Origin: Microbacterium sp. 10M-3C3
GTDB lineage: Bacteria > Actinomycetota > Actinomycetes > Actinomycetales > Microbacteriaceae
Assembly (NCBI RefSeq): GCF_003931875.1
Contig: NZ_CP034245.1
Location: forward strand, 372,001-436,000
Length of the DNA: 64,000 bases
Direction: 5' to 3'
Under the pieces are notes generated by a model. That model made no database searches. It saw nothing but the letters and a program-made list of their open reading frames with translations, and had not been told where the DNA came from. Shown here in pieces: positions 1 to 64,000 of the stretch (within the stretch, counting starts at the first letter, position 1; each line of letters begins with the position of its first letter). The position numbers and the translations under genes are program-made.

Positions 1-483
1 CTGGCCTTCACGATCCACGATGTTCTGGACGCGCGCACCCGCACGGACCTGTACCGCGCGCTCGATGACCCCGAGCTGCTGCAGAGCTGGCAGGACGTGC
101 AGCTGGCCCAGCTCATGGCCGGCATCGGGATCGCCTTCTCGATCTTCGACGTGCTCGCTGTCGGCAGAGGGGCGCGCCTGATCGCGCGCGAGGCCGCCGC
201 CGCGCTGCGCGTGGCGGAGCGCACCGGCCTTCGCGAGGCCGCCCGGCTGGCCGCCGCCGAGACGCGCGCCGCGGTGGCACGTCGGATGACGGAGGAGTTC
301 CTGGCGAATGCGGCGAGACACGCGATGACCGAGGCCGTCGTCATGGCCGCGATCACCGCGGTGCTGCCGCGCGTCGTCGCGCCGGCGCTCGTGCCGTGGA
401 TCCGGCGGCAGGCGCAGGAGCACGGGACGCTGCCGCAGACGGATGCCGCTCTCGGCGCGCTGGCGACGGGTGCGGCGCGATGA
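1..483 (+). CDS. Partial alanine/arginine-rich helical protein at the left edge of the tail-like cluster
   Basis: The reading frame is open from base 1 and ends at 483, so only the last 160 residues are seen and the start lies outside the window. The visible part is rich in Ala and Arg with long predicted helices and includes a short hydrophobic stretch (residues about 36-52, MAGIGIAFSIFDVLAVG). No catalytic motif is recognised. Its stop overlaps the ATG of the next gene, so it is co-transcribed with the baseplate genes. In contractile injection systems, non-structural proteins of this composition can be cargo or assembly factors, but that is inference from position only. Confidence 0.6.
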   Translation: MAFTIHDVLDARTRTDLYRALDDPELLQSWQDVQLAQLMAGIGIAFSIFDVLAVGRGARLIAREAAAALRVAERTGLREAARLAAAETRAAVARRMTEEFLANAARHAMTEAVVMAAITAVLPRVVAPALVPWIRRQAQEHGTLPQTDAALGALATGAAR

Positions 484-1919
484 CGATGACGGTGACGTCG
501 GAAGGGCTGCGGTCGGCTCTGCGGGCGGCGGCGCACGACGAGCCCGCCCAGATGCAATCGTTGCGGCGCGCGATCGAGCAGGCGGGCGGACTCCGTCTCG
601 GGACAGACTCGCTCGACGACATCCTGGTGCGTGTGCTGATGACGGCCGCACGGGGTCATGGGCGCGAGATGGAGCGTGTGACCGACTCCCTTCGCGAGGC
701 ACTGATGCGCATCCTCGACGACCTCGAGCTCGCTCGCGGCAATCGACCCGGTGTCGCCCCGCGCGCGGAGGCGCTGCGGCACGCCGATCTCGAACGCATC
801 GCGCAGACGATCGAGATGCTCGAGACGTTCGATGATTACGTTCGCCGGCAGGCGCAGAACGCCGATTCCGATCTCGCCCACGCCCTCGACGACCTCCTTC
901 CGCCCGACCCGATCTCGGCGCGCAACCGCGCGCTCAGCCGAGGGGCCGACGCGCTCGAGCGCGCGGAGGCGATCGCACGGGCGTACGCCGAGGGCCGAAC
1001 AGTCGAGGCAGCAGGTCTCGGCCTCCCGCTCACGAACCCGCGCGATCCGGCACTTACGCGCACGATGCAGCGACTCCGGGCGGCCATCGATCGCTATCGT
1101 GCGAATCCTGGGACGGATGCCGCCGCCGCCGAAGCCGCGGCATCCGAGCTCGCCCGCATGACGAACTACGCCGGCGAGCATCTGCGCGCCAACGCCAGCG
1201 GCTTCGAGGTCTCGTCACTCGACGATGTCCTCCCTCCTTCTCGCCCACCGCGTGCCGACGCGCCCGGCGCCGTGCACGAAGCGCACGAGGCGGCACAGGC
1301 CGCTCGCGAGACGCTCCGGGCCCGACCCGATCTCGTCACGTCGGCGCCCGCTGCCGAGCTGTTCGACGCGCTCCAGTCCGGGAGCCCCGAGTTCCGCGCG
1401 GAGGGGACGATGCGCGAGGGCCTCGCCCGCGGCGAGGTACCGGGGGTGGGCCTCGAGGGCTACATGATCAGCGCCGGGGAGGTCGGCCGGCTGCGCACCG
1501 AGCCCCCGGGCCTCGCCGCGCGGCTCGCGTCCTTCCTCTTCGGGTGGCAGCGCGCGCACCTGGTCGGCCCGGGCTTCGGATCGGAGCTCTTCGCGGGGCT
1601 CGCACTCGCCCCGGAGGGCGTCAACCAGATCGCGCAGCGTCAGGGCATCGAGCTTCTCATCCGGCATCTGCGTGACACGGGGGCGGACCCGCACGCCACG
1701 ATCACCGCAAAGGTGCGCCGGCTCGCCGTACCGCTGGCCAGCGGCAGTCCCGAGGCCGTCGACGTCCTGTCGTCGATCCGCTACGAGGTGACGACGTCCG
1801 GCCGCCCCGCAAAGGTCACGTTCGAGATCACCGTGCACCCGGACGGATCGTGGAGCGTCACCCATGACATCCCTCCGGGGCTCCCCGGCGCCGACGTCGC
1901 TCTGGCAGGTGCGCGATGA
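480..1919 (+). CDS. Uncharacterised 479-residue protein of the tail-like cluster
   Basis: The start ATG (480) overlaps the preceding stop and gives MTMTVTSEG; an in-frame upstream ATG would run deep into the previous gene and is less likely. The protein is mostly helical and charged for its first 250 residues, with many Ala, Arg and Glu. It ends in a more beta-like segment with HPDGSWSVTHDIPPG near the C-terminus. I recognise no family. It overlaps the next gene by 4 bases. Its place just ahead of the small structural proteins fits a cargo, chaperone or accessory protein of an injection machine, but nothing in the sequence proves this. Confidence 0.6.
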   Translation: MTMTVTSEGLRSALRAAAHDEPAQMQSLRRAIEQAGGLRLGTDSLDDILVRVLMTAARGHGREMERVTDSLREALMRILDDLELARGNRPGVAPRAEALRHADLERIAQTIEMLETFDDYVRRQAQNADSDLAHALDDLLPPDPISARNRALSRGADALERAEAIARAYAEGRTVEAAGLGLPLTNPRDPALTRTMQRLRAAIDRYRANPGTDAAAAEAAASELARMTNYAGEHLRANASGFEVSSLDDVLPPSRPPRADAPGAVHEAHEAAQAARETLRARPDLVTSAPAAELFDALQSGSPEFRAEGTMREGLARGEVPGVGLEGYMISAGEVGRLRTEPPGLAARLASFLFGWQRAHLVGPGFGSELFAGLALAPEGVNQIAQRQGIELLIRHLRDTGADPHATITAKVRRLAVPLASGSPEAVDVLSSIRYEVTTSGRPAKVTFEITVHPDGSWSVTHDIPPGLPGADVALAGAR

Positions 1920-2413
1920 GCGAGCGGTCGCACCTCGAGGAGTTCCTCCACCTCCCGTCCGCGGTGCTCGTGGATCTTCCGCTCGCGATCCCGCTCTTCG
2001 CGGTGAGCCGCATGACGGTGACCGAATCGTTCCCGCTGCCGCCCGTCGGCGCATCGGCCTTCCGCACTGCGGCGTCGCCGTCCGGGGAGTCAGTGTCGCT
2101 GTCCGCGCTCCTCGTCGGTCCTCAGCGGCTGCTCTGGAAGAAGGATCTCGAGCTCATCGCCGCCTCCAGCCGATCCGGCGGCTCGCTCGGCGCGTGGACG
2201 AGCGGCTACGTCAACGGCGTCACGCTCGTCAGCACGCTGATCACCCGCATCAACATGCAGATCAGCGAGCTCACGTTCGCCGCGTCCGCACAGCGACTCG
2301 ACACGATCGAGGTGGGGATCACGATGCGCCACGTCCCGCGCCCGGGGCCCGTCGATGCGCTCGTGGATCTCGGGTCGACGGCGGCCCTGTCGACCCTGGA
2401 GTTCCTGACATGA
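1916..2413 (+). CDS. Small tail/baseplate-type structural protein
   Basis: A 165-residue protein translated through an ATGA overlap with the gene before it. It looks like a compact beta-rich phage-tail protein. The central part (residues about 70-140) contains a WKKDLELIA stretch, a GYVNGVTLVSTLITRINMQ segment and a second strand ending in RLDTIEVGITMRHV. These alternate polar and hydrophobic residues as in tail-tube or baseplate subunits. I cannot assign it to a named family. It is followed with a 4-base overlap by another small protein and then by the hub/spike gene, as small baseplate components often are. Confidence 0.6.
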   Translation: MSERSHLEEFLHLPSAVLVDLPLAIPLFAVSRMTVTESFPLPPVGASAFRTAASPSGESVSLSALLVGPQRLLWKKDLELIAASSRSGGSLGAWTSGYVNGVTLVSTLITRINMQISELTFAASAQRLDTIEVGITMRHVPRPGPVDALVDLGSTAALSTLEFLT

Positions 2414-2961
2414 CCCTCCCGGACGGGTTCGCACCGGTCGCGCTCGACGCCGCCGCCGGCATCCCGCAGACGGCGACGCTCGGCCCGGGCCGCTCGGCGC
2501 CCCTGCGCCTGTCGGTCGTCGCGGCCGCGTCCGACCTCGCCGCGCTCCTGTCCAGCGAGCGCGATCGACGGCTGTGGGCCTCGGCGACAGCGCGTGAGCG
2601 CAGAACGGGCGTCCGGGCACCCGCGGACCCGTGGCGCGCCGCCGATGCGGCAGCGCGCGCGGCGCTCGCGGCGAACCCCGGCGACACGCTCGATCCCGAG
2701 CGCATCCTCGTGTCGCTCATCGTGCACGAGAGCCGCCGCGTGATCACCGTGTGGCCCGCGATCCCCGGGCGCCCGCTTCCGGTGCGGGATGCGGCGGGCC
2801 TGCGCGGGACCCTGTGGGTCGAGGACGTCGTCATCAGCGCCGGCTCGCTGGTCGCGACCGGCGCGACGGGTGCCCGGCTCGCGATCGCGTGGCAGTCGGG
2901 TTCCCCCGTCGTCGCCACTCCGCCCGCGCGTGAGGAGGATCCGTATGTCAGCCTCACCTAG
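2410..2961 (+). CDS. Uncharacterised 183-residue baseplate-cluster protein
   Basis: Start ATG at 2410 overlaps the preceding stop. The protein has an Ala-rich helical centre (residues about 36-95) and a beta-rich C-terminal half that begins near PERILVSLIVHESRRVITVW. No family is recognised. The stop lies 17 bases inside the next gene, which begins at 2945. Its position between a tail-type protein and the hub/spike suggests a baseplate or tube-capping role. The call rests on context and on the continuous coding run. Confidence 0.5.
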   Translation: MTLPDGFAPVALDAAAGIPQTATLGPGRSAPLRLSVVAAASDLAALLSSERDRRLWASATARERRTGVRAPADPWRAADAAARAALAANPGDTLDPERILVSLIVHESRRVITVWPAIPGRPLPVRDAAGLRGTLWVEDVVISAGSLVATGATGARLAIAWQSGSPVVATPPAREEDPYVSLT

Positions 2962-4795
2962 CGTCGGGTTCGACGCGGGCTGGGCGGTCGAGTTCCGTAC
3001 CGCTGCCCCGGGTGCGCTCGAGGCGCCGGCGGACTTCACGGCCGACCGTTCGGGGTACGACGCCGACATCCGCATCGAGTTCGACGCGGCGTTCCGCGCG
3101 CCCACCTTCAGCGTGACGATCGACGGCCTGCGCGACGCCGACGTGGCGAGGATCACGACCGGTCCGCTTCCCATCATGACCATCCGCCTGGGATGGCGCG
3201 ATCATCCAGGCTCGTTCGGCGGCGGCTTCCTTCCCGCGCTGAACGCCGTGGGGCTCGGTCAGGTCGGAGGATCAGCGCTCGTCCCGGTCCTCACCGGGAG
3301 GGTACGCGGATACGAGCGGACGGTCGGCGACGACCGGTACCGCACGACGTTCACGGGTGTGGACCTCACGTGGGCGAAGCTCGCCGGCGCCGTCGTCGGC
3401 GAGACAACGCTCCCTGCGCGCGGCTCGGTGACCGACATGATCGCCGCCCTGTGCCGTGCCGCGGACCCCGGCATCCGCACCGAGCAGGAGGGCGACCCCG
3501 TCACCCTGTCGGCGACACCGGAGCCGTCGCGAACCTCGCACGTGATCGATGCGATCGACATGGTCGCACGCGCGGGTTACCCCGAGGCGACCGCTCGCTC
3601 ACCGCTCCTCGTGCGCGACGGCGCGGTGCACGTGGGGACATGGGAGCGGGCGGTGCGCGGCGGAACGACGCATCGACTCACCGAGGCGACCGGGCTCGTC
3701 GAAGCGACGCCCGCCCCCTTCCACCACGAGACCACGCAGGCCGACAACCCGTACGCGCCGGCGCTCGCCGACTCGTACCGCCTCACGCTCATCGGTCGCG
3801 CCGACATCAAACCGGGCGACCTCGTGCAGGCATCTCTGCCTGCAACGGCGCCGGCGGCGGCCGACACCGCGGCATCGGTCCTCGGCGGCTTCGGGGCGCT
3901 CGGGGTCATGGCGGCTCCCATCGTGAGCGCCGTCATCGGAGCGACGACGACCCCGACCGACTTCCGGGTCACCGGAGTCGCGCATCAGCTCGCCCCCGCG
4001 ACGGGCTTCATCACGCGGCTCACAGTGGTCGCGGTCGGGTCGGGCCCCGCGCGTCCCGGGTCCACGGGGGAGGCGCACCGCACCGCCCAGGAGATCGACG
4101 AGCGCATCCACGCGCTCGCCCGCAACCGCCGGGTGATCGATGTGGGGCGGGTATCCGGGCAGAGCGTGGATTCCGGCGGGTCGCGGCATGCGCAGCGCCT
4201 CGAGGTGCGCAGCGGACTGGCTCGCACCGAGCCGCCGAACCTCCCCGTGCGCGCCGCCGTCGGGCGCGACGCGACGATCCTGTCGGACAAGCCGTATCTG
4301 ACTCCGTTCGCGTTCGGCGGCACGGGCCTGGTCATCCCGCACTATCCCGGAACCCGTGTCCTGCACCTCAACCACGAGGGGGACGTGCACAACGCCGTCG
4401 TGGCGGGGGCCCTGTGGTCGGAAGGGGAGGAGCCGCGCAGTCAGGCAGGAGACTGGTGGCTCACCCTCCCCATCGGCGTGTCGCCGACCGGCGAGGGCCG
4501 GGTCGATACGCCCCGCCCGAGCGGGAAGGTGACGAGCGACCTCACCGATGCGCAAGGCCACCGATCGATCCGCGTGCGCGGATTCGAGATCACGGTCGGG
4601 CAGTCGAACCTGCCCAACGTCGGCGAACGGCTCACGGGCGCCTCCGACGACGAGCTCACGATCCGCGGCGCCGGGGGCAACGCCGCCATCACGATCGCCG
4701 CCAACGGTGCGATCACGATCCGCACCGACCAGGATCTGCGCATCGAAGCGAAGAAGATCACCATGCAGACACAGCAGGGGGTGGATGTCACATGA
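2945..4795 (+). CDS. Baseplate hub/spike protein (gpD plus gpV / VgrG-like)
   Basis: A 616-residue protein resembling fused tail hub (phage late control gpD/gp27-like, residues about 1-400) and spike (gpV/gp5/VgrG-like, about 410-616). The second part has an OB-fold-like region and ends in short repeats rich in alternating Ile, Thr and Ala (for example AAITIAANGAITIRTDQDL), as in gp5-type triple-stranded beta-helix needles. ATG 2945 was chosen because it overlaps the previous gene only slightly; longer in-frame starts run through that gene. It would sit at the tip of the tube and puncture the target membrane. No PAAR tip protein is seen next to it; the gp25-like wedge gene follows directly with a 4-base overlap. 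Confidence 0.75.
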   Translation: MSASPSVGFDAGWAVEFRTAAPGALEAPADFTADRSGYDADIRIEFDAAFRAPTFSVTIDGLRDADVARITTGPLPIMTIRLGWRDHPGSFGGGFLPALNAVGLGQVGGSALVPVLTGRVRGYERTVGDDRYRTTFTGVDLTWAKLAGAVVGETTLPARGSVTDMIAALCRAADPGIRTEQEGDPVTLSATPEPSRTSHVIDAIDMVARAGYPEATARSPLLVRDGAVHVGTWERAVRGGTTHRLTEATGLVEATPAPFHHETTQADNPYAPALADSYRLTLIGRADIKPGDLVQASLPATAPAAADTAASVLGGFGALGVMAAPIVSAVIGATTTPTDFRVTGVAHQLAPATGFITRLTVVAVGSGPARPGSTGEAHRTAQEIDERIHALARNRRVIDVGRVSGQSVDSGGSRHAQRLEVRSGLARTEPPNLPVRAAVGRDATILSDKPYLTPFAFGGTGLVIPHYPGTRVLHLNHEGDVHNAVVAGALWSEGEEPRSQAGDWWLTLPIGVSPTGEGRVDTPRPSGKVTSDLTDAQGHRSIRVRGFEITVGQSNLPNVGERLTGASDDELTIRGAGGNAAITIAANGAITIRTDQDLRIEAKKITMQTQQGVDVT

Positions 4796-5259
4796 CCGAC
4801 GGCGACACGGTCGCGGCTTCCGAGCGCGCGGCTCTGGGGTGGGGACTGGGCCTCGTGCCCGTCACCGAGTCGGGGCTCGGGTGGGATCTGTCGTGGGATG
4901 CCGCGGCCGGCGGCGCTCGCCGGCTCGCACTCGTCGAGGGCGTGAGCAACCTCGCCCAGGACCTCGCCGTGGCGCTCCTCACGCCGCTCGGGGCCGACCC
5001 GTTCGACACCGGCTTCGGGTTCGCCGGTCTCAGCGTTTTGACCCTCGATGTGCCCCCGGCCCTGGCGGAAGAGCTTCTCAGGTTGTCGATCCAGGCGACC
5101 CTCGTCGCCGACGCCCGCGTGCGAGAGGTCACGGATGTCGCGCTCGAGCGCGTGAAGGCTGACGACCCCTCGGATCGCCGACGCGTGGTCCGCGCCGGCG
5201 TCCGCACCGTGATCTCGCGGGACGCGAGCGTGTCCGTAGAAGGGATGTCGCTGACATGA
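4792..5259 (+). CDS. GPW/gp25-like baseplate wedge protein
   Basis: A 155-residue protein of the gp25 (GPW_gp25) type, a baseplate wedge component that helps start sheath assembly in T4-like tails and contractile injection systems. Residues about 45-75 (VSNLAQDLAVALLTPLGADPF) match the family pattern in which a helix is followed by a glycine/proline turn. A terminal beta strand and helix follow. Length is typical (about 130-160). Its placement between the spike and the baseplate-J gene is the usual order in these systems, and it overlaps both by 4 bases. Confidence 0.75.
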   Translation: MTDGDTVAASERAALGWGLGLVPVTESGLGWDLSWDAAAGGARRLALVEGVSNLAQDLAVALLTPLGADPFDTGFGFAGLSVLTLDVPPALAEELLRLSIQATLVADARVREVTDVALERVKADDPSDRRRVVRAGVRTVISRDASVSVEGMSLT

Positions 5260-6647
5260 CCGATCGGGATCTCACCGCGCTGAGCCGCACGACCGCGTCG
5301 GGCGCCGAGTTCGGCGTCACCGCCGGGGGGTTCGTGCCGAAGCCGGTCGCGCGCCTGCTGTCCGAGAAGATCGCCCTCGCGCGCGAGCTGTTCGGCGCGG
5401 ACGTCGACCTCACGAGCGGCAGCGTCTTGCGGACCCTTCTCGAGCTGCAATCCGTCGAGGATGCGCGGGTCTGGTCGCACCTCGGATTGCTCTACGAATC
5501 GAGCCATGTGGCGACCGCGCGCGGCGAGGCGCTGTCGCGGCTCGGGGCAGAGCTCGGCATCCCGCGTCCATTCCACCGCGCGACCGGCGCCGTGACGTTC
5601 ACGCTCGCGGGCGACCTTCCTGCCTCGATGCCGCAGGTGCGGCTGTGGCGCGGCACACGGCTGCGGGCTCGTGGAGGCGTCGGGGTCTTCCTGCGAGACG
5701 GGGCTGTCGTTGACGCGGACCGCACGGAGGCGCAGGCCGCCGTGGTCGCCTTCGAGCCCGGGCCGGCCGGAGACCTCGACCCCACCGCGGAGGTGGCGGG
5801 CGACCGTCCGGGACTCATCGACGCGGTCGACCCGGACGACACGGCCGTCGCCGCGGAGGCGGAGCTCGTCGCCTCCGGCGTCGTCACCATCACCCACACC
5901 GCGCCGCTCACGGGGGGAACGCTGGCATGGTCGGACGAGGACTACCGCGATCTGCTCCTGTCGTACCCGCGCAACGTGTGGACGCCGGATGCTCTTCGCG
6001 TCGCGGTGTCGCTGGTGCCCGGCGTGCGGCAGGTGATCGTGAAGGACCTCTACGGCGGTCTCGACATCAACCACGCGATCTTCGGCAACTTCGCCTTCGC
6101 GGAGCGGCTGTTCACCGAGCAGCGGAGCATCGCGAACCCCTACTTCGTGACCGTGCTCGTCGCTGGCGAGGAAGCCGCCATCTGGGACGGTCCGGGGCAG
6201 CTCGCCGAACGAGTCCGCGCGGCGGTCGACCAGGTGCGACCCGTCGGCATCGCCCCTGCGATCGAACAGGCCGACCAGGTGGGGGTCGGGTACCGCGGCC
6301 GGATCGTCGTCGATGGGCTGCCGGTGACGCCCGACGGGCCGTCGCCCGGCGCTGTCGCGGCGCTCGTCGGTCGCATCGAGGATCGTGTTCGACGCTACGT
6401 CGGGCGCCTCCGCATCGGTGAACCGGTGCTGTTCAGCGAGATCATGTGGTCCGTCATGAACGAGCCCGGCATCGTCGACGTGAAGGACCTGCGCCTCGTC
6501 CGCTACCCGCCTCGGCTCGGCCGCGGGCACGTCGGCGGTAACGAGCAGTGGGTTGCGGAGGTCGTCGATCCCGGCGCCGACATCAGGATCGGCGCATCCG
6601 AAGTGCCGGTGCTGGTGGCCTCCACGACGGATCTGCGGGTGGTGTGA
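5256..6647 (+). CDS. Baseplate J-like protein (gp47/gp6 wedge family)
   Basis: A 463-residue baseplate-J family protein, the wedge component that forms the ring around the hub. The N-terminal helix region (residues about 20-90, ending EALSRLGAELGIPRPFHRATG) is the classic family signature, followed by beta-sandwich domains. The motif YPRNVWTPDALRVAVSLVPGV around residue 235 and the C-terminal PGIVDVKDLRLVRYP segment also fit. Only a few more N-terminal residues than usual are present. It overlaps its neighbours by 4 and 1 bases, showing translational coupling. Confidence 0.85.
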   Translation: MTDRDLTALSRTTASGAEFGVTAGGFVPKPVARLLSEKIALARELFGADVDLTSGSVLRTLLELQSVEDARVWSHLGLLYESSHVATARGEALSRLGAELGIPRPFHRATGAVTFTLAGDLPASMPQVRLWRGTRLRARGGVGVFLRDGAVVDADRTEAQAAVVAFEPGPAGDLDPTAEVAGDRPGLIDAVDPDDTAVAAEAELVASGVVTITHTAPLTGGTLAWSDEDYRDLLLSYPRNVWTPDALRVAVSLVPGVRQVIVKDLYGGLDINHAIFGNFAFAERLFTEQRSIANPYFVTVLVAGEEAAIWDGPGQLAERVRAAVDQVRPVGIAPAIEQADQVGVGYRGRIVVDGLPVTPDGPSPGAVAALVGRIEDRVRRYVGRLRIGEPVLFSEIMWSVMNEPGIVDVKDLRLVRYPPRLGRGHVGGNEQWVAEVVDPGADIRIGASEVPVLVASTTDLRVV

Positions 6648-9016
6648 TGCGCCGCGTCGAAGAGAGACCCGCGGGCGCCTCGGGGCTGACCGCCATGCTC
6701 GACCTGCTCAGCGGGCCCCTCGAGCCCACCTCGACGACCACCCCCCTGCCGCTCCTGGACGGCACGATCGACACGCTCCGGCCGACGCGGGCGCCGGCGA
6801 TCTTCGTGCGCGTGCGGCGCGGGCTCGCTCGGGAGGCCGTGGTCGTGCGCGCCGCCGTGGGAGCCGTCGACCTGCGTCCGACGGTGTTCACCGCGTGGAC
6901 CGAAGGCGGGTCGCTGCTGCCCCTGTATGTGCCGACGCCCGATCCCGCCGCTCCCGGGTTCGGGCGCATCCGGGTGACCGTGCGCGCGTGGCGCGTGAGC
7001 GATCGGGATGCGGCGAGCGACCCCGCGGTCGCGATCGCGCGCGCAACGGGGGCACCCCTCTCGGCGGTCGCGGCATCCGATCTCCTCGAAGGCGTGCTCG
7101 TCGACGGCGACCTGGCGAGGCTCGCGTACCTCCTGTCGTTCGAGGGGCAGCGCACCATGACGATGCTCCGCGAGATCGCGGTGAGCCGCCACGTCGGGCT
7201 CGCGCGCATGGCCGGCCTCGACGCGATCGGCGCCGATCACGGCGTGCCACGACTCGACGGCGAAGACGACGAGACGTACCGTTCTCGGCTCCGCATCTTC
7301 ACGCAGTGGGCGCTCGCCACGCCGTCCGGCCTTGCGGCCGCGCTCAACGGCGCGCCCGAGAGCGCGGCGGACCCCGGCCGCAACGCCGGCCTGCCGTCCA
7401 CCGCGGGCATCCGATCCCGCTTCCGGATCGTCGACGCCACGCCCGAGCTGGCCGTCGCCGCCCGGATCGTGCAGGTCGGCGGAGCCGCGGGGGAGTGGCG
7501 AGCGCGGTTCGCCGGACTCGCCGCGGGCGGGCTCCTCTTCGACCTCGATGCCGACCCTTCCGCGCGGCTTCCGCGCGCTGTGCGCGCACGGCGCATCGAG
7601 CTGCGCAAACGCCTCGACGAGGCGGTCGCGCGTGCCGAACCGCACGATGACCGGCGGTACTTGTCGATCCTCGCCGCCGTATCGCTCGACCGCGCGGTGC
7701 GCCTGCTCTCCGCGCTGACCGGATCGGGCGAGCTCACCCTCCTCTCCGCCATGACGGTGACGGCCGACCCGCGCCTGGACCTCGGCCTCGGCTTCACTCT
7801 CAAGCCGCTCACCGCCGCGAGGATCGATCGCGCGATCGCGCGGGCTCGCGACCTGCAGGACGACCCGGGCGGCGGAGCCGACCTCGACCCCGAGGTGCGA
7901 GCGGCGATCGCGGCGGCGCCCGTGCGCGACCGAGCATCCGACCCGATGGGGGCGTGGCTGTTCGAGTCGGCCGGTCTTCATGTCGCGCGGCTCTCGGGCG
8001 GCGAGCTGCACCTGACCCCGCTCTCCGCTGAGGGACTCGTGATCGAAGGGCCGGGCGAGAGCCCCGCAGCCGCCGACGTCCGCTTCGACGCGAAGCTGCG
8101 CGGCGCGCAGACCGGCGGCCGGCACATCCTCGTCGACGAGGCGTGGACGGCCGCCGGCGAACGCTTTCAGGCGGCCGGCGCCGCCGTTCCCGACCCCGTC
8201 TCGCCGGCGCAGCTGCGTACGACCCTCACCGCGCTGGGCGCCCGTCCGCCCGTGCCGCTCGACCCGGCGGTCGCGCCGCTCGCCGGCATCGGGCTCGCCC
8301 CCGCCGCTCCCGAGGAGTTCGCCGCGCGCGTCGCGTCGGAGTACGACCTCGACCTCCTGCTGCTCTACCGCTTCGATCCCGGCCTCGTCGGTCTCGCACC
8401 CGACAGCGCGGAGGCGCGCGACAGGCGCGACGCCGTCGTCGACCGCCTCGCCGACCTGACCGCCGCCGGCTTCCACTCGGTCCGGCTCCTGCCGGACCCG
8501 CAGGGGAGCGGGATGCTGGTGCTCGCCGCCGTCTCTTCTCTCCCCGGAGGCAGCAACCGCCCCGGGCAGCCGGCGCCGGCGATGTACAGGTGGGCGGTCA
8601 TCGATCTGACCGAAGACCCGGAGCCCGTCGAGCTCGGAGCCACGGCACCCAATGTGACGGTCACGCGGGGGATCGGCGGTCAGCTGTCCTTCCGCACGCG
8701 TCGCCCCGGCATCCTGCTCGTCGTGTGCGTGGCGTACGTGCGACGCGGCGGCGCCGACCCGTACGAGGTGCGCATCGAGCTGCCCGGGGACGAGGTGCTC
8801 GACGTGGAGCAGTACGGGTACCTCATGAACCTCCTCGAGCAGCTGTGCCCGCTCGGCGTGGAGATCAACACGTTCGACATCCGGCGCGACCACGTGTCGG
8901 TCGACGGCGCCGCGCCGGGACTCCTCTCCGGGCGCGTCTCGCGCAGCTACACCCGCTACCGGCGCCGCCGGCCGCTCACCCGGGATGCCCGGGACGACGT
9001 GGCGGACCTCTCGTGA
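6647..9016 (+). CDS. Large baseplate-associated protein
   Basis: A 789-residue protein starting at an ATG that overlaps the baseplate-J stop by one base. Residues about 185-240 (LARMAGLDAIGADHGVPRL, then GEDDETYRSRLRIF) resemble the conserved helical motif of baseplate-J and related wedge proteins, which suggests duplication and divergence from that family. The rest is a mosaic of helical and beta domains that I do not recognise. The Arg-rich C-terminus may contact other subunits. In contractile injection systems a large baseplate protein (Cis12-like) usually follows baseplate J, so this position supports that role. The exact family is uncertain. Confidence 0.6.
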   Translation: MRRVEERPAGASGLTAMLDLLSGPLEPTSTTTPLPLLDGTIDTLRPTRAPAIFVRVRRGLAREAVVVRAAVGAVDLRPTVFTAWTEGGSLLPLYVPTPDPAAPGFGRIRVTVRAWRVSDRDAASDPAVAIARATGAPLSAVAASDLLEGVLVDGDLARLAYLLSFEGQRTMTMLREIAVSRHVGLARMAGLDAIGADHGVPRLDGEDDETYRSRLRIFTQWALATPSGLAAALNGAPESAADPGRNAGLPSTAGIRSRFRIVDATPELAVAARIVQVGGAAGEWRARFAGLAAGGLLFDLDADPSARLPRAVRARRIELRKRLDEAVARAEPHDDRRYLSILAAVSLDRAVRLLSALTGSGELTLLSAMTVTADPRLDLGLGFTLKPLTAARIDRAIARARDLQDDPGGGADLDPEVRAAIAAAPVRDRASDPMGAWLFESAGLHVARLSGGELHLTPLSAEGLVIEGPGESPAAADVRFDAKLRGAQTGGRHILVDEAWTAAGERFQAAGAAVPDPVSPAQLRTTLTALGARPPVPLDPAVAPLAGIGLAPAAPEEFAARVASEYDLDLLLLYRFDPGLVGLAPDSAEARDRRDAVVDRLADLTAAGFHSVRLLPDPQGSGMLVLAAVSSLPGGSNRPGQPAPAMYRWAVIDLTEDPEPVELGATAPNVTVTRGIGGQLSFRTRRPGILLVVCVAYVRRGGADPYEVRIELPGDEVLDVEQYGYLMNLLEQLCPLGVEINTFDIRRDHVSVDGAAPGLLSGRVSRSYTRYRRRRPLTRDARDDVADLS

Positions 9017-9029
9017 CAAGGAGCACATC

Positions 9030-10217
9030 ATGGGCATCTCGATGAGCGACGACGACATCCTCATCAACGGCACGTCGACGAAGCAGGTCGCGGGCGTGCT
9101 GAAGGGCTCGGGGCTGACCGAGGCCAAGATCGGCGAGATCCTCGGCTGGTGGTACGTCGGCGCGGTCGGCAACTCGCGACCGCTTCCGTTCGACATCGCC
9201 ACCGACGTGCAGGCCACACGAACCGACGACGTCGTGACGTATCAGCGCGCGTTCGCGCATCAGGACTGGGTCGACGGGGAGGATCGGGTGCAGGCATCCG
9301 CGACTCCCGAAGAGCTGGGGTTCAATGCGCGCTTCCACGCGATCGAGAACGAGTTCGACGCCATCCGGGCGCAGTTCCTCCGCCTCGCCGCGGGTCTCGT
9401 CGATGTGCGCGCCGACCTCTTCGGTGTGGTGCGCGAGCTCGAGAGCAAGATCACCGCGATGCAGAACGACCTCTTCGACATCAAGGAGCAGCTGAAGCCG
9501 GCGACGTCGTCCCCCGGCAACCTGGGCGTGCTCGGCACGGTCAAGGTGGGCGAGAAGAACGCGTGGGTCGCGAAGCTCGGGGACGACTTCCAGCTGATCG
9601 AGTTCGCCGGCGCGACCATCGGCGGGTCTGGAATCGGACCCAAGGTCAACCCGTCCGGTCTCGCCTATCGCGCCGAGAACGTCCGTCCTGAGGAGGTCAT
9701 CGAGGTCGTGCGCGACCTGGAGGACTTGGTGGCCATTCCCGAGGTCCGTACCGTTATCGAGCAGCCGGGAGCGACGGTGGCGGACTTGCGCACCGTCGTC
9801 GCGGGAGCGACGCTGTCGTCGGGCGTGAGCGCGGCGTCGGTCTTGGCGACCCTGCCCGCCGACGTCGAGCTCAAGGGGGCGGAAGGGACGATCGACGTGA
9901 TCGCAAAGCATCTGGTGTCGGAGCTCCCCGACGCGACCGCCGCCGCGATGAAGGAGACCGTCATCGTCGACGACGCAGCGCGAGGAGCGACCGCGGTGAA
10001 GCTCGGCAGGTCGTCGGCGGAAGTGCTCGGCCTCAATCCCGCGATCCGCGGTGCGCTCGAGGGCGCGGGCATCGACGCGACGGTGGGCGGCCTCGCCAAG
10101 ACGACGACCGCGCAGCTGGCCGTCGCGCTCGGCAGCGTCGGGGCCGACGTGAGCAACGACATTCTGCGCGACGTCGTCGCCAAGAGCCGGGTCGCCGGAC
10201 TCCTCGTGGGTCGCTGA
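9030..10217 (+). CDS. Fibre-like coiled-coil protein of the tail cluster
   Basis: A 395-residue protein with a good ribosome binding site (AAGGAG at 9018-9023) ahead of ATG 9030, the only gene here not joined to the one before by overlap. Residues about 100-157 form a predicted coiled coil (ENEFDAIRAQFLRLAAG and ESKITAMQNDLFDIKEQ). Before it is a small globular head and after it a long Ala/Val/Thr-rich segment. This layout suits a trimeric tail fibre or attachment protein. The strong separate ribosome binding site suggests higher expression than the wedge proteins. No receptor-binding domain is recognisable. Confidence 0.55.
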   Translation: MGISMSDDDILINGTSTKQVAGVLKGSGLTEAKIGEILGWWYVGAVGNSRPLPFDIATDVQATRTDDVVTYQRAFAHQDWVDGEDRVQASATPEELGFNARFHAIENEFDAIRAQFLRLAAGLVDVRADLFGVVRELESKITAMQNDLFDIKEQLKPATSSPGNLGVLGTVKVGEKNAWVAKLGDDFQLIEFAGATIGGSGIGPKVNPSGLAYRAENVRPEEVIEVVRDLEDLVAIPEVRTVIEQPGATVADLRTVVAGATLSSGVSAASVLATLPADVELKGAEGTIDVIAKHLVSELPDATAAAMKETVIVDDAARGATAVKLGRSSAEVLGLNPAIRGALEGAGIDATVGGLAKTTTAQLAVALGSVGADVSNDILRDVVAKSRVAGLLVGR

Positions 10218-10567
10218 TGGCGTCGGTCGCGCGTGCCGGCGACGTGTCTGCGACACCCGGCACCACCCCGGTGACCGGTTCCACGGGCGCCTGGTCGGCG
10301 GGCACGATCAGCGAGACGACGACATCGGTCTTCACGAGCGACAGGCGCGCCATCGTCGTCGAGGCCCGCTGCACGTTCTCCTACTCCGGGAACACGACAA
10401 GCACGCCGTCATCACCTGTCTCGCAGACATCGACCGTGACGCTGCGTCCGCAGACGCGCGCGCTGAAGGTGGGCGGATCGCCCCCGCTCGTCGACGGAGA
10501 CCGCGAGCAGGACTCGTATGGGAACGCTCTGTCGGTGGGATCGGACGCCACGTGGTCGACGGCGTGA
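10217..10567 (+). CDS. Small Ser/Thr-rich protein ending the tail cluster
   Basis: A 116-residue protein starting one base inside the stop of the fibre-like gene. It is rich in Ser, Thr and Gly with alternating short beta strands (ISETTTSVFTS, AIVVEARCTFSYSGN). It may be a small beta-sandwich domain such as a fibre tip or a carbohydrate-binding cap. No family is recognised. It is the last + strand gene of the cluster; the next gene is convergent, only 16 bases away. Confidence 0.5.
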   Translation: MASVARAGDVSATPGTTPVTGSTGAWSAGTISETTTSVFTSDRRAIVVEARCTFSYSGNTTSTPSSPVSQTSTVTLRPQTRALKVGGSPPLVDGDREQDSYGNALSVGSDATWSTA

Positions 10568-10583
10568 GCTCAGCGGCGGCGAC

Positions 10584-11456
10584 TCAGCTCGGAGTCCAGA
10601 TGTCGCGGTGGTCGAGGGCGAACTGATGGAAGGTGGTCGCGGGGCGACCGGTCAGGCGCCGAACCGTGCGGTTGGGAAGGGCCGACACGTTGGCGCGCAC
10701 GATGCGATAGATCATCCGTTGCACGTCGATATAGTCCTGCGGCGCACCTTCTGCGCGAATCCGGTCGAGATAGGCCCCCTCCGACGGCCGGTTGTAGCGG
10801 ATGGGGCGGCCGAGCACGTCGCTCAACGTCTCCGCGACCGCGCGGTAGGTGAGCGGCTGTTCGCCCGAGAGCGTGTACGCCTTGCCCACATGACCCGGTT
10901 CCGTGAAGACCCGAGCGGCGACTCGGCCGATGTCGCGGGCGTCGATGAGGGCCGTCAAGGAACGCCCCGCGGGTACGAAGACCTCATCACGATCGCGGAT
11001 GTCCGCGGCGTGGACGCCGGTCAGGTTCTGCATGAAGAAGTTCGGGCGGAGCATCGTCGACGGTGCGCCGACAGCGCGGAGATACGCCTCGACCGCGTGG
11101 TGGGGCGTCCCGCGGTTGACCTGGACCCCCTGCAGGGACAGGAAGACCACCTGACGGACGCCCGCGTCGCGACACGCGTCGATGACGGGGAAGAGGAAGG
11201 CCGAGACATCCGCGATCTGCGGCGGTCGCAGGAGGAAGACCCGATCGACGTCCGCGAGCGTGGCCCGCGCGGTGGCGATCGAGCCGTCGAAGGAGAACTC
11301 CCGGAGCGGCACGCCGAGCGCTTCCGCGGCGGGGTCGTCGCGATCGCGGACCGCGGCGATCACTGGCGCTCCGCGGCCGCGCAGTTCAGCGACCACGGAC
11401 CTGCCGACTGTGCCGGTCGCACCGGTGACCAGGACTGCGCCGATGGACTCACTCAT
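10584..11456 (-). CDS. NmrA/atypical SDR family NAD(P)-binding protein
   Basis: A 290-residue atypical short-chain dehydrogenase. The N-terminus has the glycine-rich nucleotide motif GAVLVTGATGTVGRSV (residues about 6-21). The rest follows the NmrA / NAD(P)H-azoreductase-like layout with an AVRDRDD segment at the second strand, a LSLQGVQVNRGTPHHAVEAYL region and a LRPNFFMQNL motif. Such proteins bind NAD(P) as redox sensors or reduce quinones. It is the last gene of a three-gene operon; its start overlaps the MarR stop by 8 bases. Substrate is unknown. Confidence 0.8.
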   Translation of the reverse strand: MSESIGAVLVTGATGTVGRSVVAELRGRGAPVIAAVRDRDDPAAEALGVPLREFSFDGSIATARATLADVDRVFLLRPPQIADVSAFLFPVIDACRDAGVRQVVFLSLQGVQVNRGTPHHAVEAYLRAVGAPSTMLRPNFFMQNLTGVHAADIRDRDEVFVPAGRSLTALIDARDIGRVAARVFTEPGHVGKAYTLSGEQPLTYRAVAETLSDVLGRPIRYNRPSEGAYLDRIRAEGAPQDYIDVQRMIYRIVRANVSALPNRTVRRLTGRPATTFHQFALDHRDIWTPS

Positions 11457-11889
11457 CTTCCGCTCCCACCTTTGAGAGGAGCCGTCCGAGCTGGTCGAGC
11501 TCGTCGTCGGTCAGTCGTGAGACGTGTCGTCGCATGTCGGCCACGACCTCGGCCTCGAAGGCATCGACCTCTCGCCGGGCGGAATCACTCAAGCGGATGA
11601 CCCTCGAGCGAGCGTCGTCGGGGTGTGGAGTCTGCTCGACGAGCCCAGCGCGCTTCAGCCCGTCGACGAGCTGTGTGATGGCACCCGCGGTCAGCCCGAG
11701 GCGGGAGGCGAGTGCCCCCGGGGTGACGGGCGCCGTCGCGTGCGAGACGACGAAGAGGGCCTCGAGCTGTGACGATGTGAGCGCCGCTGCCGCGAAGGGG
11801 CGGCGGCGGGCCTCGCCGAGAAGACGCCCGGCGGCGATCACGCCCTCGAGCACGCGCCGGAGCGCCTCGTCGCGCGCGGGCGCGGTCAT
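11449..11889 (-). CDS. MarR family transcriptional regulator
   Basis: A 146-residue MarR-type winged-helix regulator. The recognition region reads LTSSQLEALFVVSHATAPVTP then ALASRLGLTAGAITQLVDGL, followed by a wing DDARSRVIRL. The chosen ATG (11889) lies in an ATGA overlap with the upstream gene; an in-frame ATG further up would lie inside that gene. It probably represses its own operon through the palindrome at 12525-12541. The two flanking nucleotide-binding proteins suggest a response to electrophiles, quinones or phenolics. That is inference from common MarR operon content. Confidence 0.85.
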   Translation of the reverse strand: MTAPARDEALRRVLEGVIAAGRLLGEARRRPFAAAALTSSQLEALFVVSHATAPVTPGALASRLGLTAGAITQLVDGLKRAGLVEQTPHPDDARSRVIRLSDSARREVDAFEAEVVADMRRHVSRLTDDELDQLGRLLSKVGAEDE

Positions 11890-12518
11890 GCGCTCACGAA
11901 GGGCATCGCGTGGAGGAATCGCCGATCGTCGACCTGCGTGAGGATGAAATCGGCGAGATCGTCGCGGCTGATCTGCGTGCTCGCGTTGACTCCCACCCAT
12001 CCCACTCGATAGCCGCCGACTCCCGGCTTCTCGGTGAGACGAGGTCCACGCACGACGGTCCAGTCGGTGTGGGAGGAGCGGAGTACCTCGAGATGACCTT
12101 CGGCGTCTGCGAGAACCTGGCCGGACAGGGTTCTCAGAAGGAAACGGATGATCCGGTCCGCGGCCTTCGGGCGGTCGTGGGCGTCGTCTCGGAGCCCCCC
12201 GCCCGAGAGGGTGACGATCCGCCGGACACCGGCCGTGCGCATGGCGTCGACGATGACACGCGTGCCGTCGGTCTGGAGCGTCGGCGGTGATCCTTTCACC
12301 TGGCCGAAGAGGCTCAAGACGGCGTCCGTCCCCGCGACAGTGGCGGCGACGGTAGCGGGGTCCTGCACATCGCCGGTGATCACCGTGAGGTGATCGGACG
12401 AGACTCCGAGGCCGGCGGGATCGCGCACGAGCGCGCGGACGTGGTAGCCGGCGGCGAGGGCGCGATCCAGGACGCGGCGACCCGTCCTGCCGGTCGCGCC
12501 GAAGAGTGCGAGAGTCAT
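11886..12518 (-). CDS. NAD(P)-dependent oxidoreductase-like protein (NAD(P)-binding, SDR-type)
   Basis: A 210-residue Rossmann-fold protein of the NAD(P)-binding family (PF13460-like). Residues 3-12 carry LFGATGRTGR, followed by ALVRDP at the end of the second strand, and TGDVQDPA then DAVLSLFG further on. It is shorter than classical SDRs and resembles flavin-reductase/BLVRB-like proteins. It is the first gene of the operon with MarR and NmrA genes. Its start codon is only 6 bases from a perfect inverted repeat, so the mRNA leader must be very short. Confidence 0.8.
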   Translation of the reverse strand: MTLALFGATGRTGRRVLDRALAAGYHVRALVRDPAGLGVSSDHLTVITGDVQDPATVAATVAGTDAVLSLFGQVKGSPPTLQTDGTRVIVDAMRTAGVRRIVTLSGGGLRDDAHDRPKAADRIIRFLLRTLSGQVLADAEGHLEVLRSSHTDWTVVRGPRLTEKPGVGGYRVGWVGVNASTQISRDDLADFILTQVDDRRFLHAMPFVSA

Positions 12519-12524
12519 GCCCTC

Positions 12525-12541
12525 ACTTTAGCCGCTAAAGT
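12525..12541. promoter_or_regulatory. Candidate MarR operator, perfect 8+1+8 inverted repeat
   Basis: ACTTTAGC-C-GCTAAAGT is a perfect inverted repeat with a one-base spacer, in AT-rich sequence that stands out from its surroundings. It lies 6 bases upstream of the first codon of the NAD(P)-binding/MarR/NmrA operon (minus strand). A bound MarR dimer would cover the transcription start, so autorepression is likely. The repeat also contains the stop codon of the upstream GNAT gene. Confidence 0.75.
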
Positions 12542-13116
12542 TTATGACGTGGCAGGCGGACGTCGCACGGCGGGTGTGCGTCCGGCTGCGCCGCCGCGAC
12601 GTCACATCCCACCTCGCCGCCAGCTGGCTCGGGCCCCAGTAGGCGCTGGAAGAGCATGTGGTCCTGTCGTCGCCCGGCGATCTCGAGGTACGGGCGCGCG
12701 ACACCGATCTCCTCGAAGCCCAGCCGTCGGAGCAGCCGCTGAGAGGGCTCATTCTCGAGCAATGTCGCCGCTTCCATTCGTCGCAGCCTGTGGGTGTCAC
12801 GGCCCTCGATGACGACCGCGCCGACTGCCCGAGTCGCCAACCCTCGACCCCGTTCGCCTTCGTCGATCCAATAGCCGAGCCGGCCGTTCTGGAAGGCTCC
12901 TCGTTCGACGGCGCCGATATTGATCAGGCCGGCGACGACGCCCGCACGGTCGATGAGATAGGGATACGCGGCATCCCGCTCGCGCGCTTGCAGCCGACGC
13001 ACGAGCGCCTCCTGCGGCGCCGCGTCGGCGAAAAACTCCTCCGACCGCTCCGGTTCCCAGCGCGCGAGCGCGGTCCTATTGCGCCGACGGATCTGGGCGC
13101 AGCGGCCCCGTCCCAC
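12535..13116 (-). CDS. GNAT acetyltransferase, RimJ/RimL type
   Basis: A GNAT-fold N-acetyltransferase. The acetyl-CoA loop is visible as GYWIDEGERGRGLATRAVGA. Downstream are RRMEAATLLENEPSQRLLRRLGFEEIG and a short C-terminal strand, as in RimJ/RimL enzymes that acetylate protein N-termini or small amines. The GTG start at 13116 is a guess; the frame extends further up, but there it would overlap the next gene. About 33 residues follow the usual GNAT end, and the stop codon falls inside the MarR operator. This tail may be non-native read-through. Confidence 0.65.
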   Translation of the reverse strand: MGRGRCAQIRRRNRTALARWEPERSEEFFADAAPQEALVRRLQARERDAAYPYLIDRAGVVAGLINIGAVERGAFQNGRLGYWIDEGERGRGLATRAVGAVVIEGRDTHRLRRMEAATLLENEPSQRLLRRLGFEEIGVARPYLEIAGRRQDHMLFQRLLGPEPAGGEVGCDVAAAQPDAHPPCDVRLPRHKL

Positions 13117-13153
13117 CGGGAGTTGAGCCGGCGAGCGAGAGCGCGACGCCCGA

Positions 13154-13423
13154 TCACGAATCGACGGAGTTGGCGTTGCGGCGCCGGGAGAGATCGAGCA
13201 TGGCCTCCATCGCTCCGGGCAGGTCGGCCTCGTGCCCACTGGTCTGTGTCGCTGCTAAGGGGATGGCCGCGCCGATGAGGATGCGGCACATCGCGGGGCG
13301 GCCCTCGTGGATGACGGGCACCGTCACGACGTCGACGCGATTGAGTCCGGCCAGTTGTGCGGCATATCCGAGCAGCGCATCAGCCACGGCATCGGTCGTC
13401 GTGATCGATGACGATGCGTACAT
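13154..13423 (-). CDS. Small hypothetical protein
   Basis: An 89-residue protein starting MYASSSITTTDAVADALLGY; an alternative ATG four codons upstream (13435) is possible. It has a helix of Ala and Leu at residues 10-27 and a strand pair (RVDVVTVPVIHEGRPAM, RILIGAAIPLA). I do not recognise a named family. Similar short proteins are common in Microbacteriaceae genomes. The two possible starts sit in a tandem 21-base repeat. No strong ribosome binding site is seen. Confidence 0.5.
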   Translation of the reverse strand: MYASSSITTTDAVADALLGYAAQLAGLNRVDVVTVPVIHEGRPAMCRILIGAAIPLAATQTSGHEADLPGAMEAMLDLSRRRNANSVDS

Positions 13424-13432
13424 CAGGTCGTG

Positions 13433-13474
13433 CATGCCACACGCCTGCACGCGCATGCGACACGCCCGGGCGCG
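13433..13474. repeat. Two tandem 21-base units at a gene start
   Basis: Two adjacent imperfect units, each beginning CATGC and containing ACACGCC, occupy 13433-13453 and 13454-13474; a third CAT follows. Read on the minus strand they give repeated M-R-x-x-A-C residues, and every unit offers a new in-frame ATG for the small gene to the left. Confidence 0.5.
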
Positions 13475-13628
13475 CATCGGGGAGGGTCGGGAACGTGCTT
13501 CCCCCTTGCGGGCAGGCGGGAGGGGGAGGAGCGTCGGAGGTCACCAGCACGCGCGGTCCCCCCGGAGCCCTCGCCTTCCGACCCTTCGGACATTCCGGTG
13601 GCCCGCGCGCGCACGGGAGGAGCCCATC

Positions 13629-13994
13629 ATGGGCAAGTTCACCTTCGAGAACACGATCAAAGCCGAGTTCGAGGATCGTCTGCTCGCGCACCTGCAGCAG
13701 GTCATCACGTCCAAGCTCCGGCGCGACGAGTGCTTCCTGTTCACGTGGAAGGAGGACATCAGCGTCGGCGGCAAGCGCACGTCGGTGTGGGTCCACCGTG
13801 GCGCGAACCTGGTGTTCAAGTTCCACGGCGGCCGCACGCCGGCGATCAGTCCGGCGTGGTTGCAGGCGTTGACCTACACCGCCAACGGCCCGCACGGCCT
13901 CTACGTCGTCCCTGAGCCCGACGCCCGCCAGGTGGAGCGCCTCCACGCCCCCCAGGAATCGATGAAGTTCGCCATCGCGGACGCCGACGGATGA
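13629..13994 (+). CDS. DUF7882 family protein
   Basis: A 121-residue member of the small family found across Microbacteriaceae and often mislabelled ATP-dependent DNA ligase; it has no ligase motif. The hallmark segments are present: EDRLLAHLQQVITSKLRRDE, then FLFTWKEDIS, then the VWVHRGANLVFKFHG strand, and the VPEP near the end. ATG 13629 follows a GGAGG-like ribosome binding site (13613-13618). Function is unknown. The 200 bases upstream hold only short repeats and an inverted repeat TCCGA-CCCT-TCGGA at 13577-13590, which may be regulatory. Confidence 0.7.
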   Translation: MGKFTFENTIKAEFEDRLLAHLQQVITSKLRRDECFLFTWKEDISVGGKRTSVWVHRGANLVFKFHGGRTPAISPAWLQALTYTANGPHGLYVVPEPDARQVERLHAPQESMKFAIADADG

Positions 13995-14036
13995 GCGACA
14001 CCCGACGAGCGGGTCGCACCGACGACGCGGCGCAGC

Positions 14037-14378
14037 TCAGTGGGTGTGGGCGCCGGCGAGCTTGAAGCCGAGGCGGCCGTGCGCGTAAGCTCCGCCCGCC
14101 TTCAACGCGGTCGTGACCCATGCCGCTTCCGCCAGTTCGGCCTCGGTCGCGCCGGCGGCGACCGCCTTCTGCGAATGCGTGTCGATGCAGTAGACGCACT
14201 GCGTCGAGATCGCCACGGCGAGCGCGATCAGCTCGCGGTACTTCAGCGGGATGGTGCGCCCCTCCGCGGCGAAGACCGCGCCGTCGAACGCCGCGAACGC
14301 GGCCAGCACATCCGCCGTGTGCTCCTTGTAGACACGGGTGTAGGCGCGGTCGGCGGGGTCGTAGAAGTGCTCGCTCAT
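14037..14378 (-). CDS. Carboxymuconolactone decarboxylase / AhpD-like protein
   Basis: A 113-residue CMD-family protein. The redox-active pair and partner histidine are at C61-x-x-C64-x-x-x-H68 within STQCVYCIDTHS, with the helper Glu at E49. This arrangement is that of AhpD-like alkylhydroperoxidases rather than the true decarboxylase, which lacks the CxxC. It may use the thiols to reduce peroxides or other oxidised partners. It is monocistronic and divergent from the sulfur island that follows. Confidence 0.85.
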   Translation of the reverse strand: MSEHFYDPADRAYTRVYKEHTADVLAAFAAFDGAVFAAEGRTIPLKYRELIALAVAISTQCVYCIDTHSQKAVAAGATEAELAEAAWVTTALKAGGAYAHGRLGFKLAGAHTH

Positions 14379-14554
14379 GTGTTCCTCTCCGGATGCAGCG
14401 GCGCGGTCCCGCGGCGCGAGCGAGCCTAACCGCGCGCCCGCACGCGTTACGCCGCGTGACGAGACCCGTCGGCGGATGACGCGCGCCCGACCCGCCCGGA
14501 GGGGGCTGCAGTACCGTGTGCAGGTATGCGCACTCCGCCGGCGACAGGAGAGGG

Positions 14555-15757
14555 ATGAGCTCGATGCCCAGCGCGCACGGCGCCGTGTCGGCGCATCCGT
14601 TCGACCTCCGTGAGCGCGCGCGCCTCGACCGCCCCGAGAGCCGCAAGTGGAGTCTGCATCCCGGTGCGATCGGAGCCTGGGTGGCGGAGATGGACTTCGG
14701 CATCGCGCCGCCCGTGGCGGACGCGCTCCATCGCGCGATCGACGAGGAGACCCTCGGCTATCTCTCCCCGGCGCTGGCGGCCCGGCTCGGGGAGGCGACC
14801 GCGGAGTGGATGCGCGACGCGTACGGCTGGGGGATCGACCCCGAGCGGGTGCATCCCGTGTCGGACGTCATGGCGGCGCTCGGCGTCGCCGTCACCGAAT
14901 ACGCGCCGCCCGGCTCGCCCGTCATCGTCCCCACCCCGGCGTACATGCCGTTCCTGACCTACTTGCCGACGCTCGGCCACCCGGTCGTCGAAGTGCCGGG
15001 CATCGAGACGGACGGTCGCTGGCACCACGACCTCGAGCGCATCGACGACGCGTTCGCGGCCGGCGCGCGCGCGCTCGTGCTGTGCAATCCGCACAATCCG
15101 ACCGGCACCGTGTTCGAGCGCGAGGAGCTCCTCGCCATCGCCGCCGTCGTGGAGCGCCACAGCGGGCGCGTGTTCGCCGACGAGATCCACGCGCCGCTGC
15201 GCTACGACGGGCGACCGCACGTGCCGTACGCGTCGCTCTCCGACGCGACGGCGGCGCACACCATCACGGGGACGAGCGCCTCGAAGGCGTGGAACCTTCC
15301 GGGACTGAAGACCGCGCAGCTCATCACCTCCAACGACGCCGACCAGCGCGTCTACCGCCGGTTCGGCTTCGCAGTGCAGCACGGTGCGTCGACCCTTGGC
15401 GTGGTCGCATCCACCGCCGCCTACCGCGAGGGCGGACCGTGGCTGGAGGAGGTGCTGCGCTACCTCGACGGGGAGCGCCACGATGTGGGCCGCCTCCTCG
15501 CCGAACACCTGCCGGCGGCCGGGTACCGGGTCCCGGACGCGACGTACATCGCGTGGATCGACACGTCGGCGCTCGGCATCCCCGGGTCGCCGGCGGAGTT
15601 CTTCCGCGAACGGGCGGGGGTCGTGCTGACCGACGGGCGCCTCCTCGGGCGGGGCTACGACCGCCACGTGCGGCTCGTGTTCGCCACGCCGCGGCCGATC
15701 CTGCGCGCCGCGATCGAGCGCCTCGGGGATGCCGTGCGTCAGAGGGGGACGTCATGA
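14555..15757 (+). CDS. PLP-dependent cystathionine beta-lyase (MalY/PatB type)
   Basis: A 400-residue fold-type I aminotransferase-like enzyme. Key residues are the Schiff-base Lys at about 244 in GTSASKAWNLPGLK, a CNPHNPTG substrate motif, and the VFADEIHAPL aspartate for PLP. It would cleave C-S bonds in cystathionine, cystine or S-alkylcysteines, giving homocysteine, H2S or thiols, pyruvate and ammonia. Start ATG 14555 follows AGGAG at 14546-14550; a GTG 39 bases upstream is a possible alternative. It overlaps the MetY gene by 4 bases, so both enzymes are made together. Confidence 0.9.
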   Translation: MSSMPSAHGAVSAHPFDLRERARLDRPESRKWSLHPGAIGAWVAEMDFGIAPPVADALHRAIDEETLGYLSPALAARLGEATAEWMRDAYGWGIDPERVHPVSDVMAALGVAVTEYAPPGSPVIVPTPAYMPFLTYLPTLGHPVVEVPGIETDGRWHHDLERIDDAFAAGARALVLCNPHNPTGTVFEREELLAIAAVVERHSGRVFADEIHAPLRYDGRPHVPYASLSDATAAHTITGTSASKAWNLPGLKTAQLITSNDADQRVYRRFGFAVQHGASTLGVVASTAAYREGGPWLEEVLRYLDGERHDVGRLLAEHLPAAGYRVPDATYIAWIDTSALGIPGSPAEFFRERAGVVLTDGRLLGRGYDRHVRLVFATPRPILRAAIERLGDAVRQRGTS

Positions 15758-17061
15758 GCGACCAGCCGGACGAGCGCCACGGCTTCGAGACCCGGCAGAT
15801 CCACGCCGGGGCATTCGTCGACGCCGAGGCGTTCGCACGGGTCACCCCGATCTATCAGACGGCCGGCTACGTCTTCGAGGACTTCGACGACGGCGTGGAG
15901 CGATTCGCGGGCCGCAGCGGCCGCCGGGCCTACTCGCGCAACGACAACCCGACGAACATCGTCGCCGGTCGACGTCTCGCCGACCTGGAGGGCGGCGTCG
16001 ACGGCATCCTCGTCGCGAGCGGCCAGGCCGCGATCGCCGCGGCGCTCTTCGCCCTCGCGTCGGCGGGCGACCACATCCTCACGACGCGCAGCCTCTACGA
16101 GGGCACGCGGGAGATGTTCCGCGGCGCCCTGCGCCGGCAAGGGCTGGAGTTCGAGGCGGTCGACGCGGCCGCGCCGATCGCGGACTGGCTCGCGCGCGTG
16201 CGTCCGAACACGAAGGCCATCTACACCGAGTCGATCCCGAATCCGCTCGGCGACGTCGTCGACCTCGAGAAGCTCGGGCAGGTCGCCGACCGCGCCGGGA
16301 TCCCGCTGGTCGTGGACAACACCGTCGCCACGCCCTACCTGTGCCGACCGTTCGAATGGGGCGCGCACGTCGTCATCCACTCGACCTCGAAGTGGCTGGC
16401 CGGCCACGGTGCCGTGATCGGCGGCGCCATCGTGGACGGCGGGCGATTCGACTGGACCGCCGCGGCCGCCCGGTACCCCCAGCTCACCGACCCGGGTGCG
16501 AACGGGCAGCCCTCGTTCGTCGAGCGCTTCGGCGCCCAGGCGTTCGGCGCGTACGTGCGGTCGGTGATCGTGCTGGAGTACGGTCCGACGGTGCCGCCCA
16601 CGAGCACCTTCCTGCTGCTTCATGGCATGGAGACGCTCTCGCTGCGGATGGAGCGCCACGTCGCCAATGCGCAGCGCGTCGCCGAGGCGCTGCGCGCGCA
16701 TCCGGCCGTCGCGGCCGTGCACTATCCGGGGCTGGCGGACAGCCCCTACCGCTCCCTCGCGCAGAAGTACCTGCCCGACGGCGCCGGATCGATCGTCGCG
16801 ATCGATCTCGTCAGCGGGCGCGAGGCCGCACGCACCTTCCTCGACGGCCTGCGCCTGGTCAGCCAGATGACGCACATCGGCGACGTGCGCTCGCTCGCGA
16901 TCCACACCGGCAGCACAATCCACGGCAAGCTGTCGGAGACCGAGCGACTGTCCCTCGGCATCACACCGGGCCTGGTCCGGCTCTCCATCGGACTCGAGCG
17001 CGCGGACGACATCGTGCGCGACCTGCGCCGGGCGCTCGACGCCGTCGCGCCCGCCCGCTGA
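15754..17061 (+). CDS. metY: O-acetylhomoserine sulfhydrylase (MetY-like, Cys/Met metabolism PLP enzyme)
   Basis: A 435-residue PLP enzyme of the Cys/Met metabolism class, the size and shape of MetY. It has TRQIHAG at the N-terminus, SGQAAIAAAL at the cofactor phosphate site, the PLP lysine at K213 in HSTSKWLAGHG, and the long insertion (about 225-270) that separates MetY from cystathionine synthases. It would use sulfide or a thiol such as methanethiol to make homocysteine or methionine from O-acetylhomoserine. Next to a C-S lyase it could recapture released sulfur. The call between MetY and MetZ is not certain. Confidence 0.85.
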   Translation: MSDQPDERHGFETRQIHAGAFVDAEAFARVTPIYQTAGYVFEDFDDGVERFAGRSGRRAYSRNDNPTNIVAGRRLADLEGGVDGILVASGQAAIAAALFALASAGDHILTTRSLYEGTREMFRGALRRQGLEFEAVDAAAPIADWLARVRPNTKAIYTESIPNPLGDVVDLEKLGQVADRAGIPLVVDNTVATPYLCRPFEWGAHVVIHSTSKWLAGHGAVIGGAIVDGGRFDWTAAAARYPQLTDPGANGQPSFVERFGAQAFGAYVRSVIVLEYGPTVPPTSTFLLLHGMETLSLRMERHVANAQRVAEALRAHPAVAAVHYPGLADSPYRSLAQKYLPDGAGSIVAIDLVSGREAARTFLDGLRLVSQMTHIGDVRSLAIHTGSTIHGKLSETERLSLGITPGLVRLSIGLERADDIVRDLRRALDAVAPAR

Positions 17062-17293
17062 GAGGGTCCGCGCGCCCGCGCCCTGCGGCATCCGCGTTCA
17101 CATTTCGACGCATTCCGACGCTTCCCGCCATGCGAGCGAAGCGCGCCGGTGTCCTGCCGCATCGCGGGAAAACACCCGGCCGCGTCCCGATTTCGGCGCG
17201 TTGGCGAGCCCCTCTCGCTACGTGTGCGGAAGCCCGGATGCAACGTGCCGTCACATTCGGCCGCCACCGTCGTGGCGCCCTCCGGCGCGTCCC

Positions 17294-17299
17294 TACTGT
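17294..17299 (+). promoter_or_regulatory. Candidate -10 element for the sulfur operon
   Basis: In the 273-base gap after metY, TACTGT lies about 36 bases ahead of the sulfurtransferase ATG, with a plausible start of transcription near 17306. No good -35 is visible. The rest of the gap (17062-17293) shows no gene, and I see no clear riboswitch. Confidence 0.35.
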
Positions 17300-17334
17300 G
17301 GGGGCCACCCCTCGCCCCGACCTCTGGGAGAACG

Positions 17335-18210
17335 ATGCCCGGCCCCCTGATCTCCGCCGACGAGCTCGCCGAGCTCATCGCATCCGGCGCGCCCGTCCGG
17401 CTGCTGGACGTGCGCTGGCGCCTGGACCGCCCCGACGGGCTGCCCGCCTACCTCGACGGCCACATCCCCGGCGCCGTCTACGTCGACCTCGATCACGAGC
17501 TCGCCGACGACGGCGCCTCGCCGCTCGAGGGGCGCCACCCGCTGCCGGCCGGCGAGGCGCTGCAGCGCGCCGCGCGCCGGTGGGGCATCCATGACGGCGA
17601 CACCGTCGTGGTCTACGACGACCTCAAGTCGCTCTCGGCGGCCCGGGCGTGGTGGCTGCTCACCGACGCCGGACTCGCCGACGTGCGCATCCTGGACGGC
17701 TCGCTGCGCGCGTGGACGGCGAGTGGACGGGAGCTCGCACAGGGCGAGGAGCACGTCGAGCCCGGGTCGGTGTCGCTGCATCCGGGCCATCTGCCCGTGC
17801 TCGACATCGACGACGCCGCTGAGCTCGCCGGGTCGGGCATCCTCCTGGACGTGCGCGCCGAGGAGCGCTACCGCGGCGACGCGGAGCCGATCGACCCGCG
17901 CGCGGGTCACATCCCCGGAGCCGTCAACCTGCCCACGACCGGCAACGTCGACGCCGACGGCCGCTTCCTCGATCCCGACGCCCTGCGCGCCCGCTTCGCC
18001 GCGGCGGGCGTGCAGCCCGACGCGACCGTGGGCGTCTACTGCGGGTCGGGTGTGACCGCGTCGCACGCTGCGCTCGCGCTCGTCCTCGCCGGCTACCGCC
18101 CGCACCTGTACCCCGGCTCGTGGAGCCAGTGGTCGAACCACCCCGACCGCCCCGTGGCGGTCGGATCGGAGCCCGGCGCGCCCGCCGCTCGAAAGGAGCA
18201 CGCATCATGA
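17335..18210 (+). CDS. sseA: Sulfurtransferase with two rhodanese domains (thiosulfate/3-mercaptopyruvate type)
   Basis: A 291-residue tandem rhodanese protein. The N-terminal inactive domain has DVRWRLDRPDG and GHIPGAVYVDLD. The C-terminal domain has GHIPGAVNLP and the active cysteine C236 in VYCGSGVTA. The loop CGSGVTA is that of 3-mercaptopyruvate sulfurtransferases, which move sulfur to cyanide or thiol acceptors. It opens a tight nine-gene operon in which each gene overlaps or nearly touches the next. The sulfur it handles may come from the oxygenases encoded just downstream. Confidence 0.85.
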   Translation: MPGPLISADELAELIASGAPVRLLDVRWRLDRPDGLPAYLDGHIPGAVYVDLDHELADDGASPLEGRHPLPAGEALQRAARRWGIHDGDTVVVYDDLKSLSAARAWWLLTDAGLADVRILDGSLRAWTASGRELAQGEEHVEPGSVSLHPGHLPVLDIDDAAELAGSGILLDVRAEERYRGDAEPIDPRAGHIPGAVNLPTTGNVDADGRFLDPDALRARFAAAGVQPDATVGVYCGSGVTASHAALALVLAGYRPHLYPGSWSQWSNHPDRPVAVGSEPGAPAARKEHAS

Positions 18211-19349
18211 CCGTCGAATTCATCAGCGCCATCAACACCCGCCCGGGAGACGAACTCAACCCGGTCCGCGGCGGCCGGCCGCTCGATCCTGCCTACCTGC
18301 GACGCTACGCACGCGTGCTCGAGGACGCGGGTTTCGACTACACCCTCGTTCCCTACGGCAGTGCCGGCGCCGACTCGTTCGTCGTGGCTACGGCCGTCGC
18401 CACGCAGACCGAGCGCCTCACCCCGATCGTCGCGGTGCGACCGAACACGGTCTACCCGACGGTGGCGGCGCAGCAGCTGGCCACGCTCAGCCAGGTCTCC
18501 GACGGGCGCGCGGTCGTGCACATCATCTCGGGCGGCAGCGACGCCGAGCAGGCGCGGCAGGGCGACCACCTCTCGAAGGACGAGCGATACGACCGCTCGG
18601 AGGAGTGGATCCGCATCGTGCGCCGCGCATGGACGGAGCCCGAGCCCTTCAGCCACGCGGGTCGCTACTACCGCTTCGAGGACTTCGGGCCGGGGTTCCG
18701 GCCGTACGCCCCCATCCCCATCTCGGTGGGCGGATCGTCGGCCGCGGCCTATCGCGTCGGCGGTGCCGTCGGCGACATCTTCGGGCTGTGGGGCGAGCCC
18801 CTCGCCGACACGCGCGAGCAGATCGAGCGGGTGTACGCCGAGGCCCGCGCTGCGGGCCGCAGCGACCGACCGCGCATCTGGGTCACCTTCCGCCCCATCG
18901 TCGCCGAGACCGACGAGCTCGCATGGGAGAAGGCGCACCGGCACGTCGGGCGTGTCGCCGAGACGTACGCGAACGGCGGGCTGGTCCCGTTCCGGCACGA
19001 CCGCGCACAGCCGCAGAACGTCGGCTCGCAGCGTCTGCTGGATGCGGCCGCCCGCGGCGAGGTGCACGATCGCGCGCTGTGGACCAAGCCCGCCGCGGTC
19101 ACGAACGCCGCGGGCGCCTCGACCGCGCTCGTCGGCAGCTACGAGACCGTCGCGGCGGCGATCCTCGACTACGTCGACCTGGGCGCCGACCTCATCTCCA
19201 TCCGGGGCTACGACAACCTCAACGACGCGATCGACTACGGCCGCTACATCCTGCCGCTCGTGCGCCAGGAGCTCGCCCACCGTGAGGCCACCGGCCAGCG
19301 CGGCCAGATCGTCGCCCAGCCTCCCATCGCGGAGGGCGTGCGCGCATGA
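18207..19349 (+). CDS. LLM-class flavin-dependent monooxygenase (SsuD-like)
   Basis: A 380-residue bacterial luciferase-like enzyme of the alkanesulfonate monooxygenase group. It carries FISAINTRP at the first strand, a VRPNTVYPTVAAQQLATLS region and VHIISGG followed by HLSKDERYDRSEEWI, all as in SsuD-type enzymes. With reduced FMN and oxygen it would split the C-S bond of a sulfonate or related compound, giving sulfite and an aldehyde. No flavin reductase gene is visible in the operon, so reduced flavin must come from elsewhere. It overlaps the genes on both sides by 4 bases. Confidence 0.85.
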   Translation: MTVEFISAINTRPGDELNPVRGGRPLDPAYLRRYARVLEDAGFDYTLVPYGSAGADSFVVATAVATQTERLTPIVAVRPNTVYPTVAAQQLATLSQVSDGRAVVHIISGGSDAEQARQGDHLSKDERYDRSEEWIRIVRRAWTEPEPFSHAGRYYRFEDFGPGFRPYAPIPISVGGSSAAAYRVGGAVGDIFGLWGEPLADTREQIERVYAEARAAGRSDRPRIWVTFRPIVAETDELAWEKAHRHVGRVAETYANGGLVPFRHDRAQPQNVGSQRLLDAAARGEVHDRALWTKPAAVTNAAGASTALVGSYETVAAAILDYVDLGADLISIRGYDNLNDAIDYGRYILPLVRQELAHREATGQRGQIVAQPPIAEGVRA

Positions 19350-20539
19350 CCGGCCGAGCGTCGGCACTGGCCTTCCCCGGACGGCTCACCGCCGCGGAAC
19401 TGACCGAGGTGACGGCCGCCCTCGCCGCGCACGCGGCTGAGCACGATCAGGACGGGTCCTTCCCGTGGCCGGGCGTGCGGGCGGCGCACGACGCGGGCCT
19501 GCTCACCGCGTCGGTCGGGCGCCGCTTCGGGGGCCGCGGCGTCACCGCGGAGGAGACCGTCGCGGTCTTCCTCGCCCTCGGCGAGGGCGACCCCTCGGTC
19601 GCGCTCCTGGTGGCCATGACCCAGCTCCAGCACGCCCTGCAGGATGCGGCGGACACCTGGCCGACCGAGCTCTACGAGCGGGTGCTGGCCGAGTCGCAGG
19701 AGCGTCCGGTGCTGCTGAACGCGGTGCGCGCCGAGCCGGAGCTGGGCGCTCCCGCGCGCGGCGGGCTGCCCGCCACGACGGCGCATCGCGTCGCGGACGG
19801 CTGGCACGTGGTGGGACGCAAGGCGTTCGCGACGGGCTCGGAAGGGCTCGCGTACCACCTCGTGTGGGTCGTCACCGACGAGCCGGAGCCGCGCGTCGGC
19901 CACGTCATCGTGCCCGGCGACGCGGACGGCGTCGAGGTGGTGCGCACGTGGGACCACCTCGGCATGCGGGCGAGCTCCACCCACGACGTCATCTACGACG
20001 TCGTCGTGCCGCTCGAGAACTTCGCCGGCGCGCCGATCGGCAGCGTGCGCAACAACCCGCCGCTGACCGGTCCGCTGTCCCTCGCGGTGCCGTCGCTGTA
20101 CGTCGGGGTCGCGCGCGCCGCTGCGGCCGCGTTCGTCGCGTTCGCTCGCGAGCGCGTGCCGAGCTCGCTCGGCCGCCCGATCGCGACCCTCGAGCGCATC
20201 CAGACCGTCGCCGGTGAGGCGCACGCCCAGGTCCGCTCGGCCGAGCTGACCCTCGCGGCGCTCGCCGCCGACATCGACCACGGCCGGGTGCGCGCCGACG
20301 ACCTCGCCGTGGCCAAGCTGCTCACCTCGCGCGCCGCGATCGCCGCGGTGCAGGGCATCGTCGCCGCGATCGGCAACCCCGGACTCACGCGCGCGCGTCC
20401 GTTCGAGCGGCACCTGCGCGACGTCCTGTGCGCGCGTCCGCATCCGCCCCAGGACGACGCGGCGCTCCTCGCCGCCGGCCGCGCCCTCCTTCTTCCCGCT
20501 CCTGCTTCCGCACAGCTCTCGAAAGGCCCCACACCGTGA
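19346..20539 (+). CDS. Acyl-CoA dehydrogenase-fold flavin monooxygenase (SfnB/DszC-like)
   Basis: A 397-residue protein with the acyl-CoA dehydrogenase fold. It resembles SfnB/DszC group proteins that use reduced flavin to oxidise sulfur compounds. Typical segments are GGRGVTAEETVAVFLALGEGD at the N-terminal helices, the GWHVVGRKAFATGSEG strand of the middle domain, and ASSTHDVIYDVVVP. A true dehydrogenase would have a catalytic Glu in the C-terminal domain; none is evident, which supports an oxygenase. It lies between a SsuD-like oxygenase and an ABC importer. Confidence 0.75.
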   Translation: MTGRASALAFPGRLTAAELTEVTAALAAHAAEHDQDGSFPWPGVRAAHDAGLLTASVGRRFGGRGVTAEETVAVFLALGEGDPSVALLVAMTQLQHALQDAADTWPTELYERVLAESQERPVLLNAVRAEPELGAPARGGLPATTAHRVADGWHVVGRKAFATGSEGLAYHLVWVVTDEPEPRVGHVIVPGDADGVEVVRTWDHLGMRASSTHDVIYDVVVPLENFAGAPIGSVRNNPPLTGPLSLAVPSLYVGVARAAAAAFVAFARERVPSSLGRPIATLERIQTVAGEAHAQVRSAELTLAALAADIDHGRVRADDLAVAKLLTSRAAIAAVQGIVAAIGNPGLTRARPFERHLRDVLCARPHPPQDDAALLAAGRALLLPAPASAQLSKGPTP

Positions 20540-22200
20540 CCACCCTGCACCGACGAAAGCCCGCGATCGCGATCGCCGGCGCCCTGGCCCTCCTCGCCCT
20601 GAGCGGATGCGCCGGCACGGCGACCGGCGCGTCGCCGACCGGCGCGGCCGGAGATCCCGTCGCCGGCGGCGAGCTGACCGTGGAGTTCTGGCCCGACAAC
20701 GCCGCGTTCGCGTGCGTCGACCCGTTCCAGACGTACTGGATCGAGAGCCGCCAGGTCATCCGCAACGTCGCCGACTCGCTCACCGATCAGGACCCCGAGA
20801 CGGGCGAGATCGTGCCGTGGCTCGCGACGTCGTGGACGGTGAGCGACGACCAGCTCACCTATACGTTCGAGCTGCGCGACGACGTGACCTTCAGCGACGG
20901 CACGCCGCTGGACGCGGCCGCGGTCGTGCGCACGTTCGACAGCGCCCAGGAGACCCTCGCCGCAGTGCCCGGCGCGTACGGCGGCGTCTACATCGCCGGT
21001 CTGGACACCGCCACAGCGCTGGACGAGCACACCGTCCAGGTGCAGTTCGCCACGCCCAACTCGGCGTTCCTGCAGGGCACCTCCACGACCAACCTCGCCA
21101 TCCTCTCCCCGGCCTCCTACGACGCCACGCCGGCCGACCGGTGCCTGGGGAAGTTCGTCGGGTCCGGCCCGTTCGTGCTCGACGACTACACGCCCGGCGA
21201 GGGCATCGACCTGTCGCGCCGCGACGGCTACGACTGGGCGAGCTCGCTCAACGCCCACGAGGGCGAGGCGTACCTCGACGCCGTGCACATCAACTACGTC
21301 GCCGAGGACAGCGTCCGGGTAGGCAACCTGACCAGCGGGGCGAGCGACGTGGCCTGGCCGCGGAACCCCTTCACGCCCGAGGACCAGGCGCTGCTCACCT
21401 CCAGCGGGGCCCAGCTGCACTCGCGGCCGCTGCCGGGCGTCTCCTACTCGCTCTTCCCGAACGTCGCGGACGGCAAGGTGCTCTCCGACCCGCTGGTGCG
21501 TCAGGCGCTGCAGAAGGCCATCGACCGGGAGACCTACGCCACGACCATCTACGGCGACGACTACCCCGTGGTCGCGGGGGCCTACGACTCCACGACCCCG
21601 TTCTTCGGCGCGCAGGACGACGCGCTCGCGTACGACCCGGAAGGCGCCGCAGAGCTCCTCGACGAGGCGGGCTGGACCCTCGCGGACGGCGCGACGTACC
21701 GCACGAAGAACGGGCAGCAGCTGACGATCGTGCAGCCGATCACCGCCGAGACGCCGGGCGACGTGCTGCTCCAGGACCAGCTCAAGCAGGTCGGCATCGA
21801 CTTCGAGCTGAAGGTCTACCAGGCCTCAGATCGCGCCTCGATCATCTCCGGCGGCGACTACGACGTGCTCGCGACCTACTACACGCGTGCCGACCCGTCG
21901 GTGCTGCAGTGGATCATCGACGACCGCTACGCCTCGTCGAAGGCGTTCGCGCAGAACGCCGCCGACCCCGAGACGGCCGCGCAGATCCAGTCCCTGTTCG
22001 ACGCCGGGATCACCGACATCGACCAGGAGGCCCGGACCGACGCCTATGCGCGCCTGCAGGCCCTGCTCGTCGACGACGGAGTGACGTTCCCCGTGTTCGA
22101 GCGCGTGCAGTACGCCGCCACCGCGCCGTCGGTGCAGGGCTTCCGCTTCACGAGCGAGTCGTTCCTGTCGTACTACGACATCTGGAAGACCGAGGGCTGA
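20536..22200 (+). CDS. ABC transporter substrate-binding lipoprotein, peptide/nickel class (SBP family 5)
   Basis: A 554-residue family-5 solute-binding protein. The GTG start overlaps the previous stop. It has a lipoprotein signal: two Arg near the N-terminus, a hydrophobic core and lipobox LSGC with the acylated Cys at position 25. The family signature region (about 70-140, with YTFELRDDVTFSDGTPLDA) is clear. It would deliver its ligand to the permeases encoded next. Neighbouring oxygenases and C-S enzymes suggest an organosulfur ligand, but sequence alone cannot tell. Confidence 0.9.
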   Translation: MTTLHRRKPAIAIAGALALLALSGCAGTATGASPTGAAGDPVAGGELTVEFWPDNAAFACVDPFQTYWIESRQVIRNVADSLTDQDPETGEIVPWLATSWTVSDDQLTYTFELRDDVTFSDGTPLDAAAVVRTFDSAQETLAAVPGAYGGVYIAGLDTATALDEHTVQVQFATPNSAFLQGTSTTNLAILSPASYDATPADRCLGKFVGSGPFVLDDYTPGEGIDLSRRDGYDWASSLNAHEGEAYLDAVHINYVAEDSVRVGNLTSGASDVAWPRNPFTPEDQALLTSSGAQLHSRPLPGVSYSLFPNVADGKVLSDPLVRQALQKAIDRETYATTIYGDDYPVVAGAYDSTTPFFGAQDDALAYDPEGAAELLDEAGWTLADGATYRTKNGQQLTIVQPITAETPGDVLLQDQLKQVGIDFELKVYQASDRASIISGGDYDVLATYYTRADPSVLQWIIDDRYASSKAFAQNAADPETAAQIQSLFDAGITDIDQEARTDAYARLQALLVDDGVTFPVFERVQYAATAPSVQGFRFTSESFLSYYDIWKTEG

Positions 22201-22202
22201 GC

Positions 22203-23159
22203 ATGGCCTGGTACGTGCTGCGCCGAGTCGGCCAGGCCGCGGTCGTCCTCTGGGCGGCCTACACCGCGACCTTCGTGATCCTGCACGTGCTGCCGAGCGA
22301 CCCCGTCGCGCTGCAGCTGGCGGCCAACAACGTCGAGATCGACTCGCTGACACCCGAGCAGCGCGAGGTCGCGGAGGCACGGCTGGGACTGGATCGACCC
22401 GTGTGGCAGCAGTACCTGGGCATGCTCGCGGGCGTGCTGCGCGGCGACTTCGGCACCTCGTACGCGAAGCAGGTGCCGGTCGCTCAGCTGCTCGGGGAGC
22501 GGCTGCCGGCGACGGCGACGCTGAGCGGCGTCGCGGTGCTCATCGCGCTCGTCGCCGGCGTGGGCCTGGCCCTCCTCGCCGTCCGCGTCCCGCGGGGGCC
22601 GCTGGCCGCCCTGCTGCGACGGCTCCCCGCGGTGGGGGTCAGCGTCCCGAACTTCTGGATCGGCCTGCTGCTGATCCAGGTGTTCGCGTTCACGCTCGGC
22701 TGGTTGCCGGCGATGGGCTCGATCGGTCCGCAGAGCTACGTGCTGCCCGCGATCACGATGGCCGTCCCGACCTCCGCGGTGCTCGCCCAGGTGCTCATCC
22801 GCAGTCTCGACGACACGCTCGGCGAGCCGTACATCGCCACCGCGCGTGCCAAAGGGCTCAGCCGCGGAGCGGTGCAGCTGCGGCACGCCTTCCGCAACGC
22901 CGCCCTTCCGACCCTCACGATCCTCGGGCTCCTCGTCGGCGCGACGGTGACCGGATCGATCGTCGTGGAGACGGTCTTCTCGCGGCAAGGGCTCGGCCGC
23001 TTGGCCCAGGAGAGCGTGCTCGCGCAGGACGTGCCGGTCGTGCAGGCGATCGTCGTGCTCGCGGCGAGCGCCTTCGTCCTGGTCAACCTCGTCGTCGATC
23101 TGCTGTATCCCCTGCTCGATCCCCGCATCGCCCGCACCCCGAGAGTGAGCCGCGCATGA
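22203..23159 (+). CDS. ABC transporter permease, DppB/OppB type
   Basis: A 318-residue inner-membrane permease. It starts two bases after the SBP stop with MAWYVLRRVGQAAVVLW, the usual DppB N-terminus. It has six predicted membrane helices and the EPYIATARAKGLSRGAVQLRH region that docks the ATPase. The large outside loop after the first helix (VEIDSLTPEQREVAEARLGL and following) is typical of this group. Confidence 0.9.
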   Translation: MAWYVLRRVGQAAVVLWAAYTATFVILHVLPSDPVALQLAANNVEIDSLTPEQREVAEARLGLDRPVWQQYLGMLAGVLRGDFGTSYAKQVPVAQLLGERLPATATLSGVAVLIALVAGVGLALLAVRVPRGPLAALLRRLPAVGVSVPNFWIGLLLIQVFAFTLGWLPAMGSIGPQSYVLPAITMAVPTSAVLAQVLIRSLDDTLGEPYIATARAKGLSRGAVQLRHAFRNAALPTLTILGLLVGATVTGSIVVETVFSRQGLGRLAQESVLAQDVPVVQAIVVLAASAFVLVNLVVDLLYPLLDPRIARTPRVSRA

Positions 23160-24037
23160 CCGAACTGCTCCTGGAGGCTCCCGCCCCGGCACGCGATCGC
23201 GTCGCCGTCGAACGGATCGCGCGCGGACGCCGGCCGTGGCACGCCGTCGTGCGCCCCGGCGTGGCGCTCACGCTCGCCGTCGTCGCGTTCGCGGTGCTCT
23301 CGGCGATCGCTCCACAGCTGTTCGCGGTGTACGACCCGACCGCGACCGCGCCCCTGGACCGCCTGCAGCCGCCGAGCCTCGCGCACCTGTTCGGCACCGA
23401 CGAGCTCGGCCGCGACCTGTTCTCGCGCGTCGTGCACGGCTCGGGGCTCACGATCGCCGCGACCGCGCTCGCCGTCGGGCTCGCCCTCGTGGCGGGGCTC
23501 GCCCTGGGCGTCGTGTCGGGCTTCGTCGGCGGCGTCGTGGACGCCGTGATCATGCGGATCGTCGACGTCTTCCTCGCGATCCCGGGTCTCCTGCTCGCCC
23601 TCGCGATCGTGACCGCGCTCGGGTTCGGCACGATCCCGGTGGCCGTCGCCGTCGGCATCGGGATCATCCCCGGCTTCGCCCGCACCACGCGCGCCGAGGT
23701 GCTGCGCGTGCGTACCTTGCCGTACGTCGAGGCGGCGCGCGTCGGCGGCGCATCGTGGGGCCGGATCCTCCTCACCCACATCCTCCCCAACTCCTGGGGC
23801 CCGGTCGTCGTGCTCGCGGTCCTGGACGTCGGGGCCGCGATCCTCGCGGTCGCCTCGCTCAGCTTCCTCGGCTTCGGCGCGGCTCCGCCCGCCGCAGAAT
23901 GGGGGACGCTCATCGCGGATGGCCGGGACTATCTGGTGACCGCGCCGTGGGTGTCGCTCATCCCCGGCCTGTTCGTCGCCGTCGTCGTGCTGTCCCTGAA
24001 CCACCTCGCCAAGACGCTCGAGGAGGCGCAGCGATGA
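23156..24037 (+). CDS. ABC transporter permease, DppC/OppC type
   Basis: A 293-residue partner permease. The N-terminal tail before the first helix and the motif FGTDELGRDLFSRVVHGS match the DppC group. The ATPase docking loop is PYVEAARVGGASWGRILLTHI. Four-base overlaps join it to the neighbouring DppB and ATPase genes, so the three subunits are made in step. Confidence 0.9.
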   Translation: MTELLLEAPAPARDRVAVERIARGRRPWHAVVRPGVALTLAVVAFAVLSAIAPQLFAVYDPTATAPLDRLQPPSLAHLFGTDELGRDLFSRVVHGSGLTIAATALAVGLALVAGLALGVVSGFVGGVVDAVIMRIVDVFLAIPGLLLALAIVTALGFGTIPVAVAVGIGIIPGFARTTRAEVLRVRTLPYVEAARVGGASWGRILLTHILPNSWGPVVVLAVLDVGAAILAVASLSFLGFGAAPPAAEWGTLIADGRDYLVTAPWVSLIPGLFVAVVVLSLNHLAKTLEEAQR

Positions 24038-25644
24038 CCGAGCCCGTGATCGACGTCGCCGACCTCGTCGTCGAGTACCGCCGCGGTGCGCGGACGACCC
24101 GCGCCCTCGACGGCGTCTCGTTCTCCGTCGCGCCGGGGGAGCGGCTCGCCATCGTCGGCGAGTCCGGATCGGGCAAGACCACCGCCGCCCTGACGCTGCT
24201 CGGGCTTCTTCCGCCGCAGGCGCGGGTCGTCGCCGGCCGCGCACGGGTGGGCGAGGCGGACCTCGCCACCGCGCCCGAGCGCGTGGCGCGTCGAATCCGC
24301 GGGCGGACCGTGGGGCTCGTGCCGCAGGACCCGACCGTGTCTCTGAACCCGACCCAGCGTGTCGGCCAGCAGGTGGCCGAGGCGGTGCGCCTGCGCGGCG
24401 TGCGCGGACCGCTCGTCGACGTCGCCGTGCTCGACGCGCTCTCCCAGGCGGGCATCGACGATCCGGCGGTGCGCGCGCGGCAGTACCCGCACGAGCTGTC
24501 GGGCGGCCTGCGTCAGCGCGTGCTCATCGCCATCGCGCTCGCGGGCGACCCGGAGATCCTCGTCGCCGACGAACCCACGAGCGCCCTCGACGTCACGGTG
24601 CAGAAGCGCATCCTCGACCACCTCGACCGCCTCGTGCGCGAGCGCGGCATCGCGCTCGTGATCATCACGCACGACCTCGGGGTCGCCGCCGACCGGGCCG
24701 ATCGCATCGTCGTGATGTCGCAGGGCGAGGTCGTCGAGACCGGTCCGGCGCGCGACGTGCTCACCGCGCCGCGGCACCCGTACACGCGGCGTCTGCTGGC
24801 CGCGGCTCCAGCATGGCGATCGGCGCCGCCGCGTGCGGCACGCGCGCCGGCGCGTCCGGTGGTGGAGTGGATCGGAGCGACGAAGGACTTCGCCCTGCCC
24901 CGCGGCGGGAGCGCGCCCTCGATCCGCGCCGTGGACGACGTCACCCTGACCGCCCATGCCGGGCGCACGCTCGCCGTCGTGGGCGAGTCGGGCTCGGGGA
25001 AGACCACCCTGCTGCGGCTCGCCCTGGGCGTCGAGACGCCCTCGCGTGGCGAGGTCCGCTTCGACGGCACCTCGCTGACGGGCCTCGGCTGGCGTGAGGC
25101 CCGCCCGCTGCGCCGGCGGTTCCAGCTCGTGCAGCAGAACCCGTTCTCCTCGCTCGACCCGCGATTCACGGTCGGACGCAGCATCGCCGAGCCCCTCGTC
25201 GCGTTCGGGATCGGCGATGGTCGCACGCGTCGTGCGCGCGTGGCCGAGCTCGTCGATCTCGTCGGCCTGCCCTCGGACGCGGCCCGTCGCCGGCCCGCCG
25301 AGCTCTCGGGTGGGCAGCGTCAGCGCGTGGCCATCGCCCGGGCGCTCGCGATCGAGCCGGAGGTGATCTATCTGGATGAACCGGTGTCGGCGCTGGATGT
25401 GTCGGTGCAGGACCAGATCCTGCGCCTGCTCACGCGCCTGCAAGACGACCTCGGGGTGTCGTACGTCTTCGTGTCGCACGACCTGAGCGTCGTCGCCGAG
25501 ATCGCGCACGAGGTCGCCGTCGTGCACCGAGGGCGCGTGGTCGAGCACGGGCCGGCCGCCGAGGTGCTCCAGCGGCCGCAGCATCCGCACACGGCCGCGC
25601 TGCTCGAGGCGGTTCCCGGCAGAGCGCTGGGGGAGGCCGCATGA
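24034..25644 (+). CDS. Fused double ABC ATPase, DppD-DppF type
   Basis: A 536-residue protein with two complete nucleotide-binding domains. Domain 1: Walker A GESGSGKTT (about 45-53), signature LSGGLRQR and Walker B ILVADEP. Domain 2: Walker A GESGSGKTT near 317, signature LSGGQRQR, Walker B VIYLDEP. Dipeptide-class importers usually use two separate ATPases (DppD, DppF); here they are fused. A short Pro/Ala linker joins the halves. It is the last transport gene of the operon. Confidence 0.95.
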   Translation: MTEPVIDVADLVVEYRRGARTTRALDGVSFSVAPGERLAIVGESGSGKTTAALTLLGLLPPQARVVAGRARVGEADLATAPERVARRIRGRTVGLVPQDPTVSLNPTQRVGQQVAEAVRLRGVRGPLVDVAVLDALSQAGIDDPAVRARQYPHELSGGLRQRVLIAIALAGDPEILVADEPTSALDVTVQKRILDHLDRLVRERGIALVIITHDLGVAADRADRIVVMSQGEVVETGPARDVLTAPRHPYTRRLLAAAPAWRSAPPRAARAPARPVVEWIGATKDFALPRGGSAPSIRAVDDVTLTAHAGRTLAVVGESGSGKTTLLRLALGVETPSRGEVRFDGTSLTGLGWREARPLRRRFQLVQQNPFSSLDPRFTVGRSIAEPLVAFGIGDGRTRRARVAELVDLVGLPSDAARRRPAELSGGQRQRVAIARALAIEPEVIYLDEPVSALDVSVQDQILRLLTRLQDDLGVSYVFVSHDLSVVAEIAHEVAVVHRGRVVEHGPAAEVLQRPQHPHTAALLEAVPGRALGEAA

Positions 25645-26638
25645 GCCGGTACATCGTCATCGGGGCAGGCGCCGTCGGCGGCGTCCTCGCCGCGCAGTGG
25701 TCGCTCGCGGGCGTGCCGGTCGTCCTCGTCGCCCGTGGCGCGGCCTACGACGCGATCCGCGCGCGCGGACTGCGTGTGCGTCGTCCGACCGGCGACGACA
25801 TCGTCCGGGTCCCCGTCGTGCCCGGCATCGCCCACGCGCAGCCGACGCCCGCCGACACGGTCGTACTGGCGGTCAAGGCGCAGGACGCGGAGGCCGCGAT
25901 CGCGGCCTCCGCGTGGGTGCCGCTCGCCGACGGTCGCGGTGTCGTGGCCGATCTGCCCATCCTGACGCTGCAGAACGGGCTCTCGACGGAGGAGACGGCG
26001 CTCCGCCGCTTCCCGACGGTCGTCGGCGTGTCGATCGGGATCCCCGCGAGCCACCTCGAACCCGGCGTGGTCGTCTCGCCGGCGCATCCCGTCGTGGGAG
26101 CCGCGTGGCTCGGCGGCTACCCCGCGCCGCTTCCCGCGGAGGAGGAGCGGTATCGCGCCGCATTCGCGCAAGCCGGCTTCGCCGCCACGGTGGAGCCCGA
26201 CATCGCTGCCGCCAAGCGCCGGAAGCTCCTCGCGAACCTCCGCAACGTGGTGGACGTGTTCGACGCCGACGCGGCGACGGCGGCCGTGATCGAGCGAGCA
26301 CTGGCGGAGGAAGCGCGTGACATCTTCGACACCGCCGGCCTCCCTGTCGCACCGCCGTCGGACGGCGGGATTCGCCTGCAGATCGGAGACGTGGCGGGAC
26401 ATCAGCCGGGGCACCTGTCCACGTGGCAGAGCTTCGCTCGCGGCACGACGCACGAGGTGGATTTCCTCAGCGGCGAGATCGTCCTCATCGCGCGGAGCAT
26501 CGGCGTCCCCGCGCCGCTCAACTCCGCCGTCGCACGCGCCCTCGGCGCGTGGGCCGCACGACAGGGTGCACCCGGCCGTGCGCCCCTCCCGCCCGAGCTG
26601 CGCAGAGTCGACGCCGACGCGCGGCGGCGGACCGTCGC

Positions 26639-26642
<4 letters not shown>
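25641..26642 (+). CDS. Ketopantoate reductase family protein (ApbA/PanE-like)
   Basis: A 333-residue NADP-dependent 2-ketoacid reductase-like protein. The N-terminal motif YIVIGAGAVGGVLAAQW binds NADP, and VLAVKAQD follows the family pattern. The C-terminal helical domain is complete, with KRRKLLANLRN carrying the family lysine. Because it sits inside a sulfur operon and not with pantothenate genes, it more likely reduces another 2-keto acid released from the imported compound. Four-base overlaps join it to both neighbours. Confidence 0.8.
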
Positions 26643-29552
<2,910 letters not shown>

Positions 29553-29590
29553 TCGACGTGACCGGATCACAGCCGCGCCGGGCGTCGGGC

Positions 29591-29602
29591 CCCCACGTGG
29601 GG
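29591..29602. promoter_or_regulatory. Palindrome at the amylosucrase promoter
   Basis: CCCCACGTGGGG is a perfect 12-base palindrome directly ahead of a -10-like CATGAT (29603-29608). The GTG start of amylosucrase comes six bases later, so the transcript is probably leaderless and this palindrome would lie in the -35/-10 spacer, a good place for a repressor. Confidence 0.4.
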
Positions 29603-29614
29603 CATGATGCAGGG

Positions 29615-31420
29615 GTGACCTCCTTCACGGAGCGGCTCGATGCGGAGCTGCCACGGCTGCGTTCCCTGTGGCGACGGATCTACGGCGACGCCGTGGCCGA
29701 CGGGCCCGAGTTCGACGGGCTGGTCGACGATCTCGAGCGATCGTGGGGCGAGCGCTCGCGCGAGTTGCGCGCCCTCGACGACGCGCGCGAGGCCGACCCC
29801 GACTGGTTCACGGGCAACGACATGCTCGGCGGCGTCTGCTACGTCGACCTGTACGCGGGCGACCTGGCCGGCATCCGCGCGCGGATCCCGTACTTCCAGG
29901 AGCTCGGGCTCACCTACCTGCATCTCATGCCGCTGTTCCTCGCGCCGGAGGAGAACTCCGACGGCGGATACGCCGTGTCGAGCTATCGCGACATCGCGCC
30001 CGCGCTCGGCACGATGGCCGACTTCGAGCAGCTCGCCGGCGAGCTGCGCGAGGCGGGCATCGTGCTGGTCGTGGACTTCGTCTTCAACCACACCTCGAAC
30101 GAGCACGCCTGGGCGCGGCGTGCGCTCGCCGGCGACCCGCAGTACGAGGACTTCTACCTGATCTTCCCCGACCGTGAGATGCCGGACGCGTACGAGCGGA
30201 CGACGCGCGAGATCTTCCCCGACGACCATCCGGGCTCGTTCGTGCCGCTGCCCGACGGCCGCTGGGTGTGGGCGACCTTCCACTCGTTTCAGTGGGACCT
30301 CAACTACCGCAATCCCCGTGTCTTCCGCGCCATGGCGGGGGAGATGCTGCAGCTGGCCAATCGCGGCGTCGGCATTCTGCGCATGGACGCGGTCGCGTTC
30401 ATCTGGAAGCAGCTCGGCACGTCGAGCGAGAACCTGCCCGAAGCGCACCTGCTGCTGCAGGCGTTCAACGCCGTGTGCCGTATCGCGGCGCCGTCGCTGC
30501 TGTTCAAGTCGGAGGCCATCGTCCACCCCGACGACGTCGTCGCCTACATCCGGCCCGACGAATGTCAGATCAGCTACAACCCGCTGCAGATGGCGCTGAT
30601 CTGGAACTCCCTCGCGACGCGCGAGGTGAATCTGCTGTCGCAGGCGCTCGAGCGTCGGCACGCGCTGCCGCCGCACACGGCGTGGGTGAACTACGTGCGC
30701 AGTCACGACGACATCGGGTGGACGTTCTCGGACGAGGATGCGGCGGGGTGGGGCATCGACGGGTTCGACCACCGGCGGTTCCTCAACGCCTTCTTCGTCG
30801 ACCGCTTCCCCGGGAGCTTCGCGCGCGGCGTGCCGTTCCAGGACAATCCGCGCACGGGCGACTGCCGCATCTCGGGCACGACGGCGTCGCTCGCCGGCCT
30901 TGAGGCGGATGACCCCGGCGCGGTGGACCGCATCGTGCTCGCCCACTCGATCGTGCTGAGCACCGGCGGCATCCCGCTGATCTACCTCGGCGACGAGGTC
31001 GGCCAGCTCAACGACTACGCGCAGCTGGACGTGCCCGGCCAGGGCGACGACACCCGATGGGTCGGGCGCCCGCGCTACCCCGCCGCGCTCTACGCCCGGC
31101 GCGACGACCTCGACACCGTGCCGGGGCAGCTGTACAGCCGGATGCAGCGGCTCATCCGGCTGCGGAAGGCGATGCCGGAACTCGGTGGAAATGCGCTGTC
31201 GATCTTCCACACGCACAACCCGCACGTCCTGGGCTATGCGCGCGGTTCCGTGCTCGCCCTCGCGAACTTCTCGGACTTCCCGCAGACGGTCGCCGCCGAG
31301 CGCTTCGCCGGGATGCCGGAGCTCGCGGTCGACGCCGTCACCGAACGGCACGTGGGCCTGACGCAGCCCGTCGTCCTTCCGCCGCACGGATTCGTGTGGC
31401 TCTCCCCGGCGCCCCGCTAG
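29615..31420 (+). CDS. Amylosucrase / sucrose hydrolase (GH13 subfamily 4)
   Basis: A 601-residue GH13 enzyme closely following Neisseria-type amylosucrase, which splits sucrose and polymerises the glucose to an alpha-1,4-glucan. Family hallmarks include [38 protein letters not shown], the nucleophile Asp in [10 protein letters not shown], the acid/base Glu in [10 protein letters not shown], and the stabilising Asp in VRSHDDIGW. The GTG start gives [12 protein letters not shown] and fits a leaderless transcript. Length is slightly under the usual 630-650, mainly at the N-terminus. A hydrolytic sucrase of the same subfamily is the alternative. Its 3' end overlaps the convergent pseudogene by 4 bases. 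Confidence 0.88.
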
Positions 31421-32753
31421 AAGGGTGGGTCGCCCGGTGGGGGGTCGGGGTCTTCGCGGAAGATGACGTACCGCTCGGGTGGGTCGGTGGACACTCTTCC
31501 GAGGGGGCTAGTCCAGCGGATGCTGCCGTCGCGGAGCTGCACCGGTTTCCATGGTTTCTCGGTCTTGAGCGTGTGGTGGCGTTTGCACAAGCACGCGAGG
31601 TTGCACGCGTCGGTCGTCCCGCCGAGCGCCCAGTCGCGGTTGTGGTCGCGGTCGCACTGCCGGGCGGGGCGACGGCACCCGGGGAATCGGCAGTGCACGT
31701 CTCTCGCGGCGAGGTAGCGGTCGAGGTTCGCGGGTCGCCGGTAGGTGTCGGTGGCGAGGACGTGCCCGTGGATGGGGTGGGTGAGGATCCGCTCCCACGA
31801 CGGTGCCCCGGCGAGCAGGGATCGGGCGGTGTCGGCGTCGATCGGAACGGCGCCGTCGAGGGTGGCGCCGCGGTCGGCGAGCCCGGCTGCGGTCAGGGCG
31901 GGGATCACGATCGACGCGCGCGCCTGGATGGCGGCGAGCCCGCCGGCCGGTCCGGCGACCGCGCCGGTGGTGGGGTCGATGCTCGGTCCGCCCGTGAGGA
32001 GCAGGTCGATGGCGATGTCCGCGCGGATCTGGTCCAGGTTCCGCTGGTCGTAGACCGCGTCGTCATCCTCGGTGTCACCCTCGGGCGCGGCGACCTGCAC
32101 GGTCTTGGTCTCGTGGGCTTGCTGGGTGAGCCGGTCCCAGATGCCTTCGGCGAGGACGGTGGGCGCGATCATGCCCAGTTCGGACATGCCCTCGCCCCGG
32201 CGCTGCATCCACACCGTCCGCCCCTTCACCGCCTCCCGGTGCCGTTCCGTGATCGACCGGGGATGCAGCTCTTCCACGACCTGTTCGGCGAACGCCCTCG
32301 TCCGCGGCGCGCGGTATCGCGCAGCGTCCGCTCCAACACCGTCGCCTCGTACAGCGCGCGGGCGTCCGGGTCCTGCAGCGCCCGTCCGGTCTCGACGATG
32401 ACGGCGGCGTGGCGGGACGAGATGCGGCCGTCGGCGAGGGCGGAGTGGGCGGCGGGGTAGTTCCGGATGAGTTCGAGCGCGTCGTGCATCCGGTTCTGCA
32501 CCGCCCGGTCGTTCACCCGGGTCGCCAGGCCGATCTCCGCGGCGATCGATCGTTCTTCGAGTTCCCGCATCTGGGAGGGGAGGGGCTGACGTGCGGTGCG
32601 CTCGTATGCGATCTGCTGGGTGGCCGCCATGCGCGTGGCGAGTTCGGCTTCGAGCGATGCGATCGCCGCATGGATGTCGACGATCTCGTCGATCAGGCAC
32701 GCGAGAGCCGCATCATCGTCGTCACGATGACCGACACTCGCGGAGCTTTCCAT
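31417..32753 (-). pseudogene. Frameshifted DUF222/HNH endonuclease (13E12 repeat family)
   Basis: An actinobacterial DUF222-HNH protein split between two frames. The N-terminal part (MESSASVGHRDD to LERTLRDTARR, 32753 down to about 32310) is in one frame and the rest, starting PRTRAFAEQVVEELHPRS, in another. The break is in a CG-rich run (32304-32314): removing one CG pair gives DTA-PRTRAF and restores one reading frame of about 445 residues. The C-terminal HNH site is intact (CRFPGC, then CDRDHNRDWALGG, then CLCKRHH). It could be a sequencing error or a recent mutation. These proteins are multicopy and of unclear function. Confidence 0.85.
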
Positions 32754-32868
32754 GCGCTTACTCTCGCACCAACCTCCGACATCGCCCGGGCCCGACGCAT
32801 GCCCTCGTCTCGGTCGCCGCGCTCCGTCGCTCGCGCCATAGGCCGCGGGTATCGCTGATGGGAGGACG

Positions 32869-33246
32869 CTAGCTGCCGGCAGTACGAACGCCGTACAAGT
32901 CGTCGGGATCGACGTCGACCGCGTAGGACGTGATCGTCGTCAGGCGATCGCCCTCGAACTCGTAGATGTCGCAGGACGACACCGTCGACACGCCCTCAGG
33001 GCCTTCATACCGTCCGATGGCGTCGACAGCGACCACGGGCCCGTCCTCGGTCGAGACGAACCGCAGCCAGTTCATCGCGACACCCTCGTTTTCTGTGGTG
33101 GAGGACTCGCACGCGTCGATCACCGCCTCGCGCCCCTCGAGGCGGAACCCGCCGACGTAGTTCCAGACGATGTCGTCCGCGAATGCGTCGTAGGTCTCGG
33201 CGATCCGATGACCGGAGAACGCCCGTGCGATGTCGGAGTTGGTCAC
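32869..33246 (-). CDS. SnoaL/NTF2-like small protein
   Basis: A 125-residue SnoaL-like alpha+beta barrel protein. The pattern of N-terminal helix (IAETYDAFADDIVWNYVGG), a GREAVIDACES helix and a set of four strands ending DRLTTITSYAVDVDPDDLYG is typical. Such barrels bind small hydrophobic ligands or carry out isomerisation or hydrolysis. No catalytic residues are evident. It is monocistronic and lies downstream of the lacI-like gene on the same strand (70-base gap), so a link is possible but unproven. Confidence 0.75.
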   Translation of the reverse strand: MTNSDIARAFSGHRIAETYDAFADDIVWNYVGGFRLEGREAVIDACESSTTENEGVAMNWLRFVSTEDGPVVAVDAIGRYEGPEGVSTVSSCDIYEFEGDRLTTITSYAVDVDPDDLYGVRTAGS

Positions 33247-33315
33247 GTCCGCTTCCCTCCAGAGCGCCGGCGGCGCCGCGCCACGCCGCTCACGGTACTC
33301 CCGGCGTGCTCTGCG

Positions 33316-34338
33316 TCAGGCGGAGTCGCGCACCACGATTCGCGACGGGAGCTCGACCTCGCGCGGCGCCGCGTCGCGCAGCAGCTGGTCGAGCACGAGC
33401 TGCGCTGCGACCTCGCCGAGTTCGCGAGCCGGCTGGTGCACGGTCGTGAGCGAGGGCAGCGCGCGCGTGGCCCACGTCGAGTCGTCGAAGCCCGCGACGG
33501 CGACGTCTTCGGGCACGCGCCGTCCGGCGAGGCGGAGAGCCTCGATCGCGCCGGCGGCGACCGCATCCGATGCCGCGAAGATCGCATCGACGTCGGGTCG
33601 ACGCCGGAGCAGCGATGCCGCGGCGTCGCGCCCGCCCGCGTACGAGTAGAGCGTGATGCCCTCGACGAGATCGGGATCGAACAGGTCGCCGAGGGCTTCC
33701 GTGTAGCCGGCCAGTCGATCGGCGCCCGAGTCGCGGTCGAGGGCGGCGGCGATCATCGCGATCCGCGACCGGCCGGAGGAGCGCAGGTGCCCGGTGATGT
33801 CGGCCGCCGCGCGGTGGTTGTCGATGACCACGAACGATGCGGTGCGGGCGGCGCCGGGCGGATGGCCGACGTATGCCGAGGGCAGCTCGAGCCGCTCGAT
33901 CGCGCGCGAGATCGGGTCGCGTGACCGCGCCGAGACGACGACAGCACCTTCGACGAAGCCACCCGCGAGGTAGCGCGCGACACGGTCGGTGTCGCGCTCG
34001 GAGTCGACGACCAGCACGGCCATCTGGTGGTCGGCGTCGGAGAGGACGGCATTCGCGCCGAGCAGGATCTCGCCGATGTTGGGATCGCCCACGAACAGGG
34101 CGCTCGGCTCATGGACGATGAAGCCGACCGACTGGCTGCGCTGCATCTTGAGGTTGCGTGCGGCGGTGTTCGGGACGTAGCCCACCGCCTCGATCGCTTC
34201 CTCGATAGCCTGCCGGGCCGCCGCTGACACGTAGCCCTCACCGTTGACGAAGCGGCTGACGGTCCCTCGCGACACACCGCTGCGCACGGCGACGTCGTGC
34301 ACGGTGGCGCGCTTCTTGCGCGCGGGCGACGGGGACAC
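33316..34338 (-). CDS. LacI family repressor of the galactoside cluster
   Basis: A 340-residue LacI-type regulator. The DNA-binding region is KRATVHDVAVRSGVSRGTVSRF with a hinge near NTAARNLKMQRSQSVGF, followed by a sugar-binding core. The GTG start (34338) is favoured because TACAGT (34350 to 34345 on the minus strand) lies six bases away, so the mRNA is probably leaderless; a longer in-frame ATG start would read through the operators. It diverges from the beta-galactosidase gene, with two matching operators in between, and most likely represses both. The inducer is probably a galactoside. Confidence 0.85.
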   Translation of the reverse strand: MSPSPARKKRATVHDVAVRSGVSRGTVSRFVNGEGYVSAAARQAIEEAIEAVGYVPNTAARNLKMQRSQSVGFIVHEPSALFVGDPNIGEILLGANAVLSDADHQMAVLVVDSERDTDRVARYLAGGFVEGAVVVSARSRDPISRAIERLELPSAYVGHPPGAARTASFVVIDNHRAAADITGHLRSSGRSRIAMIAAALDRDSGADRLAGYTEALGDLFDPDLVEGITLYSYAGGRDAAASLLRRRPDVDAIFAASDAVAAGAIEALRLAGRRVPEDVAVAGFDDSTWATRALPSLTTVHQPARELGEVAAQLVLDQLLRDAAPREVELPSRIVVRDSA

Positions 34339-34389
34339 GCCCCCACTGTAGCGGCGCCGAAGTTGACACCGTCGCGGGAGACGTGTCAT

Positions 34390-34407
34390 TGTGTGTACGT
34401 TCACACA
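34390..34407. promoter_or_regulatory. LacI-type operator 1
   Basis: TGTGTGTACGTTCACACA is an 18-base inverted repeat (halves TGTGTG / CACACA around ACGT). It lies about 52 bases from the GTG start of the repressor gene and about 107 from the galactosidase ATG. It matches the second site in sequence and spacing, so both are likely bound by the LacI protein. Confidence 0.7.
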
Positions 34408-34434
34408 TTTCCCGCGCGTGCTGCCTGCGGCGAA

Positions 34435-34452
34435 TGTGTGAACGTGCACACA
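34435..34452. promoter_or_regulatory. LacI-type operator 2 at the galactosidase promoter
   Basis: TGTGTGAACGTGCACACA has the same halves as operator 1, centred 45 bases away (about four helical turns). CAGACT at 34473-34478 could be the -10 of the beta-galactosidase promoter, which places this site over the -35. Consensus of both sites: TGTGTGNACGTNCACACA. Confidence 0.75.
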
Positions 34453-34514
34453 GCCCACTCCGCGGGTCACTGCAGACTTGCGCCATCAACGCCGATACGG
34501 AGAGCCTCCGCGCC

Positions 34515-36566
34515 ATGACCCTGCCCTTCATGGACACTGCGCCCCATCCCCGCGGGGCACGCATCGCGCCCCGGTTCGCGCACGAGGGCATCGCGTTCGG
34601 GTGCGACTACAACCCCGAGCAGTGGTCGCGCGAGACCTGGCGCGAAGACATGGCACTCATGCGCGAGGCGGGCGTCGACCTCGTCGCGATCAACATCTTC
34701 GGCTGGGCCGAGATCCAGCGGCCGGATGGCTCGTTCGACTTCACGCGACTCGACGAGGTCGTGGCGCTACTGCACGAGTCGGGGATCCGCATCAACCTCG
34801 GCACGGGGACGTCGTCGCCGCCGCCCTGGCTCACGACGCGGCATCCCGAGATCCTCCCCGTCGTCGCCGACGGCACGACCCGCTACCCGGGTGGCCGCCA
34901 GGCCTGGTGCCCCAGCTCACCGGTCTTCCGAGCCGCCGCGCTCGAGGTCGTCGAGGCGGTCGCCCAGCGCTACGGTGACCACGACGCCGTCGAGCTGTGG
35001 CACGTGTCGAACGAGCTCGGGTGCCACAACGTGCACTGCCATTGCGATGTGTCGGCGGCCGCCTTCCGCGTCTGGCTGGAGCGTCGCTACGGCACGATCG
35101 ACGGTCTGAACGCCGCGTGGGGCACCGCCTTCTGGAGCCAGCGCTACACGGACTGGAACGAGATCCTCACGCCGCGGCTCACGCTGTCGACGCGCAACCC
35201 CTCGCAGCTGCTGGACTACCGGCGGTTCTCGTCGGATGCGTTGCTGGAGTACTACCGCGCCGAGGCGGCCATCATCCGCCGCCACTCGGCCAAGCCCATC
35301 ACCACCAATTTCATGGTGACGGCGCACATCGACGGCATGGACTACGCGACGTGGGCGTCCGACATGGACGTCATCGCGAACGATCACTACCTCGATCACC
35401 GTCTGCCCGACCCCCACGGCGAACTGTCGTTCGCGGCCGACCTCGTGCGCGGTCTCGCCGGCGGCGCTCCATGGCTGCTGATGGAGCACTCGACGGGCGC
35501 CGTCAACTGGCAACCCGTCAATCCCGCCAAGGCCCCCGGCCAGATGATGCGCGACACGCTCGTGCACGTCGCCCGCGGCGCCGACGCCGCGTGCTTCTTC
35601 CAGTGGCGAGCATCGCTCCAGGGCTCCGAGAAGTACCACTCCGCCCTCCTGCCGCACGCGGGCACCGACACGGCGCAGTGGCGCGAGGTGCGCGAGCTCG
35701 GCACGGTCATCGGCGCGCTCGGCGAAGTGCAGGGCAGCCGTGTCGTCGCTGATGCAGCCGTTCTGTTCAGCTGGCCATCCTGGTGGGCCACCGACGCCGA
35801 GAACTCGCCGTCGTCGGCGGTCGGCTATCTCGACCAGGTCCACGCCGCCCACCGTGCGCTCCGCGACGCCGGCATCACCGCCGACGTGGTCGATCCCGAG
35901 CGTGACCTCCGCGGATATCGCCTCATCGTCGTCCCGGGGCTGCACGTCGTCACGGATGCGGCGGCCGAGCGCCTGCGCGAGGCCGTGGCATCCGGCGCCC
36001 ACACCCTCGTCACCTTCTTCAGCGGCATCGTGGACGAGCACGACCGCGTGCGCCCGGGCGGGTATCCCGCGCCCTGGCGCGAACTGCTGGGCGTCCGCGT
36101 CGTGGAGTTCACCCCCACGTTGCCCGACGCGGCACTCACCCTCGCCTCGGGTGCGGGCGCGCGACTGTGGGCCGAGCGCGTGGTCGCCGTCGACGCCGAG
36201 ATCGTCGACCGCTTCGCCGACGGCCCCGCGCGCGGACTGCCCGCTCTCACGCGGCGCGCGGGTGAGGGCGGAGCCGGCGACGCGTGGTACCTCGCGACGC
36301 TGCTCGACGGCGGCGACTACACCCGGCTCGTCTCCCGCATCGCCGAGGCCGCCGGTCTCGCGCCCGAAGCGGGCGCCGGGCGCGACGTGGAGGTCGTGCG
36401 TCGCAAGGCCGACGACGGCACGACATGGCGCTTCGTCATCAACCACGGCACCGAGGGCGTCGACATCGTCGTGCGCGGCACCGACCTGGTCGCAGGCGTC
36501 TCGGTCGATGGCGCCACCACCATCCCCGGCGGCACGGTCGGGATCTTCCGGGAGGAGCGAGCATGA
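34515..36566 (+). CDS. GH42 beta-galactosidase
   Basis: A 683-residue GH42 enzyme. The acid/base Glu is E167 in LWHVSNELGC and the nucleophile Glu is E324 in PWLLMEHSTGAVNWQP. Cysteines at about 132, 170, 175 and 177 match the zinc site seen in part of the family. All three domains are present: a TIM barrel, a trimerisation domain (about 395-610) and a small C-terminal beta domain. There is no signal peptide, so it works on imported galactosides. It overlaps the permease gene by 4 bases. Galacto-oligosaccharides or plant galactans are plausible substrates. Confidence 0.92.
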   Translation: MTLPFMDTAPHPRGARIAPRFAHEGIAFGCDYNPEQWSRETWREDMALMREAGVDLVAINIFGWAEIQRPDGSFDFTRLDEVVALLHESGIRINLGTGTSSPPPWLTTRHPEILPVVADGTTRYPGGRQAWCPSSPVFRAAALEVVEAVAQRYGDHDAVELWHVSNELGCHNVHCHCDVSAAAFRVWLERRYGTIDGLNAAWGTAFWSQRYTDWNEILTPRLTLSTRNPSQLLDYRRFSSDALLEYYRAEAAIIRRHSAKPITTNFMVTAHIDGMDYATWASDMDVIANDHYLDHRLPDPHGELSFAADLVRGLAGGAPWLLMEHSTGAVNWQPVNPAKAPGQMMRDTLVHVARGADAACFFQWRASLQGSEKYHSALLPHAGTDTAQWREVRELGTVIGALGEVQGSRVVADAAVLFSWPSWWATDAENSPSSAVGYLDQVHAAHRALRDAGITADVVDPERDLRGYRLIVVPGLHVVTDAAAERLREAVASGAHTLVTFFSGIVDEHDRVRPGGYPAPWRELLGVRVVEFTPTLPDAALTLASGAGARLWAERVVAVDAEIVDRFADGPARGLPALTRRAGEGGAGDAWYLATLLDGGDYTRLVSRIAEAAGLAPEAGAGRDVEVVRRKADDGTTWRFVINHGTEGVDIVVRGTDLVAGVSVDGATTIPGGTVGIFREERA

Positions 36567-37471
36567 CCGCGACCACGCCGGTCGACCCCGGCCGCCGTCA
36601 CCGCGCGCGGGTGCACCACAAGGGCGCGATCGCGATCTTCGTCGCGCCGTTCGCCGTGCTGTTCATCGCCTTCTACCTCGTGCCGATCGGCTACGCGGTG
36701 TGGAAGTCGCTCCTCGTCGTGCAGCGCGACGGCACGTTCGGGCAGGCGCGCGAGGTGTTCGGCGGCGTCGCGCAGTACCTCCGCGTGTTCGAGAACGAGG
36801 CCTTCTGGTCGTCGGTCGGACGAGTGCTGCTGTTCGGGGTCGTCCAGGTGCCCGTCATGCTCGGCTTGGCCCTCCTGTTCGCGCTCCTGCTGGATTCGCC
36901 GCTGCTGCGCGGCAAGCGGTTCTTCCGCCTCGCGTTCTTCGTGCCGTATGCGGTGCCGGGCGTCATTGCGGCGATCATGTGGGGCTTCCTGTATTCCCCG
37001 CGGCTCTCGCCGTTCGAGGCGCTCACGTCGCAGGTCGACCTCCTGTCGGGCGACTTCGTGCTGTGGTCGATCGCGAATGTCGTCACGTGGGTGTTCGTCG
37101 GCTACAACATGCTCATCATCTACTCGACGCTGCTGTCGATTCCCGGCGACATCTACGAGGCGGCGCGTCTGGACGGCGCGGGGCAGTTCCGCATCGCGTG
37201 GTCGGTCAAGATCCCGCTGGTGCGGCCGTCGCTCGTGCTCACCGCCGTGCTCTCGATCATCGGCACGCTCCAGCTGCTCGCCGAGCCGCAGACCTTCCGG
37301 GCCTTCAGCTCGGCGGTGACGAGCACCTACACACCGAACATGACCATCTACGCAACGAGCTCGATCCCCAACGTGAACCTCGCGGCGGCGATGTCGGTCG
37401 TGCTGGCCCTGGCGACCTTCGTGCTGTCCTTCACGTTCCTGCGGCTGACGCGACGGAAGGCGGCGGCATGA
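36563..37471 (+). CDS. Sugar ABC transporter permease (MalF/LacF type)
   Basis: A 302-residue carbohydrate-uptake permease of CUT1. It has six membrane helices, starting AIAIFVAPFAVLFIAFYLV, and the EAA loop IYEAARLDGAGQFRIAWSVKIP for ATPase contact. No ATPase gene lies in the cluster. CUT1 importers in actinobacteria often share one general ATPase (MsiK), so this is expected. The gene is coupled to the GH42 gene by a 4-base overlap. Confidence 0.92.
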   Translation: MTATTPVDPGRRHRARVHHKGAIAIFVAPFAVLFIAFYLVPIGYAVWKSLLVVQRDGTFGQAREVFGGVAQYLRVFENEAFWSSVGRVLLFGVVQVPVMLGLALLFALLLDSPLLRGKRFFRLAFFVPYAVPGVIAAIMWGFLYSPRLSPFEALTSQVDLLSGDFVLWSIANVVTWVFVGYNMLIIYSTLLSIPGDIYEAARLDGAGQFRIAWSVKIPLVRPSLVLTAVLSIIGTLQLLAEPQTFRAFSSAVTSTYTPNMTIYATSSIPNVNLAAAMSVVLALATFVLSFTFLRLTRRKAAA

Positions 37472-38385
37472 CCACCTCGACTCTCGACACGCGCGCCGTC
37501 ACGACCGGCACGCCCGCCGGTGGCCGCGGAGAGCGTGCGCGCGGACCTCGTGAAGGCGTGCTCCCCCGCGCCGGCGCGTTCCTGGTCATGACGGTGTTCA
37601 CGCTCTACTTCCTGACGCCGATCTGGTGGCTGGTGGTGGCATCGACGAAGTCGCGCGGAGATCTGTTCTCGACGAACCCGCTGTGGTTCGCCGACATGAG
37701 CTTCGGTGAGAACCTCGTCGGGCTTCTCACCTACCGCGACGGCGTCTACCTGCGCTGGCTGCTCAACAGCGCTGGGTACGCCGGCCTCGGCGCCCTCGTG
37801 GCGACCGTGCTCGCGGGGATGTGCGGCTACGCGCTCGCGAAGTACCGCTTCCCCGGCCGCGAGACGATCTTCAACGTCGTCCTGGGCGGCGTACTCGTGC
37901 CCGCGACCGCGCTCGCGCTGCCGCTCTTCCTCCTCTTCAGCCAGGTGCAGCTGACCGACACCTTCTGGGCGGTGTTCCTTCCGAGCGTCGTGAGCCCCTT
38001 CGGCGTCTACCTCACGCGCGTGTTCGCCGAGGCGTCCGTGCCCGAAGAGCTCCTGGAAGCCAGCCGCCTCGACGGCGCGGGCGAGGTCCGGACGTTCTTC
38101 ACGGTGTCGATCCGCTTGATGTTCCCGGCCCTCGTGACGGTGTTCCTCTTCCAGTTCGTCTCCATCTGGAACAACTTCTTCCTCCCGCTGATCATGCTGC
38201 GCAGTGAGGAGCTCTTCCCCGTCACGTACGGCCTGTACGCGTGGAACTCCACGATCAACCAGTTCCCGGAGCTGCGCACGTACGTGCTCATCGGATCGCT
38301 CATCTCGATCGTTCCGCTAATCATCACGTTCCTGCTCCTGCAGCGGTACTGGCGCAACGGCCTCGGAGCCGGCGCGCTCAAATGA
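37468..38385 (+). CDS. Sugar ABC transporter permease (MalG/LacG type)
   Basis: A 305-residue CUT1 partner permease with a charged N-terminal tail and six membrane helices; the first is AFLVMTVFTLYFLTPIWWLVV. The EAA loop is ELLEASRLDGAGEVRTFFTVSIRL. It overlaps the MalF-type gene by 4 bases. A short hairpin follows its stop. Confidence 0.92.
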   Translation: MTTSTLDTRAVTTGTPAGGRGERARGPREGVLPRAGAFLVMTVFTLYFLTPIWWLVVASTKSRGDLFSTNPLWFADMSFGENLVGLLTYRDGVYLRWLLNSAGYAGLGALVATVLAGMCGYALAKYRFPGRETIFNVVLGGVLVPATALALPLFLLFSQVQLTDTFWAVFLPSVVSPFGVYLTRVFAEASVPEELLEASRLDGAGEVRTFFTVSIRLMFPALVTVFLFQFVSIWNNFFLPLIMLRSEELFPVTYGLYAWNSTINQFPELRTYVLIGSLISIVPLIITFLLLQRYWRNGLGAGALK

Positions 38386-38387
38386 CC

Positions 38388-38408
38388 CCGTCCAGGTCCA
38401 TCGGACGG
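38388..38408 (+). other. Small hairpin between permease and substrate-binding protein genes
   Basis: CCGTCC - 9-base loop - GGACGG is a 6-bp stem in the 53-base gap after the MalG-type gene. There is no T-tract, so it is more likely to protect or stall at the mRNA end than to terminate. It could help set different levels for the permeases and the binding protein. Confidence 0.35.
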
Positions 38409-38438
38409 TCCACCCCCACCCATCACCAGAGGAACAAC

Positions 38439-39767
38439 ATGCGAAACAGCAAACGAGCGGTCACCGCAGCCCTGCTCGCGACCGCGGCACTGGCCATCGC
38501 CGGCTGTGCCGCGGGCTCGACCGGAGGCGACTCCGCGAGCGGTTCGTGCGAGCCGTCGGGCGAGAAGGTCACGCTCACCTTCACGTCGTGGATCCCCGGC
38601 ATCGAAGACGCCGTCGACCTGTGGAACCAGGAGAATCCCGACATCCAGGTCGAGGTGCAGACCGGCCCCTCGGGCAACGCCGGCACCTACCAGAACTTCT
38701 TCAACCAGCTCGCGGCCGGCAACGCTCCCGACCTCGGCCAGATCGAGTACGACGCGCTGCCGAACTTCCGCGTGCAGGACGGCCTCGAAGACCTCGCCGC
38801 GTGCGAGGACGTCGTCGCCGCCAAGGACCAGTTCCTCGACTGGACGTGGAACCAGGTGTCGCTCGGCACGAGCGACCAGGTCTACGGCATCCCGCAGGAC
38901 CAGGGCCCGATGGGTCTCTTCTACCGCTCGGACCTGTTCGCGCAGAACGGCATCGCCGTGCCGACGACATGGGAGGAGTACAAGGAGGCCGCCGTCAAGA
39001 TCCGCGCTCTCGGCGGCTACATCACGAACTTCTCGCAGACCGACATCAACCAGTTCGCGGGCTTCGTGTGGCAAGCCGGCGGAGAGTGGTTCGCCAACGA
39101 CGGCGACTCGTGGAAGGTCGAGCTGACCAGCGACGCGTCGGAGAAGGTCGCCGCCTACTGGCAGGACCTCATCGCGAACGACCTCGTGTCGACCTATCCC
39201 GCGTGGACCGACGAGTGGAACAACGCATACAACTCGGGTGAGGTCTGGACGTGGAACTCCGCCGTGTGGGGTGCCAACTCGATCCTGTCCGGCGCCCCGG
39301 ACACGTCGGGCAAGTGGTCGGTCGCGCTCGCGCCCCAGTGGAACGCCGGCGACGATGTCGCGGGCAACTGGGGCGGATCGTCGGTCGCCGTCTTCAAGGG
39401 GACGGATCACCTGTACGAGGCGGCGAAGTTCGCGCTGTGGCTGAACACCTCCGAGGAGGCGCTGACGTCGCTGAACAAGACCGCGCAGATCTACCCGGCG
39501 ACCACGGCAGGCCTCGAGCTGCCCGTGCTCAAGGAGGGCGTGGAGTTCTACGGCGGCCAGCCGATCTACGACGTGTTCGCACAGGCCGCGCAGCAGGTGA
39601 GCCCGAACTTCGTGTGGGGTCCGACCATGACGCAGACCTACGCCGACGTCTCGGACGGCTTCAAGGCCGCCGTGTCGGGCTCGGGGACCCTGGGCGACGC
39701 GCTGCAGAGCGGTCAGGATGCGACGATCAAGGCGATGGAGGCGGCCTCCATCCCCGTCGCCGAGTGA
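38439..39767 (+). CDS. Sugar ABC transporter substrate-binding lipoprotein (CUT1)
   Basis: A 442-residue extracellular solute-binding protein (family 1). The signal has MRNSKR, a hydrophobic stretch and lipobox IAGC with the acylated Cys at 23. KVTLTFTSWIPGIEDAVDLWNQENPDI begins the mature domain, and a Trp-rich ligand-binding surface follows. AGAGG ahead of the ATG gives its own translation start. The binding protein comes after both permeases, an order less usual than first place. Ligand is probably a galacto-oligosaccharide such as raffinose or melibiose, judging from the enzymes. Confidence 0.9.
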   Translation: MRNSKRAVTAALLATAALAIAGCAAGSTGGDSASGSCEPSGEKVTLTFTSWIPGIEDAVDLWNQENPDIQVEVQTGPSGNAGTYQNFFNQLAAGNAPDLGQIEYDALPNFRVQDGLEDLAACEDVVAAKDQFLDWTWNQVSLGTSDQVYGIPQDQGPMGLFYRSDLFAQNGIAVPTTWEEYKEAAVKIRALGGYITNFSQTDINQFAGFVWQAGGEWFANDGDSWKVELTSDASEKVAAYWQDLIANDLVSTYPAWTDEWNNAYNSGEVWTWNSAVWGANSILSGAPDTSGKWSVALAPQWNAGDDVAGNWGGSSVAVFKGTDHLYEAAKFALWLNTSEEALTSLNKTAQIYPATTAGLELPVLKEGVEFYGGQPIYDVFAQAAQQVSPNFVWGPTMTQTYADVSDGFKAAVSGSGTLGDALQSGQDATIKAMEAASIPVAE

Positions 39768-39789
39768 CGATCGGAAAGGCATTCACCGC

Positions 39790-41910
39790 ATGATCCACCA
39801 CCTCCGGGCCGCAGGCGTGAGCCTCGTCGTCGACGCCCGCGGCCCGGGGGAACCCGCGATCCTGCACTGGGGCCGCGAGCTCGGCGACCTCGACGCCGCC
39901 GAACTCGACGCCCTCGCGCAGGCCCTCGCGCCGGCCGTCCCGCCCTCCTCGATCGACACGCCTTTCCGACTGTCCCTCGCCGCAGGGCTCGGAACCGGGT
40001 GGTCGGGGCGACCGGCGCTTCAGCTCGCTCGGCCCGGGGTCTCCGCCGTGGCGCAGGCCGCCCGCTCCCCGCGGTTCGCGCTCGTCGACGTCATGCGCAC
40101 GGATGATGCCGAGGCTGCGCGCCTCGTGGTGGCCTTGCGCGACGACGATGCCGGGATCGGCCTCGACATCGAGCTCGAGCTCATACGCCAGGGCGTCCTC
40201 CGCTCCCGCGTGCACGTCGGCAACGGCGGCGACGACGCGCTGCTCGTGGCCGCCGCCGGCATCCTGCTCCCGATCCCCGCGCGGGCGAGCGAGCTCCTCG
40301 ACTTCACCGGACTGTGGGCGCGTGAGCGCCGCCCGCTGCGCCGGCCGTTCCTGCACGGCGTGCACACGCGCGAATCGCGCCACGGACGCGGCGGTCACGA
40401 CAACGCCTTCCTCCTGGCAGCCGGCACGCCGGGCTTCGCCTTCGAGTCGGGGGAGCTGTGGGCCGTGCACGCGGCCTGGAGCGGAGACACCGCCGTGTGG
40501 GCGGAGCGGTCGACCCTCGGCGTCGCCACGCTCGCGGCGGGCGAGCTCCTCGCCCCGGGCGAGGTCGCCCTTGCGCCGGGCGAGCGGCACACCGGCGCGT
40601 GGACGGTGGCCGTGTATTCGGACGCCGGACTGAACGGCGTGAGCGATCGTGTGCACCCGTGGGTGCGCTCGTGGGCATCCGCGCCGCCCCGGCCCCGGCC
40701 GCTCACGCTCAACACGTGGGAGGCGGTGTACTTCGACCACTCGCTCGACGCCCTCGTGCCGCTCGTCGAGGCCGCCGCCGAGACGGGCATGGAGCGCTTC
40801 GTGCTCGACGACGGCTGGTTCCACGGCCGTCGCGACGACCGCCGTGCGCTCGGCGACTGGATCGTGGACGAAAGCGTGTGGCCCGAGGGCCTCGGCCCGA
40901 TCATCGAGCGCGTCCACGCCGCCGGCATGCAGTTCGGTCTGTGGGTCGAGCCCGAGATGATCAGTGTCGACTCGGATCTCGCCCGCGCGCACCCCGACTG
41001 GGTCCTGGGCCGCGCGGATGCGCCGGAGTGGCGGTTCCAGCGGGTGCTCGACCTGTCGGCACCCGGCGCCGCCGACCACGTCTTCGATCGCCTGGACGCG
41101 CTGCTGCGCGCCTACGACATCGCGTACCTCAAGTGGGATCACAACCGCGATCTCCTCGTCGCGGGGTCGCACGCCCAGACGAGGGCGTTCTACGCCTTGC
41201 TCGACCGGCTGCGCGCAGCGCACCCGGGCGTCGAGATCGAGTCGTGCGCGTCGGGCGGCGCGCGCCTGGACCTCGGGGTGCTCGAGCGCGTCGCGCGCGT
41301 GTGGCCGAGCGACACGAACGACCCGCTCGAGCGCCAGCGCATCCACGCGTACACGTCGCTGCTGCTGCCGCCGGAGTATCTCGGTGCGCACGTCGGCGCG
41401 GCTCGCGCCCACACGACCGGCCGCCACGCCGACGCCGGGTTCCGCCTCGGCACGGCGCTGTTCGGCAGCGCCGGCGTCGAGTGGAACATCGCGGCCGCGA
41501 CAGCCGACGACCGCGCGGTCGTGCGGGCGTGGGCGGACGTGTACCGGCAGTGGCGGGGGCTCCTGCACAGCGGTCGCGTGGTGCGGATCGACACCGCCGA
41601 CGCCGCGATCGCCGCCCACGGTGTCGTCGCGGCGTCCGGCGACCGGGCGCTCTACTCGATCGCGACGGTCGGCACGCCCGCCGATGCGCTGCCGCCGGCG
41701 CTGCGCCTCCCCGGACTCGACGCCGAGCGGCGCTACGCCGTGAGACCCGTGTCGCTCGGCCCCGCGCCCGTGACGATCGCCGACGCCCCGCCCGCGTGGT
41801 ACCACGCGGGGGTGGCAGAGCAGCGCGGTCGGACGCTCGAGACGGTGGGGCTCGCCGTCCCGCTGATGGCGCCCGAACAGCTTCTCCTCCTCGAGGCCGT
41901 CGCGCTCTGA
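39790..41910 (+). CDS. GH36 alpha-galactosidase
   Basis: A 706-residue GH36 alpha-galactosidase. The nucleophile is D450 in YLKWDHNRD and the likely acid/base is D508 in WPSDTNDPLERQ. Other signatures are FVLDDGWFHGRRDD, GLWVEPEMIS and ESCASGGARLD. It has the full three-domain layout and no signal peptide, so it acts inside the cell. Together with the GH42 enzyme and the importer it would break down raffinose-family sugars or galactomannan fragments. It starts 22 bases after the binding-protein stop. Confidence 0.93.
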   Translation: MIHHLRAAGVSLVVDARGPGEPAILHWGRELGDLDAAELDALAQALAPAVPPSSIDTPFRLSLAAGLGTGWSGRPALQLARPGVSAVAQAARSPRFALVDVMRTDDAEAARLVVALRDDDAGIGLDIELELIRQGVLRSRVHVGNGGDDALLVAAAGILLPIPARASELLDFTGLWARERRPLRRPFLHGVHTRESRHGRGGHDNAFLLAAGTPGFAFESGELWAVHAAWSGDTAVWAERSTLGVATLAAGELLAPGEVALAPGERHTGAWTVAVYSDAGLNGVSDRVHPWVRSWASAPPRPRPLTLNTWEAVYFDHSLDALVPLVEAAAETGMERFVLDDGWFHGRRDDRRALGDWIVDESVWPEGLGPIIERVHAAGMQFGLWVEPEMISVDSDLARAHPDWVLGRADAPEWRFQRVLDLSAPGAADHVFDRLDALLRAYDIAYLKWDHNRDLLVAGSHAQTRAFYALLDRLRAAHPGVEIESCASGGARLDLGVLERVARVWPSDTNDPLERQRIHAYTSLLLPPEYLGAHVGAARAHTTGRHADAGFRLGTALFGSAGVEWNIAAATADDRAVVRAWADVYRQWRGLLHSGRVVRIDTADAAIAAHGVVAASGDRALYSIATVGTPADALPPALRLPGLDAERRYAVRPVSLGPAPVTIADAPPAWYHAGVAEQRGRTLETVGLAVPLMAPEQLLLLEAVAL

Positions 41911-41929
41911 GACGTCGCGAGCCGACGCG

Positions 41930-42760
41930 TCATGTCTGCCGCTCGCGGCGGAACGCGAGCGGCGTCGTGCCGGTCGCCGCCGTGAAGGCGGCGTGGAAGG
42001 TCGAGCTGGATCCGAAGCCCGAGCGTTGTCCGACGGCGTCGACAGCGAGGTCGGTCTGCATGAGGAGGCGTTGCGCCTCGGCGATCCGGCACTGGCGCAG
42101 GTAGTCGGGGATCGACACGCCGACCGACTCACGGAACACCCGCGCCGCGGTCTGCGGATGCAGATGCACGACGTGCGCGACGTCGGCGACGCGCAGCGGC
42201 TCGCGGAACCGATCGGCGACGACGCGGGCCATCGTTCCCGCGCGGTCGGATGCGGCGCGCGCATCGGCGGGGGCGACCGCGTTCGACGGCTCCCGAGCGC
42301 CGAGAAGGCGGGTCACCAGCGCTTCCACCTCGAGCATCGCGGGACGCCGCACCGCCGCATCCGGATCGCGCAGTTCGCGCGCCCACGTGTGCCCACGGTG
42401 GCGCGTGACGGCGATGTCGGCGGCGCCGAGCACGACGTCGCCCGAGACGAGGTCGGCGACCGCGGCGCGGACGACCGGCCAGGCCATGGCCGTCTTCATC
42501 GGCACCGTGATCCACGTCGTCGTGACGCCTTCGCCCCCGACGAGCTGGTGCGGACGACCCGCCCAGAAGAGCGCGACCCGGTGGGCCGGGATCGTGACGG
42601 ACCGGCCGCCCGTCACGTACGCGAGGTCGGCGTCGGCGAGGTTCAGCTCGAGGTCGTCGTGGCGATGGGCCGCGCTCATCGTGCGGGAACCGCCCGTCCA
42701 GCATGCGAATCCGAAGCTATCGGCGTCCGATTTCCGGACTTTCGCGTCATGATCCCGCAC
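41930..42760 (-). CDS. AraC family transcriptional regulator
   Basis: A 276-residue regulator with an N-terminal cupin-like ligand domain (HRHDDLELNLADADLAYV) and a C-terminal AraC double helix-turn-helix (about 165-275: LRVADVAHVVHLHPQTAARVF and the second DAVGQRSGFGSSSTFHAAF). The GTG start at 42760 is chosen because a GGGAGG lies 10 bases upstream; an ATG at 42679 would truncate the cupin. It diverges from the dioxygenase gene and probably activates it. Confidence 0.85.
   Translation of the reverse strand: MRDHDAKVRKSDADSFGFACWTGGSRTMSAAHRHDDLELNLADADLAYVTGGRSVTIPAHRVALFWAGRPHQLVGGEGVTTTWITVPMKTAMAWPVVRAAVADLVSGDVVLGAADIAVTRHRGHTWARELRDPDAAVRRPAMLEVEALVTRLLGAREPSNAVAPADARAASDRAGTMARVVADRFREPLRVADVAHVVHLHPQTAARVFRESVGVSIPDYLRQCRIAEAQRLLMQTDLAVDAVGQRSGFGSSSTFHAAFTAATGTTPLAFRRERQT
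42725..42739. promoter_or_regulatory. Inverted repeat near the AraC start
   Basis: GTCCG-ATTTC-CGGAC is an inverted repeat 43-57 bases upstream of a -10-like TATCGT (42782-42787) for the dioxygenase gene. It falls inside the first codons of the AraC gene if the GTG start is right. It could be the activator site. Confidence 0.3.
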
Positions 42761-42808
42761 GAATGACGATCCTCCCACTTCTATCGTCGATCCGTCGAAA
42801 GGAACTCC

Positions 42809-43723
42809 ATGATCCAGACCACCACCGCCGACGCGCTGCTCACGGACGAGCAGGTCGCAGCGTTCGATCGCGACGGCTATGTCGTGCTGCGCGACCGCGT
42901 GCCCGCCGATCTCGTCGAGCGGCTGCGCGCCGCGTCCGGCCGCTGGATCGCCGACGGTCGTTCGGGCACTGCGCTCGCCGACGGCGATCCCGACTACAAC
43001 TTCGCCCGCCGCGGCGGCCACGACGTGCTCTTCCGCGTCAACTACCTGCACAGCAAGGGCGAGGAGGCGTCGCTCGAGCTGCTGGGGAGCCCCGCGATCC
43101 TCGGCATCGCCGAGAGTCTCGCCGGACCGAGCTTCGTACCCACGTACGAGTCGCTCGTCTTCAAGGCCGCGGGCGACGGCGCCCCGATCGAGTGGCATCA
43201 GGACGCCGTGCATCCGCGCACCCGCCGCATCTTCAACGTCGATGTCTATCTCGACGACTCGCGCATCGGCAACGGCGCGCTGCGCGTCGCGCCGGGCTCC
43301 CAGCGCCGGCCCGTCGACATCTGCGCGCTGCGCGACGAGTACGGCTGGGACGCTCCCGGAGTCGTGCAGGTCGAGATGTCGCCGGGCGACGTGCTCGTGC
43401 ACGACGTCATGATCGTGCACGGCTCCGAGCCCACGAGCGGCGGTGACCTGCGGCGGACGATCTACTACGAGTTCCGCGCCGCGGAACAGATCATGGCCGA
43501 GGGTCCATGGGATGCGGAGTGGATCGATCGGCGGCTGCGCCTGCTGCCGGTGGCGCTGCGCGCGTGGCAGCGGGCGCACCCCGATGAGCAGCCGTACCCG
43601 TGGCGGCCGGACGCGCGCTTCGCACCGGTCGTCGGCCCCGACGACGCGGAAGAGCTGCGCATCGCCCACGGCGTGCACTCGCCCGGCTCGTACTGCTCGG
43701 CGGGCGACGTGCGGCCCGCCTGA
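42809..43723 (+). CDS. Phytanoyl-CoA dioxygenase family Fe(II)/2-oxoglutarate oxygenase
   Basis: A 304-residue PhyH-family protein. The iron triad is H130-x-D132 (EWHQDAVHP) and H204 in VHDVMIVHGSE. Its fold is complete, and KGEEASLELLGSP precedes the core. Such enzymes hydroxylate small molecules at the cost of 2-oxoglutarate. AAAGGA at 42798-42803 is the ribosome binding site. A divergent AraC regulator suggests an inducible use of a sugar or other small compound. The substrate is unknown. Confidence 0.85.
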   Translation: MIQTTTADALLTDEQVAAFDRDGYVVLRDRVPADLVERLRAASGRWIADGRSGTALADGDPDYNFARRGGHDVLFRVNYLHSKGEEASLELLGSPAILGIAESLAGPSFVPTYESLVFKAAGDGAPIEWHQDAVHPRTRRIFNVDVYLDDSRIGNGALRVAPGSQRRPVDICALRDEYGWDAPGVVQVEMSPGDVLVHDVMIVHGSEPTSGGDLRRTIYYEFRAAEQIMAEGPWDAEWIDRRLRLLPVALRAWQRAHPDEQPYPWRPDARFAPVVGPDDAEELRIAHGVHSPGSYCSAGDVRPA

Positions 43724-43770
43724 CCGGCGGGTAGCGCACGCCGGTCGGGGACGAACCGATCCGGCGCGAT

Positions 43771-43776
43771 TGTCGA
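43771..43776 (+). promoter_or_regulatory. TGTCGA element, possible -35 of an ECF42-type promoter
   Basis: ECF42-type sigma factors are reported to use a TGTCGA -35. TGTCGA occurs 75 bases ahead of the YCII-like gene. A convincing -10 at the expected distance is not evident, so this remains tentative. Confidence 0.35.
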
Positions 43777-43851
43777 AACGGGGCCTCGACGCAGGTCTTC
43801 CTTGTGACGCCGACGTGGCGTCGGGAATGATCCGAACGGGAGGACACCATC

Positions 43852-44208
43852 ATGCAGTACGCCATTCTGGCCCAGGAATCGCTCGAGGACTTCGCTGCGC
43901 GCCAAGACCCGGAGTTCGCGGAGCAGTACTGGGCGTCGTGGGCCGGTTATGTCGCGGCGCTGACGGACAGCGGCATCATGTCGGCGGCGGCGGGACTCCA
44001 GCCACCCCAGACCGCGACGACGCTCCGGCTCCGCGGGGGCTCGACGGAGGTGCAGGACGGGCCGTTCGCCGACGCCAAGGAATCGCTGGGCGGGATCTTC
44101 CTCATCGAGGTGCCCGATCTCGACGCGGCCCTGGCGTGGGCGGCGCGCTGCCCCGCCGCCGAGCATGGCAGCGTCGAGGTCCGGCCGCTGCTCCCACCCA
44201 TGCGATGA
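43852..44208 (+). CDS. YCII-related protein with DGPF motif
   Basis: A 118-residue YCII/DGPF protein. It begins MQYAILAQESLEDFAARQDPEF and contains the family motif DGPFADAKE. The fold is a small ferredoxin-like barrel. Genes of this type are the constant neighbours of ECF42-like sigma factors. It overlaps the sigma gene by 4 bases and both probably form one auto-regulated unit. Confidence 0.9.
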   Translation: MQYAILAQESLEDFAARQDPEFAEQYWASWAGYVAALTDSGIMSAAAGLQPPQTATTLRLRGGSTEVQDGPFADAKESLGGIFLIEVPDLDAALAWAARCPAAEHGSVEVRPLLPPMR

Positions 44209-45428
44209 GCTCCCCGTCCGCCGATCAGGTGCTCGCAGACGCGCATCGCGCGTTCTTCGGCCGCCTGGTGGGGTGGGTGTTCCGGATGTCGGGAGACCTG
44301 CAGCTCGCCGAGGACGCGGTCGCGGCGGCGTTCGCCGCGGCCGTGACCGCGTGGCGCGAGCGGGGGATCCCGGATGCGCCGGAGGCCTGGTTGCGTGTGG
44401 CTGCGCGCAACCAGGCCCGCACCCTGGTGTCGCGGCGAGCGAGGACGGTCAGCGTCCCGCTCGACGTGCTCGTCGACGAGCCGTCGGACCGGATGGCCGA
44501 TGCGCCGTTCGACGACCGACTGGCGCTCATGTTCGTGTGCGCGCATCCCGCGATCGACCCGCGTCTTCACGCGCCTCTCATGCTGCAAGCGGTGCTCGGC
44601 GTCGATGCGGCGCGCATCGCCGGCGTCTACCTCGTGCCCCCGGCCACGATGGCACAGCGCCTCAGTCGTGCGAAGACCAAGATCCGCGACGCGGGAATCG
44701 GCTTCCGTCTGCCCGAGGTCGACGAGTTCGCGTTCCGGCTCGCGCCGGTGCTGCAGGCGGTGTACGCGGCGTACGGCGTCGGCGCGCCGGCGGCGGATGT
44801 CGCCGACGAGCGGGGAACCGCCCTCCGCGCCGAAGCCCTGCGGCTGAGCGCCGTCCTCACCGAGACCCTGCCCGGTCACGGCGAAGTATGGGGCCTGCGC
44901 GCCTTGCTCCTGCACGCGGAGAGCCGTCGTCCAGGGCGGGTCGTCGCGGGAGAGTTCGTTCCGCTGCCGCTGCAGGACACGGCGCTGTGGTCCGCGGCGC
45001 TGCGCGCCGAAGCGGACGACTGCCTGCGGTGGGCACGGCGGCGCGGATCGATCGGGCGCTTCCAGCTGGAGGCCGCCATCAGCGCGATCCACTCCGCCCG
45101 TGCGGACGGCGTGGCGGTCGACCCGCAGGATCTCCTCACGCTGTACGAGGGTCTCCTGCGCATCGCGCCGTCGGTCGGCGCCCTCGTGGCAGCCGCGGCG
45201 GCGCACGTCGCGGTCGGCGACCTCGACCGCGCCGACCAGCTGCTCGCGTCGGTCGCACCGGAAGCGGCCCGTGACCATCAGCCGTACTGGGTGTGCCGCA
45301 GCGAGCTGGCGGCGGCGCGCGGCGACGTCGACGACGCTCTCCGCTCGCTGGATCGGGCGATCGGCCTGACACAGGACCCGGCTGTGCGTCGTCATCTGAT
45401 CGGGCGTCGGCGGCCGCATCCCGGATGA
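44205..45428 (+). CDS. ECF sigma factor with C-terminal extension (ECF42 / DUF6596 type)
   Basis: A 407-residue ECF sigma factor. Region 2 is at residues 1-80 (LAEDAVAAAFAAAVTAWRERG), region 4 at about 115-165, and then a long C-terminal domain (about 175-407) of the DUF6596/TPR-like type follows. No anti-sigma factor gene is present, as expected when the extension itself controls activity. The YCII partner upstream fits ECF42. The signal is unknown. The end overlaps the convergent FUSC gene by 37 bases. Confidence 0.9.
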   Translation: MSSPSADQVLADAHRAFFGRLVGWVFRMSGDLQLAEDAVAAAFAAAVTAWRERGIPDAPEAWLRVAARNQARTLVSRRARTVSVPLDVLVDEPSDRMADAPFDDRLALMFVCAHPAIDPRLHAPLMLQAVLGVDAARIAGVYLVPPATMAQRLSRAKTKIRDAGIGFRLPEVDEFAFRLAPVLQAVYAAYGVGAPAADVADERGTALRAEALRLSAVLTETLPGHGEVWGLRALLLHAESRRPGRVVAGEFVPLPLQDTALWSAALRAEADDCLRWARRRGSIGRFQLEAAISAIHSARADGVAVDPQDLLTLYEGLLRIAPSVGALVAAAAAHVAVGDLDRADQLLASVAPEAARDHQPYWVCRSELAAARGDVDDALRSLDRAIGLTQDPAVRRHLIGRRRPHPG

Positions 45429-46504
45429 GGAATCGGGCCCTGCCCGGGGTCGTGCCCCCGGCAGCCGACGGGCTCAGCGGCCGGGCGTGGGCGGCGCAGC
45501 GCCGCCGAGGTGACGGCGACGAGAGTGCCCGCGGCAACGCCGATGATCGTCTCGAGCACGCGGTCACGCAGGAGGAGGTCCACGGGCGACGGTGCGGCGA
45601 GGGCGACCATCACGAGCGCGAGCGGTGTCACGAAGACCATCGCGATGCCGTAGTTGCGCCCGATGAACAGCTCCGCGGCCGCCTGGAGGACCACCGCGAC
45701 GGCGATGATCGCGAGCGGTGGCAGGTGGAGGGCGAGGATGCCGGCGGCCACGAGCACACCGAGGAGGGTGCCGAGGAGGCGCTGCAGACCGCGGATGACG
45801 CGCGCGTTCATGTGCGCGCCGCCGGTTGCGGCGACCGCGCCCACCATCGCCCAGTACCAGTGCGATCCGATGAGGAGCGCCCCGAGGACACCCGCGAGCG
45901 CCGCGGCGACGCCGACCGTCACCGCCATCTCGCCCGCCAGCGCGCCGACCGGCTGCAGGGAGCGCCGTGGCGACGGCGCCGGCCGGCCCCGCGCGCCCAC
46001 GAGCCCGGCGACCGCGGTCACGACGAGCGCGAAGACGGTGCTCGCGCCCCCGACGGCGACGACGAGCGGCACCGTCGCGAGCGACGCGGGGATCGTCGCG
46101 GTCGCGCCCGCGGCGAAGACGGCGAACAGGGCTCCGGGCGGATGCCAGCGCATGGCGTACGCGAGCAGCGTGATGCCGGCCGCCAGGAGCGCGACGACGG
46201 CGACGGCGGCCAGGGGGGCCACGGCCGCCACCGACATCGCCGTGCCCACGAGCATGCAGGCGAGGAGCACGGCGCCGGCGGACAGCTGCATCCTCAGGCG
46301 ATCGCCGAACGCGTCGGCCCGGCCGTAGAGCGCGGCGAAGGCGCCGAAGCTCGCATAGATGCTGAGATCGAGCCGCCCGATCACCCACAGCACCACGAGG
46401 GGCACGCCGACGGCGATCGCGGCGCGGATCGCCACGCGGTGGTCTCCGGCACCGGGGCCGACGCGGACGACGCCGGTCCACACCCGGCCCTGAGACTCCC
46501 GCAC
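45392..46504 (-). CDS. FUSC family membrane transporter
   Basis: A 370-residue membrane protein with the FUSC (fusaric acid/aromatic efflux) pattern: hydrophobic helices from ALPLVVLW-like sequences at the start, then AVTVGVAAALAGVLGALLIGSHWYWAMVGAV and the conserved RGLQRLLGTLLGVLVAAGIL block. It is a half-size member with one set of six or so helices and a Pro/Arg-rich tail. It may export aromatic acids. It lies 9 bases after the TetR gene, on the same strand, so TetR probably controls it. Confidence 0.8.
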   Translation of the reverse strand: MRESQGRVWTGVVRVGPGAGDHRVAIRAAIAVGVPLVVLWVIGRLDLSIYASFGAFAALYGRADAFGDRLRMQLSAGAVLLACMLVGTAMSVAAVAPLAAVAVVALLAAGITLLAYAMRWHPPGALFAVFAAGATATIPASLATVPLVVAVGGASTVFALVVTAVAGLVGARGRPAPSPRRSLQPVGALAGEMAVTVGVAAALAGVLGALLIGSHWYWAMVGAVAATGGAHMNARVIRGLQRLLGTLLGVLVAAGILALHLPPLAIIAVAVVLQAAAELFIGRNYGIAMVFVTPLALVMVALAAPSPVDLLLRDRVLETIIGVAAGTLVAVTSAALRRPRPAAEPVGCRGHDPGQGPIPHPGCGRRRPIR

Positions 46505-46513
46505 CGATCCAGC

Positions 46514-47128
46514 CTAGGCGGGGGGTGAGGCGCGCAGCGCCGGCAGGATGACGCCGTCGATCAGGGCGTCGATCGCCTCGGGGTCGAGCGTGCGGCGCCG
46601 CAGCGAGACGCTGCCGAACGCGGCCGTCGGGATGATGCCGGCGATGACGTCTACGGGTGCGTCGCGGGAGACCTCGCCGCGCTCGATCCAGCGGCGGATC
46701 ACCGCGACGAGCGCCGCGACGGGCGGCTCGCCGATCGCACGATAGGCCGCTTCCCGGAGGTCGGCGTCCTTGCCGAGCTCGCTGAGCAGGCTCGCGAGCA
46801 CGCCCGCGCCGCGCGGGTCGGATGCGGCGTAGTGGCGGGCGGTCGCGCGCAGATCCTCGCGCAGCGACCCCGTGTCGGGGACGGGCGCGGTGCTGTGCAG
46901 CGCGCGCACGGCCGCCACGACGAGAGCGGTCTTGGTGTCCCAGCGGCGGTAGATGGCCGCCTTGCTGCAGTGGGCGCGGGCCGCGACCGCGGCGATCGTG
47001 GTCTCGGCGTACCCGCGCTCGACGAGAAGGTCCTGCGTCGCGGCGAGGATGGCGCGCTCGACCTCCGGGTCGCGCGGGCGCCCGCGGTTCATCCCCGGCA
47101 CGACCGTGCCGGCGGTGATCGCGCTCAT
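46514..47128 (-). CDS. TetR family repressor
   Basis: A 204-residue TetR protein. The DNA-binding domain is at about 20-65: LLVERGYAETTIAAVAARAHCSKAAIYRRW. A tail of the C-terminal dimer domain (TetR_C_11-like) follows. A shorter start at M13 (MNRGRPRDPEVE, 47092) is equally plausible. It heads an operon with the FUSC transporter, so it likely represses efflux until an aromatic ligand binds. The proximity to the aromatic cluster may be significant. Confidence 0.88.
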   Translation of the reverse strand: MSAITAGTVVPGMNRGRPRDPEVERAILAATQDLLVERGYAETTIAAVAARAHCSKAAIYRRWDTKTALVVAAVRALHSTAPVPDTGSLREDLRATARHYAASDPRGAGVLASLLSELGKDADLREAAYRAIGEPPVAALVAVIRRWIERGEVSRDAPVDVIAGIIPTAAFGSVSLRRRTLDPEAIDALIDGVILPALRASPPA

Positions 47129-47251
47129 GGCGATGCACGTCGTCGTGGTCGCCGTCGCCGTTCCGTCGTACGTGCTCGCATCCCGCGGGCGCGACGCCCG
47201 CCGCGATGACGCCGCATGACCGCCCGCCTACCGGGCGCGGATGCGGCGCGC

Positions 47252-47257
47252 TAGCCT
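47252..47257 (+). promoter_or_regulatory. -10 element for a leaderless transcript
   Basis: TAGCCT is separated by seven bases from the GTG of the MetE-like gene, so the first base of the mRNA would be about the first base of the start codon. This supports the GTG start at 47265. Confidence 0.55.
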
Positions 47258-47264
47258 CGCACGG

Positions 47265-48374
47265 GTGTCCACACCGCCGTTCCGCGCCGACATCGTCGGC
47301 AGCTTCCTCCGACCCGCCGCCCTCGCCGACGCCCGCCGCCGCCATGCCGACGGGCTGATCGACGACGAGGCGCTCCGCGTCGCGGAGGACACCACGATCG
47401 CCGAGCTCGTCGTGCAGGAGGCCGACGCCGGGCTGCGCCTCGCGACCGACGGCGAGTTCCGCCGGTCGTGGTGGCACTTCGACTTCTTCGGCGAGCTCGA
47501 CGGCGTCGACATCGTCGAGCTCGACCACGGCATCCAGTTCCAGGGCGTGCAGACCCGCCCGCGCGGCATCGAGATCTCCGGCCCGATCGGCTTCTCGCCG
47601 GCGCATCCGTTCCTCGAGCACTTCCGGTCGCTCAAGAGCATCGTGGAGCGCTCCACCGGCGCGGTCCCCAAGTTCACGATCCCCGCCCCCACGGTGCTCG
47701 ACTTCCGACTCGAGCCCGGCCACATCGCCGGCCCGTACGCGGGGCGCGACGACATCGTCGACGACCTCGTCACGGCGTACCGCGACGCGCTCGCGGCGTT
47801 CTACGAGGCCGGCGCGCGCTACGTGCAGTTCGACGACACCGCGTGGGCGTACCTGTGCTCGGACGTCGAGCTCGAGAAGGCACGTGCCCGCGGCATCGAG
47901 ACCGACGGCATCGCGGAGCGCTATGCGGCCCTGCTGAACCGCATCCTCGACGGCAAACCCGACGACCTGACCGTCACGACCCACGTGTGTCGCGGCAACT
48001 TCCGGTCGACGTGGATCTCGTCCGGCGGCTACGAGCCGGTGGCCGAGCAGCTGCTGGGTGCGACCGCGTACGACGGCTACTTCCTCGAGTACGACAACGA
48101 GCGCTCGGGCGGCTTCGAGCCGCTGCGCCACCTGCCGGCGGGTGACAAGACCGTCGTCCTGGGCCTGATCACGACGAAGACCGGCGACCTCGAGGACCCC
48201 GACGCCGTCAAGCGCCGCATCGACGAAGCCGCCGGCTTCGCGCCGCTCGAGCAGCTCGCGCTGAGCCCCCAGTGCGGCTTCGCCTCGACCGAGGAGGGCA
48301 ACGTCCTCACCGAGGACGAGCAGTGGGCGAAGGTGCGCGAAGTGGTCGCGATCGCCGCCGACGTCTGGCGCTGA
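47265..48374 (+). CDS. MetE-like cobalamin-independent methyltransferase domain protein
   Basis: A 369-residue protein equal to the catalytic half of MetE (methionine synthase). It lacks the N-terminal half. The zinc ligands are visible as His and Cys in TTHVCRGNFRS and Cys in LSPQCGFAST, with an EYDNERSGGFEPLRHL substrate loop. A GTG start with a -10 seven bases away is favoured over the upstream ATG. Being close to tetrahydrofolate-dependent O-demethylases, it could take the methyl group from methyl-tetrahydrofolate and pass it to a thiol such as homocysteine. This role is inference. Confidence 0.8.
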   Translation: MSTPPFRADIVGSFLRPAALADARRRHADGLIDDEALRVAEDTTIAELVVQEADAGLRLATDGEFRRSWWHFDFFGELDGVDIVELDHGIQFQGVQTRPRGIEISGPIGFSPAHPFLEHFRSLKSIVERSTGAVPKFTIPAPTVLDFRLEPGHIAGPYAGRDDIVDDLVTAYRDALAAFYEAGARYVQFDDTAWAYLCSDVELEKARARGIETDGIAERYAALLNRILDGKPDDLTVTTHVCRGNFRSTWISSGGYEPVAEQLLGATAYDGYFLEYDNERSGGFEPLRHLPAGDKTVVLGLITTKTGDLEDPDAVKRRIDEAAGFAPLEQLALSPQCGFASTEEGNVLTEDEQWAKVREVVAIAADVWR

Positions 48375-48380
48375 CGCGCG

Positions 48381-49328
48381 TCACACCAGCGGCGTGCCGT
48401 GGGTGTGGAAGGTCTCGATCGTCTTCATGCCCCACGCCTGACCCTTCTTGCGCTCCGTCTCGCTCCACTCCACGACCGGCTGGTCGGGGTCCAGAATCAG
48501 GCGGGCGCCGGCCTGCGCGAACTCGATGCGGTTGCCGCCCGGCTCCCATACGTACAGGAAGAACGTCTGGTTGATGGCGTGCTTGTGCGGGCCCGACTCG
48601 ATGTGGATGCCGTTCTCGAGGAAGATGTCGGCGGCCTTGAGGATGTCCTCGCGCGTGTCGGGCGCGAACGCGATGTGGTGCAGGCGGTTGCCGTGCTTCG
48701 TCCAGTCGTCGGAGTAGACGACGTCGTACGACTTCAGCGAGAAGTGGAACCACCACGCGGCGAAGCGGCCGTTGTCCAGCCGGATGCGCTCGGACTCCCG
48801 CATGCCCAGCGCCGTGGCCAGGAACTCGCCGTTGGCCTCGACGTCCTTCGCGAGGTAGTTGATGTGGTCGAGCCGCCGCGCGTTCACGCCGCGGCCCGGG
48901 AAGCGCGACGCCTGGTTCTTCAGCGCCGGCTTATCGTCGGTCGCGACGTAGCGCTCGGTGTCGTAGTAGATGCCCATCTCGTGGCCGTCGGGATCGTGGA
49001 AGACGAACGTACGGCCCGTTCCCACCTCGCCGTCGACCCACCCGTGGCCGAGCCCCGTGGCCTCGATCGCGGCCACCCGTCGCTCGAGCGCCTCCTCGGA
49101 CGAGGCGCGGAACGACGTGCGGCCGACGCCCGCGGCATCCGAGGCGGTGAGCTTGATCGTGTAGAGCTCGTACTCGTCCCACGTGCGCAGGTAGACCGAG
49201 TCGCCGCCCTCGGCGACGACGCGCATCGCGAGCAGCTCCTCGAAGAACCATCGGCTCTCGGCGGGCTTCGCGGTGAGCAGCTCGACGTTGGCGAGGTGGG
49301 CGACGTCGAACGACGTGTACGCGGTCAT
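48381..49328 (-). CDS. VOC-fold extradiol dioxygenase (catechol 2,3-dioxygenase type)
   Basis: A 315-residue type I extradiol dioxygenase with two VOC modules. The iron ligands match catechol 2,3-dioxygenase: H155 (RRLDHINYL), H217 or H218 (NRLHHIAF) and E269 (GNRIEF). Y259 and H248/H250 also agree with active-site residues of XylE-like enzymes. It is the last gene of a four-gene minus-strand operon after the GalB-, GalC- and GalD-like genes, and overlaps the GalD-like gene by 4 bases. From context it should open the ring of gallate, 3-O-methylgallate or a related trihydroxy acid. Sequence alone does not tell the substrate. Confidence 0.85.
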   Translation of the reverse strand: MTAYTSFDVAHLANVELLTAKPAESRWFFEELLAMRVVAEGGDSVYLRTWDEYELYTIKLTASDAAGVGRTSFRASSEEALERRVAAIEATGLGHGWVDGEVGTGRTFVFHDPDGHEMGIYYDTERYVATDDKPALKNQASRFPGRGVNARRLDHINYLAKDVEANGEFLATALGMRESERIRLDNGRFAAWWFHFSLKSYDVVYSDDWTKHGNRLHHIAFAPDTREDILKAADIFLENGIHIESGPHKHAINQTFFLYVWEPGGNRIEFAQAGARLILDPDQPVVEWSETERKKGQAWGMKTIETFHTHGTPLV

Positions 49329-50455
49329 GGGAGCGTCCTTCCTGACGGGGCGGGGGAGGCGGATGCGGCGGCCCGCGGGAACACGGTGCCGTCGAAGAGC
49401 TTGCGGGCCGTTCTGACGGACAGCGACGCGGCGTGCCACGCATCGGCGTCACGGCGCACGCGCACGCGCGAGATCAGGGAGCCGGTCGGGTGCTCGATCA
49501 CGATCGGCTCTTCCGACTCGGGGTCGGCGGAGCCGTCGCGCGCGACACCCGCGGCCACTGTGCCGGGGATCCGGAGGGCCGCGGCGACCGACGCGGCCAT
49601 GAGCACGCCGAGCGACGTGTGCACCCGGTGCGGGATGAAGGCGCGCGTGGCCACGTCGCCGCCGTCCGTGGGCGGGGCGAGGAGGATCACTTTTGGCACC
49701 GTCTGGTCGGACACGTCGCCGAGGCCCATGAGGGGCCCGGCGGCCAGGCGCAGCTCCTCGACCGCCCGGGCGACGGCCGCATCGGCCTCGAGCGCGGGCG
49801 GCGCCTCGGCGCCTGTCGCGCCCACGTCCTCAGCCCGCACGAGCACGACCGGCATGCCGTTGTCGATGAGGGTCACGGCGCGCCCGGCGACCTCGTCCCG
49901 CGCGCGCCCCGTCGGGAGCAGGGCCTTGCCCGCACCCGCCGAGACCTCCAGCTCGATCGGCGAGCCCGCGCCGGGCACGCCGTCGATCGCGGTGTCGCCG
50001 TCGTACCGCGGGCGTCCCTCCTCGACCGCGAAGGTCGCCGTGGCGATGTCGCCGGTGTTGACGAGCCGGATGCGCACGCGCGCGCTCGTGCCGCCCGCGG
50101 AGAGGAGGCCGCGCTCGAGCGCGAACGGGCCGATCCCGGCCAGGAGGTTCCCGCACGTCTGCGTGCGGGACACCCTCGGCTCGTCGATGCCGACCTGGAG
50201 GAAGAGGTAGTCGATGTCGACGCCCTCGGCCGTCGAGGGGCGGACGATCGCGACCTTGCTCGTGAGGGGGTGCGCCCCGCCGATGCCGTCGATCTGCCGC
50301 GGATCGGGGGAGCCCATGATGCGCAGGACGAGGTCGTCGACAGCGTCGTCCTCCGCGGGCAGGTCGTCGGCGAGGAAGTACGCGCCCTTCGAGGTGCCGC
50401 CGCGCAGGAGCATGCACGGCACGCCGTCGCGGTCGGGGTCACGCGGTGCCGGCAT
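49325..50455 (-). CDS. galD: PrpF family isomerase, 4-oxalomesaconate tautomerase (GalD-like)
   Basis: A 376-residue PrpF-fold protein. The N-terminal LRGGTSKGAYFLADDLP and the GGAHPLTSKVAIVRPS segment are hallmarks of the GalD/PrpF group, and the cysteine in TQTCGNLLAGIGPF is the second-half active-site Cys. GalD shifts the keto form of 4-oxalomesaconate to the enol form in gallate breakdown. Other PrpF proteins act on aconitate, but the GalB- and GalC-like neighbours point to gallate. It overlaps the RraA-like gene by 17 bases and the dioxygenase gene by 4. Confidence 0.85.
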   Translation of the reverse strand: MPAPRDPDRDGVPCMLLRGGTSKGAYFLADDLPAEDDAVDDLVLRIMGSPDPRQIDGIGGAHPLTSKVAIVRPSTAEGVDIDYLFLQVGIDEPRVSRTQTCGNLLAGIGPFALERGLLSAGGTSARVRIRLVNTGDIATATFAVEEGRPRYDGDTAIDGVPGAGSPIELEVSAGAGKALLPTGRARDEVAGRAVTLIDNGMPVVLVRAEDVGATGAEAPPALEADAAVARAVEELRLAAGPLMGLGDVSDQTVPKVILLAPPTDGGDVATRAFIPHRVHTSLGVLMAASVAAALRIPGTVAAGVARDGSADPESEEPIVIEHPTGSLISRVRVRRDADAWHAASLSVRTARKLFDGTVFPRAAASASPAPSGRTLP

Positions 50456-51149
50456 CGTATTCCGCCTGCGTCATGTATCGGATGCCGAGCTCGTCGACGA
50501 GCGGTCTGAGTCCCTTGCGGTCGAGGCTCAGCGCGCCGTCCGCGTAGGCGGTGCGGTCGGCCTCCTCCTTCGCGACGCGGGCGTCGGCGGCCGCGACGAC
50601 CTCGGCCGCGCGCTGCCGGGGGACGACGACAACGCCGTCGTCATCGGCGACGACGACGTCGCCGGGTCGCACCAGGGCGCCGGCCACGACGACGGGCACG
50701 TTCACCGAGCCGGGCGTGGCCTTCACCGTGCCCTGCGCGAACACGGCTCCCGACCACGCCGCGAACCCGAGCGCGCGCAGCTCGGCGGTGTCGCGGATGC
50801 CGGTCGTCGTGACGATGCCGCGCACGCCACGCGCGTGCAGCGCCGTGGCGAAGAGCTCGCCGAACGCGCCGTCGACCGACGGGGATGTCGTCGTCACGAC
50901 GAGCAGGTCGCCGGACCGGCACTGCTCCACCGCGACGTGGATCATGAGGTTGTCGCCCGGCGCGCACAGCACCGTGACCGCGGTCCCCGCCACGCGGCGG
51001 TCGGTCTGGATGGACCGGACGGCGGGGCCGACGAGACCCGTCCGTCCCATCGCCTCGTGAACCGTCGCGACGCCGTGTCGCCCCAGCGCCTCGACGTCCG
51101 CCGCATCCGCCCGTGCGATGTCGGTGACGACGACGGGACCGGCGGTCAT
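50439..51149 (-). CDS. galC: RraA-fold 4-carboxy-4-hydroxy-2-oxoadipate aldolase (GalC/LigK-like)
   Basis: A 236-residue RraA-family aldolase. The GELFATALHARGVRGIVTTTG strand and the RD of TGIRDTAEL form the metal and substrate site (G-x-L plus RD pattern). DNLMIHVAVEQCRSGDLLVV precedes it. This family splits 4-carboxy-4-hydroxy-2-oxoadipate into pyruvate and oxaloacetate, the last step of gallate and protocatechuate 4,5-cleavage routes. The start ATG overlaps the GalB stop by 4 bases. True RraA (RNase E inhibitor) is unlikely here because of the operon. Confidence 0.85.
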   Translation of the reverse strand: MTAGPVVVTDIARADAADVEALGRHGVATVHEAMGRTGLVGPAVRSIQTDRRVAGTAVTVLCAPGDNLMIHVAVEQCRSGDLLVVTTTSPSVDGAFGELFATALHARGVRGIVTTTGIRDTAELRALGFAAWSGAVFAQGTVKATPGSVNVPVVVAGALVRPGDVVVADDDGVVVVPRQRAAEVVAAADARVAKEEADRTAYADGALSLDRKGLRPLVDELGIRYMTQAEYDAGTA

Positions 51150-51892
51150 GACAGGACGCTCGTGACCTGCGGCAGATGCCGCATGTACGCCTCGCCCATC
51201 GTCTCGTGCGGGAGACCCAGGTTCGGCCCGGCGTTGCGCTTGACCTGCACGCCCCGGCGGACGGCGAGGTCGGTGTAGTACGACCACATGTGCTTCTGCG
51301 CGGGCAGGCACTCCATCGCGGCGCGCTTGCGGGGGAAGGCCTCGGTGATGTCGAGCAGCACGTTCGGTGTGAAGTCGCACTGCTCCGGCTGGTGCGGCTC
51401 GAAGAAGAACACCGGCGGCGCGCCGATGATCTCGTCCTTCGTCGGGAAGCTCCCGTCCGAGTTCGCGACACCGATCGCCTGCGCGAGGATGCGCGCCTGC
51501 AGCGCCATTCTGGCGGCGGCCGGATGGTCGCCGTTGTACGGGTCGCGCAGCGTGTGGGTGAGGACGACGGCGGGCTGCACGCGCCGGTACAGGTCGACCA
51601 GGCGCGCGACCGCCTCGGGCGACTCGACGAGCGGGTAGTCGCCCAGGTCGAGGAACTCGATCTCCGCGCCGAGGGCGGATGCTGCGGCCTCGGCCTCCTC
51701 GCGACGAATGCCCTTGATCTCGTCGAGCGACTTGCCCGCGAGCCACTGGCTGGCCGACTCGCCCCGCTCGCCGTACGACAGGCAGGCGACGACGGCGCGC
51801 TCGCCGCGCATCGCGGTCGCCGCGATCGCACCGCCCGCTCGCCACACGAAGTCGCCCGCGTGCGCGCTGATGACCAGGAGCGTCTCTGCCAT
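51146..51892 (-). CDS. galB: PIG-L family 4-oxalomesaconate hydratase (GalB-like)
   Basis: A 248-residue PIG-L-fold protein. The metal site is AHAGDFVWRAGG (residues about 9-20) instead of the usual AHPDDE of deacetylases; GalB-type hydratases show the same change. ACLSYGERGESASQWL is also seen in that group. LTHTLRDPYNGDHPAAA supplies later metal ligands. It is the first gene of the four-gene operon transcribed away from ligM. An upstream in-frame ATG at 51904 is less likely. It would hydrate 4-oxalomesaconate to 4-carboxy-4-hydroxy-2-oxoadipate. Confidence 0.85.
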   Translation of the reverse strand: MAETLLVISAHAGDFVWRAGGAIAATAMRGERAVVACLSYGERGESASQWLAGKSLDEIKGIRREEAEAAASALGAEIEFLDLGDYPLVESPEAVARLVDLYRRVQPAVVLTHTLRDPYNGDHPAAARMALQARILAQAIGVANSDGSFPTKDEIIGAPPVFFFEPHQPEQCDFTPNVLLDITEAFPRKRAAMECLPAQKHMWSYYTDLAVRRGVQVKRNAGPNLGLPHETMGEAYMRHLPQVTSVLS

Positions 51893-51931
51893 GCGGCCAG
51901 GCAATCACACCCCTGGTGGAATGGTCAACAA

Positions 51932-51943
51932 ATTGTCTACAAT
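51932..51943. promoter_or_regulatory. GntR-type operator between galB and ligM
   Basis: ATTGT-CT-ACAAT is a 5+2+5 inverted repeat in the 123-base gap between the divergent galB and ligM genes. With flanks it reads CAAATTGTCTACAATC, shared with the other two sites of this region. It is placed to control both operons. Confidence 0.65.
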
Positions 51944-51970
51944 CGTGGCGACGAATCCCTCTCCCCGTAG

Positions 51971-54770
<2,800 letters not shown>

Positions 54771-54783
<13 letters not shown>

Positions 54784-55559
54784 CCCTCCGAGCCCGCGCG
54801 ATGGGTGCGCTCCAGCCGCGCGAGCGTCGCGCGGGCCATGTCGGCGGGGGTTCCCGCCGCCTCGAGAGCGTCCACGACGGCCGCCATCTCGTCCGCGCGC
54901 CTTGCGGCGTGCCGGGCGGTCCCCGTGACGAGGCGGTCGAGGAGGGCCTCGCCGTCGGGGCCGAGCTCGCGCGCCATCTGCGTCCGCAGCCACGCCTCCG
55001 CTCCCGCGGGACGCGCCGCGTCGAGTCCTTCCATCACGAGCGCTGCGAGGCCCTTCATGAACGCGCTGCGCAGCAGCCGCAGCCGCGCCGCCTCGCCCGC
55101 AGGCGCGTCGAGCACGTCGACGGGCACCCCGAAGGGCGCGAGGCGCGCGGCGAAGGCGGCGGCACCCGTGCCGCTGGCGATCAGCGGCGTGCGGTGTCCC
55201 GCGCGAGGCACGGGTGCGAGCACACCCACGTCGGCCATCGCCACCCCGCGCCGCGCCGCGACGTCCGCCACCGCCGCCTTGACCTCGGCCGCGGCGGTGT
55301 TCAGATCGGCGTAGACGACACCGTTGTGCATGTGCGGCAAGGCGGCGGCGGCGACGTCGATCGCCACGCGCGCATGCACGAGGCTCAGGACGACGTCCGC
55401 GTCCGCCACCGCATCCGCGAGCGTCGCGCGCTCCGCGACCCCCGGGTGCTCGAGGCGGTGGGCCGGGTCGAACCCCCGCACCTCGGCGCCGGCCGCGGCG
55501 AGCCCGGTGGCGTAGCGCGATCCGGCTTCGCCGAGGCCGATGACCGCCACGCGCGTCAC
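54771..55559 (-). CDS. NAD(P)-dependent oxidoreductase with DUF1932 (6-phosphogluconate dehydrogenase-like)
   Basis: A 262-residue dehydrogenase of the 6-phosphogluconate/3-hydroxyisobutyrate group. The GTG start is an overlap with the IclR stop. The N-terminal VAVIGLGEAGSRYATGLAAAG binds the cofactor, and the C-terminal AARLRLLRSAFMKGLAALVMEGL matches DUF1932. Members of this group are found in aromatic catabolic clusters, but the reaction is not established. The catalytic Lys of related dehydrogenases may be the K of FMKGL. Confidence 0.75.
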
Positions 55560-56422
55560 GGCCGCGACCCCGCCTCGGGGAGGCCCTCGAGGTACTCGAG
55601 CGACCGCCGCGACCTGGTGAGCAGCGCGCGCAGCGCGTGCTCGTGCGCATCGGGGCGATAGGCCTTGCGCAGGTCGCGGGCGATGCCCGCGGCCGCGCGC
55701 CGGAGCACCTCGACGTACGGCGCGGGCGGGCTGTCGTCGTTCGCGACCACGACGCCGATCGCCGCGTAGACCGTCGCATCCGGGCCTTCGACGGGCACCG
55801 CGACGCCGCGCGACTCGGGGTGGATGAAGCCGTCGGCCACGGCGTAGCCGTCGCGGCGCACGTGCGCGAGCGCCGTGTGCAGCTGCGCGGGGGTGCGGAG
55901 GCCGCGGTCGGTGACCGGCTCGAATCCTCCCGCGACGACGTCGTCGATGACCGCGGGCTCGGCCCACGCCAGGAGGACGAGCCCGCTCGAGGACAGCGGG
56001 AGCGGGATGCGGCCACCCAGCAGCGTCGCGTTCACGACCGCGTCGCGGGCCGAGAGCCGCTCGACGAACAGCACGTCGCGGGCGCTGCGCACGCCCAGCT
56101 GCACGTGCTGGCGCACCCGTTCGTGCACGGCTCCGAGCCACGGGCGGGCGACCTCGCGCAACCCGATCGCGCCGGGAGTGCGGCTCGCGAACTCCCACAG
56201 CCGCACGCCCAGCCGGTACGACCGGTCGGGGAGGCGCTCGATCAGGCCCTCGCGCTCGAGGTCGCGCAGCAGCCGGTGCGCGCTCGAGCGCGGCAGTCCG
56301 GTCGCGAGGGCGATCTCGGTGAGCGTGCGGTACGGATGCCACGCGTCGAAGCTCTCCAGGATGCGGATGTGGCGGCGCAGCACCGACTCCGGCTCGGCAT
56401 GCGGCTGCGTCTGCGCGGGCAT
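55556..56422 (-). CDS. IclR family transcriptional regulator
   Basis: A 288-residue IclR protein. The winged helix is at residues 20-80 (RTLTEIALATGLPRSSAHRLLRDL and a wing), and the effector domain has the usual GFEPVTDRGLRTPAQL region and GVAVPVEGPDATVYAAIGV. The IclR family often controls aromatic acid genes (PcaR, PobR). It shares an operon with the DUF1932 oxidoreductase and lies next to the third demethylase-like gene. Target sites are not evident. Confidence 0.88.
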   Translation of the reverse strand: MPAQTQPHAEPESVLRRHIRILESFDAWHPYRTLTEIALATGLPRSSAHRLLRDLEREGLIERLPDRSYRLGVRLWEFASRTPGAIGLREVARPWLGAVHERVRQHVQLGVRSARDVLFVERLSARDAVVNATLLGGRIPLPLSSSGLVLLAWAEPAVIDDVVAGGFEPVTDRGLRTPAQLHTALAHVRRDGYAVADGFIHPESRGVAVPVEGPDATVYAAIGVVVANDDSPPAPYVEVLRRAAAGIARDLRKAYRPDAHEHALRALLTRSRRSLEYLEGLPEAGSRP

Positions 56423-56459
56423 CGCGTCCTCCTCGACCCCGCCATGGTAGTCGCCGCGG

Positions 56460-57827
56460 TCAGCGGTCCGAGCGGTACACCGTCCGGGCGAAGTCGTGGA
56501 AGGGCGCGGGCGCGACGGTCGCGCGGATCGGCACCTGACGGTGCACGGCGTCGACCGACGCCTTGCGGGTGACGGGCTCCTCGCCCCACACGATCTGGAC
56601 CTCGGTGCCGTCGGGCACGTCGACGTCGATCGTCGCGAGGGACATGTACAGCTGATCGAACGCGACGTAGCCCGCGTCGGTGGAGATGCCGACGAGGCGG
56701 TCGCCGAGGCGCACCTCGTCCATCTGATAGAAGCCGTAGCGGGCTTTCGGGAAGTCGAGGTACTTCGCCGGGATCCCGGGCTCCACCTGCGAGCGCACGA
56801 CCGCGGCGACGTCCTCGGCGTGCCACAGGAGGGTGGCCTTCCGTCGGCGCGGGGCGGCGGCGTGGCGCTCGAGGGCGGCGCGTCCGTGGAAGTCGTGATC
56901 GAAGCGCACCGAGCGGCCGAGCCCGATGTCGAACGGCGTCATGTAGTACGCGTGGATGTCGGCGGGCGCGTAGGAGCCCGCGAGCGAGCCTGCGCGCGCG
57001 GCGGGGAGCCAGGCGCGGTACGCGTCGGCGTCCGCGTCGAAGATCGCCGGGAACGGCGTCGGCACCCAGCCGGATTCGAGCGGCGTCGACGAGTACGCCT
57101 TGGCGCCCACCCGTCGGATGCCGTGTTCGGCGCCCGCCGCCATGATGGCCTCGAGCACGGCCTCGTTGTCCTCCCACGCTCCGTAGAACTCGAAGCCCGG
57201 CTGCCCGGCCATGCCGTGACGCAGCGCGCGCAGACGCCGCCCCGCGATCTCGACCTCGCCGATGTGGAAGAACTTCAGCTCGGGCGGCGGGCCGCCGAAG
57301 AGGATCGTCATGACGACGTCCGCCTGAGGCCCCTGCAGCTCGTACCGGAAGAACGTCGGCGGTCCCTGGCGCATGTGCGAGTTGCCCTCGAGGCGCGCAT
57401 GCACGTCGTGTCCGTCGGTCGCCGCGCGCTCGACGTGGAAGCGCACCCAGTCGATCAGCAGGTGGTGCCCGACGAGGACGAGCCCCTCGGGTCCCCGGGC
57501 GTTGTAGAAGAGGATCCCGTCGCCGATGAGGAAGCCGTCGTCGTTGACCGCGATGAGTTGCTTCGCGACGCCCGGGCGGAAGGTCGCGAACGTGTTCGGC
57601 GAGATCGAGGCCAGCAGCGGCAGCAGATCGTCCCCATGGAGGAACAGCTGCGTCATGTGGTGCGACTGGTCCATCAGGGCGACGCTGGTCATCCATGAGC
57701 GCTGCTCGTCGCGCCAGTTGGTGAATTCCGGCGCCACCGGGAAGGTGAAGGCCGGCCAGTCCTGGTTGCGCAGCAGCTCGACAGGGCCGCCCACTCGTGT
57801 GATCGCGTCCGCCAGTGTCTCGGTCAT
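56460..57827 (-). CDS. LigM/DesA-like aryl O-demethylase, paralogue 3
   Basis: A 455-residue GcvT-fold protein related to LigM and to paralogue 2. It begins MTETLADAITRVGGPVELLRN; the ATG at 57827 follows GGAGGGT. The pair of tyrosines at 27 and 29 is Phe and Phe, and the LigM arginine is replaced by His (LVLVGHHLLIDW). The GAKAYSSTPLESGW tyrosine is kept. It faces the divergent importer genes and shares an operator region with them. Substrate is unknown but probably another methoxylated aromatic acid. Confidence 0.8.
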   Translation of the reverse strand: MTETLADAITRVGGPVELLRNQDWPAFTFPVAPEFTNWRDEQRSWMTSVALMDQSHHMTQLFLHGDDLLPLLASISPNTFATFRPGVAKQLIAVNDDGFLIGDGILFYNARGPEGLVLVGHHLLIDWVRFHVERAATDGHDVHARLEGNSHMRQGPPTFFRYELQGPQADVVMTILFGGPPPELKFFHIGEVEIAGRRLRALRHGMAGQPGFEFYGAWEDNEAVLEAIMAAGAEHGIRRVGAKAYSSTPLESGWVPTPFPAIFDADADAYRAWLPAARAGSLAGSYAPADIHAYYMTPFDIGLGRSVRFDHDFHGRAALERHAAAPRRRKATLLWHAEDVAAVVRSQVEPGIPAKYLDFPKARYGFYQMDEVRLGDRLVGISTDAGYVAFDQLYMSLATIDVDVPDGTEVQIVWGEEPVTRKASVDAVHRQVPIRATVAPAPFHDFARTVYRSDR

Positions 57828-57940
57828 CGTCGACCCTCCTCGTCCGGCGCCAGCGTACGAGCGCGTTCGACCGGGTCGATGCGCCCGCTTCCGCTGAGCG
57901 GAAGTCACGATCGCACGACGACTCGGATGCTGACGCCAAA

Positions 57941-57952
57941 ATCGTTGACAAT
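57941..57952. promoter_or_regulatory. GntR-type operator over a promoter of the liv-type operon
   Basis: ATCGT-TG-ACAAT matches the site near ligM (full form CAAAATCGTTGACAATC). TTGACA (57945-57950), a 17-base spacer and TACCGT (57968-57973) form a good sigma-70 promoter for the importer, so a bound repressor would block it. It also faces the divergent paralogue 3 gene. Confidence 0.7.
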
Positions 57953-58012
57953 CTCGGAGCGAATCCGTACCGTCCCAGCAGGACCACACGCGACGACGCG
58001 AAGGGAGCCGGC

Positions 58013-58792
58013 ATGGGAGCACGTCTCGCGGTTCGCGACGTGAGCCTGCACTTCGGCGGGGTGAAAGTGCTCGAGGACGTCGGCTTCACCGTCGACGACG
58101 GACAGATCCTCGGCCTCGTGGGCCCCAACGGCGCCGGCAAGACGTCGCTGTTCAACTGCGTGAGCGGGCACTACCGGCCGAGCGCGGGCTCCATCACGAT
58201 CGACGACGTCGAGATCATCGGATCCTCTCCCGCGCGCCTCGCGCGACACGGCCTGGCGCGCACGTTCCAGCATCCCGCGCTCCAGCTGCACGACACGGTG
58301 CTCGAGAACGTGCTCCTCGGCGCGCACGGCCGCCTGCCGGGCGGCCCGGTCGAGTGGGCGCTGCGCCTGCCGCGCACGACGCGCACCGAGAAGCAGCTGC
58401 GGGCCGAGGCCCTGGATCTGCTCGAGCGCAACGGCCTCGGCTGGGCCGCCCGCACCCGCGCCGACGAGCTCTCGCACGGCCTGCACAAGGGCATCGAGCT
58501 GTGCCGCGCGCTGCTCATGCGCCCGCGCCTGTTGCTTCTGGACGAACCCGCCGCGGGGCTTCCGCACGGCGAGGTCGAGCAGCTCATCGCCTCCGTCCGC
58601 CGCGTGCGCGACGAGGGCATCACCGTCGTGATCGTCGAGCACAACATGGGACTCATCTCGGCGGTCACCGACCGCGTCGTCGTCCTCGACCACGGCCGCA
58701 AGCTCATGGAGGGGACGGCCGCCGAGGCGCAGGCCGACCCGCGCGTCATCGAGGCCTACATCGGGAAGGACGCCGCCGATGACGCTGCTTGA
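58013..58792 (+). CDS. Branched-chain-type ABC ATPase (LivG-like)
   Basis: A 259-residue LivG ATPase with Walker A GPNGAGKTS (38-46), signature LSHGLHKGIELCRAL and Walker B LLLLDEP. GPNGAGKTSLFNCVSG is the usual HAAT-type sequence. It opens a five-gene importer operon and follows AAGGGAGC ahead of ATG 58013. It overlaps LivF by 14 bases. In the context of aromatic genes it likely energises uptake of aromatic acids. Confidence 0.92.
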   Translation: MGARLAVRDVSLHFGGVKVLEDVGFTVDDGQILGLVGPNGAGKTSLFNCVSGHYRPSAGSITIDDVEIIGSSPARLARHGLARTFQHPALQLHDTVLENVLLGAHGRLPGGPVEWALRLPRTTRTEKQLRAEALDLLERNGLGWAARTRADELSHGLHKGIELCRALLMRPRLLLLDEPAAGLPHGEVEQLIASVRRVRDEGITVVIVEHNMGLISAVTDRVVVLDHGRKLMEGTAAEAQADPRVIEAYIGKDAADDAA

Positions 58793-59489
58793 GCTCGTCG
58801 ACGTCCGGGCGTTCTACGGGCGCGTGCAGGTGCTCGACGGTGTGTCGCTGAGCGTCCCCGAGGGCGGCGCCGTCGGCATCCTCGGGGCGAACGGGGCCGG
58901 GAAGACCACGACGCTGCGCGCGGTGTCGGGCACCGTGCGCTCGGCCGGCACGATCCGCTTCGAGGGTCGCGAGCTGCGGGGGCTCCGGCCGGACCAGGTC
59001 GCAGGCCTGGGCATTGCGCACGTGCCGGAAGGGCGCGGCACGCTCGCCGACCTCACCGTGCGCGAGAACCTCCGCGTGGGCGCCTACAAGCGCAAGGACG
59101 GCAAGGCGGTGGCGCGCGACATCGACTACTGCCTCGACCTCTTCCCGCAGCTGAAGGACCGCATCCGCTCCGCCGGCTCCGCCCTCTCCGGCGGGGAGCA
59201 GCAGATGCTCGCCATCGCGCGCGCCATCATGTCGGCGCCACGCCTGCTGCTGCTGGACGAAGCCTCCCTCGGGCTCGCTCCGGGCACCGCGAAGACCGTC
59301 TACCAGGCCATCGGGCGCCTGCGGAAGGAGTCCGGCATCGCCATGGTCGTGGTCGAGCAGAACGCCAACCTCGCCTTCACCCTCGTCGACAGCGCGACCG
59401 TGCTCGAGACCGGCCGGAGCGTCCTGACGGGGAGCACCGCCGAGCTGCGCGGCATGGACGAGATCCGCCGCGCCTACCTGGGGGGCTGA
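58779..59489 (+). CDS. Branched-chain-type ABC ATPase (LivF-like)
   Basis: A 236-residue LivF ATPase: Walker A GANGAGKTT, signature SALSGGEQQMLAIARAIM, Walker B LLLLDEASLGL. LivF and LivG form the energy-giving pair. The gene is two bases from LivH, so the genes are translated as a unit. Confidence 0.93.
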   Translation: MTLLELVDVRAFYGRVQVLDGVSLSVPEGGAVGILGANGAGKTTTLRAVSGTVRSAGTIRFEGRELRGLRPDQVAGLGIAHVPEGRGTLADLTVRENLRVGAYKRKDGKAVARDIDYCLDLFPQLKDRIRSAGSALSGGEQQMLAIARAIMSAPRLLLLDEASLGLAPGTAKTVYQAIGRLRKESGIAMVVVEQNANLAFTLVDSATVLETGRSVLTGSTAELRGMDEIRRAYLGG

Positions 59490-59491
59490 GG

Positions 59492-60373
59492 ATGGGGACG
59501 TTCATCCAGCTGATCGTCGACGGGCTGTCGACCGGCTCGGTCTACGCGGCGCTGGCCCTCGCCATCGTCCTGGTCAACCAGGCGACAGGGCTCATCAACT
59601 TCGCGCAGGGCGGCATGGCGGTGCTCTCGGCATACATCGCGTGGGCCCTGAACGGCGTCGGCCTGCCCCTCATCGTCGCGATCGTGGCCGCCGTCGCGAT
59701 CTCCTTCGTCCTGGGGGCGGTGATAGAGCGCTTCCTCGTGCGGCGGTTCGAGCGCGGCGACCCCGACACCGCCGTCGTCGTGACCGTGGGCCTGCTGACC
59801 CTCATCACGGGCGTCTGCGCGTGGATCTGGACCTACAACAACCGGCAGTTCCCGTCGCTGTTCCCCCTCGACACCGTCTCGATCGCGGGGGCGGTCGTGA
59901 GCCTTCGCTCGCTCGGCACCATCGTGGTCATCGTCGTCATCATGCTGGTGCTTCAGGCGCTGTTCCTCGGCACGAAGCTCGGGCTCGCGCTACGCGCGGT
60001 CGCCGTGAACCCCGCATCCGCGGCGTTCTCGGGCATCCCGGTCGGCCGCCACCTCATGATCGGCTGGGGCCTGGCGGCGTCGCTGGGCGCCGTCGCCGGC
60101 GTGCTCGTCGCGCCGCAGCTCACGCTCACCCCCGGGATGATGGACTCGGCGCTCGTGTACGCGCTCGCGGCCGTCATCCTCGGGGGGCTCACGAGCCCGC
60201 TCGGCGTGGTCGTGGCCGCGTGGCTCATCGGGGTGCTCGAGAACCTCGCCGCGGTCTACGTGCCCTTCATCGGCCACGACCTGAAGATCGCGGTGCCCTT
60301 CATCCTCATCTTCGTCGTGCTCATCATCCGGCCGCAGGGCCTGTTCGGTCGCCGATCGGTGGTGCGCGTATGA
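59492..60373 (+). CDS. Branched-chain-type ABC permease (LivH-like)
   Basis: A 293-residue permease with about eight membrane helices. MGTFIQLIVDGLSTGSVYAALALAIVLVNQATGLINFAQG is the classic LivH opening, and NPASAAFSGIPVGRHLMIGWGLAASLGAVAG carries the ATPase contact. It overlaps LivM by 4 bases. Confidence 0.93.
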   Translation: MGTFIQLIVDGLSTGSVYAALALAIVLVNQATGLINFAQGGMAVLSAYIAWALNGVGLPLIVAIVAAVAISFVLGAVIERFLVRRFERGDPDTAVVVTVGLLTLITGVCAWIWTYNNRQFPSLFPLDTVSIAGAVVSLRSLGTIVVIVVIMLVLQALFLGTKLGLALRAVAVNPASAAFSGIPVGRHLMIGWGLAASLGAVAGVLVAPQLTLTPGMMDSALVYALAAVILGGLTSPLGVVVAAWLIGVLENLAAVYVPFIGHDLKIAVPFILIFVVLIIRPQGLFGRRSVVRV

Positions 60374-61416
60374 CCGCTCCCGCCGCCCCGGCCACGCCGC
60401 TCATGCAGCGGCGGTGGGTCGTGTGGGCCGTCGCCGCCATCGTCGTGGTGGTCCTCGCCGTGCTGCCCCTGGTCCTCCCCGAGTTCGCGAACCAGACCCT
60501 CGCGCGTGTCGGCGTGTTCGCCGTGGCGGTGCTGGGGCTCAACGTCGTCATGGGCTACACCGGCCAGGTCTCGCTCGGGCAGATCTTCTTCGTCGGGCTG
60601 GGCGCCTACGTCACCGCCTTCGGCGTCAACGCCGACTGGAACATCGTGCTCGTCTTCGCGCTCGCGTGCCTAATCCCGGCCGTGGCGGGTCTGCTCGTCG
60701 CGCTCGCCGCCGCGCGCCTCGGCGGTCTCGCGATCGCGATGGTGACGATCGCGCTGCCGATCGTGGGCGTGCCGCTGGCCAAGCGCCTCTCCGACCTCAC
60801 CGGCGGCTCGCAGGGCACCTCGGCGCGCTTCTCGGATGCGCCGGAATGGTCGGGCCTGTACGACGACCAGTGGCAGCTGTACCTCGTGATCCTCATCGGC
60901 GGCATCACGTTCCTCCTCACGCGCAACCTCGTGCGCGGCAAGTACGGGCGCGCGTTCGCGATCGTCAAGGGCAACCAGGCCGTCGCCGCCTCGATGGGCG
61001 TCTCGCCCTACCGGTACAAGGTGCTCGCCTTCACGATCGCCTCGCTCATCGGCGGCGTGAGCGGATTCCTCTACATGGTCGTGATCCAGTACACCTCGCC
61101 CGAGACGCTCTCCTTCGGCCACTCGATCGAGCTGCTGGCGGCCATGGTCATCGGCGGCGCCGGCAGCATCGTCGGCTCGATCCTCGGCGGTGCGTGGTAC
61201 GTGCTCGTGCCGCAGATCACCAACATCATCGACCCCAACATCACGGCGGTGCTGCAGGGCGCGATCCTCCTGATCGTGCTGTTCATCCTGCCGGGCGGCC
61301 TCGTGTCGCTGCCGCGGCTGTTCCGTCGTCGCCGAGCGGCCGCGCCGCGGGCGGGCGCCGCATCCGACGCGCCGGACGTTCCCATCGAGACACCGAGAGA
61401 GAGGCACCAATCATGA
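60370..61416 (+). CDS. Branched-chain-type ABC permease (LivM-like)
   Basis: A 348-residue permease. The first helix (VVWAVAAIVVVVLAVLPLVLP), the GYTGQVSLGQIFFVGLGAY block and the NQAVAASMGVSPYRYKVLAF contact segment are typical of LivM. The tail is rich in Ala, Arg and Pro. It pairs with LivH and overlaps the binding-protein gene by 4 bases. Confidence 0.93.
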   Translation: MTAPAAPATPLMQRRWVVWAVAAIVVVVLAVLPLVLPEFANQTLARVGVFAVAVLGLNVVMGYTGQVSLGQIFFVGLGAYVTAFGVNADWNIVLVFALACLIPAVAGLLVALAAARLGGLAIAMVTIALPIVGVPLAKRLSDLTGGSQGTSARFSDAPEWSGLYDDQWQLYLVILIGGITFLLTRNLVRGKYGRAFAIVKGNQAVAASMGVSPYRYKVLAFTIASLIGGVSGFLYMVVIQYTSPETLSFGHSIELLAAMVIGGAGSIVGSILGGAWYVLVPQITNIIDPNITAVLQGAILLIVLFILPGGLVSLPRLFRRRRAAAPRAGAASDAPDVPIETPRERHQS

Positions 61417-62678
61417 GCACGAATCGCAGGATGCGGCGCGCCGCGGCGGTCGTGGCCGGGATCGGCATCGTCGCCGTCCTCGCCGCCGGGTGTGCACGCG
61501 GAGGCGGCGGCGGAGACCGCAGCGACGACGGGGGAGCCGCCGCGAGCCCGGGCATCGACGACACATCGATCACGCTGGGCATCACGACGCCGCTGAGCGG
61601 TGCGACCGCCGGCCCCGGCACGTGCACGGTGGCGGGCATCACGGCCTACTTCGGCGCGAAGAACGCCGCGGGCGGGGTCGAGTTCGGCGACGGGAAGACC
61701 CGCGAGGTCAAGATCGAGGCGCTCGACGACGAGTACGACCCGCAGAAGGCCAAGTCCAACTACGACCAGCTCAAGAGCAGCGTCTTCGCCATGACGGCGG
61801 GCCTCGGCACCCCGACCAACCGCGCGTGGCGGGAGGCGGCGACCGCCGACGAGGTGCCGCAGGCACTCATCATGACCGGCGACCCGATCTTCTCGTCCGT
61901 CGAGGAGAGCCCGTGGTCGCTCGGCTTCGTGCCGATCTACCAGAACGAGGGTCAGGCGTTCGGCGAGCTGCTGGCATCGTCGGGCGATGAGCACAAGGTC
62001 GCGATCCTGTCGCAGAACGACGACTACGGCGAGGGCTACGTCGAGGGCTTCAAGAAGGGCATCGAGGGCGCCGACAACATCCAGATCGTCAAGGAGCTCA
62101 CGTACGAGTCGACCGACACGTCCGTCGACGCCCAGCTGACCGAGCTCGCCGGCTCCGGCGCCGACGTGTTCTTCGACGCGATGTCGATCACGCCCCTCGT
62201 GATCTCGTCGCTGCAGAAGGCGCAGGAGCTCGGCTGGCTGCCGTCGTGGTTCCTGCCGTCCAACACGTCGAGCCCCACGGCGATCCTCGAGCCCGGCGGC
62301 GCCGCGGCCTTCCCCGGCGTCTACACGGTCGCCTTCGCGCAGTCCGCGTCGGCGCCGACCTTCGCCGAGAGCGAGGCCGGCTCGACCTTCCTGTCCGACC
62401 TCAAGCAGTACGGGAACTACCCCGACACCCCGGCCTTCCCGCACTGCGTGTGGTCGTACCAGGTCGGCGCGACGCTGGACCAGGTGTTCCAGAAGATGAC
62501 CGAGCCCACGCGCGAGGACTTCATGAAGCAGCTGCGATCGGTCTCCGGCTACACCGCGCCGCTCATGCTCGACGGCTCGAGCGTCGACACGACGCAGGAC
62601 GGGCAGCCGGCGGTCTCGACCGTGCAGGTGCAGAAGTACAACGGCAAGGGCTACGCGCCGGCCGAGAGCTGGGGCTGA
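61413..62678 (+). CDS. Branched-chain-type ABC substrate-binding lipoprotein
   Basis: A 421-residue periplasmic-binding-protein-like lipoprotein. The signal has Arg residues, a hydrophobic core and lipobox LAAGC with the acylated Cys at 27. A Gly-rich linker follows, then the family-6 (HAAT) fold beginning TSITLGITTPLSGATAG. Ligand type is not clear from sequence; aromatic acids are a reasonable guess because such importers serve benzoate and related compounds elsewhere. It is the last gene of the operon and is followed by a large hairpin. Confidence 0.92.
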   Translation: MSTNRRMRRAAAVVAGIGIVAVLAAGCARGGGGGDRSDDGGAAASPGIDDTSITLGITTPLSGATAGPGTCTVAGITAYFGAKNAAGGVEFGDGKTREVKIEALDDEYDPQKAKSNYDQLKSSVFAMTAGLGTPTNRAWREAATADEVPQALIMTGDPIFSSVEESPWSLGFVPIYQNEGQAFGELLASSGDEHKVAILSQNDDYGEGYVEGFKKGIEGADNIQIVKELTYESTDTSVDAQLTELAGSGADVFFDAMSITPLVISSLQKAQELGWLPSWFLPSNTSSPTAILEPGGAAAFPGVYTVAFAQSASAPTFAESEAGSTFLSDLKQYGNYPDTPAFPHCVWSYQVGATLDQVFQKMTEPTREDFMKQLRSVSGYTAPLMLDGSSVDTTQDGQPAVSTVQVQKYNGKGYAPAESWG

Positions 62679-62682
62679 TCCC

Positions 62683-62727
62683 GCGCGGAATGGGGTGGCG
62701 CCCGCGGGGCGTCACCCCATTCCGCGC
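62683..62727. terminator. Long bidirectional hairpin between the importer operon and gntR
   Basis: An inverted repeat pairs 62683-62702 with 62708-62727 over 20 base pairs with a single G-T wobble and a five-base loop. It contains the last codons of the gntR gene on the other strand. No T-tract follows, but the stem is very stable. It can end transcription coming from both sides. Confidence 0.75.
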
Positions 62728-63371
62728 AGCACCTCGACGATGCCCGATAGGTGGTCGCGCGTCGCCCGCTCCGCCGCATCCGGATCTTGTGCGAGAACCG
62801 CGTCGATGATCGCGACGTGCTCGGGGGCCGACTGCGCAGCCCGCCCCGGCGCGAAGGCGAGGCGGAACTGGTGCCGCGCCGACTGGGCGTGGAGGCGCTC
62901 GAGGAGCGTCGACGCGGTGCCGTGCCCGCTGTACGCGCGCAGCAGCCGGTCGAGCTCCTGGTTGGCGCGCGAGTACGACACGAGGTCGCCGGCCGCCGCG
63001 GTCCGCTCGATCTCCGCCCGCAGGGCGGCGAGCGTCGCGGCGCCCTCGGGCGTGAGGTTCTCGGCGGCCTTCCGCGCCACGAGGGTCTCCAGTCCGATGC
63101 GCACCTCGACGATCTCCACGGCCTCCTCGACCGTGATGGCCCGCACACGCGCGCCGCGGTTGGGGAGTCGCTCGACGAGCCCCTCTCCGGCGAGGTTCAT
63201 GAGGGCCGTCCGCACCGCCGCACGCGACGCGTCGTAGCGCTCGCTGAGGTCGGCCTCGATGAGGCGCTGATGCGGCGCGAACTCCGCCGCGAGGATCGCC
63301 TCCCGGATGCGCTGGGTGAGATCCGGTCGCGCGGTGTCGTCGATGTCGGCCACCGCCGTCGCATCCGTCAT
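62712..63371 (-). CDS. GntR family regulator (FadR/FCD type)
   Basis: A 219-residue FCD-type GntR regulator. The winged helix (residues about 18-72) includes RLIEADLSERYDASRAAVRTALMNLAGEGLVERLPNRGARV. The C-terminal helical FCD domain has the metal-binding His residues (AYSGHG, ARHQFRL, ATRDHLSGI). ATG 63371 is the start; the operator at 63442-63453 lies upstream and between it and the divergent aldehyde dehydrogenase gene. It is the best candidate to bind the three shared operators, as VanR-like GntR proteins do. Confidence 0.85.
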   Translation of the reverse strand: MTDATAVADIDDTARPDLTQRIREAILAAEFAPHQRLIEADLSERYDASRAAVRTALMNLAGEGLVERLPNRGARVRAITVEEAVEIVEVRIGLETLVARKAAENLTPEGAATLAALRAEIERTAAAGDLVSYSRANQELDRLLRAYSGHGTASTLLERLHAQSARHQFRLAFAPGRAAQSAPEHVAIIDAVLAQDPDAAERATRDHLSGIVEVLRGMG

Positions 63372-63441
63372 GGCTCGCTCCTCGCCGTCGTCGGTCCGAC
63401 GATAGCGCCCGCCGGACATCTCCGCCGAAATCCGCGCGCAA

Positions 63442-63453
63442 ATCGTCGACAAT
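63442..63453. promoter_or_regulatory. GntR-type operator between gntR and the aldehyde dehydrogenase gene
   Basis: ATCGT-CG-ACAAT matches the other two sites (full form CAAATCGTCGACAATC). It sits between the divergent gntR and aldehyde dehydrogenase genes, so the regulator would control itself and the enzyme gene. Confidence 0.7.
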
Positions 63454-63525
63454 CTTGGCTCGCGATCTTGATCCGGGGACGACGGGGGAGGACCCTGGAG
63501 GCACTGTTCACAGAGAGGTGACCAC

Positions 63526-64000
63526 ATGACCGACACGATGCCCGGCGTCGCCGTGCGCACGGGACTGTTCATCGGGGGCGAGGAGCGCTTCACCGACCGC
63601 GTTCTGACGGTGGCCGACCCCGCTCGCCCCGGAGCCGTCGTAGGAGAGGCCGCATCCGCGTCGCCGGAGGATGTCGCGGACGCCGTCGCCGCCGCGAAGG
63701 CCGCCTACCCGGCCTGGGCCGCGCTGAGCGCGCAGGAGCGCGCGGCCCGAATGGCCGAGGCGATCGCGGGAATCGCCGACGAGCGCGACACGGATGCCGC
63801 GGTGCTCTCGCAGGAGAACGGCAAGGTGCGCTTCGAGGCGTGGGTCGACGCCCTCGTCTTCGAGCTGCGTTGGAACCTCGCGCTCATGCTCGCCGACCAG
63901 GTCGACGCCACCGCCACGCTGCCGCCGGTGCCCGGTGCGATCCCCGTGACGACGGAGGTGGCGTATCAGCCGCTCGGCGTCGTGACCGTCATCGTGCCCT
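63526..64000 (+). CDS. NAD-dependent aldehyde dehydrogenase, N-terminal part (truncated by window)
   Basis: Translation from ATG 63526 gives 158 residues of a typical aldehyde dehydrogenase: LFIGGEERFTDR, TVADPARPGAVVGEAASAS, AAKAAYPAWAALSAQERAARM and the start of YQPLGVVTVIVP, where the cofactor site begins. The catalytic Cys and Glu lie beyond the window. Its place next to the shared operator suggests oxidation of an aromatic aldehyde such as vanillin or syringaldehyde to the acid. GAGAGG at 63512-63517 may be its ribosome binding site. Confidence 0.85.
   Translation, partial: MTDTMPGVAVRTGLFIGGEERFTDRVLTVADPARPGAVVGEAASASPEDVADAVAAAKAAYPAWAALSAQERAARMAEAIAGIADERDTDAAVLSQENGKVRFEAWVDALVFELRWNLALMLADQVDATATLPPVPGAIPVTTEVAYQPLGVVTVIVP

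Follow-up and report, generated by a model that had tools for sequence, protein, structure and literature searches.

The window (the whole 64,000-nucleotide stretch of Microbacterium sp. 10M-3C3, a soil actinobacterium) carries at its right end a confirmed island for lignin-acid demethylation and gallate breakdown, which does not stop with the window but extends to about 68.9 kb, counted in window coordinates. Its sole ring-opening candidate, g44, is by its sequence a type I (VOC) extradiol dioxygenase and belongs to a family other than that of GalA and DesB, the described gallate dioxygenases, which are type II (LigB) enzymes. The clade to which g44 belongs is best explained as a family of type I gallate dioxygenases that has so far gone unrecognised. 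Gene clusters of like make-up were found again in other genomes, which excludes a chance grouping. The features, in window coordinates, are as follows.

46514–47128, TetR gene (g42), directly before 47265, where the preliminary description begins the island
47265–48374, + strand, MetE-like cobalamin-independent methionine synthase, short form (g43); NF005085 526.6 bits, cut-off 313
48381–49328, − strand, type I (VOC) extradiol dioxygenase, proposed gallate dioxygenase (g44); PF00903 and PDB matches
49325–50455, − strand, GalD, 4-oxalomesaconate tautomerase (g45); NF033377 443.2 bits, just over the cut-off of 440
50439–51149, − strand, GalC/LigK, 4-carboxy-4-hydroxy-2-oxoadipate aldolase (g46); NF006731 311.5 bits, cut-off 179
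51146–51904, − strand, GalB, 4-oxalomesaconate hydratase (g47); an ATG at 51892 is also a possible start
51932–51943, candidate GntR operator ATTGT-N2-ACAAT in the galB/ligM divergent promoter, the sole exact match in the window
52016–53437, + strand, LigM, vanillate/3-O-methylgallate O-demethylase (g48); PDB 5x1i (LigM) E 2e-213
53434–54783, + strand, DesA-like demethylase, likely acting on syringate (g49); DesA and LigM models
54771–55559, − strand, DUF1932/6-phosphogluconate-dehydrogenase-like oxidoreductase (g50); PF09130, PF03446
55556–56422, − strand, IclR regulator (g51); PF01614, PF09339
56460–57827, − strand, diverged DesA/LigM-like demethylase (g52)
57941–57952, second candidate operator ATCGTTGACAAT in the g52/importer divergent promoter
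58014–58792, + strand, importer ATPase, LivG-like (g53); ATG at 58014 from the sequence, 58040 by the gene caller
58779–59489, + strand, importer ATPase, LivF-like (g54); named by eye from sequence and operon place
59492–60373, + strand, importer permease, LivH-like (g55); named by eye from sequence and operon place
60370–61416, + strand, importer permease, LivM/UrtC-like (g56); model matches under cut-offs
61413–62678, + strand, importer substrate-binding lipoprotein (g57); named by eye, no match among NCBIfam models
62712–63452, − strand, GntR/FCD regulator (g58); PF07729, PF00392; the true start is probably an internal ATG near 63371
63442–63453, third candidate operator ATCGTCGACAAT, between the probable g58 start and g59
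63526–65022 (window ends at 64000), + strand, aldehyde dehydrogenase (g59); 39 ALDH-type models matched, none over cut-off among the 25 matches listed
just past the window end, PadR gene (g60)
beyond the window end, second LigM (g61), adjoined by the pair PurU (g62) and diverged MetF (g63)

The LigM homologue with two diverged paralogues, the GalB-, GalC- and GalD-like enzymes, the extradiol dioxygenase, the ABC importer (five genes, g53–g57, of the branched-chain-amino-acid type) and the aldehyde dehydrogenase that the preliminary description had listed are all present. Among the regulators, the IclR and GntR/FCD genes lie in the island as it was delimited there, a TetR gene lies just before its start and a PadR gene just after the window end. 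The genes g43 and g50 had been missed or left unnamed, as had g61, g62 and g63 past the window end. PADLOC gave no match for five proteins at the left window end.

The hydratase g47 aligns over residues 8–229 with the 4-oxalmesaconate hydratase of PDB 5cgz (E 4e-76, the next chain being at 7e-7), and the aldolase g46 falls below the narrower TIGR02798 cut-off (274 vs 304.5). PcaH and PcaG exceed their cut-offs in the closed genome, so that protocatechuate is probably degraded via 3,4-cleavage; the beta-ketoadipate genes are encoded 36 kb past the window end, and vanillate-derived protocatechuate probably enters them.

The island holds four LigM/DesA-type demethylase genes, two of them LigM equivalogs and two diverged. 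Against NF047885 (LigM, cut-off 580) g48 and g61 pass with 900.0 and 868.2 bits, whereas g49 (507.9) and g52 (415.9) fail; against NF047633 (DesA, cut-off 800) all four fail, with 617.7 for g48, 600.8 for g61, 569.9 for g49 and 456.2 for g52. Since no protein reached the DesA cut-off, only the name "DesA-like" is used, g49 scoring higher with the DesA model than with the LigM model. The same protein matches at 63.6% a Rhodococcus opacus plasmid protein encoded in a one-carbon and ring-cleavage cluster. A GcvT, sarcosine or dimethylglycine role, the doubt raised in the preliminary description, was rejected, the best GcvT model giving 54.5–79.4 bits vs 416–900 for LigM. A Rieske VanA was likewise sought in the genome and rejected: of the four Rieske matches, three look by eye, from their surroundings, like a FAD-linked oxidoreductase, a beta-lactamase-fold protein and QcrA, and the fourth lies in an open frame of 226 aa, which is short for VanA. 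LigM is known to be partnered with MTHFR (PMC12585457). The methyl group is likely to be handled by PurU and MetF outside the window, the MetF-like g63 reaching only 46.5 bits with the MTHFR model (cut-off 293.7), and g43 is a possible methyl acceptor. The demethylases are not the new element here: LigM/DesA-like proteins had already been predicted in Actinobacteria, as stated in the excerpt of PMC9296663, and in a sample of 396 genomes from the order 21 have a LigM above the cut-off.

The island is probably under a GntR regulator. Three operator-like sites were observed in the window against 0.07 expected, out of seven in the whole genome, and across 22 aligned galB/ligM promoters the ACAAT half is invariant while the left half varies.

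The ring-opening enzyme g44, whose unusual family the preliminary description had overlooked, matches the Pfam family Glyoxalase (PF00903), i.e. the VOC domain, and its relatives of the same fold by PDB search, Foldseek and VIA-align are catechol and homoprotocatechuate 2,3-dioxygenases. The LigB domain PF02900 is unmatched by g44 and by anything else in the closed genome. Through alignment with homoprotocatechuate 2,3-dioxygenase (HPCD) via the genome's own HpaD paralogue, it was found that the metal ligands His-His-Glu are retained as H155, H218 and E269; H155 and E269 occur in 101 of the 101 clade members examined and H218 in 100. The second-sphere catalytic His (His200 in HPCD) is Tyr201 in g44, and Tyr is found in all 101 members examined; each of the 11 plasmid relatives above 53% likewise has it. 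In contrast, the HpaD paralogue has His at this position, as do three further homologs, and the catalytic His is present in the 3 outgroup homologues compared. The Tyr clade has 97/96 support in the tree. This His is regarded as essential, and without it the activity could be changed or lost. A search of open-licence PMC papers returned no description of a type I gallate dioxygenase.

Whole genomes, contigs of named genomes and plasmids served as sources of g44 relatives. The relatives span Actinomycetota, Pseudomonadota and Thermus and are annotated "catechol 2,3-dioxygenase" or "VOC family". A contig scan gave at least 567 confirmed relatives, and the best 80 of these together with 20 further loci were read. 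GalC or GalD lies near the g44 relative in 76 of these 100 loci; GalB accompanies them in 47, the unrelated hydratase LigJ (named by PDB comparison) in 24, neither in 5 and both in none. Among the best 80, 21 are without GalC/GalD in the stretch taken, 13 of them from Bradyrhizobium, and the two Bradyrhizobium loci inspected adjoin genes resembling a molybdenum hydroxylase; GalC is missing at 4 of 11 Tyr-type plasmid loci. The clade may therefore have more than one function. A MetE-like gene is found at 12 of the best 80, and DUF1932 dehydrogenases like g50 recur. In Agrobacterium pAt the order is PIG-L protein (the GalB type), g44 relative, galC, galD and then a tannase, and the same gal neighbours occur in Thioclava, Roseibium, A. 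vitis and a Paracoccaceae plasmid. Another Agrobacterium has the g44 relative with galC/galD, and Thermus oshimai has it with PIG-L/galC.

The association was also seen among 396 genomes sampled from the order Actinomycetales, where a strong GalD is present in 17 of the 21 genomes with a strong g44 relative vs 24 of 396 overall (Fisher p 7e-21, kinship ignored). Nine of those 17 have no PF02900 match, and all 7 GalD genomes without a strong g44 relative have one. Absence of LigB as a rule for genomes with a g44 relative was ruled out, since 12 of the 21 have a LigB match. An intradiol dioxygenase (PF00775) is found in 17 of the 21; hence many of these genomes, though not all, would have a 3,4-route for protocatechuate in addition to g44.

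We consider it likely that the island is a module for syringyl/guaiacyl lignin acids in which g44 opens gallate after folate-dependent demethylation. The model builds on the genes, families, gene order, conserved residues, operator-like sites and lack of LigB observed in the genome, and it predicts all substrates, the flow of folate and the regulation. Methoxylated aromatic acids would be imported by the ABC importer; syringate would be converted to 3-O-methylgallate by g49 (perhaps g52); and the LigM proteins g48 and g61 would convert 3-O-methylgallate to gallate and vanillate to protocatechuate, with the methyl group passing to tetrahydrofolate. The folate would be recycled by g63 and PurU, part of the methyl perhaps being used by g43. 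Gallate would be opened by g44 to 4-oxalomesaconate, which GalD, GalB and GalC would turn into pyruvate and oxaloacetate, and a separate PcaHG pathway would take protocatechuate. A GntR/FCD repressor, probably g58, would act on ATTGT-N2-ACAAT-like sites at three divergent promoters. Of the route given in the preliminary description, LigM-type demethylation into the gallate pathway via GalD, GalB and GalC stands, and the dioxygenase has to be replaced, being of type I with no GalA/DesB homologue present. We further suggest, tentatively and with clearly less confidence than for the pathway as a whole, that g44 represents a cross-phylum type I gallate dioxygenase family independent of the LigB type, in which Tyr has taken the place of the proton-handling His; part of the role of that His would then fall to gallate's third hydroxyl, in a substrate-assisted ring opening.

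Which substrate g44 opens can be weighed against its neighbours. Cleavage of 3-O-methylgallate via a CHMOD methyl ester to oxalomesaconate, with gallate secondary, as by MgaAB of Pseudomonas NGC7, would lead into the same GalD, GalB and GalC (excerpt of PMC12314914), and the Rhodococcus opacus plasmid does combine a g49-like demethylase, a LigB-type dioxygenase and a hydrolase. However, the gal operon here is without an ester hydrolase, two LigM equivalogs of the type making gallate from 3-O-methylgallate are present, and the Agrobacterium relative is linked to a tannase, a releaser of gallate; moreover, LigM-type genes occur at only 27 of the best 80 of at least 567 loci, so most loci are without such a demethylase in the stretch taken. 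We therefore regard this reading as improbable.

Still less probable is that g44 is a protocatechuate 4,5-dioxygenase. The 4,5-pathway also ends with equivalents of GalD, GalB and GalC, and the DUF1932 dehydrogenases beside g44 relatives might conceivably replace LigC; yet no LigC-type dehydrogenase or LigI lactonase was recognised within the island, none of the three Amidohydro_2 proteins of the genome matched a LigI model (one of them was compared with PDB), PcaHG genes are present at another place in the genome, and the tannase again points to gallate. Very little weight is likewise given to an ordinary catechol 2,3-dioxygenase placed by chance beside gal genes. The 303.5 bits with the catechol 2,3-dioxygenase equivalog TIGR03211 (a near miss, cut-off 320.2), the "catechol 2,3-dioxygenase" annotations on plasmids and the label "Catechol 1,2-dioxygenase" of the closest solved relative, PDB 9wgj, which has the Tyr too, speak for it. 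Against it, the linkage to galB, galC and galD is repeated across three phyla, and the two homologs at loci of catechol type, which have dmpG and hydroxylase genes next to them, share about 40% identity and still carry the His.

If g44 does open gallate, a key step in the breakdown of tannin and syringyl lignin evolved on two or more occasions, with a second solution that is common yet concealed by the catechol label, many "catechol 2,3-dioxygenase" entries being misnamed. The "missing" ring opening of gallate/syringate routes would be filled for many actinobacteria, and syringate/gallate use would become predictable in those without LigB-type genes. Gram-positive lignin engineering would gain a compact single-gene dioxygenase along with formaldehyde-free demethylation, and enzymology a naturally occurring His-to-Tyr change in an active site that has been studied intensively.

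Compared with known systems, the island resembles Sphingobium SYK-6 (DesA, LigM, DesB, LigU, LigJ, LigK) in its folate-dependent demethylases and its 3-O-methylgallate/gallate intermediates, and SYK-6 LigM works with S6MTHFR, for which the diverged MetF-like g63 would be the counterpart in the island. SYK-6 opens gallate with the type II DesB and uses LigAB for protocatechuate, whereas the island has a type I enzyme and probably relies on PcaHG; LigJ there corresponds to GalB here. With the gal genes of Pseudomonas putida (galTAP, galBCD) the island shares the GalD, GalB and GalC steps and the proposed gallate substrate, but there the dioxygenase is the LigB-type GalA rather than a type I enzyme, and the excerpt of PMC12314914 gives a LysR-type GalR and galT/galP transport. 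According to the same excerpt, Pseudomonas sp. NGC7 has the lower pathway GalD, GalB and GalC as in the island, and, unlike it, Rieske VanA1B1 demethylation with formaldehyde release and cleavage of 3-O-methylgallate by MgaAB. PcaA of Pseudarthrobacter phenanthrenivorans Sphe3 is an actinobacterial extradiol dioxygenase that converts gallate too; in contrast to g44, it is described in the excerpt of PMC8431788 as a single-subunit type II enzyme with protocatechuate as main substrate. Relative to the type I enzymes catechol 2,3-dioxygenase, AphC and HPCD, g44 differs in having Tyr201 for HPCD His200, in Ser245 for R243 and, aligned by eye, in Gly296 for R293, and, unlike these extradiol dioxygenases, it sits in a gal operon.

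The window covers positions 372001-436000 of the closed 3.39-Mb genome. Gene prediction in it and in the next 17 kb delimits a compact island that spans 47.3-68.9 kb (window numbering). Its features, with two further dioxygenase genes of the genome, are:

47265-48374, convergent with g44: g43, MetE-like protein
48381-49328, minus strand: g44, type I extradiol dioxygenase
minus strand, all four genes abutting from g44 on: g45, GalD; g46, GalC; g47, GalB
divergent from g44-g47: g48, LigM; g49, DesA-like protein
54771-55559: g50, DUF1932 dehydrogenase; then g51, IclR regulator, and g52, third demethylase
g53-g57: importer; then g58, GntR regulator, and g59, aldehyde dehydrogenase
outside the window: g60, PadR regulator; g61, second LigM; g62, PurU; g63, diverged MetF
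genome 505406-506242: catechol-like type I dioxygenase in an apparent aromatic cluster
genome 1040001-1040888: type I dioxygenase close to homoprotocatechuate 2,3-dioxygenase

HPCD numbering was transferred to g44 through the genome's own HpaD paralogue. The ligands H155, H218 and E269 are retained, together with N157, W193, H250 and Y259, whereas His200, Arg243 and Arg293 of HPCD are replaced by Tyr201, Ser245 and, in an alignment read by eye, Gly296. Tyr201 is found in all 101 members compared and in 11/11 plasmid relatives above 53% identity; R293 and H308 are likewise invariant in 101/101, with other residues in the four His-type sequences compared. The Tyr clade has a support of 97/96 in a 56-row tree, though with two very long outgroup branches. 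According to the DesB paper, the catalytic His is essential and sits at the same position in DesB (type II) and BphC (type I), so that its clade-wide loss is unusual. Purely as a hypothesis, the third hydroxyl of gallate would compensate for the missing His. The two other type I dioxygenases of the genome both carry the normal catalytic His.

Of the 396 genomes sampled from the order, 21 hold a strong g44 relative (≥319 bits; next score 163 bits) and 24 a strong GalD (≥428 bits; next score 316 bits), 17 having both (Fisher p 7e-21, not corrected for kinship). PF02900, the family of described gallate dioxygenases, was searched in the 28 genomes forming the union of the two sets. Nine of the 17 shared genomes have no match and eight have one; in genomes with only one of the two strong, a match is always present (7/7 for GalD alone, 4/4 for the g44 relative alone). 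Hence every GalD genome (24/24) carries one dioxygenase kind or both: 17 have a strong g44 relative and the other seven a PF02900 match. Some of the LigB matches score weakly, at about 100 bits, and could belong to other pathways.

Neighbourhoods, fetched up to about 10 kb on each side, were compared for the best 80 of 567 named loci and 20 unnamed ones, many of them close kin and some possibly of the same species. The stretch includes GalC or GalD in 59/80 named and 17/20 unnamed loci, and in 51/80 and 12/20 a co-oriented GalD sits no more than 400 bases from the g44 relative. Among the 76 GalC/GalD loci the hydratase is GalB in 47, LigJ (identified from PDB 2gwg, E 1e-152) in 24, neither in five and both in none. 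Such an exchange of two unrelated hydratases in one slot beside a constant g44 relative is the prediction of a shared oxalomesaconate route. GalC and GalD are both missing from the stretch in 21/80 named loci, 13 of them Bradyrhizobium. GalC was found at seven of 11 opened Tyr-type plasmid loci and not at the other four (Roseomonas, Methylobacterium and two Pantoea); at the Agrobacterium 186 plasmid locus a tannase is next in the row. The His-type loci of Thermus thermophilus HB8 and Rhodococcus pyridinivorans adjoin a 4-hydroxyphenylacetate 3-hydroxylase-like gene, dmpG and acetaldehyde dehydrogenase.

We propose g44 as a putative type I gallate dioxygenase. The deposited structure 9wgj, labelled 'Catechol 1,2-dioxygenase', is a close g44 relative that also has the Tyr; given this deposition, its substrate may already be known to somebody.

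Several other features accompany g44 relatives. Two Bradyrhizobium loci carry a Tyr-type dioxygenase, perhaps with a different substrate, that has no gal genes beside it and adjoins genes judged by eye to be molybdenum-hydroxylase-like. The DUF1932 dehydrogenase, superfluous to every step of the known gallate route, lies near g44 relatives in 28/80 named and 8/20 unnamed loci by tblastn (12/20 by clustering), and also with them on Roseomonas, Agrobacterium, Methylobacterium and Thioclava plasmids.

Among the best 80 of 567 named loci, the closest g44 relatives, those at 85-94% identity, are mostly from Microbacterium, which places the host in or near that genus. In the order sample, 3/18 genomes listed for the host's genus, the host included, have a relative above 80% identity, and the island is therefore patchy. 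It may have spread by transfer; its G+C is 71.2%, little different from the 72.0 and 72.8% on either side.

Elsewhere in the window, a gene whose product ends in an Ntox4 domain (480-1919) is followed by a gene row (1916-10217) in which five scanned genes gave no Pfam match, and together they look like a polymorphic-toxin or secretion-type locus. At 17335-26642 lies a probable operon for the use of sulfur compounds, a single row with a rhodanese (scan) and, by eye, genes of peptide-type ABC, acyl-CoA-dehydrogenase-like and luciferase-like monooxygenase kinds.

The galB/ligM promoter contains ATTGT-N2-ACAAT, with near-copies in the other two divergent promoters. Three operator-like sites with at most one mismatch lie in the window against 0.07 expected, a number reached in 0/100 shuffles. 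Genome-wide, seven distinct sites match ATYGTNNACAAT, three of them in the window, and the reversed-pattern control has no genome match. In 22 aligned galB/ligM promoters the ACAAT half is invariant and the left half variable; the 100 loci contain 15 instances of the exact TTGT-N2-ACAA core between LigM and GalB. FadR/FCD-type GntR sites have the form T-N-G-T...A-C-N-A, which the candidate site fits, and GntR g58 is the natural candidate for its regulator. IclR g51 and PadR g60 may contribute extra control; in other bacteria, vanillate genes have IclR-type and PadR-type VanR regulators, according to PMC12314914.

As the preliminary description had proposed, a LigM homologue is present: g48 scores 900 bits and g61 868 bits with the NCBIfam LigM equivalog (cut-off 580), and g48 matches crystallised LigM at E 2e-213. 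The two diverged paralogues it had named, g49 and g52, are borne out as well, the DesA model outscoring the LigM model with both below either cut-off. Identity is 70% for g48/g61, 56% for g49/g52 and 43-48% across the pairs, and the GSRAY/GAKAY-motif Tyr, the catalytic Tyr247 of LigM, is kept by all four. On a Rhodococcus opacus plasmid, a 63.6% g49 relative adjoins MetF, PurU, a FolD-type protein, a LigB-type dioxygenase, a hydrolase, a PIG-L (GalB-type) protein and GalC, and these neighbours suggest that the g49 kind would convert syringate to 3-O-methylgallate. The same cluster also has folP, pabB and a Mur-ligase-like gene, a self-contained demethylation and one-carbon set. LigM above cut-off occurs in 21/396 genomes of the order, seven of which belong to the 21 that have a strong g44 relative.

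The same description knew of no described example in Microbacteriaceae. Searches of open-licence PMC papers showed no type I gallate dioxygenase. As for the demethylases, LigM/DesA-like proteins were predicted earlier in Actinobacteria (PMC9296663) and Kocuria genes are reported with annotations as vanillate and syringate O-demethylases (PMC12343579), so that this half of the result is not new in kind.

As for the methyl group, MetE-like g43 may be a sink; a MetE-like gene recurs in 12/80 named loci and also close to the g44 relative of Pantoea piersonii. Because g63 is distant from standard MTHFR (46.5 bits, cut-off 293.7), we can only infer a reaction through g61-g62-g63 in the manner of SYK-6, where LigM is paired with an MTHFR homologue working in reverse (PMC12585457), a pairing that the g61-g62-g63 set matches.
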